A DNA stretch of 25,787 bases from a virus, in IMG/VR virus record IMGVR_UViG_3300044638_001155, positions 1 to 25,787 of that record; one strand, 5' to 3'. Each line of letters starts with the position of its first letter. Position 1 is the stretch's first letter. The notes under the pieces are model-generated. The model saw only the letters and a list, made by a program, of their open reading frames with translations, did no database searches and was not told the origin of the DNA. The position numbers and the translations under genes are program-made. Below, piece after piece: positions 1-25,787 of the stretch.

Positions 1-8
1 ATAGCACA

Positions 9-227
9 ATGAAAAAATTAATTTTAATCTTATTACTGGCATCCTGTCAACCACAACAAAAGCAAATCGTTAAGGGTTACATTGTAAAAAAGCAAATCGT
101 TAAGAATATAAAAGGCGATCCTATTTATGTTACAACGATTTCAGTTAATGGCAGTTTAGTTAATTATTACGGAATCAATTACTATATGATGGAGGAAGGC
201 GATACAATAGAAATAACTAACAAATGA
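9..227 (+). CDS. Small predicted lipoprotein (72 aa)
   Basis: A short protein with a classic lipoprotein signal: a basic start (MKK), a leucine/isoleucine-rich stretch, then LLASC with the lipobox cysteine at residue 13. It is therefore expected to be acylated and held in a membrane facing the periplasm. The mature part has an internal duplication, KQIVKGYIVK followed by KQIVKNIKGD, encoded by a 17-bp direct repeat with a 30-bp period. The C-terminal half contains YYGINYY, and I see no catalytic motif. Its stop overlaps the next start (ATGA), so it is co-transcribed with the following genes. Function is unknown; phage lipoproteins of this kind are sometimes superinfection-exclusion factors, but nothing here proves that. 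It starts 8 bases into the window, so the leader is mostly missing. Confidence 0.7.
   Translation: MKKLILILLLASCQPQQKQIVKGYIVKKQIVKNIKGDPIYVTTISVNGSLVNYYGINYYMMEEGDTIEITNK
58..104 (+). repeat. 17-bp direct repeat inside the lipoprotein gene
   Basis: AAAAGCAAATCGTTAAG occurs at 58-74 and again at 88-104, exactly ten codons apart. It encodes a duplicated KQIVK segment just after the lipobox. It looks like a recent in-frame tandem duplication in the linker of the lipoprotein. Confidence 0.85.
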
Positions 228-424
228 TACCAAAAGAAAAAGCGAAGGAATTATTTGATAAATTTAAGGGTACACAATACCCTGATTTTGGCAGCATATT
301 GCAGGCAAAAAATTGTGCAATAATAACTGCAAACGAAATAATAATGAATTGTATTAGTAACGGCTGCTCTAAGGACTGGATTTTATATTGGGAGCAGGTT
401 AGATTTGAAATTGAAAACTTATGA
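224..424 (+). CDS. Small protein, paralog of the next gene (66 aa)
   Basis: Unknown function. It starts MIPKEKAKELFDKF and ends with YWEQVRFEIENL, with an AKNCAI segment in the middle. I recall this pattern from a widespread family of small soluble proteins in Bacteroidota phages. The next gene has the same layout (M-x-P-x-EKA start, K-x-CA-x-I centre, V-x-x-EI end), so the two look like diverged tandem duplicates. It overlaps the lipoprotein stop by ATGA and runs into the next gene the same way. No membrane segment, metal site or DNA-binding motif is visible. Confidence 0.65.
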   Translation: MIPKEKAKELFDKFKGTQYPDFGSILQAKNCAIITANEIIMNCISNGCSKDWILYWEQVRFEIENL

Positions 425-624
425 ATCCAAACGAAAAAGCAATAGATATTTTAAATAGATTTAGAAATGAAGGTATGAGCGAAGATGATAGTAAAAAATG
501 TGCATTAATTGTATGCGATACTATGATGGATGAGAATATAAATTTAGAGGGTAGTCAACCACGTAACTATATGAACTCAATCTACGAATTTTATTATAAC
601 GTAAAACGCGAAATAATTGGATAA
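421..624 (+). CDS. Small protein, paralog of the previous gene (67 aa)
   Basis: Shares its start (MNPNEKA), centre (KKCALI) and end (VKREI) with the 66-aa protein just upstream, which indicates a tandem gene duplication followed by divergence. It is soluble, mixed in charge and without recognisable catalytic motifs. Its start overlaps the preceding stop (ATGA), and its end overlaps the TTG start of the glycosyltransferase-like gene by 8 bases. Function is unknown. Confidence 0.65.
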   Translation: MNPNEKAIDILNRFRNEGMSEDDSKKCALIVCDTMMDENINLEGSQPRNYMNSIYEFYYNVKREIIG

Positions 625-1300
625 AGTATTTACACATTCAGGCGCAACAGGAGATATTATATTTTCTCTGCCTACCATCAGAGCAATGGGGGGCGGTAAG
701 TTAATCATTACTAACTTTCATAAGCAAAGAGCAGAATCAATTAGTAAATTAATTGAGGTGCAACCTTATATAAGCTCGGTTGAATGGTCAGAGTTAAAAC
801 CATCTTATGCACAAGATTTAGATAAGTTTAGGCAGCACGCGGGGCATCATTCTAATTTGATTGAGGCACATTTTAAAGGTGCAAATATAGATATTGATTA
901 TTCATTTAGAGAGGGATGGTTAACGCTGCCTGAGGATGTAAACATTATAAACGGAATTAGATACGCAATAATAAATAGGACAACAAATTATGCTGATCCT
1001 AACTTTGACTGGGCAAAGGAGGTAGAGTATCTTTACACGATAGCAGATGAGGTATTTTTTATAGGTTACCCTGAGGAATATTTGTTATTCAATGATAAGT
1101 TTCAAACTAAGGTTAAATACTTTCCCTGCGATTTTTTAGAGGCAGCATATCTAATTAAGAAAGCGGTAATGTTTACAGGGTGTTATTCTGCGATGTCAAC
1201 GATTGCAATGGGGTTAGGAATTAATTATAGATTAGAGCAAGCGCCTGGGCATACCTGCTCATCATTACTTCAACCACGTGAAACAATAATAAATGTATAG
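617..1300 (+). CDS. Glycosyltransferase-like protein, GT9/heptosyltransferase type
   Basis: The N-terminus reads HSGATGDIIFSLPTIRAMGG, the 'GD-I-SLP-I-ALGG' opening typical of GT9/heptosyltransferase-fold proteins and of phage proteins derived from them. The C-terminal half has FTGCYSAMSTIAMGLG, which resembles the second-domain nucleotide-sugar loop. At 227 aa it is shorter than bacterial heptosyltransferases (about 320-350 aa), so it is a compact or reduced version and activity is not certain. The start is TTG at 617, because the conserved opening begins immediately after it and no ATG lies nearby upstream in frame. It overlaps the FkbM-type methyltransferase gene by 8 bases. The pair probably modifies a glycan, either host surface polysaccharide or glycosylated virion protein. 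Donor and acceptor are not deducible. Confidence 0.6.
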   Translation: MDKVFTHSGATGDIIFSLPTIRAMGGGKLIITNFHKQRAESISKLIEVQPYISSVEWSELKPSYAQDLDKFRQHAGHHSNLIEAHFKGANIDIDYSFREGWLTLPEDVNIINGIRYAIINRTTNYADPNFDWAKEVEYLYTIADEVFFIGYPEEYLLFNDKFQTKVKYFPCDFLEAAYLIKKAVMFTGCYSAMSTIAMGLGINYRLEQAPGHTCSSLLQPRETIINV

Positions 1301-1775
1301 TCAAGCAGGGCAGGATAAATTTGTATTGGATAGGATAGGATTAAATGGCACTTATTTAGAAATAGGTGCATCGCATCCTGTACATATCAATAATACGTAT
1401 TTGTTAGAGTTAAATGGATGGACAGGCATTAGCATTGATATAGAGGATAAGAACGTACACCATTGGAATAACTACCGAAAGAATCCGCTAATAATTGCAG
1501 ATGCTTTAACGTACAATTATCAGGATGTTCCTTATATTGATTATTTGCAGTTAGATATTGAGCCATCAGAAAATACATTTAACTGCCTGATGCGGATATT
1601 AGAAACGACAAAAACAAAGTTTGGCGTTATTACCTACGAAACTGATGCCTATTTAGATGATAGATTTGTTGAGCCATCTCGTAGGATATTGCAATCGTTA
1701 GGTTATAAGTTAGCAGTTGCAGATGTTATGTGTGATTTTGGACCTTTTGAAGATTGGTATATTTATGGAAGATAA
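1293..1775 (+). CDS. FkbM-family SAM-dependent methyltransferase
   Basis: Opens with YSQAGQDKFV and then YLEIGASHP, the motif I (SAM-binding) pattern of FkbM-type methyltransferases. Next come GISIDIED (acidic ribose-binding loop, motif II), IIADALTY, and DYLQLDIEP (motif IV). This family usually O-methylates sugars of surface glycans or natural products. At 160 aa it is near the minimum for the fold. It overlaps the upstream glycosyltransferase-like gene by 8 bases and is thus translationally linked to it, which supports a joint glycan-tailoring role. The ATG at 1294 region is preceded by an A-rich leader within the upstream gene. Confidence 0.72.
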   Translation: MYSQAGQDKFVLDRIGLNGTYLEIGASHPVHINNTYLLELNGWTGISIDIEDKNVHHWNNYRKNPLIIADALTYNYQDVPYIDYLQLDIEPSENTFNCLMRILETTKTKFGVITYETDAYLDDRFVEPSRRILQSLGYKLAVADVMCDFGPFEDWYIYGR

Positions 1776-1980
1776 AATAGTAAGACAGCTAATACACAAA
1801 TACATTCAGCGTAGCGAACTGGGTATTAAAAAGTATGGCACAACATTAGAGGATAACAACACCGATAATTTCCTGATACATTTACAACAGGAGTTAATGG
1901 ATGCCTCATTATACATTGAAAAATTATTAGATGATACTAATAGCAGGACAGATAGAGAATCTAACAACAAGAAAGGATAA
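1765..1980 (+). CDS. Small MazG/DUF550-like protein (71 aa)
   Basis: The frame is open further upstream, but ATG 1765 is preferred because family-like sequence (MEDKIVRQLIHKYIQRSELG) begins there and it overlaps the methyltransferase stop by only 11 bases. The motif IKKYGTTLE, then HLQQELMDASLYIEKLL, matches the helix of small phage dATP/dGTP pyrophosphohydrolase-like (MazG/DUF550) proteins, where the EL-DA-Y segment supplies metal-binding acidic residues. At 71 aa it may hold only the core helices, so enzymatic activity is uncertain. The last 50 bases overlap the next gene in another frame. Confidence 0.5.
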   Translation: MEDKIVRQLIHKYIQRSELGIKKYGTTLEDNNTDNFLIHLQQELMDASLYIEKLLDDTNSRTDRESNNKKG

Positions 1981-2281
1981 AACAATCAGGTTATCATTAG
2001 GCACTAATGAGTTAACACCTAAGGAATGCGCTGAGTTATTTACTATGAATCAGCAGTTTTGTTATGTAGCGTTAAAGCCTGAGCCATTTATCTCAAATGA
2101 ATTAGATGCGATAGAATCCCTTAAAACAGATTTAGACACTCAGAAAACACCATCACAACGCCTCAGGGCGATATTATTCAGGAACTATGAACAGGATAAT
2201 AAAGGATATAAAGATTTCAATACTTATTATGTGGGGCAGATGGAAAGAATATGCGAAAACTATAAAGCGAAACTAAGTTGA
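1931..2281 (+). CDS. Hypothetical phage protein (116 aa)
   Basis: Unrecognised function. The N-terminus (residues 5-24, roughly GQIENLTTRKDKTIRLSLGT) looks like a beta-strand-rich opening I recall from small proteins near recombination and HNH genes in Bacteroidota phages. It is followed by LTPKECAELFTM and an acidic, helical C-terminus. The chosen ATG at 1931 overlaps the upstream gene by 50 bases. This is long for this genome, but the N-terminal strand pattern would be lost with any later start. The stop TGA overlaps the TTG start of the HNH gene. Confidence 0.55.
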   Translation: MILIAGQIENLTTRKDKTIRLSLGTNELTPKECAELFTMNQQFCYVALKPEPFISNELDAIESLKTDLDTQKTPSQRLRAILFRNYEQDNKGYKDFNTYYVGQMERICENYKAKLS

Positions 2282-2532
2282 AAGCTCATACAAAAATATA
2301 CTTTAAACACTTCGGCTATGATGTATCAGATACAATACTATGTGAAGTATGCAACGCAGTCGCAGTTGATATACACCATATCAGGTGTAGGGGTATGGGA
2401 GGGAGTACAGGGGCAAATGACATCACAAACATTATGGCACTATGCAGAAAATGCCACATCAATTATGGAGATAAAAAGCAGTATATAGATTTTTTAACTG
2501 ATAAACATTTAGAAAAATGCAACTTACGATAA
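2278..2532 (+). CDS. HNH endonuclease (84 aa)
   Basis: A complete small HNH nuclease: CEVC (Cys22, Cys25) and CRKC (Cys56, Cys59) form the zinc-binding pair. DIHHI (His33, His34) supplies the beta-beta-alpha-metal first histidine, NDITNIMALC gives the central Asn, and His60 follows CRKC. It has a TTG start overlapping the previous TGA stop. HNH proteins of this size beside terminase genes are known in several phages (HK97 gp74 type) to act with terminase in DNA maturation. A homing role is the alternative, but the gene sits neatly in the operon and interrupts nothing. The location, two genes before the small-terminase candidate, favours a packaging role. Confidence 0.85.
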   Translation: MKAHTKIYFKHFGYDVSDTILCEVCNAVAVDIHHIRCRGMGGSTGANDITNIMALCRKCHINYGDKKQYIDFLTDKHLEKCNLR

Positions 2533-2699
2533 AGCACTACGACATATCAGCAACGATTGAAACCTCAGAAGATATAACATTGGATGAGGTAATGAATCAA
2601 TTTAATGCCTTACTTATCTCAGCCACATTTTCGCAGGAGGGTATTAACGAATGGATAATAGAAAAGGCAAGGGAATTAAAAAAGATTAAAAAAGATTGA
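2517..2699 (+). CDS. Small hypothetical protein (60 aa)
   Basis: Begins LTIKHYDISATIET-E and continues ITLDEVMNQFNALLIS, ending with a basic tail (KKIKKD). I recall this pattern, an amphipathic strand pair followed by a helix, from a common but uncharacterised small protein family of Bacteroidota phages located near the terminase. It overlaps the HNH gene by 16 bases. No catalytic residues are evident. Confidence 0.6.
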   Translation: MQLTIKHYDISATIETSEDITLDEVMNQFNALLISATFSQEGINEWIIEKARELKKIKKD

Positions 2700-2701
2700 T
2701 A

Positions 2702-2723
2702 AATAGCACAATAATAGCACAAT
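2702..2723 (+). repeat. Tandem 11-bp repeat in the leader of the small-terminase candidate
   Basis: AATAGCACAAT occurs twice head to tail at 2702-2712 and 2713-2723, the second copy running into the ATG at 2722. A third copy (ATAGCACAATG) opens the window at bases 1-11, again ending in a start codon (ATG at 9). It may mark a shared translation-start context or an internal duplication of one. Confidence 0.7.
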
Positions 2724-3087
2724 GGCAAAGAAAGACATAGTACAACATCAGTTTAAAAAAGGAGAGGTAGCAAACCCTAATGGAAGACCTCGTAAGTATG
2801 TATCTGTATTAAAGGATGCTGGTTACAAGTTATCAGAGATTAACGATACCATTCAAAATATGATGGCAATGGATTTAGAGGAACTTAAGACAGTATATGA
2901 CAATCCTAAAGGAACCATATTGGAAAAGACAATAGCCAATGCAATGGTTAGATCTTTAAAGAAAGGATCTTTGTACTCACTTGAGACACTATTAACTAGG
3001 GTTTATGGTAAACCAAAAGAGACTTCAACTGTAGAAAATACAGGCAAGGTTGAGTTTGTTATTACTAAGGGCAAAACTATTTTATAA
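2722..3087 (+). CDS. Small terminase subunit candidate (121 aa)
   Basis: The N-terminus has FKKGEVANPNGRPRK, a conserved basic opening found in DUF5681-type phage proteins. It is followed by a helical middle region (LKDAGYKLSEINDTIQNM) and LETLLTRVYGKPKE, a segment that in my recollection is typical of small-terminase-like proteins of Bacteroidota phages. It lies upstream of the large terminase, separated by one inserted gene with its own promoter. The expected role is recognition of viral DNA and its presentation to the large terminase. The predicted function rests on position and these motifs; a classic helix-turn-helix is not obvious. Confidence 0.55.
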   Translation: MAKKDIVQHQFKKGEVANPNGRPRKYVSVLKDAGYKLSEINDTIQNMMAMDLEELKTVYDNPKGTILEKTIANAMVRSLKKGSLYSLETLLTRVYGKPKETSTVENTGKVEFVITKGKTIL

Positions 3088-3114
3088 TTTATTTTAAAAA
3101 AAAGTTTTAAAAAA

Positions 3115-3146
3115 GTTTTTTAATTCAGAAATAGTTTGTATATTGC
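3115..3146 (+). promoter_or_regulatory. Bacteroidota-type promoter, copy A
   Basis: GTTTTTTAATTCA at 3115-3127 is followed by GTATATTGC at 3138-3146, the latter resembling the TAnnTTTG -7 box of the Bacteroidota housekeeping sigma factor. The same two blocks, with the same 23-base spacing from G to G, occur at 24039-24070; 25 of 32 positions are identical. Transcription would start around 3150, giving a leader of about 25 bases before the ATG at 3175. An AT-rich tract with A and T runs lies immediately upstream. Confidence 0.72.
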
Positions 3147-3174
3147 ACTATCATTCACACAAAAACAAACTAAA

Positions 3175-3720
3175 ATGCAAAACTTAATCGAAACTTTAAC
3201 TGCAAACACTCAAGATTTAAAAAATGCTTTTATTGAAAAAACAATTGAAAATGCTAAATCTACTTTTGAGTACTGTACGAAAATGTATAACAAGCCATTG
3301 TCTGAAAAATATACAATGTTTAATGTTCCATTTGAAATGGTAAAAAGATTAGGTTCTGAAGAATTAACAGCTAGAATGACAATGGTATTATATTCTAATT
3401 TTAAATATCCACAAACTCCTACAGAATATTATACTTATCAAAAGAACAATGACAAATGGTATACAGTAAAATCTTTAGGATTAGAAAATTACATTGCAAA
3501 AGAGTTAAAATATGCTGAATTGCATTACGAATCAAGCATTGTTAAATTAGCAGACAGATTGACAAAAAAAGGTATTACTTCTGATTTTACAATTCAAAAC
3601 GGCAGAATCGGACAAAACTTTGAAATAACTATTACATCAGGAAATATTGTAACACGTGCATGGACTATAATTGCAGAAGGACCAATACAAAGACCACACT
3701 ACAGATATTTAGTAAAATAA
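3175..3720 (+). CDS. Moron-like hypothetical protein (181 aa)
   Basis: The frame is open from 3136, but ATG 3175 is chosen because 3136 lies within the promoter -7 box and the A-rich leader ends at 3175. The protein is soluble and mixed alpha/beta. Its C-terminus (TRAWTIIAEGPIQRPHYRYLVK region, residues about 160-181) contains a conserved-looking QRPHYRYLV end that I recall from uncharacterised Bacteroidota phage proteins. It has its own promoter, a 3' motif shared with another orphan gene and a terminator, and it separates the two terminase candidates. Its codon choice (GAA, TCT, AAA) is more AT-biased than that of the flanking genes. All this fits a self-contained inserted unit; function is unknown. 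Confidence 0.75.
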   Translation: MQNLIETLTANTQDLKNAFIEKTIENAKSTFEYCTKMYNKPLSEKYTMFNVPFEMVKRLGSEELTARMTMVLYSNFKYPQTPTEYYTYQKNNDKWYTVKSLGLENYIAKELKYAELHYESSIVKLADRLTKKGITSDFTIQNGRIGQNFEITITSGNIVTRAWTIIAEGPIQRPHYRYLVK

Positions 3721-3726
3721 AACACA

Positions 3727-3750
3727 GGGGTGCATCATCCATATAACTGC
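3727..3750 (+). promoter_or_regulatory. Shared 3' motif, copy A (24 nt)
   Basis: Six bases after the stop codon lies a 24-nt block with GGGG, GCA, CATCC and AACTGC in that order. The same block, also 24 nt and 19/24 identical, follows the stop of the 71-aa gene at 24331-24354 by seven bases. The two genes also share their promoter. The inverted GCA/TGC ends could make only a very short stem that is not extended in this copy, so it is not a plain terminator. Its role is unknown; it could be an RNA-processing, stability or protein-binding site. Confidence 0.6.
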
Positions 3751-3760
3751 TAAATAATTT

Positions 3761-3785
3761 AACCACCTAATGAGGTGGTTTTTTT
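3761..3785 (+). terminator. Intrinsic terminator before the large terminase
   Basis: The stem AACCACCT (3761-3768) pairs perfectly with AGGTGGTT (3773-3780) across an AATG loop, followed by a run of seven T. It closes the inserted gene's transcript. Only 12 bases separate the T run from the terminase start codon. Confidence 0.9.
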
Positions 3786-3794
3786 GTATTTTGC
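3786..3794 (+). promoter_or_regulatory. Possible -7 box just before terL (weak)
   Basis: GTATTTTGC follows the terminator T run and matches the GTAnnTTGC core of the two stronger promoters at 3138 and 24062; it also shares TTGCATTA with the second. No matching upstream GTTTTTTAATTC block is present, because that position is occupied by the terminator hairpin. If used, transcription would start at or within the start codon, giving a leaderless terminase mRNA. It could equally be chance in AT-rich DNA. Confidence 0.25.
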
Positions 3795-3797
3795 ATT

Positions 3798-4952
3798 ATG
3801 CAAATAGCCATACCTGAACTACATGTTAACCAACAAGAAATACTAGATAGTGAATCTAGGTTTAGAGTTGTTATGTGTGGACGTAGGTTTGGCAAATCAG
3901 AATTAGCACAGTTAGAGATTATCTTTGAGGCAATGAAAGGTAATGCTGTCGCATACATTACTCCTACTTATGCATTAGCCAAGACATTCTTTATAAAGTT
4001 GATCAAGACAATTCCATTTGAGAATAACAAAAGTGATCTGATCATTAATTTTCCTAATAATGGAAGTGTCATGTTCTTTACAGGAGAAAGATTAGATAAT
4101 CTAAGAGGTCGTAAGTTTAACCTAGTTGTCGTAGATGAGGCTTCATTTATTCCTAACTTAGAACAAGGATGGCTTAACTCAATCAGACCTACCTTAACCG
4201 ATTACAAAGGTCGTGCTTTATTCTTGTCAACACCAAAAGGAAAGAACTATTTCTATTCATTGTTTATGAAGTCAGGAGAGAATGATTGGCAGTCTTTTAA
4301 ATACACGACATACGATAATCCTTATATTGACAGATCTGAGATTGAAGATGCACGTATGCAATTGCCTAATGTAGTATTCGAACAGGAGTACATGGCAAAC
4401 CCAATGGAGAATGCAGCAAACCCATTTGGTAGCAACCATATAATAAACTGTATAAAACCACTCTCAACACAACCAGCCGCGTTTTATGGCATTGATTTAG
4501 CCAAGTCTGTAGATTACACCTGTATTGTTGGTTTAGATGCCAATGGTCATGTGGCACACTTCGACAGATTCCAAAAGGATTGGAAGCAAACAAAAGATCA
4601 CATATTAACATTAGATAAGAATAAGCCAATAGTAATAGATAGCACAGGTGTAGGTGATGCCATAACAGAAGATTTGCAAAAGCATTTTAATTCAATGCAT
4701 GGCTTTAAGTACACATCATCAAGCAAACAGCAGTTAATGGAGTTATTAGCATCTACAATACATAAGAATGAAGTAGGCTACCCTGATGGTTTGATTAGGC
4801 AAGAGTTAGACATATTTGAATATCAGTATACTTCAACAGGAGTTAGATATAATGCTCCTACTGGATTTCACGATGACTGCGTTAATGCTTTGGCTTTAGC
4901 AGTTAAATGTAGGAATGAGCATAAGTATTCAGGTGTTTACCGATTTATTTAG
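3798..4952 (+). CDS. terL: Terminase large subunit
   Basis: The packaging motor and nuclease. The ATPase domain shows Walker A CGRRFGKS (residues 27-34), LRGRKF at 102-107, and Walker B VVVDEAS (Asp113-Glu114), then the coupling segment LFLSTPKG. The nuclease domain shows FYGIDLAKSVDY (first acidic residue near 231), IVIDSTGVGD (second, near 278) and FHDDCVNALA (Asp359/Asp360), the three-acid RNase H-like site. At 384 aa it is compact compared with the usual 420-550 aa but keeps all key motifs, so it should be active. It acts at the portal vertex, cutting concatemers and pumping DNA into proheads. Confidence 0.95.
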   Translation: MQIAIPELHVNQQEILDSESRFRVVMCGRRFGKSELAQLEIIFEAMKGNAVAYITPTYALAKTFFIKLIKTIPFENNKSDLIINFPNNGSVMFFTGERLDNLRGRKFNLVVVDEASFIPNLEQGWLNSIRPTLTDYKGRALFLSTPKGKNYFYSLFMKSGENDWQSFKYTTYDNPYIDRSEIEDARMQLPNVVFEQEYMANPMENAANPFGSNHIINCIKPLSTQPAAFYGIDLAKSVDYTCIVGLDANGHVAHFDRFQKDWKQTKDHILTLDKNKPIVIDSTGVGDAITEDLQKHFNSMHGFKYTSSSKQQLMELLASTIHKNEVGYPDGLIRQELDIFEYQYTSTGVRYNAPTGFHDDCVNALALAVKCRNEHKYSGVYRFI

Positions 4953-4983
4953 AAAATAATTTCAAAATTTTATATTTATAAGT

Positions 4984-5622
4984 ATGAAGATTTCAGTTAA
5001 GAAGTTTCAGGAACTCTATTCTATCAGCAACATTGAAACAAATGAGGCGGGAAAGTCCTCTTTATTGGTGCAATGCCTTACAGGTAAGAATCAGGATGAG
5101 GTGGATAAAATGCCAATAGGTAAGTATAACGAACTCTGCCAAAAGATTAACACAGAGTTTGCCAAATACACCGGAGAAATGAATTTAGGTAAGCCTAAGA
5201 ACTGGATATGGGTAAAAGGTAGATTGTATTTCCTTAGTTATAATGTAGCTAAGCCACCAATGAACGCAGGAAAATATGTAGAGATTGCCACTTTTTCAAA
5301 CGATGTAATAGGCAATATGCATTTGATTATGGCAACGATGGCAACACCTATGAGAATGACATATAAAGGTTTAAAGCCTAAGAAAAATAAGGATCACGAG
5401 CAAATAGCTAAAGATATGTTAGAGATGGATTTTGGTGTTGTTTACCATTCCTGTCTTTTTTTTTATGCAGTTTTCACGAAATCAATTCAAAATTCAATTA
5501 CTTATTTCAAGACGATAGCGGAGGATGGGGTGAGAGTGGAGGAAGTAGTGCAGAATTTATGCGAAACTTTGGATGGCTCAGTAATGGCGAAATGGTATCA
5601 AAATTTGAAAATATCAGTATAA
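4984..5622 (+). CDS. Tail assembly chaperone, 0-frame product (212 aa)
   Basis: Starts MKISVKKFQELYSI and contains LVQCLTGKNQDEVDKMPIGKY, a layout I associate with tail assembly chaperones (lambda G-like function) in Bacteroidota siphophages. It is followed by a hydrophobic stretch, VVYHSCLFFYAVF, near residues 152-166. The second reading frame overlaps it extensively (-1 relative), open from 5412 to 5744. This is the hallmark of the G/GT arrangement in which a minority of ribosomes slip back one base to make a C-terminally extended form. Such chaperones bind the tape measure during tail assembly. The assignment rests on the frame arrangement and pattern recall. The gene is several kilobases from the tape measure, which is unusual. 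Confidence 0.6.
   Translation: MKISVKKFQELYSISNIETNEAGKSSLLVQCLTGKNQDEVDKMPIGKYNELCQKINTEFAKYTGEMNLGKPKNWIWVKGRLYFLSYNVAKPPMNAGKYVEIATFSNDVIGNMHLIMATMATPMRMTYKGLKPKKNKDHEQIAKDMLEMDFGVVYHSCLFFYAVFTKSIQNSITYFKTIAEDGVRVEEVVQNLCETLDGSVMAKWYQNLKISV
5456..5464 (+). other. Candidate -1 slippery site, nine-T run
   Basis: In the 0 frame the codons read CTT TTT TTT TAT, so the ribosome meets T-TTT-TTT, an ideal heptamer for slipping back one base. Both the 0 frame and the -1 frame are open here. Slippage gives 160 residues in frame 0 plus 93 in frame -1, a 253-aa fusion ending at 5744. A sequencing indel in the homopolymer is the main alternative. Confidence 0.6.
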
Positions 5623-5744
5623 ACGAGGTGTGGGAATTACCTACAATTCAATTCCTAAACGATTTGAGTTGTTTAAAAATGAAACGTGAGGTTGAGGCAG
5701 ACATAGAAAGAAAAATGATGCAAAAACACAAACTGAATGGCTAA
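5463..5744 (+). CDS. Tail assembly chaperone, -1 frame C-terminal extension
   Basis: This stretch is read if ribosomes slip at the nine-T run. It runs through a Gly/Ser-rich linker-like segment (DDSGGWGESGGSSAEF), encoded mostly by GGA and AGT codons that look more native than the 0-frame codons over the same bases. It then gives FMRNFGWLSNGEMVSKFENI and a charged helical end. In my recollection that second part resembles the conserved C-terminal region (W, then NGD/NGE-KF-I) of extended chaperone forms in related phages. A free-standing start at ATG 5559 would give only 61 aa and would lack the linker, so fusion is preferred. The end overlaps the next gene by 8 bases. Confidence 0.55.
   Translation, partial: LCSFHEINSKFNYLFQDDSGGWGESGGSSAEFMRNFGWLSNGEMVSKFENISINEVWELPTIQFLNDLSCLKMKREVEADIERKMMQKHKLNG
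5601..5607 (+). other. Alternative -1 slippery heptamer AAATTTG
   Basis: In the 0 frame this reads A-AAT-TTG, the canonical X-XXY-YYZ form, 13 bases before the 0-frame stop at 5620-5622. Slippage here would join WYQNL directly to ENISINEVWEL and skip the Gly/Ser linker. Position near the 3' end of the first frame is typical of G/GT genes, so it competes with the nine-T run as the functional site. Confidence 0.35.
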
Positions 5745-6366
5745 TATCACAGCAAGGCAAAAGATAGTTTTGCAGGATAAGTTTTTAGAGGGAACAGGTG
5801 CAGAAAACTTTAACGATAAAGTAAACTCAACTATTGAAACTTTTTTAGCTGAGTTAGGCAATAAGTTTAAGGATAATTGGATAGAAACGATAAACGCAAA
5901 AAAGATTATCGCATCAGGTGGGATTGATAAGGTAGAGTTTGTTATTGATGAAACTGATTCAAATAGGGTAACGCTCAATATCTTATTTCCTTATTATGCA
6001 AAGTTTGTAGATAAGGGGGTAAAGGGGGTAAAATCCTCAGCGAATGCGCCTGATTCGCCGTATCAGTTTAAGAACTACGGAATGAATGCAGAGGGCAGAG
6101 CATCCGTTAAAAGGTGGTTAGATTCAGGTAAGGCAAAAGTAACTGCAACGGATGTTAAAAGGTATGGAAGCGTAGGAACTGAAAAGAAATTCAATAAGAT
6201 AAGTGAGGCAGATAGTAAGTTAAACACCCTGATTTACAATATCAAAAAATATGGTATTAAAAAGAGGGATTTCATTAACCCAGTATTGAATGAAACATTA
6301 GACGGAGCGGCAAAAGAATTGAGCGACATATTAGGTAAAGAGATTGTAATAAATATTTTTCAATGA
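5737..6366 (+). CDS. HK97 gp10-like tail completion protein
   Basis: The central motif YYAKFVDKGVKGV followed by DSPYQFKNYGMNAEG and a helix with KRWLDSGK matches the pattern of HK97-gp10-like tail completion/connector proteins. These have a Y-A-x-F-V-x-x-G strand, then a proline-rich loop, then a helix. The C-terminal IKKYGIKKRDFINPVLNE corresponds to the 'GI-x-x-RPF' end of that family. Such proteins act at the head-tail joint or on the tail terminator. It overlaps the chaperone extension by 8 bases and the next gene by ATGA. At 209 aa it is longer than HK97 gp10 (around 150 aa), with extra N-terminal residues. Confidence 0.5.
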   Translation: MANITARQKIVLQDKFLEGTGAENFNDKVNSTIETFLAELGNKFKDNWIETINAKKIIASGGIDKVEFVIDETDSNRVTLNILFPYYAKFVDKGVKGVKSSANAPDSPYQFKNYGMNAEGRASVKRWLDSGKAKVTATDVKRYGSVGTEKKFNKISEADSKLNTLIYNIKKYGIKKRDFINPVLNETLDGAAKELSDILGKEIVINIFQ

Positions 6367-7553
6367 GTATAACAACATTAATAAACCCATCAGGAGAAAT
6401 AAGCGTGCAGGATGACCTTTGGCATATTGCCTCATCTGATAACTCAGGGCAAACAGATTTTAAGTTTGTGTTTGATGTTTTCGTTAATGGGTTGCAATTG
6501 GTAAGGACAAAAGTTTTCCCCGATCCAACAAACGGCAAAGGATATTTTAACGCATCTAATGTCGTAAGGAATGAGATAACCTTTGATTGGTTTGTTCCTG
6601 TTTCTACAACTCAACCTGAATATCTGTTATCGCAGCCGTCAACATCAGGGCAGATTGCACAAACATATAATATCAGAGTAGGCGAGGATTACTCAGGCAT
6701 TACCACGCTCAATATGGCATCGGGTAATGTTAAGGCATACAATTATACTCCGCCTGTATTTAAACGCAGGCAACAGACTATATCAGCGTTTGATGGTAAG
6801 TATTTAAGCAATAGACCTAAATCGGCAAAGATTAAGTTAGGCGATAAGTTAATGATACCTTTTAAAGGTGATGTAGGCGAAACTTATGTATTAAGATTTA
6901 GAACGTATAACGCAGCAAATGCGCTAATAGCTACAACATCAACTGCGACAAATATAACTATAACGAGTTCTAACAATTTTATGCAACTGGATATAGGTAG
7001 TGATGCGTTAAATGCATCAGCAGGTGCAACACCGATTACCTCAGCCGTTGCGTATTACGATGTATATTTTATTAACGGAGGTGGCGAATCAGAATTATTC
7101 AGAGTTTACCTTACCTGCGATAATCGTTATACACCGATTAACCTTCATTTTATCAATGCGTTTGGGATGTTTGAAACTGCGTGCTTTAATAAGTCAAGCC
7201 GTTTAACTATGGATGTAGAGCGCAAAGGATTTGAGCAGCGTGATTATTCATTTAGTGCATCATCGGTTAATTATTACGATGCTAAAAATGTTTATCGTGA
7301 AAGCAAAATTAATTACGGCAGTAAAACGAATCATTCGTATCGGTTAACAATGGATTTCCCGACAGATGCAGAATATCAATGGCTATCTGAATTGATTGTA
7401 TCGCCTCAGGTTTATATGGAATTAGATGGCAGTTATTACCCTGTATCAATTAAGACAAGCAACTACGAGTATTCAAAGAATCAGAACAATCAGTTAAGAG
7501 CGTTTGAAATTGATGTAGACGTTAACCAAACACGAAACGGATATAGAAGATGA
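6363..7553 (+). CDS. Distal tail structural protein candidate (396 aa)
   Basis: Rich in Asn, Thr, Ser and aromatic residues with alternating beta-strand patterns, as in virion structural proteins. The C-terminal 110 residues (about FEQRDYSFSASSVNYYDAK to DVDVNQTRNGYRR) contain YQWLSELIVSPQVYMELDG and PVSIKTSNYEYSKNQNNQLR. This is a segment I recall from tail proteins encoded next to tip proteins in Bacteroidota phages and prophages. Its ATGA links on both sides place it between the joint protein and the large tip protein, consistent with a baseplate or distal-tail component. No enzymatic motif is visible. Confidence 0.5.
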   Translation: MSITTLINPSGEISVQDDLWHIASSDNSGQTDFKFVFDVFVNGLQLVRTKVFPDPTNGKGYFNASNVVRNEITFDWFVPVSTTQPEYLLSQPSTSGQIAQTYNIRVGEDYSGITTLNMASGNVKAYNYTPPVFKRRQQTISAFDGKYLSNRPKSAKIKLGDKLMIPFKGDVGETYVLRFRTYNAANALIATTSTATNITITSSNNFMQLDIGSDALNASAGATPITSAVAYYDVYFINGGGESELFRVYLTCDNRYTPINLHFINAFGMFETACFNKSSRLTMDVERKGFEQRDYSFSASSVNYYDAKNVYRESKINYGSKTNHSYRLTMDFPTDAEYQWLSELIVSPQVYMELDGSYYPVSIKTSNYEYSKNQNNQLRAFEIDVDVNQTRNGYRR

Positions 7554-10045
7554 CAAGAATTTTTATAGAAAATAATGAGTTAGATATAACGCAGCAATTC
7601 AGCCAACAGATTACCTATGCTGTTGATGATTTGCAAAATATGGATAGTAAAGCAACATCGTTTACTAAGACAATCGTTTTGCCCGGTACGGCAAACAATA
7701 ACAGATTATTGGGTAATATATTTGAGTTTGGTAATAGCAATTTTACGATAGATTCACAACCGAATGTAGGGTATAATTTTAACGCATCTAAATCAGCAAA
7801 TGCACGAATAGAAATAGATGGTTTGCCTGTTATGAAAGGAGTTTTAAGATTGCTTGAAATTCTGATTGATGGCGATTATATTGAGTATGAAGTAGCGTTA
7901 TTTGGCGAGCTGGGAGGATTTATTTCTAATATAGGTGCATCTAAATTAACTGATTTAGATTTTAGTGAGTATAATCACACATACAACGTAACTAACATTC
8001 AGGCAAGTTGGAACAATCAGGGAAGCGGTTATTATTACCCTTTGATAGATTACGGCAATACATCGCCAATTAGTAACATTAACTTTTCAAAAAAGAATTT
8101 TTATTTTACTGCATTTAGACCTGCGTTTTTTGTGCGTGAGTATATGGATAAGATAATTAGAAATGCAGGGTATACGTGGGAATCTGATTTTATGGACACC
8201 GATTATTTTAAATCGTTAATCATTCCTAACAATCAATCAAGATTAAAATTTAATAGAGGCACAATCTTTGAAAGCCGTTTACTCGGTAACTACACGCTTA
8301 ACGATACATTAACTCATTCATCTGTTTATACAGATTTATTTACTAACGCATCTAATCAGGTATTTACTTACAATACATCAGTACCATTTACCGGAGCGAT
8401 TAACATCTCATTGCGTGGTACATACAATATAACTAACTCAGATATTAATGATACTCAGTTTAGATATGCGTTTGCAACGATGAGCATTTACAAAAACGGC
8501 TCATTGTTTTATCAGGATCAAAACAAAAGATTTGGAGGATTTGCAACTACATTAGGGATAAGCACACCACCATCATATTCATTTAACTTACGTTGGTTTG
8601 GCGTTCCTATTACGTTTGCATTAAACGATACGTTTGAAATTAAGTTAGAAGTATTTGATACGGATGGAGCGGTAATTAATGTAACACTTTCTAATTCAGG
8701 GATGGGCATCACAACTGAAAACCCTGTTTTGGTATCTGCTCAATATGGTGATGATTTGTTAGTTAATGGTACACTACCTGCTAACATTCTGCAAAAAGAT
8801 TTCTTTACATCCATTTTGAAAATGTTTAACCTAATGGTTACTGAGGATAAGTTTGTAGAAAAGCATTTAATACTCACGCCATACGTTGATTTTTATAATA
8901 CAGATAGAACAACATTTTTAGATTATTCAGATAAGGTTGACAGGTCGCAGATGATAAAGATTAAACCAATGTCTGAGATTAACTCACGATATTACACGTT
9001 TAAATACAAAGCCGATAACGATTTTTACAATGAAGATTATCGTAAAAAATATGCTGAGAATTATGGGGATAGGATTTATGATAATCAGTTAGAGTTTACA
9101 AAAGACACATCAAATACAGAGGTTATTTTTTCTAATTCTATTTTGATAGGGTATAACGATAGAGATAAAGTTTTTCCTGCAATCTATAAGAAAACAAACG
9201 ACACAGAGGAAATGATTGAACATAACATTAGGATTATGTTTACTAAAAAGATAACAGGCAGAATTGAGTGGAAAATTTACAACCAGTTTGATATTGAATT
9301 AGTAAGCGGATTAACTGCCTATGGTTACGCAGGACATTTGGATAACCCTTTTAATTCTTACAATGACCTATGTTTTGGAGTTCCTAAGGAATTGTATTTT
9401 AATCTTACATCAGGGTTATTATCTCGTAACTTATTCAACATATTTTACTCAGGATATTTTGCAGAGATAACAGATAAGGATTCGCGTTTAGTAACGTGTA
9501 AAATGCACTTTAAGCCATCAGATATTTATAATGTAGATTTTGGTAAGTTAATCTATATTGATGGTGTATTATATCGTTTGAATAAGATACAAGATTATTC
9601 AGAGAATGATATAACGAGCGTTGAATTGCTAAGGGTTAATTACTTAGAATATGATGCACCTTATTATGAGCAGTACAATTTAGGAGATGAATTAAATGGA
9701 GGTTACATCGTTTACATTGATGGTAGCGGCAGGCACGGATTGATAGCACCTGATTATAATGATGTTGAGCAGGCGATTTCATTTAATTGGAGCGGAGCAG
9801 TAAATTATTGCGATACATACACAATTGGAGGTTATTCAGATTGGCGAATAGGTACAAAGGATGAAATGTTAGCAATAGATTTAAATCAATCATTTATTCC
9901 AAACTTTGTTCCAAACAACTTTTGGACAGGAACGGAAATTGATTCAACACAAGCATATAAAGTTTCAATGAATGGTAGTGGAACTGGGGAAACAAATGAA
10001 GATAAAACAAACACTTATTTCGCATTACCTATAAAATCCTTCTAA
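7550..10045 (+). CDS. Large tail tip protein with C-terminal DUF1566-like domain
   Basis: An 831-aa structural protein. The N-terminal 140 residues (TRIFIENNELDITQQ to GELGGFISNI) form a recognisable tail-associated opening, followed by long beta-rich regions typical of tip and fibre proteins. Residues about 712-831 form a separate domain: GGYIVYIDGSGRHGLIAP, NWSGAVNYC, GGYSDWRIGTKDEM, NFWTGTE, and a FALP end. This pattern matches DUF1566/C-type-lectin-like domains (GYSDWRLPTKDEL is the usual form), a fold used for surface binding. I infer a role in host recognition at the tail tip. No reverse transcriptase or template repeat is present in the window, so diversification is not supported. Confidence 0.62.
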   Translation: MTRIFIENNELDITQQFSQQITYAVDDLQNMDSKATSFTKTIVLPGTANNNRLLGNIFEFGNSNFTIDSQPNVGYNFNASKSANARIEIDGLPVMKGVLRLLEILIDGDYIEYEVALFGELGGFISNIGASKLTDLDFSEYNHTYNVTNIQASWNNQGSGYYYPLIDYGNTSPISNINFSKKNFYFTAFRPAFFVREYMDKIIRNAGYTWESDFMDTDYFKSLIIPNNQSRLKFNRGTIFESRLLGNYTLNDTLTHSSVYTDLFTNASNQVFTYNTSVPFTGAINISLRGTYNITNSDINDTQFRYAFATMSIYKNGSLFYQDQNKRFGGFATTLGISTPPSYSFNLRWFGVPITFALNDTFEIKLEVFDTDGAVINVTLSNSGMGITTENPVLVSAQYGDDLLVNGTLPANILQKDFFTSILKMFNLMVTEDKFVEKHLILTPYVDFYNTDRTTFLDYSDKVDRSQMIKIKPMSEINSRYYTFKYKADNDFYNEDYRKKYAENYGDRIYDNQLEFTKDTSNTEVIFSNSILIGYNDRDKVFPAIYKKTNDTEEMIEHNIRIMFTKKITGRIEWKIYNQFDIELVSGLTAYGYAGHLDNPFNSYNDLCFGVPKELYFNLTSGLLSRNLFNIFYSGYFAEITDKDSRLVTCKMHFKPSDIYNVDFGKLIYIDGVLYRLNKIQDYSENDITSVELLRVNYLEYDAPYYEQYNLGDELNGGYIVYIDGSGRHGLIAPDYNDVEQAISFNWSGAVNYCDTYTIGGYSDWRIGTKDEMLAIDLNQSFIPNFVPNNFWTGTEIDSTQAYKVSMNGSGTGETNEDKTNTYFALPIKSF

Positions 10046-10473
10046 TGATAATAAAGTATTTTAAAGAGTTTGAAGGCGAATGGTTAGACATTACAGGCAC
10101 GACAGGGCAAGGTTTAGAATATGGAGCGAGCGGATGGGTAACGACATCAAAGAGCGCATACAAATCATTCGTTGGGGAATTCTCACAAATAGGCGGTAGC
10201 GATCCTACGTTTGTTACTTTCTTTAACGATACCGGAGCAACATTTACAATTACAAGAGATGCAGCAGGCACGTATCGTTTAGAATCTGATATATCAATTT
10301 TTGTGAAAACTCAAATGTGGTGGTATATCGGTAACAATCAGTTGACGGAAAACCCTTACACTTATCAGGCATTGTATTTATCATCAACTCAAATGCAGAT
10401 ATATTCATATAAGGGTGGCTCATTAGAGGATGACGCATTAGAACATACATCTTTTGAATTTAGAAAATACTAA
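10045..10473 (+). CDS. Small tail/baseplate-associated protein (142 aa)
   Basis: Its start overlaps the stop of the tip protein as TAATG. The sequence is beta-rich and aromatic (FKEFEGEWLDITG, GASGWVTTSKSAY, MWWYIGNNQL), with an acidic C-terminus and a FRKY end. It lacks membrane segments or catalytic motifs. Placement between the tip protein and the tape measure suggests a tail accessory or a chaperone of the tip. Function is otherwise unrecognised. Confidence 0.5.
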   Translation: MIIKYFKEFEGEWLDITGTTGQGLEYGASGWVTTSKSAYKSFVGEFSQIGGSDPTFVTFFNDTGATFTITRDAAGTYRLESDISIFVKTQMWWYIGNNQLTENPYTYQALYLSSTQMQIYSYKGGSLEDDALEHTSFEFRKY

Positions 10474-10476
10474 ACA

Positions 10477-12735
10477 ATGGCAGAAACGCAAGAGGTACAA
10501 ATAAAGGTCAAGGTTGATACAGGAAATTCTACAAAAGAAATCCAACAATTAACCAATGAAGTTAATGATTTAAAAAAAGCATATAGCGAAGCCGCAGAAG
10601 GTAGCGAGGAGCAGGCAGATGCGTTAAAAAAATTAACGACTGCTGAAAATAAACTATCTGATGCGGTTAGTAAAAATGAAAAAGAAACTGAGAGTAATAC
10701 AAAGGCTCAGAAAGAGGCACAAAATCAGGCAAAGAAATCTGAGGGAGGTTTTAAAAATCTCATAAATGTTATTAAGGGTTTAGGTGTTATAGGTTTAGCA
10801 TCAGCAGCATTTGATGTATTTAAGGAATCTCTGATGAAAAATCAGAAGGTTGCAGATGCGGTTAACACGATAATGACTACTATTCAAAACACATTAGGTG
10901 CTTTTATTGAGGTTGTGGTAAATGTGATTGATAAGGTTAGTAAATCATCTAATGGGTTTGATGCGCTCGGTAAGGTTGTAAATGGTTTAATTACTTTATC
11001 AATTACTCCGCTAAAATTAGCGTTTAATGGAATCGCTTTGTTTATTCAAGAGGCGCAGTTAGCTTGGGAGGAATCTTTTTTTGGAGATTCAAACCCTGAA
11101 ACAATAAAATCCTTAAATGCAAGGATAGCAGAAACAAAAAAAGGATTAGAAGATACGGCAGAATCAGCAATCAATGCAGGTAAAGACATTTACAACAATT
11201 TTGGAGAGGCGGTTAGTCAAGTTACCGATGTTGTTACAGGGGTTGTAGATGGTGCATCTAAGATAAGCGTTAAAAACATTTACGAGCAGGCAAAAGCAAC
11301 TACGGCATTAAAAAACACAGCAAAGATTGCAGAGGCGCAATTACAGGGGTTAGTTGAGAAATACGACAGGCAGGCAGAATTGCAAAGGCAAATTAGAGAT
11401 GATGATACCAAAAGTATTGCGGAAAGAATCGCAGCTAATAACAAGTTAGGAGAAATTTTACAGGAACAACAGGCGGCTCAGTTATCATTGGCTAATACAA
11501 GGATCGCAGCGGCACAGGCAGAGTTATCGGCAAATAAAGGGAGCGTTGAATTGCAGGCGGCATTAATTTCAGCACAGAATGAAAGAGCAGGTATCTTAGC
11601 GCAAATTGCAGGTTTAGAATCTGAGCAGAAAGCAAATGCCATTGCACTGGATAAAGAGTTATTAGAACTAAATAAAGCACGTACTGCATCAGAACAGCAA
11701 TTAGCAACAGATAGACAGAAAGCAAATGCGGATGCTATCAAAGATGAGTTACAAAAGAACATCATCCTACAACAGATTAGAGATGATGAGCGCAAAAAAG
11801 AATTAGATAGATTACAAGCAAATATAAATGCAACAGCTGAGGGAACTCAGGCGCGTTTAGATGCAGAGATAGAGTTTAACACAAAAAAACAGGAGTTAGA
11901 TATTGCTGATGATGCAGCAAGGGTTGAACGTCAAAAAATAATTAATCAAAGGGAATTAGATGAAAATAATGCAAGATTAGAAAACGCATTAGCAGAATCT
12001 AATTTAAAAAGGCAACTGATTGAGGCAGAAAAAATATCTGCATTTGATAAAACACAAAAGGTAATAGAATTAGCGAGAGAGGAAAGCCGTGTACAATTAG
12101 AGGCAATTAATTTAAAAAGAGATGCAGAGATATTAGCCGCAGAACAGGCAGGATTATCAACTATTGAGATTCGTAATAAGTATGCAATACAGGCACAAAC
12201 AATAAACGCTCAGTTAGCAAAATCAGAGGCAGACTTAGCAAAGGCGCGAGTAGATGCGCAGGTATCTGCTGCTGATGCAATCGCAGATTCATTAGGCAAA
12301 CTTGCACAATTATTTGGAGAGCAAACGGCAGTAGGAAAATCTTTATCAGTAGCATCTACAACAATATCAACAATAACCTCAGCGCAGAAGGCTTATGAAT
12401 CTGCACAAACATTACCTTTTGGATTAGGTGCAATAATCGGACCGATTAACGCAGGTATTGCAATTGCAACAGGTGTGGCAAACATTAAAAAGATATTAGC
12501 CGTTAAAATACCGGGTACATCATCAGCTGGAGGTGGTGCGAGTTTACCTACAAATCAATCTCAGGCAGGACAAGTACAAGCACCAATAGCACCTCAGGTA
12601 GGTTCTACTTTAATCAATCAGGCACAGGTTAATCAAATAGGCTCAGCAGCCGCGAGGGCATATGTTGTTGAATCCGATGTTAGTGGAAATCAGGAACGCA
12701 TACAAAGAATAAACAGAGCAGCACGTATATCATAA
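10477..12735 (+). CDS. Tape measure protein (752 aa)
   Basis: The N-terminus (VQIKVKVDTGNSTKEIQQL, TNEVNDLKKAY) and the long run of Ala/Gln/Lys/Glu heptads through residues about 270-620 are characteristic of tape measure proteins, which set tail length. A hydrophobic segment, LINVIKGLGVIGLASAAF, lies near residues 95-112, with another Ile/Ala/Gly-rich stretch near 660 (FGLGAIIGPINAGIAIATG). Both are typical of the membrane-active parts ejected into the host. At roughly 1.5 angstrom per residue the tail would be around 110 nm; that figure is inference. No lytic transglycosylase or peptidase motif is seen. Confidence 0.88.
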   Translation: MAETQEVQIKVKVDTGNSTKEIQQLTNEVNDLKKAYSEAAEGSEEQADALKKLTTAENKLSDAVSKNEKETESNTKAQKEAQNQAKKSEGGFKNLINVIKGLGVIGLASAAFDVFKESLMKNQKVADAVNTIMTTIQNTLGAFIEVVVNVIDKVSKSSNGFDALGKVVNGLITLSITPLKLAFNGIALFIQEAQLAWEESFFGDSNPETIKSLNARIAETKKGLEDTAESAINAGKDIYNNFGEAVSQVTDVVTGVVDGASKISVKNIYEQAKATTALKNTAKIAEAQLQGLVEKYDRQAELQRQIRDDDTKSIAERIAANNKLGEILQEQQAAQLSLANTRIAAAQAELSANKGSVELQAALISAQNERAGILAQIAGLESEQKANAIALDKELLELNKARTASEQQLATDRQKANADAIKDELQKNIILQQIRDDERKKELDRLQANINATAEGTQARLDAEIEFNTKKQELDIADDAARVERQKIINQRELDENNARLENALAESNLKRQLIEAEKISAFDKTQKVIELAREESRVQLEAINLKRDAEILAAEQAGLSTIEIRNKYAIQAQTINAQLAKSEADLAKARVDAQVSAADAIADSLGKLAQLFGEQTAVGKSLSVASTTISTITSAQKAYESAQTLPFGLGAIIGPINAGIAIATGVANIKKILAVKIPGTSSAGGGASLPTNQSQAGQVQAPIAPQVGSTLINQAQVNQIGSAAARAYVVESDVSGNQERIQRINRAARIS

Positions 12736-12748
12736 AACTTTACAAAAA

Positions 12749-13792
12749 ATGAAACTACCAATTTACGAATTAAAAATCAGTGAGAATCTTAACGATGAGG
12801 CAGAGGTTTCTTACATCGCATTAGTGGATGAGCCTGCCATAAAAAAAGATTTTCTCGCATTCAAAAACGAATTTATTGAGCCATCAAAAGGCGAAAGGGA
12901 AAATGATTTTATTCCTCGTTGCATTGATTATGTAATTAATGAGGGAAAGGATAACGAACAGGCAGCAGCGATTTGTTATTCTATTTGGAAAGAACATTTT
13001 TTTGATGAACAACAATTTGAAACTTATAACGATTACCCTGAGCAGGCAAAAGAAAATGCAAAGATTGCTTTGCGATATGCTGAGGAAAATGGATGGGGTG
13101 ATTGTGGCACATCTGTGGGAAAAGCGAGAGCCAATCAACTAGCAAATGGAGAAAATATAAGTCGTGATACAATCGCAAGAATGGCAGGTTTTGAAAGACA
13201 CAGGCAGAACTCTGATAAAGAGTTAGGCGATGGTTGCGGTCGTTTGATGTGGTTAGCTTGGGGTGGCGATGCAGGGATAGAATGGGCGCAAAGAAAATTA
13301 GAACAGATTGATAAAATGAGAAAGCAAGATTTTAAAATAGTAAACGAGGAAAAGCGAATAATATCCGGTCCTTTGATGTTGGCAGATGAGTTGATATATC
13401 GCAATAACGATAAAATGGGTGAACACTACGTTAAATTCTCAGCCGATACAATCAAACAGATAGCTATAAAGTTTGCAAAAAAGAAATACCAAAACCATGT
13501 TAATCTAATGCACGATCCTGAGCAAAAGGTAAAAGGCGTTACAATGTTTGAATCTTGGTTAACCGATAACGAGCGTGGCATAATGCCAATGAAAGGTTTT
13601 GAAGGTGTAGCAGATGGCAGTTGGTTTGGCTCATTCTATGTAGAGAATGATAAAGTTTGGCAGCAAGTTAAGGCAGGAGATTTTAGAGGGTTTTCAGTTG
13701 AGGGAATGTTTGACTATGAGCAACCTTTAACGGCTGAGGAAAACGCACTTAAAAAAATATCTGAACTTTTAAACGTAATTATTCACGACTAA
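12749..13792 (+). CDS. XkdF-type prohead protease with two inserted domains
   Basis: The C-terminal half carries the XkdF/S78-like protease pattern. It has FKIVNEEKRIISGPLMLADE, HYVKFSADTIKQIA, NHVNLMHDP (candidate catalytic His) and FRGFSVEGMF (candidate catalytic Ser). Two extra segments lie between the N-terminal strand (ISENLNDEAEVSYIALVDEP) and the protease core. The first is a short FIPRCIDYVINEG to AAAICYSIWKE module (about residues 50-85). The second is a longer module with SVGKARANQLANGENIS and CGRLMWLAWGGDAGIEWA (about residues 105-190), known as an add-on in phage head maturation proteins. It lies directly upstream of the scaffold and major capsid candidates, the expected place for a maturation protease. 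Confidence 0.75.
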   Translation: MKLPIYELKISENLNDEAEVSYIALVDEPAIKKDFLAFKNEFIEPSKGERENDFIPRCIDYVINEGKDNEQAAAICYSIWKEHFFDEQQFETYNDYPEQAKENAKIALRYAEENGWGDCGTSVGKARANQLANGENISRDTIARMAGFERHRQNSDKELGDGCGRLMWLAWGGDAGIEWAQRKLEQIDKMRKQDFKIVNEEKRIISGPLMLADELIYRNNDKMGEHYVKFSADTIKQIAIKFAKKKYQNHVNLMHDPEQKVKGVTMFESWLTDNERGIMPMKGFEGVADGSWFGSFYVENDKVWQQVKAGDFRGFSVEGMFDYEQPLTAEENALKKISELLNVIIHD

Positions 13793-13806
13793 ATATATCT
13801 ATAATT

Positions 13807-14370
13807 ATGAAAGCAACAGAAATCATTGAAAAATTAAGACTAACCTTTAATGAGTTAGTAAACACTCCAAAACAGGATCAAGTAGTAAAGATGATTGAGG
13901 CAACTTTGATGGATGGCACAAAAGTAGAAGTTACCGAGCTGGCAATCGGTGGTATCGTAACTATTGATGGTATGCCTGCACCTGCAGGAGAACATACTTT
14001 AAGCGATGGTACTATGATTGTATTAGGTGACAATGGAGCGATAATGGAAATCAAACCTGCTGAATCAGAGGTTGAAGTTGAGATTGAGGCAAAGAAAAAA
14101 GATGAAGATATGACTGCTAAATTCTCAGCATTTGAATCTACTACAAACGAAAAGTTCGCATCTTACGAATCTAAGTTTGCATCTTACGAACAGAAATTTG
14201 CTGATTATGAAACAAGACTAAACAAAGCAACTCAGGTAATTGAGGGTTTGTTAAATCTTACTCAGACATTAGCAGAGGCACCAACAGGAGTAGCAGATGC
14301 AGCAATTAAATCAGAATCAAAATTTTCAAACAATAAAGAAGGATTTAAATACGATATCCTATTTTCTTAA
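13807..14370 (+). CDS. Scaffolding protein candidate (187 aa)
   Basis: Located between the protease and the major capsid gene, the standard scaffold position. Residues 30-85 form a compact strand-rich unit (ATLMDGTKVEV, IGGIVTIDGMPAPAGEHTL, IVLGDNGAIMEI). After an acidic stretch (ESEVEVEIEAKKKDED) comes a predicted coiled coil with three near-exact heptads built on KFASYE. The long charged helix is typical of scaffolds that are removed or cleaved during maturation. A decoration or capsid-fibre role for the strand-rich part is possible. Confidence 0.55.
   Translation: MKATEIIEKLRLTFNELVNTPKQDQVVKMIEATLMDGTKVEVTELAIGGIVTIDGMPAPAGEHTLSDGTMIVLGDNGAIMEIKPAESEVEVEIEAKKKDEDMTAKFSAFESTTNEKFASYESKFASYEQKFADYETRLNKATQVIEGLLNLTQTLAEAPTGVADAAIKSESKFSNNKEGFKYDILFS
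14152..14214 (+). repeat. Three 21-bp tandem repeats encoding heptads
   Basis: Three consecutive 21-bp units encode KFASYES, KFASYEQ and KFADYET. The first two differ at only a few bases and the third is more diverged. A preceding partial unit (AKFSAFES) suggests the coiled coil grew by heptad duplication. Confidence 0.85.
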
Positions 14371-14389
14371 AAACAAAAATTAAATTACA

Positions 14390-15349
14390 ATGGCATTATC
14401 ATTAGGATCATTAGCAGATTATACTAAACAACTCGTTAAACCCCTGTTGACCTCAGCCGTAATCGGTGCAAGAACTCAGCAGTTAATTATGGATGGCGGT
14501 GTTGTTATTCCAGGCGCAAAAGGACCAGTTGCAATCCCTTTAATGGATACCGATGCATTTTTTCAAACAGATGCGTGCGGTTACAACCCATCAGGAACTA
14601 CAACCTTTACTCAGCGTACAATTACACCGGGTAAAATTATGATTAGCGAAACAATTTGCCCTAAGAACTTTGAGGCGAAATTTACTGCTGAGGCTTTGAA
14701 AGCTGGTAGCACTTACACAGATTTCGGTAACGCTGATTTCTTGGCAGCTTATCTAGAAAAGAAAAACGCACGTATTGCTGCGCAACTTGAAACTGCAATT
14801 TGGCAAGGTACAACAGCTTCAGGCGATGGTAACTTAAACAAATTTGATGGTTTGATTTCTTTGATTGATGGCGGTTCTCCTGTAGATGCTAACGTATCAG
14901 GTTTTACAGGTGTTGCAACAATCAGCACAATCACTCAATCTAACGTAATCGCAGCAACTGAGGGTATCTACAAAGCAATTCCTGCGGCTGTAATGGCAAA
15001 AGGAGATGTAAAGATTATGTGCGGTTATGATTGGTATCGTTTGCTTATCCTTGCTTACAGAGCGTTGAATTTGTTTAGCTACAATCCACAGGATGTAAAT
15101 GCTCAATCATTTATCCTACCTGGTACAAACATTGAGATTGTTCCTGTTAACGGATTGAATGGTACTGGAGATGCTTACGCGCTAAGTGTATCTAACATTG
15201 CGATGGCAGTAGATTTGGAAGGAGAAGAGCAAAATTATCGCCTTTGGTATTCAGAGGATAACGATGAAATCAGAAGTAAAGTTTCTTTCAAAATTGGTGT
15301 TAACGTAGCGTTTACAAACGAATGCGTTAAGTTCAAAGCAGCTATCTAA
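14390..15349 (+). CDS. Major capsid protein
   Basis: A 319-aa protein downstream of the protease and scaffold and upstream of a strong terminator. Its opening (ALSLGSLADYTKQLVKPLLTSAV) and end (KVSFKIGVNVAFTNECVKF) match what I recall of major capsid proteins of Bacteroidota siphophages. The interior has the alternating strand and helix pattern of the HK97 fold, including ADFLAAYLEKKNARIAAQLE, a spine-helix candidate. Codon use is enriched in GCA, GGT and CGT compared with neighbours, as expected for a very highly expressed gene. Homologs form the icosahedral shell. No separate N-terminal delta domain is visible, which fits use of a separate scaffold. Confidence 0.82.
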   Translation: MALSLGSLADYTKQLVKPLLTSAVIGARTQQLIMDGGVVIPGAKGPVAIPLMDTDAFFQTDACGYNPSGTTTFTQRTITPGKIMISETICPKNFEAKFTAEALKAGSTYTDFGNADFLAAYLEKKNARIAAQLETAIWQGTTASGDGNLNKFDGLISLIDGGSPVDANVSGFTGVATISTITQSNVIAATEGIYKAIPAAVMAKGDVKIMCGYDWYRLLILAYRALNLFSYNPQDVNAQSFILPGTNIEIVPVNGLNGTGDAYALSVSNIAMAVDLEGEEQNYRLWYSEDNDEIRSKVSFKIGVNVAFTNECVKFKAAI

Positions 15350-15372
15350 TAAAATTCTATAACTGAACAAAA

Positions 15373-15402
15373 GGGTGGTGAAATAAACACCACCTTTTTT
15401 TT
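15373..15402 (+). terminator. Intrinsic terminator after the major capsid gene
   Basis: GGTGGTG (15374-15380) pairs perfectly with CACCACC (15388-15394) around an AAATAAA loop, followed by eight T. It lies 24 bases after the capsid stop and 16 bases before the next start. Confidence 0.92.
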
Positions 15403-15418
15403 CTTAAATCTAAATAAT

Positions 15419-15958
15419 ATGAGTTGTGTAGTTACATCAGGATATGCGATAGAATGCCGTGATTCAGTTGGCGGTGTTGAGGTCGTTTATCTTATAGAAA
15501 ATTCTGCGTTGTATGACGCATCAGGCAATAGCCGTGTAACATCTGCATCAGGTGTTGTATCTGCTATAACAAAAAATTCAGGCAAACGCTTTTGGAAGTT
15601 TGAAGTTCCTCGCGCGACTGCATCAGCAAATAATGGTATTACTTCATCTATTGAAAATGGAACTTTCTTTTTTACCCATCAGGTAATTTTTCCTATCAAT
15701 AGCCGTAGCGCAGACGTTAGAAATGTTGTTACAACACTTGCAAAAAATCGTCTTACATTTGTACTTAAAGAAGGAGACGGAACGTATCGCATGTATGGCA
15801 AAGAGTTTGGTTTACAACTTGAAACAACAGAGGCAGGTAGTGGAACTGGATTAGCAGATCGGAACGGTTACCTTCTTACCTTTTCAAGTCAAGAGCGTGA
15901 AGATTTCTTAGTAGTTCCTGCAAACATTGCAGCAGCGCTAGAAACACCGGGTACTTAA
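15419..15958 (+). CDS. Major tail (tube) protein candidate (179 aa)
   Basis: Starts MSCVVTSGYAIECRDSVGG and shows strand-rich segments with GKRFWKFEVPR, FFFTHQVIFPI and RLTFVLKEGDGTYRMYG. It closes with GLADRNGYLLTFSSQERE, a 'G-DRNGY-LTF' end that I recall from tail-tube proteins of related phages. It is a single gene bracketed by two strong terminators, the arrangement expected for a very abundant virion protein. Homologs stack into the tail tube around the tape measure. It could alternatively be a head decoration protein because it sits among head genes, but the sequence pattern favours the tube. Confidence 0.62.
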   Translation: MSCVVTSGYAIECRDSVGGVEVVYLIENSALYDASGNSRVTSASGVVSAITKNSGKRFWKFEVPRATASANNGITSSIENGTFFFTHQVIFPINSRSADVRNVVTTLAKNRLTFVLKEGDGTYRMYGKEFGLQLETTEAGSGTGLADRNGYLLTFSSQEREDFLVVPANIAAALETPGT

Positions 15959-15981
15959 TACTCTTACTCAAAATAAAAACG

Positions 15982-16014
15982 CCTCCGACCGATAATAAAA
16001 GTCGGAGGTTTTTT
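15982..16014 (+). terminator. Intrinsic terminator after the tail-tube candidate
   Basis: CCTCCGAC (15982-15989) pairs perfectly with GTCGGAGG (16001-16008) around an 11-base loop, followed by six T. The next start codon is at 16018, three bases after the T run, so there is no room for a new promoter downstream of it. Confidence 0.93.
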
Positions 16015-16017
16015 AAT

Positions 16018-16392
16018 ATGATAACAATCGCAAAAGGTCAAACAACACCTATTTACATTACGGCAAAAGAGAATTTAGATAATCCTGATAATTACGTTGG
16101 GATTTTCTTTACAAATAGAATAACTCAGGAGGTTGTATCTTTTATGTTTAATGATATCAGCACAACAGATAGGTATATGAAAATGAGTTTAGTTGTTAAT
16201 ACTTATTTTGCAGATTCTGAAACAGGGTTTTGGACTTACAAAGCATATCAAACACCAACGAATAATATCAACACAATAGATACAGATTCTATACCAGTTG
16301 AAACAGGATTGATGTATCTTAGTGCTGCGAGTGAATTTGAGCCAACAAAATATACAGGACAAAACAACACATTTGTAACATACAATGGATAA
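16018..16392 (+). CDS. Small structural protein upstream of portal (124 aa)
   Basis: A strand-rich protein (MITIAKGQTTPIYITAKENL, NYVGIFFTNRIT) with FWTYKAYQTP and an ETGLMYL end. I recall related sequences beside portal or tail-tube genes in Bacteroidota phages, without a known function. It overlaps the portal start by 8 bases. Its start codon directly follows a terminator T run, so it must be translated from read-through transcripts. It may be a minor head or tail protein. Confidence 0.55.
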   Translation: MITIAKGQTTPIYITAKENLDNPDNYVGIFFTNRITQEVVSFMFNDISTTDRYMKMSLVVNTYFADSETGFWTYKAYQTPTNNINTIDTDSIPVETGLMYLSAASEFEPTKYTGQNNTFVTYNG

Positions 16393-18370
16393 TTACAAAC
16401 ACATAGTAATCAAATTTGACCACGCTCAGCAGCCAAAGTTTGAGGAAAAAAAAGGTAAGTATTCTTATATTGAATTTGGTAAGAATAACGATTATCCTAA
16501 TTATCTGTTATCTCTATACAACGAATCACCAAAGCACGGAGCGATAGTTAAAAGTAAATGCACATACATTTACGGCAAAGGTTTTGAGGTTGCAGGTACT
16601 GCAAATAGCAGAGGCGAAACGTGGAATCAGATTGTAAAGAAATGTATTAAAGATGATGAACTTTACAGGGGTTATTATATGCAGGTTATTTGGAATCGCA
16701 TAGGGCAGATTGCAGAGGTTTACCACATTGATTTTGCAAAGGTTAGAGTTAACAAAGATTTGAGTTTGTATTACGTTAAAAACGATTGGAGCGATTTTAA
16801 GGAAAAACCTCGCGAATATCCTGCGTTTAATATGAATGATAAGTTTGGCTCACAAATTTATTTTAATCGCGAATACAATCCATTGAGTGAGGTTTACCCA
16901 TTGCCTTCATACTATCAAGGATTAAATTACATTGAATCAGATATAAAGGTTAGCAGACACATTCTCGGTAACGCTAATCAAGGCTTTGTGGGTTCAACGT
17001 TAATTAATCTTAATAATGGGGATCCTATTAATGAGGAGCATAAAGGTGAGGTTGAGAGAGGTTTATTAAAGAAGTTTACAGGCGATGAAGGAAAGCGTTT
17101 AGTTATAATGTTCAATAAGAGCAAAGATAACGCTGCTGAGATTGTTAATCTCGGTAATACAATGCTCACTAAAGAGGATTTTACAAACATAAATAACCTA
17201 ATCACGAATGAGATAATGATTTGCCATCAGGTGGTAAGTCCTACATTGTTCGGTGTTAAGGTTGAAGGGCAGTTAGGAAGTAGGAACGAAATTCGTGAGG
17301 CATACGAGGTATTTAATAATGTTTACGTTCAGGAAAGGCAATCAGAGTATAATGATGTTTTTACTCAGTTTAGAAATTTAAAAGGCGAGCTGGGAGAGTT
17401 TTATTTACAACCAGTTGAGCCGTTAAAGTTTGAATTTAGCGAGGCAATTATGGCTGCTAATTTAACACAGAATGAGATTAGGGAATTGATGGGGCGCGAG
17501 CCGTTAAATGCAGGGCAGGTTACATCGGATGGTGCGGTTGCAGTTGCTGAGGAAATACCTGTACAAAATGTAGAGGTTAAATCTAATGATGCGTTAAGAA
17601 ATCTAACAGGTAGACAATATCAGAATGTTATGCGTATTGTTAGACAGTTCGGTAACGGCAAACTAAGCAAAGCGCAGGCATCGTTAATGTTAAAAAATGG
17701 ATTTGGTTTTTCTGATTCTGATATAGATACTTTTTTAGGGATAGATGATAATCCTTTAACTGAGGATGAGGTGCAAAAGTTTAGTTTAACAGAGGATGAG
17801 CGTTTGATTTTGGAGTTTGAAAACTGCGGAGAGGAAAAAAAAAATTATAGTGAGATAGGCCGCGAAAGTTATCGCGAATACTTTGCAGATAATTTGAACC
17901 AAGCACAGGCAGATATTTTGACATTGATAACGAAGGATAAAAATATAACCCCTATCATTATCGCAAGAACTTTGAAATTAGATACTGATTTGGTAATTGA
18001 TATTATTAACGATTTCCTTGAAAGAAATATAATAAAGGCAATACCATCTAAAATAAATGCTGAACCTGTTTATGAGGTGTTAAAACCTGCATCAGAATTA
18101 CCGGGTAAGAAAAGCAAAGTTACAACCTTAGTTATTCGTTATTCATACGAAGGGCCTGAGGATAGCAGAAATAGACCATTCTGCGCTAAGTTGTTAGAGT
18201 TGAGTAAACGTAAGACGTGGAGCAGGAGCGATATAGAAAGCATATCAGAGCGTGTTGGATATAGTGTTTGGGATCGTAGAGGCGGATGGTATACACAACC
18301 AAACGGAGAGGCACGAGAATATTGCAGGCATCGTTGGACATCTAAATTAATGAAAAAGAAAGATGAGTAA
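16385..18370 (+). CDS. Portal protein with C-terminal winged-helix and MuF-like regions
   Basis: Residues 1 to about 380 form the portal. They include FGKNNDYPNYLLSLYNESPKHGAIV, KSKCTYIYGKGF (entry of the wing), SDIKVSRHILGNANQGF, and VVSPTLFGV followed by GSRNEIREAYEVF, all typical of HK97-type portals. After a linker, ALRNLTGRQYQNVMRIV and GKLSKAQASLML form a helical clip or C-terminal extension. Residues about 515-570 (ITPIIIARTLKL, VIDIINDFLERNIIKAI) look like a winged helix. Residues about 585-655 have RNRPFCAKLLELS, SRSDIESIS, GGWYTQ and CRHRW, the Cys/His signature of MuF-like minor head domains. At 661 aa it is far longer than ordinary portals (about 400-500 aa), so this is a fusion. 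It acts as the DNA channel at the capsid vertex. Confidence 0.8.
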   Translation: MDNYKHIVIKFDHAQQPKFEEKKGKYSYIEFGKNNDYPNYLLSLYNESPKHGAIVKSKCTYIYGKGFEVAGTANSRGETWNQIVKKCIKDDELYRGYYMQVIWNRIGQIAEVYHIDFAKVRVNKDLSLYYVKNDWSDFKEKPREYPAFNMNDKFGSQIYFNREYNPLSEVYPLPSYYQGLNYIESDIKVSRHILGNANQGFVGSTLINLNNGDPINEEHKGEVERGLLKKFTGDEGKRLVIMFNKSKDNAAEIVNLGNTMLTKEDFTNINNLITNEIMICHQVVSPTLFGVKVEGQLGSRNEIREAYEVFNNVYVQERQSEYNDVFTQFRNLKGELGEFYLQPVEPLKFEFSEAIMAANLTQNEIRELMGREPLNAGQVTSDGAVAVAEEIPVQNVEVKSNDALRNLTGRQYQNVMRIVRQFGNGKLSKAQASLMLKNGFGFSDSDIDTFLGIDDNPLTEDEVQKFSLTEDERLILEFENCGEEKKNYSEIGRESYREYFADNLNQAQADILTLITKDKNITPIIIARTLKLDTDLVIDIINDFLERNIIKAIPSKINAEPVYEVLKPASELPGKKSKVTTLVIRYSYEGPEDSRNRPFCAKLLELSKRKTWSRSDIESISERVGYSVWDRRGGWYTQPNGEAREYCRHRWTSKLMKKKDE

Positions 18371-19154
18371 AAATATCCTATTTATTACGGAGCAAACTTT
18401 TAAGGAAAGGACTGGCGCATCTAACCAGATAGATGGTAAACAGATTTTCCCAATGGTTAAGGTAGCAGGTGATATGTATATTCAGCCTGCATTAGGTAGT
18501 AAATTATACACACGTTTACAGAGTGGTGTAGTTGCTAATAATTTAAATGCAAATGAGGTTATTTTGCTTAATGACTATATTACCGATTGTTTGATTTGGT
18601 ACACGATGAGTATGTTACCGATGACAATGGGATTTCAATTATTTAGCAAAGGTTTTCTACAAAAGACATCAGAGGAATCAGCACCACCGAGCAGGGCGGA
18701 TTTAGAATTGATTGAGCAAAAATATCTGAGTTTAGCAGAGTTTTATAAGACAAGATTAATAAAGTATTTGCAGGAAAACTATACACTCTATTTTGAATAC
18801 CTGAATTATGGTAGCGGATTAGATATTATTTTTCCTGAGGAAAAAGCGTATAGCTGCCCGATATATTTAGGCAACGCTTACATACCTGAAACGAGCAAAT
18901 ACGTTAATTCATCATCTGGTTACTCTGCTCCTGATATTGTTTACTATACTGCGGTAGGTGGCGAATCTACTTTTAGCCTTTCAACCTTAGCAGGTAGAAC
19001 AACATTGTTTGCAAGTCGTGGCGGATTAGCAAAAGGAATCACACAAACGGCAACAGCAGATACCGGGTATTTACAAATCGTTGGAGGGGTTGTTACTTTA
19101 CCCACAGGCGATGTTGCAATGGCAGGGGAACTATTTACATTTTTATACAGATAA
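18363..19154 (+). CDS. Head-tail connector (adaptor) protein, DUF6712-like
   Basis: Opens with ITEQTFKERTGASNQIDGKQ, then VAGDMYIQPALGSKLYTRLQ, a pattern I associate with DUF6712-type adaptor proteins of Bacteroidota phages. The following helices (EVILLNDYITDCLIWYTMSML, YLSLAEFYKTRLIKYLQENY) fit the helical bundle of gp6/gp15-type connectors. The C-terminal third (from about residue 180) is strand-rich and Thr/Gly-rich (STFSLSTLAGRTTLF), an extension not usual for simple connectors. The start overlaps the portal stop by 8 bases, supporting a joint role at the portal vertex. Confidence 0.65.
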   Translation: MSKNILFITEQTFKERTGASNQIDGKQIFPMVKVAGDMYIQPALGSKLYTRLQSGVVANNLNANEVILLNDYITDCLIWYTMSMLPMTMGFQLFSKGFLQKTSEESAPPSRADLELIEQKYLSLAEFYKTRLIKYLQENYTLYFEYLNYGSGLDIIFPEEKAYSCPIYLGNAYIPETSKYVNSSSGYSAPDIVYYTAVGGESTFSLSTLAGRTTLFASRGGLAKGITQTATADTGYLQIVGGVVTLPTGDVAMAGELFTFLYR

Positions 19155-19157
19155 AAT

Positions 19158-19316
19158 ATGAGTAAAGGTTATAAAAAGGAATGGATAGAAAAAGTAAAGC
19201 AAAAGTTTAATGACATACAACCAAATAATAACAAAGATAACCGACCTGCTAACAAGCAATCCGATAATAAAATCGGTAAGGTTTGCAACTCCAACGGAGT
19301 GGATAGGATACGTTAG
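19158..19316 (+). CDS. Possible 52-aa ORF overlapping the tail-terminator gene
   Basis: ATG 19158, four bases after the connector stop, opens a 52-codon frame beginning MSKGYKKEWIEKVKQKFNDI and continuing with an Asn/Lys-rich tail. The first 17 codons fill the otherwise empty 55 bases before the next gene; the remaining 107 bases overlap it in another frame. The N-terminus looks like an amphipathic helix. It may be a small real gene or a leader ORF helping translation of the next gene. The long overlap makes it doubtful. Confidence 0.3.
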   Translation: MSKGYKKEWIEKVKQKFNDIQPNNNKDNRPANKQSDNKIGKVCNSNGVDRIR

Positions 19317-19638
19317 TATGCCGCAGTTTCCTGTTGCATTATTTTTTATAAATAATGGGCAGTTAAACGCAGGGCGTGATTTAGTTTACACGATCCAATT
19401 TTGGTATTTAGATAAGAGCGGTGTTGAGGGCGAATTTGAGCAGGAGGTTATTAACGACCAACATCAGATAGCGAATGATATTGTGATGGCACTCAGACAA
19501 GATAGAACGATTAGCGTTGATACTAATATTCGTTGGGATGCAATCTCAGAAAAGTTTGAGGATTATTTGAGTGGAGTAACTTTGACATTTAACATTTCAG
19601 CAACTGGACAATTTAATAACTGCGATTTCCCAATATGA
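19210..19638 (+). CDS. Tail terminator/completion protein candidate (142 aa)
   Basis: Residues 1-20 form a helix (MTYNQIITKITDLLTSNPII), then strands with VRFATPTEWIG, PQFPVALFFIN and LVYTIQFWYLDK, a helix (INDQHQIANDIVMALRQD), and a final strand ending FNNCDFPI. This alpha-beta order matches tail terminator (lambda gpU-like) proteins and the NC-D-x-P end is one I recall in Bacteroidota phages. It follows the connector and would cap the tail before joining to the head. Its last 4 bases overlap the start of the tail fibre gene (ATGA). Confidence 0.5.
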   Translation: MTYNQIITKITDLLTSNPIIKSVRFATPTEWIGYVSMPQFPVALFFINNGQLNAGRDLVYTIQFWYLDKSGVEGEFEQEVINDQHQIANDIVMALRQDRTISVDTNIRWDAISEKFEDYLSGVTLTFNISATGQFNNCDFPI

Positions 19639-21101
19639 GAAAACTAATAACGATAATTTTAATTTTGGTTTGTAGCAAATCTTTTGCACAGGTTTACCAA
19701 TTGATGCCTCAGTATGGTTATCAGGCAAACAGGATGGTATTTGATTCTACTTTGCAAATCCCTACTACGTGCGGTGTACCTACGTTAAAGAGTGTGCAGT
19801 TTGTAACAAAGAGGGCAGCGATTGCATTTGATTCGTGCAACAATAGATTTTACCAATACAATCCTAAAACATTGGCGTGGTCGGAGGTAAGCGGAGGCGG
19901 TGGCAGTACAGATACTACATCGCTCAGTAATAGGATCAACTTAAAAATTGATTCATTAAAACGCAGGAGTGATTCTGTTTTTGCATATCGTAATGGTAAT
20001 GAGGTTTTTCAGTTTAAAGATTCTGTAGGTAGTGCATCTGCAGTAGCCAACGACACGGCAAAAGTAGTTATTGCCAAAGTGCATAACGCCACTGGAACAA
20101 CATTGCAGCGTGGTGAAGTAGTTTATTTATCAGGTGCTAATGGCGATGTAGCGAGCGTTAAAAGAGCGAATAATAAGCAAGACAGCACATCATCAAAAAC
20201 ATTCGGGATAGTGCGCAGGGATATTGCCGCAGGCGATACAGGATATATTACAACACAGGGGCAGATTGAAAAGTTAAATCTTGGAGCATTTACCGCAGGC
20301 GATATTGTTTATTTAGATTCTATTGATGGGCAATTTACAAAAGTTGTTCCTGTCGCACCTTATCACTCTGTATTTATTGGAATAGTTGAAAGGGCAAACA
20401 ATGGTAATGGCTTAATGTATGTTAAGCCGCAGAATGGCTATGAATTAGATGAGCTACACAATGTGCAAATAAACGGCAAAGTAAATAATCAAATACTCGT
20501 TTATTCAGATACTCAAAAGGTATGGAAAAATCGCAGCGTTTATTCGGTTGTAGATACGACCTCACTCAGCAGTAGAATCAATACAAAACTAAACACATCA
20601 GATACATCAGTTTTTCAACGCAAACAAATCGCTGCAAATTCAATAATGGCTAACAATACTGCGAGTGTAGCAAATGCAACCGCTGCAACATTTAAGCAAT
20701 TTGGAAATCAAACCTATTCGGATTCAATTACTATAACAGGTACCGTAAATCCAAGTGGAGCAATTAACCATTCTTTTAGATGGTCGCAGATTGGAAATTT
20801 AGTTACACTGCACATTACATTGACTTATGCAACAAACGGCTCGTTATCACAGGTTGCGATGGAATTGCCTGATGGTTTACCATTGCCTATTTTGCCAACA
20901 GGTTTAACCGCTAACAATGATATAATTTGTTATGGCACAGGTTTTATGGTATCAACAACAACAGGTGTAAGTGCCGTATTTTCTAAAGTGTTTTTAAGAC
21001 AAAATACAGGTTTGACAAATGACTATGAAATTGTAATAAATCAAGCAACTAATTCAACATACAGAATCATTAATACAACAATTCAATACTTTGCACAATG
21101 A
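19635..21101 (+). CDS. Tail fibre-like protein with Sec signal peptide (488 aa)
   Basis: The N-terminus MRKLITIILILVCSKSFAQ is a textbook Sec signal peptide (basic start, hydrophobic core, S-F-A cleavage site), unusual for a virion protein. The mature part begins YQLMPQYGYQANRM. Residues about 143-275 form a repeated strand module (GTTLQRGEVVYLSGANGDV, TFGIVRRDIAAGDTGYITTQG, AGDIVYLDSIDGQF, GLMYVKPQNGYELDELHNV). I recall this module from tail fibres and spikes. DTTSLSNRIN occurs at residue 93 and DTTSLSSRIN at 307. The C-terminal 100 residues (SFRWSQIGNLVTLHITLTY onward) form a beta-rich head. It likely binds the host, or is exported and attached late. Confidence 0.6.
   Translation: MRKLITIILILVCSKSFAQVYQLMPQYGYQANRMVFDSTLQIPTTCGVPTLKSVQFVTKRAAIAFDSCNNRFYQYNPKTLAWSEVSGGGGSTDTTSLSNRINLKIDSLKRRSDSVFAYRNGNEVFQFKDSVGSASAVANDTAKVVIAKVHNATGTTLQRGEVVYLSGANGDVASVKRANNKQDSTSSKTFGIVRRDIAAGDTGYITTQGQIEKLNLGAFTAGDIVYLDSIDGQFTKVVPVAPYHSVFIGIVERANNGNGLMYVKPQNGYELDELHNVQINGKVNNQILVYSDTQKVWKNRSVYSVVDTTSLSSRINTKLNTSDTSVFQRKQIAANSIMANNTASVANATAATFKQFGNQTYSDSITITGTVNPSGAINHSFRWSQIGNLVTLHITLTYATNGSLSQVAMELPDGLPLPILPTGLTANNDIICYGTGFMVSTTTGVSAVFSKVFLRQNTGLTNDYEIVINQATNSTYRIINTTIQYFAQ
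19911..20588 (+). repeat. Pair of DTTSLS-RIN repeats in the fibre gene
   Basis: Two 36-base segments, at 19911-19946 and 20553-20588, encode DTTSLSNRINLK and DTTSLSSRINTK, 214 codons apart. They flank the central strand module and probably form short trimeric coiled-coil or hinge elements. The bases have diverged at third positions, so the duplication is old. Confidence 0.7.
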
Positions 21102-21289
21102 TACACATAAGACAGAAACTGGACTTGACCAATAAGGTAGGAGAATTGATTGCTTATTCTGTTGTAAATACAAGAGACTGGAATCAACCACTGGAAGAAC
21201 ATCCATCAATTGTAGAAAATCCAGACTTGTTTGAGATAGTTGATGAAGAGATTCCACAACACGCACAAACTTTAATTTATAATAATTAA
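21098..21289 (+). CDS. Small protein linked to the tail fibre (63 aa)
   Basis: The start overlaps the fibre stop as ATGA. The sequence reads IRQKLDLTNKVGELIAYSVV, then DWNQPLEEHPSIVENPDLFEIV, acidic towards the end. It is soluble with no signal or catalytic motif. By position it could be a fibre assembly chaperone, but I do not recognise a characterised family; it resembles small proteins I recall after fibre genes in related phages. Confidence 0.55.
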   Translation: MIHIRQKLDLTNKVGELIAYSVVNTRDWNQPLEEHPSIVENPDLFEIVDEEIPQHAQTLIYNN

Positions 21290-21293
21290 TCCT

Positions 21294-21503
21294 ATGACAA
21301 CGGCAATGGTAACAAATGTTTTAATCGGAGTGGTAATAGCACTGATCGGTTTTGTGAGTAAAGAATTAGTAAAGCGATTAGATAGATTTGAAAAGATAGT
21401 GCAGGGAATCCTGATGAGTGATGTTGCAGTTAGTAAAGATTTAGAGCAATTAAAAGAGGATGTAAAGGATCACGAACAACGTATTTCTCAACTTGAAAAA
21501 TAG
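21294..21503 (+). CDS. XhlA-like membrane protein with coiled coil (69 aa)
   Basis: One N-terminal membrane segment (NVLIGVVIALIGFVS, residues 8-22) is followed by a basic/charged helix and a heptad-rich tail (LEQLKEDVKDHEQRISQLEK). In topology it resembles XhlA-type proteins that act with holins, though XhlA has its membrane segment at the other end. It opens the lysis block four bases after the preceding stop. A holin-partner or antiholin role is inferred from context. Confidence 0.5.
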   Translation: MTTAMVTNVLIGVVIALIGFVSKELVKRLDRFEKIVQGILMSDVAVSKDLEQLKEDVKDHEQRISQLEK

Positions 21504-21509
21504 ACAATT

Positions 21510-21737
21510 ATGAACAGCACGTTTCTAAACTTGAATGTTAACGATTTCATCAAAGGTTTGGCAGTAGCCGTATTAACCTCAGTTTTGACAATCGTTTACA
21601 ACACATTGCAAACAGGCAGTTTGGCATTTGACTGGACAGCCATCGCGACCACAGCACTAACAGCAACAATCGCGTACCTTATGAAAAACCTTCTCACAAA
21701 CACAGAGGGCAAAATGCTTAAAAAGGATGTGAAGTAA
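21510..21737 (+). CDS. Holin candidate (75 aa)
   Basis: Two hydrophobic segments (FIKGLAVAVLTSVLTIVY, residues 13-30; AIATTALTATIAYLMKNLL, residues about 44-62) are separated by a short polar turn (QTGSLAFDW). A basic tail (KMLKKDVK) follows. Small size, two membrane helices, a charged C-terminus and its place ahead of the spanin and endolysin fit a class II holin that forms lesions in the inner membrane. The N-terminal MNSTFLNLNVNDFIKGL pattern is one I recall from annotated holins of Bacteroidota phages. Confidence 0.68.
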   Translation: MNSTFLNLNVNDFIKGLAVAVLTSVLTIVYNTLQTGSLAFDWTAIATTALTATIAYLMKNLLTNTEGKMLKKDVK

Positions 21738-21742
21738 AAAAA

Positions 21743-21768
21743 GGGGGTGGTTTATTCCACTCCCATTT
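21743..21768 (+). terminator. Weak terminator-like hairpin after the holin
   Basis: GGGGGTGG (21743-21750) pairs with CCACTCCC (21757-21764) around TTTATT with one G-U pair, followed by only four T (ATTTTA). It lies between the holin stop and the spanin ATG at 21774 and may attenuate transcription. Confidence 0.55.
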
Positions 21769-21773
21769 TAATT

Positions 21774-22295
21774 ATGCGTTACCTATTTTTAATCATATTA
21801 TTATCAGGATGCTATACCGCTCAGAAAGCGGATAGGCAAATGAATAAAGCGTATGTGTATCACAAAGGATTAACGGCACAAAAGTTTAGCGAGTGGTTTC
21901 CCTGTGAAACATTGCAGATTGATTCATCAGAAAAGATTGAATACATATACAAACGCGACACGTTATTAGAGTACATTATAAAGGAAACTGAGCCGATAAA
22001 TATAATTCTTAGAGATACATTCATTAGATATTATAACGGCTGCGATTCGCTTAAAAAAGAGTTAGGGAGGGCAAAGCGATTGATAGACCATTTAACAAAT
22101 GAGATACAATTAAAGCCGATAGTTTATTATAAAACAATCGTAGATTCTGCACGTAATGTATCATTACAGAATCAATTGAATCAGGCTAATAGTGAATTAA
22201 AGAAACGCAATAAAAATTATGTTATTTCGTTATGGTGGATTATTGGCTTAATAATTGCACTTTTATTATCAATCTTATTAAACTTTAAAAAATGA
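21774..22295 (+). CDS. Unimolecular spanin (u-spanin) candidate (173 aa)
   Basis: A GTG at 21747 lies within the terminator hairpin; ATG 21774 is preferred because it gives MRYLFLIILLSGC, a lipoprotein signal with the lipobox Cys at residue 13. The other end has a membrane segment, SLWWIIGLIIALLLSILL, near residues 150-168, with a basic tail. An outer-membrane lipid anchor plus a C-terminal inner-membrane helix is the topology of phage T1 gp11-type u-spanins, which fuse outer and inner membranes at the end of lysis. The middle is strand-rich (EKIEYIYKRDTLLEYIIKETE, with IILRDTFIRYY) then heptad-like (LQNQLNQANSELKKRN). Position between holin and endolysin supports this. Topology, not sequence similarity, is the basis. 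Confidence 0.7.
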   Translation: MRYLFLIILLSGCYTAQKADRQMNKAYVYHKGLTAQKFSEWFPCETLQIDSSEKIEYIYKRDTLLEYIIKETEPINIILRDTFIRYYNGCDSLKKELGRAKRLIDHLTNEIQLKPIVYYKTIVDSARNVSLQNQLNQANSELKKRNKNYVISLWWIIGLIIALLLSILLNFKK

Positions 22296-22744
22296 AAGCT
22301 TCACAGAAATGCGTTGATTTAATTAAAGAGTTTGAGGGGTTTTTTGATAAAGCATATATCTGCCCGGCAGGAGTTCCTACAATTGGATTTGGCAGCACAA
22401 TGTGGAACGACGGCAGAAAAGTAAAGATAGGCGAAAAGATTACTAAGGAAGGTGCTGAGATTCTTTTGCACTGGGAGTTAAATAATAAAAGCATTGCCTT
22501 AATAGATTTAAATGTTAATCAGAATCAGGCAGATGCGTTATTATCGTTTATTTATAATTTAGGCATTGGAGCGTTTAACAAATCCACACTAAGAAAAAAA
22601 GTAAAATTAAATCCAAACGATCCTACAATTCGCGATGAGTTTATGAAATGGAATAAGGCACGGGTTGCAGGTAAGTTAGTTGAGTTGAAAGGATTAACAC
22701 GCAGAAGGGTAGCAGAATCAAATCTATACTATGATAATAACTGA
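22292..22744 (+). CDS. Endolysin, GH24 muramidase
   Basis: A 150-aa lysozyme. KEFEGFF carries the catalytic Glu15, YICPAG supplies Cys24 and GVPTIGFGST gives Thr30. The spacing 15-24-30 equals the E-D-T spacing of T4 lysozyme (11-20-26), with Cys replacing Asp as in P1 Lyz-type enzymes. ALLSFIYNLGIGAFNKSTLRKK and the final LKGLTRRRVAESNLY are standard family motifs. It cuts the glycan chains of peptidoglycan. There is no N-terminal membrane or signal-anchor segment, so it should stay in the cytoplasm until the holin opens the membrane. It overlaps the spanin stop (ATGA) and the next gene by 14 bases. Confidence 0.92.
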   Translation: MKASQKCVDLIKEFEGFFDKAYICPAGVPTIGFGSTMWNDGRKVKIGEKITKEGAEILLHWELNNKSIALIDLNVNQNQADALLSFIYNLGIGAFNKSTLRKKVKLNPNDPTIRDEFMKWNKARVAGKLVELKGLTRRRVAESNLYYDNN

Positions 22745-23603
22745 GCTGGGCAGAAACGTACATCAAATAAAAATTGATTGTATGAAACAAAAGGAGCATT
22801 GGTTTTTACTATCATCAGACCATCATTGGGATAATCCCGACTGCGATAGGGCAATGATTAAAAGACATTTAGACGAGGCGAAACAAAAAAATGCTCCTGT
22901 GTTATTTGTTGGTGATTTCTTTTGCGCTATGCAGGGAAAGTATGATAAGCGTAGCGATAAGAGTAAAGTAAGACCTGAACACCAAACTACAAAGTATTTA
23001 GATTCATTGGTTGAAACTGCTGCTGAGTGGCTTATGCCATATCGTGAGCAGATAGCAGTCATAGGACAGGGCAACCACGAAACGGCTATATTAAAGAATC
23101 ACGAAACAAATCTGATAGAGAGATTAGTAGAGCGTTTAAACGTAGGGAATAAAAACCCTGTTTATATGGGTGGCTATGGTGGTTATCTTAAATTAATATT
23201 TCATAGAAATAATGGTACGAATCTGCCTTTAATCATAAAGTATTTTCACGGACACGGAGGCGGTGGACCTGTTACAAAGGGTGTTATACAATCTGCGAGG
23301 CAATCAATGTATTTACCGGATGCAGATATAGTTATTAGTGGACACGTTCACGAACAATACACAATAGCATTTATGCAGGAGAAACTGCATCAATCAGGCA
23401 GGATAAGTATTAAAGAACAATGGCACGTAAGAATGCCTACTTACAAAGATGAGTATAAAGATGGTTACGGAGGTTGGCATATTGAAACTGGTAAGATGCC
23501 TAAGCCATTAGGAGCGTGGTGGCTGCGTGTTGAGTATGTTAGAAAGCAAATCAATAACAAAGAAAAATACTACTTAGTTTATGATTTTATCAGAGCAAAA
23601 TAA
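22731..23603 (+). CDS. Calcineurin-like metallophosphoesterase
   Basis: A 290-aa protein with all the metal-binding motifs of the family: SDHHWD (Asp30, His32), VGDFF (Asp62), GQGNHET (Asn115, His116), FHGHGGG (about residue 175) and SGHVHEQ (about residue 205). These bind two metals and hydrolyse phosphoesters; the substrate cannot be read from sequence. I recall similar phosphoesterases downstream of the lysis genes in other Bacteroidota phages. Possible roles are nucleic-acid or nucleotide processing, or counter-defence against nucleotide signals, but neither is supported directly. It overlaps the endolysin gene by 14 bases and the next gene by 23, so it belongs to the late operon. Confidence 0.85.
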   Translation: MIITELGRNVHQIKIDCMKQKEHWFLLSSDHHWDNPDCDRAMIKRHLDEAKQKNAPVLFVGDFFCAMQGKYDKRSDKSKVRPEHQTTKYLDSLVETAAEWLMPYREQIAVIGQGNHETAILKNHETNLIERLVERLNVGNKNPVYMGGYGGYLKLIFHRNNGTNLPLIIKYFHGHGGGGPVTKGVIQSARQSMYLPDADIVISGHVHEQYTIAFMQEKLHQSGRISIKEQWHVRMPTYKDEYKDGYGGWHIETGKMPKPLGAWWLRVEYVRKQINNKEKYYLVYDFIRAK

Positions 23604-23859
23604 CGAAAAAAATGTACAGGATTCTGTACAAGAAACGGAGGAAAATGAGTTAGATTTGCAGGTAGATTTTACTACATCGCACGATTACATTGCCTCAGCA
23701 TTTCAGGCAATGAATGCAGTTGATGATATTGATACTGCGTTATTGAGTAAATCGGATGAGATGAGAATTAAAAGGATCAGGCGCAAATCTTTGCTAATTA
23801 TTGAGAGTTGCATAAACGAATTATACTCTGAATTATTTGAATCAGAGGATGAAGATTAG
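23581..23859 (+). CDS. Small acidic protein at the end of the late operon (92 aa)
   Basis: An acidic protein with a disordered Gln/Glu/Asn-rich N-terminus (ILSEQNNEKNVQDSVQETEENE). A helical C-terminal half follows (DYIASAFQAMNAVDDIDTALLS and RIKRIRRKSLLIIESCINELY) and the end is a very acidic SEDED. The second half looks like a conserved helix pair I recall from Bacteroidota phages, of unknown role. Its start overlaps the phosphoesterase by 23 bases. It is the last gene before a strong terminator. Confidence 0.6.
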   Translation: MILSEQNNEKNVQDSVQETEENELDLQVDFTTSHDYIASAFQAMNAVDDIDTALLSKSDEMRIKRIRRKSLLIIESCINELYSELFESEDED

Positions 23860-23878
23860 GTGTTTTGGTTATTAAATA

Positions 23879-23910
23879 ATACTCCTGATGTTTCTACATT
23901 GGGTGTTTTT
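23879..23910 (+). terminator. Imperfect hairpin followed by five T
   Basis: The arm ACTCCTGATG can pair with CATTGGGTGT around TTTCTA, with one T-T mismatch and two G-T wobbles, followed by TTTTT. It is a weak first terminator candidate about 20 bases after the last late gene, preceding the strong one. Confidence 0.4.
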
Positions 23911-23921
23911 GTGTGAATTTC

Positions 23922-23945
23922 CCCCCATTTTTATGGGGGTTTTTT
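23922..23945 (+). terminator. Strong intrinsic terminator closing the late operon
   Basis: CCCCCAT (23922-23928) pairs perfectly with ATGGGGG (23933-23939) around TTTT, followed by six T. It separates the structural/lysis block from the downstream recombination block. Confidence 0.92.
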
Positions 23946-24038
23946 ATTTTATTTGATATTTTTTTTATTTACATAACTCAATGTTTACAATACTTTCAGC
24001 TATAGACTAAAAAATAAATTAAAAAAAAAGAAAAAAAA
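23946..24038 (+). other. AT-rich spacer between transcription units
   Basis: Nearly pure A+T apart from a few bases, with long A runs towards the promoter. No ORF, strong inverted repeat or iterated motif of an origin type is visible. It most likely serves as an upstream activating tract for the promoter that follows. Confidence 0.5.
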
Positions 24039-24070
24039 GTTTTTTAATTCAAAATAACGATGTAGATTGC
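24039..24070 (+). promoter_or_regulatory. Bacteroidota-type promoter, copy B
   Basis: GTTTTTTAATTCA at 24039-24051 and GTAGATTGC at 24062-24070 repeat the two blocks of the 3115-3146 promoter with identical spacing. The leader after it is A-rich and contains GAACTAAAA, like CAAACTAAAATG in copy A. It would transcribe the 71-aa gene and probably the whole recombination block. Confidence 0.75.
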
Positions 24071-24107
24071 ATTACAATTAACAACGAAACGAACTAAAAC
24101 TAAAAAA

Positions 24108-24323
24108 ATGAACACAAAAATTAAAACTGCAACTAAAAAATTATATCAAGGTCATTACTTACATCTTGAAACAAAAAAGCATATATCAGCTTGTGTAGGT
24201 GATTTGTACACAACTTGGAACATTTGGAATGATGAACATCTTTGCGATGAATTTGCAATAGGATTTAATAGCAAATGGCAAGCGGTAGAATTTCTTAACA
24301 AATTATCTGAAAAAACAAATTAA
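24108..24323 (+). CDS. Hypothetical protein, first gene of the downstream unit (71 aa)
   Basis: A small soluble protein with a basic start (MNTKIKTATKKLYQGHYLHLE) and a Trp/Cys/Asp-rich middle (GDLYTTWNIWNDEHLCDEF). It then has a helix (KWQAVEFLNKLSEK). It resembles small 'YxGH-x-I' proteins found singly in many phages but I cannot name a family. It lies directly behind promoter copy B and is followed seven bases after its stop by the 24-nt shared motif. The gene is thus packaged in the same regulatory frame as the unrelated 181-aa gene near the terminase. Confidence 0.65.
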   Translation: MNTKIKTATKKLYQGHYLHLETKKHISACVGDLYTTWNIWNDEHLCDEFAIGFNSKWQAVEFLNKLSEKTN

Positions 24324-24330
24324 TAAAAAA

Positions 24331-24354
24331 GGGGCGCAGCATCCTAACAACTGC
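24331..24354 (+). promoter_or_regulatory. Shared 3' motif, copy B (24 nt)
   Basis: GGGG, GCA, CATCC and AACTGC occur in the same order and spacing as at 3727-3750 (19/24 identical). Here GCAG and CTGC could pair across 11 bases, but this extra pairing is not kept in copy A. No T run follows, so it does not look like a terminator; downstream genes follow 20 bases later. Confidence 0.6.
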
Positions 24355-24373
24355 AAAACCAAAACAAAACACA

Positions 24374-24586
24374 ATGCGACTAAGCACAACCAAACACTAC
24401 AACGGATACGAGGCATTTTTAATTGTTAATTGGAGAAATGGTAACGACTACGATATTGAGAGCGTAGTTATTCAAGGCAAACAGGGTATTATTGATGTTA
24501 CCGATATGTTTACCTCTGATGAAATTATAGAGGAAATATTCGGAGCGATAGACTGGCAAATGATTTATAACCAAAACCACACATAA
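24374..24586 (+). CDS. Hypothetical protein (70 aa)
   Basis: Begins MRLSTTKHYNGYEAFLIVNW, then has a strand pair (DIESVVIQGKQGIIDVTDM) and an acidic helix (SDEIIEEIFGAIDWQMIY). It is small, soluble and without recognised motifs. It is preceded by an A/C-rich leader (AAACACAATG) and overlaps the next start as TAATG. It belongs to the early-type small-gene cluster ahead of the annealing protein. Confidence 0.6.
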   Translation: MRLSTTKHYNGYEAFLIVNWRNGNDYDIESVVIQGKQGIIDVTDMFTSDEIIEEIFGAIDWQMIYNQNHT

Positions 24587-24771
24587 TGACACACATTTTA
24601 GCACTCACAAAACAGCAATCAGATTTACTACAAAAGGAAATGCCTGAGAATGTAGTACAATTACAAGACACAGGAAATTACATTTTAACCTCAATTACTT
24701 TAACCGATTCCGTTGATATGCTTAAACTATTTCAGGCAGGCATTATACACGGATTAAATCTTACAAAATGA
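24586..24771 (+). CDS. Hypothetical protein (61 aa)
   Basis: Reads MTHILALTKQQSDLLQKEMP followed by a strand segment (GNYILTSITLTDSVDML) and a Leu-rich helix. Its start shares a base with the previous stop (TAATG) and its stop overlaps the next tiny ORF as ATGA, so translation is coupled. There are no known motifs; function is unknown. Confidence 0.55.
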   Translation: MTHILALTKQQSDLLQKEMPENVVQLQDTGNYILTSITLTDSVDMLKLFQAGIIHGLNLTK

Positions 24772-24866
24772 AACATAACTACACAATAACTCAGCAAATT
24801 TTATTAATAATCACAATGTTAGCAATCTGTATTATCGGATGTTTAGCAGATAATTTTTTTAACTAA
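24768..24866 (+). CDS. Tiny single-membrane-segment protein (32 aa)
   Basis: ATG 24768 overlaps the preceding stop (ATGA) and encodes MKHNYTITQQ followed by a hydrophobic stretch, ILLIITMLAIC-IIGCLA, then ADNFFN. A single membrane helix is predicted with a short polar tail. A lipobox-like IIGC is present, but it lies after residue 20 without a proper signal layout, so I favour a plain membrane peptide. Coupling to the upstream gene and lack of any alternative use of this stretch support it as real. Confidence 0.5.
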   Translation: MKHNYTITQQILLIITMLAICIIGCLADNFFN

Positions 24867-24881
24867 AAACCAAAACACAAA

Positions 24882-25430
24882 ATGAAAAAATCAGAATCCA
24901 TTGAGCAAATCGCCAAAGCGTTAATTACTTTTCACGTAAAGTGCGACACCATCAAAAAGGATGCTAAAAATCCTTTCTTTAAATCTACTTATGCATCTTT
25001 AACCAATATATTGGATGCAATTAATGAACCGCTGATAGAATGCGGTTTATCTATCTCACAATTCCCTACCGGTACAGATGGTTTAACTACGATCTTAATG
25101 CATCAATCAGGAGAGTACATAGCAGGAGAGTATTCAATGCGACCTGCAAAAGATGATCCACAAGGCAGAGGCTCAGCAATTACCTATCAACGCAGGTATG
25201 CAATCGCATCTGTTTTATCTTTAAACATAGATGAGGATGATGATGGCAACGCTGCCACGCACGGCAAATCAACACCTGACCAAGATAACAGAGAATGGCT
25301 CAATAAAGACACAGAAAATTTCTTAAAAGTTATCGCATATCTTAACGGAGGCGGTCAAATCTCAGAGGTTGAGAAAAAATATAAACTCAGTAAAGACATA
25401 AAACAATCATTAACAAACCTTAAAAAATGA
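24882..25430 (+). CDS. ERF-family single-strand annealing recombinase
   Basis: A 182-aa protein with the ERF hallmark segments: KNPFFKSTYASLTNI, GLSISQFPTG, ILMHQSGEYI, and DDPQGRGSAITYQRRYAI followed by SLNIDEDDDGNAA. ERF proteins of the P22 type bind single-stranded DNA and anneal complementary strands during phage recombination and concatemer or circular DNA formation. The C-terminal 45 residues are a polar helical tail, which in this family often recruits host or phage partners. It sits at the start of a presumed replication/recombination block, and its stop overlaps the next gene (ATGA). A dedicated exonuclease partner is not in the window. Confidence 0.9.
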   Translation: MKKSESIEQIAKALITFHVKCDTIKKDAKNPFFKSTYASLTNILDAINEPLIECGLSISQFPTGTDGLTTILMHQSGEYIAGEYSMRPAKDDPQGRGSAITYQRRYAIASVLSLNIDEDDDGNAATHGKSTPDQDNREWLNKDTENFLKVIAYLNGGGQISEVEKKYKLSKDIKQSLTNLKK

Positions 25431-25606
25431 AAGTAGAAACACGTGGCAGAAAGCCAATCGCAAATCAATTAAAAAAAGTTCCTGTTACTATCTATGTCTG
25501 TCAATCAGACGTAGATAATAACGGAGGAAAAGAAACATTAAAATCAAAACTATTAAAGTATGTTACCACTAATACAAAAAGACTACAACAAACAGGAACT
25601 TGCTAA
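25427..25606 (+). CDS. Small basic RGRK-type protein (59 aa)
   Basis: ATG 25427 overlaps the ERF stop (ATGA) and gives VETRGRKPIANQLKKVPVTIYVCQSDV, then a basic helix (ETLKSKLLKYV). The RGRK-P opening followed by a short strand (VPVTIYV) and a helix resembles small ribbon-helix-helix-like DNA-binding proteins common in Bacteroidota phages. It may bind DNA as a regulator or recombination accessory. The last 47 bases overlap the next gene in another frame. Confidence 0.6.
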   Translation: MKVETRGRKPIANQLKKVPVTIYVCQSDVDNNGGKETLKSKLLKYVTTNTKRLQQTGTC

Positions 25607-25787
25607 AATTGCAGATAACTGCCTTAATGAGTTATTAGATAATGGGAGAATCCTTGAAACTCACGAATTCATAACTAAAATGGAGTTTTTCATTAAGAAA
25701 TTAAAAGATAACCCTGAGTATTATAATTACCTATCTTATGAGGTTGCAAAGTATGGCAGCGCACATACTACATCAACAGGTACTAAA
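25560..25787 (+). CDS. Hypothetical protein, cut by the window end (76 aa visible)
   Basis: ATG 25560 opens a frame that is still open at the last base: MLPLIQKDYNKQELAKIADN, then helices (CLNELLDNGRILETHEFITK, MEFFIKKLKDNPEYYNYLSY) and AKYGSAHTTSTGTK. The AKYG-HTTSTG end is one I recall from small proteins near recombination genes in Bacteroidota phages. It overlaps the previous gene by 47 bases. Function is unknown and the C-terminus lies outside the window. Confidence 0.55.
   Translation, partial: MLPLIQKDYNKQELAKIADNCLNELLDNGRILETHEFITKMEFFIKKLKDNPEYYNYLSYEVAKYGSAHTTSTGTK

Follow-up and report, generated by a model that had tools for sequence, protein, structure and literature searches.

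Organization of the fibre locus

The DNA stretch analyzed here, hereafter the window, is the complete 25,787-nt (25.8-kb) virus record IMGVR_UViG_3300044638_001155 (positions 1 to 25,787). It contains genes for a terminase, a tape-measure protein, a protease, a capsid protein (assigned by position), a portal and a DUF6712 protein. The DUF6712 gene is followed, in order, by a 142-aa gene, the fibre ORF, small genes, a lipoprotein gene and the gene for a lysozyme-type endolysin. The ATG of the fibre ORF and the stop codon of the preceding gene (19210-19638) share an ATGA overlap. The features of this region are the following:

18363..19154, + strand, DUF6712 protein used as synteny anchor (family match E 7e-19)
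19210..19638, + strand, 142-aa gene between DUF6712 and the fibre; tail-terminator-like by position (putative role), without a family match
19635..21101, + strand, predicted Sec-exported tail-fibre-like protein of 488 aa (sequence, relatives, fold matches, synteny)
19635..19688, + strand, signal peptide, residues 1-18; predicted SPase I cut before Q19 (CAG at 19689-19691)
19689..19895, + strand, mature head domain, residues 19-87 (~69 residues), the most conserved part, ending in a beta hairpin (AIAFDSCNNRFYQYNP..W)
19770..19772, + strand, codon of Cys46 (mature C28), candidate disulphide partner
19836..19838, + strand, codon of Cys68 (mature C50), candidate disulphide partner
19911..20060, + strand, shaft-like stretch with the motif DTTSLSNRIN (from sequence; putative shaft role)
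20061..20441, + strand, domain resembling decoration proteins and head-fibre bases, PF09956 Phage_cement_2 (residues 189-252; 28.4 bits, cut-off 24)
20553..20624, + strand, second shaft motif, DTTSLSSRIN (from sequence)
20661..21098, + strand, C-terminal domain resembling receptor-binding heads, residues 343-488, exchanged among relatives (fold matches)
21294..21737, + strand, two small proteins with a hydrophobic segment, holin-like by position (putative role)
21774..22295, + strand, lipoprotein (lipobox LLSG before C), spanin-like by position (putative role)
22292..22744, + strand, endolysin, PF00959 Phage_lysozyme

In relatives of this locus, lipoprotein calls were recurrent close to the endolysin.

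The gene order elsewhere in the window is unusual, with the tape measure upstream of the protease, the putative major capsid protein and the portal (10477-18370). Upstream of the tape-measure gene lies the gene of a large protein with a C-terminal Lcl_C domain (7550-10045; PF07603, residues 743-825), to which the signal rule described below assigned no signal and which may be another receptor-binding protein, assembled in the conventional way. A 72-aa lipoprotein (9-227; LLAS before C) with no Pfam match is encoded at the left end, and two genes at 617-1775 resemble, by eye, those of glycosyltransferase-type and FkbM methyltransferase-type proteins. The presence of DUF6712 relatives in two Chitinophaga genomes points, indirectly, to a Bacteroidota host; the same family search also rang in Bacteroides ihuae, one of 14 controls.

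The fibre carries a predicted Q-rule signal

The N-terminus of the fibre (MRKLIT...) shows the three parts of a Sec signal, namely positive charges at R2 and K3, a hydrophobic run, and S-F-A ahead of Q. The predicted Sec/SPase I signal is MRKLITIILILVCSKSFA followed by Q; the signal string reported initially took in Q19, whereas the predicted cut falls after A18, so that Q is the first mature residue. With its positive n-region, hydrophobic core, small residues at -3 and -1 and Gln at +1 (Q19), the protein has the properties of a Q-rule SPase I substrate as judged by a home-made rule. According to the available text of the respective papers, Q at +1 is known as the "Bacteroidetes Q-rule" (PMC5837995), about 71% of SPase I substrates of Bacteroidetes expose Gln (PMC10653852), and periplasmic cyclisation turns the exposed Gln into pyroglutamate (PMC10653852, PMC5837995). 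The substrates described in those portions share with the fibre a tripartite signal, small -3 and -1 residues, Gln at +1 and a Bacteroidota host. Unlike the fibre, they are host proteins, and phages appear there in one remark, that P. gingivalis phages adopted the rule (PMC10653852).

All signal calls were made with this home-made rule, which grants a bonus for Q at +1; SPase I calls ending at Q are denoted SPI-Q. In control runs, none of 137 spurious antisense ORFs was called SPI-Q and 10 received another signal call, and 74 lambda genes gave one false SPI-Q call. The rule erred on phi19:1 gp101 and Nekkels 53, to both of which it gave a lipoprotein call at residue 12, and it overlooked phi39:1 gp25 and the fibre of locus L190; by eye, all four have a small residue followed by Q. 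A non-Q signal call on phi39:1 gp17, an MS/MS protein, is probably false.

The possibility that the fibre is a lipoprotein was considered and rejected. Lipoboxes follow the pattern [LVI][ASTVI][GAS]C; in the fibre, C13 is preceded by I-L-V, which places V at -1, and the rule calls an SPase I signal. A search of 10 proteins for a type IX C-terminal sorting domain gave no NCBIfam match at E 0.01. The Sec signal predicted on the fibre is well supported.

Signals are conserved at loci selected by synteny

To select loci by synteny and not by the fibre, the upstream DUF6712 gene was used as bait and the next large gene was read. Among the best 80 of 164 DUF6712 relatives, five loci (L131, L136, L139, L151 and L156) were left out because the contig ends ahead of the gene, and all 75 readable next genes encoded a signal ending at Q. 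The rule recognised 73 of these from the full-length gene and L143 from the 5' piece of its split ORF; L165 was recognised by eye. In L143 (7270-8836), the fibre ORF is divided into a 76-aa piece with the signal and a 453-aa piece, through decay or sequencing error. A more distant DUF6712 bait yielded 18 loci of a lineage whose fibres have a different head; L189 was left out for the same reason, and a signal ending at Q was found in 17/17 readable genes (16 SPI-Q by rule, L190 by eye). In both sets of DUF6712 loci, many entries represent one contig listed under several ids. The two Chitinophaga loci have different-looking proteins at the fibre position, and both were called SPI-Q (2/2). One of these, in L196 (7037-9004; Chitinophaga sp. 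sic0106), contains a GDSL lipase/acylhydrolase domain and is a candidate polysaccharide deacetylase.

The original prediction of a cleavable signal on a fibre-like protein was thus borne out by the tripartite N-terminus and its conservation in homologs. The survey of homologous fibres that it had proposed as a check found signals at all loci examined in both lineages (75/75 and 17/17), and homologs without any signal, which it had named as contrary evidence, were not encountered among them. The observation is confirmed, and stands on stronger ground than could have been known from the window.

Further Q-rule proteins were seen beside some fibres. In L050 (8690-9571), L064 (9643-10512) and L077 (3668-4621) a second one is encoded directly 3' of the fibre; two of the three match PF09206 and the third is fibre-like by eye. 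In L187, the Q-rule fibre is succeeded by another Q-rule protein, of 110 aa, 2821 bp beyond the DUF6712 match. A search for relatives of the fibre head in a genome collection of 84,980 species gave 24 pattern matches, of which tblastn confirmed none.

The signal is under selection

The signals were compared in 82 loci, comprising the best 80 of 121 relatives plus L002 and L005, many of them the same contigs under different ids. With L041 dropped because of a contig edge, 81 complete N-termini remained, representing 52 distinct signals of 18-23 residues. Every distinct signal had K or R early, a small residue at -3 and at -1, and A, G, S or T at -1 (52/52 in each case). Gln was present at +1 in 81/81 N-termini, a position located by a Q-requiring pattern that every row matched, and the rule, which favours Q, placed the cut before this residue in 80/81. 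The mature protein began with QVYQ in 76/81, and Q19 was invariant in a 15-row alignment.

Conservation changes sharply at this boundary. In 49 loci with 18-residue signals, amino acid identity was 37% for the signal versus 79% for mature residues 5-28 (81% for residues 1-28); with only the loci starting in QVYQ, the values were 39% for the signal and 84% for the mature part. Among 46 of these loci, 33% of single-base codon changes within the signal were synonymous and 94% of those within the head, against 23% and 22%, respectively, expected in the absence of selection. Simulated copies of the signal bearing 20 random substitutions kept an SPI-Q call in 0.6% of cases, versus 45/46 real loci, the relatives not being independent; the 46 include L001, which is identical to the window, and the others differ from its signal at a mean of 22.4 of 54 nt (range 1-32). 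The hydrophobic letters of the signal thus drift while its end stays fixed, as expected of a cleaved signal. These sequence comparisons indicate that the signal is under selection and that its boundary at Q is conserved.

In a tally of 778 genes from these loci, SPI-Q was called for 41/41 fibres, and there were five other such calls: three on adhesin-like genes beside the fibre, one on the L005 fibre and one in L062, probably a miscalled lipoprotein.

Domains of the mature protein

Relatives of the fibre have a mostly constant N-terminal head followed by mosaic C-terminal parts. Most keep the head and exchange what follows; L005 shows the reverse, with the later parts kept and a different head. 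A constant N-terminus with exchangeable C-terminal parts is the usual plan of virion fibres, and the window protein combines this arrangement with a C-terminal head of the receptor-binding type.

The structural model of the fibre had a mean pLDDT of 60.2, with good confidence for residues 361-488, where ten-residue means were 82-91 with one exception of 65, and poor or moderate confidence elsewhere. The head modelled alone reached a modest mean pLDDT of 67, and its best fold match (Z 2.5) was uninformative. The Phage_cement_2 region, modelled with low to moderate confidence, matched 8qsy_MJ (Z 8.7, 1.3 A, 55 aligned) and the base of phi29 gp8.5, 6qyy (Z 6.1, 2.2 A, 60 aligned). The match to this head decoration family, above the cut-off for PF09956, concerns one domain only. 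Similar stretches occur in proteins whose annotation is tail fibre or tail protein, and the homologs of the fibre in cultured phages, five records, match in this middle domain only. For residues 343-488 the best match was reovirus sigmaC (2bt8; Z 9.1, 3.3 A, 115 aligned), and the head of a lactococcal phage also matched (2fsd; Z 7.4, 3.3 A, 101 aligned), both middling. In the model, this domain thus appears to have a fold like that of reovirus sigma, adenovirus fibre knobs and lactococcal phage heads, from which it differs by a low sequence identity (7-14% among the rows listed) and middling Z scores; a fold shared with receptor-binding heads shows no function.

Among 62 distinct heads matching the search pattern, 58 had both cysteines, four had neither and none had a single one. 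This pairing fits a C46-C68 disulphide, which would need an oxidising compartment; the absence of both may go back to one loss event.

Q-rule signals on annotated virion proteins of Cellulophaga phages

The premise that export contradicts a role in the virion was examined in cultured phages. In the available part of their deposited annotations, MS/MS proteomics notes accompany, among others, the tail-end proteins phi10:1 gp091-094, phi18:3 gp085-087, phi19:1 gp101-104 and phi39:1 gp25-26. All except phi19:1 gp104, which has K at +1, bear a Q-rule signal. Ten of these twelve were SPI-Q by rule, and phi19:1 gp101 and phi39:1 gp25 were recognised by eye; the twelve are not independent, several being mutual homologs, and represent about eight different signal-plus-head starts. 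By the annotation notes as available, some of them cut short, Q-rule proteins made up 4/12 of the MS/MS-supported proteins of phi10:1, 2/14 in phi39:1, 3/3 in a 10-kb stretch of phi18:3 and 3/14 in a 32-kb stretch of phi19:1. The premise is weakened, since four cultured Cellulophaga phages have signal-bearing proteins annotated by MS/MS as virion proteins. The MS/MS peptides may, however, come from periplasmic protein stuck to particles.

Other phages do without such signals. Among the MS/MS-supported proteins counted in the available annotations of phi18:1 (nine) and phi46:1 (seven), none was SPI-Q by rule; no signal is present on the phi46:1 tail fibre, which has an MS/MS annotation, or on the tail-fibre and tail proteins encoded by phi18:1. 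In a sample of 14 cultured phages, taken without prior knowledge of their signals and several only in part, SPI-Q calls fell on structural or lyase genes in phi10:1, phi13:2, phi19:1 and phi39:1. There was one further short SPI-Q call each in phi10:1 and phi13:2, one short SPI-Q ORF each in phi38:1 and FCL-2, and no SPI-Q gene by rule in phi18:1, phi12:1, phi46:1, 11b, B124-14, RAP44, P12002L or P12024S. Q-rule signals on fibres are not universal among Bacteroidota phages. The Q-rule protein of FCL-2 (L104, 45363-45806; 147 aa, starting QVGIATTTPTETLDV) has, by eye, a start like that of a fibre and lies outside the structural operon.

The first 42 residues of phi10:1 gp094, comprising the signal and 23 mature residues, recur at 88-93% identity in phi13:2, Nekkels_1 and phi18:3, where the lyases or tail proteins that carry them are otherwise different. 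The converse is seen with phi10:1 gp092, whose C-terminal part follows different signal-plus-head modules in other phages. A docking module at the mature N-terminus would be expected to give this pattern of shared starts and swapped C-termini. The Cellulophaga tail-end proteins (phi10:1 gp091-095, phi18:3 gp085-087, phi19:1 gp101-104, phi39:1 gp25-26) resemble the window fibre in combining a Q-rule signal (phi19:1 gp104 excepted) with a fibre or lyase body, and several have, by eye, a hairpin-like stretch near the mature N-terminus. They differ in the sequence of the head: comparison with the window head gave an hhalign probability of 33% over 28 columns and weak hmmsearch scores, and homology was not demonstrable.

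A proposed route to the particle

We consider it somewhat more probable than the opposite (roughly 0.55) that the window protein is a virion adhesion fibre that reaches the particle via the periplasm. The infected Bacteroidota cell would export the fibre by Sec, SPase I would cut it before Q19, and glutaminyl cyclase would cap the new end as pyroglutamate. Folding of the head domain would be extracytoplasmic, perhaps with formation of a disulphide between C46 and C68, and the fibre would trimerise and be held in the periplasm. Particles built in the cytoplasm would meet the waiting fibres once the downstream lysis genes open the envelope; the conserved mature N-terminal head would then dock on the tail, and the exchangeable C-terminal head would bind the next host. 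Taken together, export with cleavage and Q-capping, folding and storage in the periplasm, and docking at lysis would account for the signal, for its position next to the lysis genes, for the paired cysteines and for the detection of such proteins in virions. By analogy with the Cellulophaga proteins, we infer that the window fibre is present in the virion; its docking would be late, at or after lysis. Assembly of tailed phages is, in textbook accounts, cytoplasmic until lysis, and free T4 fibres and P22 tailspikes are able to attach to particles in vitro. The paradox originally seen in an exported fibre is probably explained by another route of assembly, and not by a fibre that is no virion part.

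The main competing explanation, which we regard as unlikely, is that of a secreted decoy or enzyme. In line with the original proposal, the fibre would not be part of the virion but would stay in the periplasm or be released, occupying receptors on the infected cell, on debris or on kin, or it would act as a free polysaccharide-binding protein. The same signal evidence fits this explanation, and some neighbouring or syntenic Q-rule proteins are enzyme- or lectin-like (PF09206 in two; the GDSL lipase domain in Chitinophaga L196). In the available text of PMC10367356, Matrishin et al. describe Q-rule proteins of Porphyromonas gingivalis phages, from five genes and of unknown function, and suggest that they may modify the host outer membrane. 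Like the fibre, those proteins are phage-encoded and have Q-rule signals; as far as that text describes them, the window fibre differs in its fibre architecture, family-wide conservation and link to the virion in other phages. Against a non-virion role, four phages have comparable proteins with a virion annotation, and the constant N-terminus with exchangeable C-terminus follows the plan of virion fibres. Moreover, neither a lipobox nor, among NCBIfam families, a type IX sorting domain was recognised, which leaves the protein no apparent way across the outer membrane ahead of lysis. Of the initial suggestion of receptor-blocking release or display, the export signal stands, and nothing specific was found for the remainder; the interpretation first given to the signal is partly supported.

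The other initial suggestion was that the hydrophobic N-terminus acts as an assembly anchor; it would then stay uncleaved, as it would if it anchored the fibre in a membrane. Hydrophobicity by itself could allow either role, yet the reading is improbable and disfavoured because the cleavage-site residues (small at -3 and -1, Q at +1) are kept while the hydrophobic core drifts. The uniformity of -3 and -1 in the 52 distinct signals, the conservation step at Q with Q19 invariant in the alignment, and a signal length of merely 18-23 residues all speak for cleavage.

About as improbable is the existence of two pools of fibre, one non-exported and destined for the virion, through an internal start or folding in the cytosol, and the other exported. 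Met24, just past the signal, could provide such a start, and the idea is otherwise unsupported. A start at Met24 would lose the conserved QVYQ, and some relatives, such as L005 and L187, have no methionine there. Finally, a mis-called start or a chance hydrophobic stretch without export, for which nothing spoke, is very unlikely, to the point of being negligible, given the simulation, the conservation in 75/75, 17/17 and 2/2 loci and the antisense-ORF control.

Relation to described systems and implications

A comparable architecture has been described outside phages: in the available text of PMC10769870, the mosaic adhesive trimer proteins of Bdellovibrio are tail-fibre-like adhesins with a signal peptide and then a conserved N-terminal domain. 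They are likened to the fibre by description, and differ in being bacterial surface proteins and not phage-encoded virion parts. Phage DGR proteins, in the available part of PMC6199706, are without signal peptides, which counts against the export explanation. The North Sea phage paper (PMC8776804) does not use the term 'signal peptide' in its main text (0 occurrences), and in a literature search with most subscription journals outside its reach, no paper was recognised that joins signal peptides with virion fibres of Bacteroidota phages.

A broader proposal, which we put forward tentatively and at slightly less than even odds, is that many tailed phages of Bacteroidota have a second, extracytoplasmic assembly line, in which fibres and depolymerases would be exported by Sec, capped as pyroglutamate, oxidised, stored in the periplasm and docked only during lysis. 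If this is true, the adsorption apparatus would mature outside the compartment where heads and tails are built, adhesins would be kept from cytoplasmic particles, and surplus fibre would be left to mask receptors on debris. Assembly would acquire a further dependence on the host, namely on Sec, SPase I and glutaminyl cyclase. A function would be assigned to phage Q-rule proteins described as unknown in the available text of PMC10367356 and PMC10653852, and annotators would have an easy way to mark out the adhesins and depolymerases of phages of Bacteroidota. A selected export signal on virion adhesins would alter the textbook account of assembly for phages of an ecologically dominant phylum.
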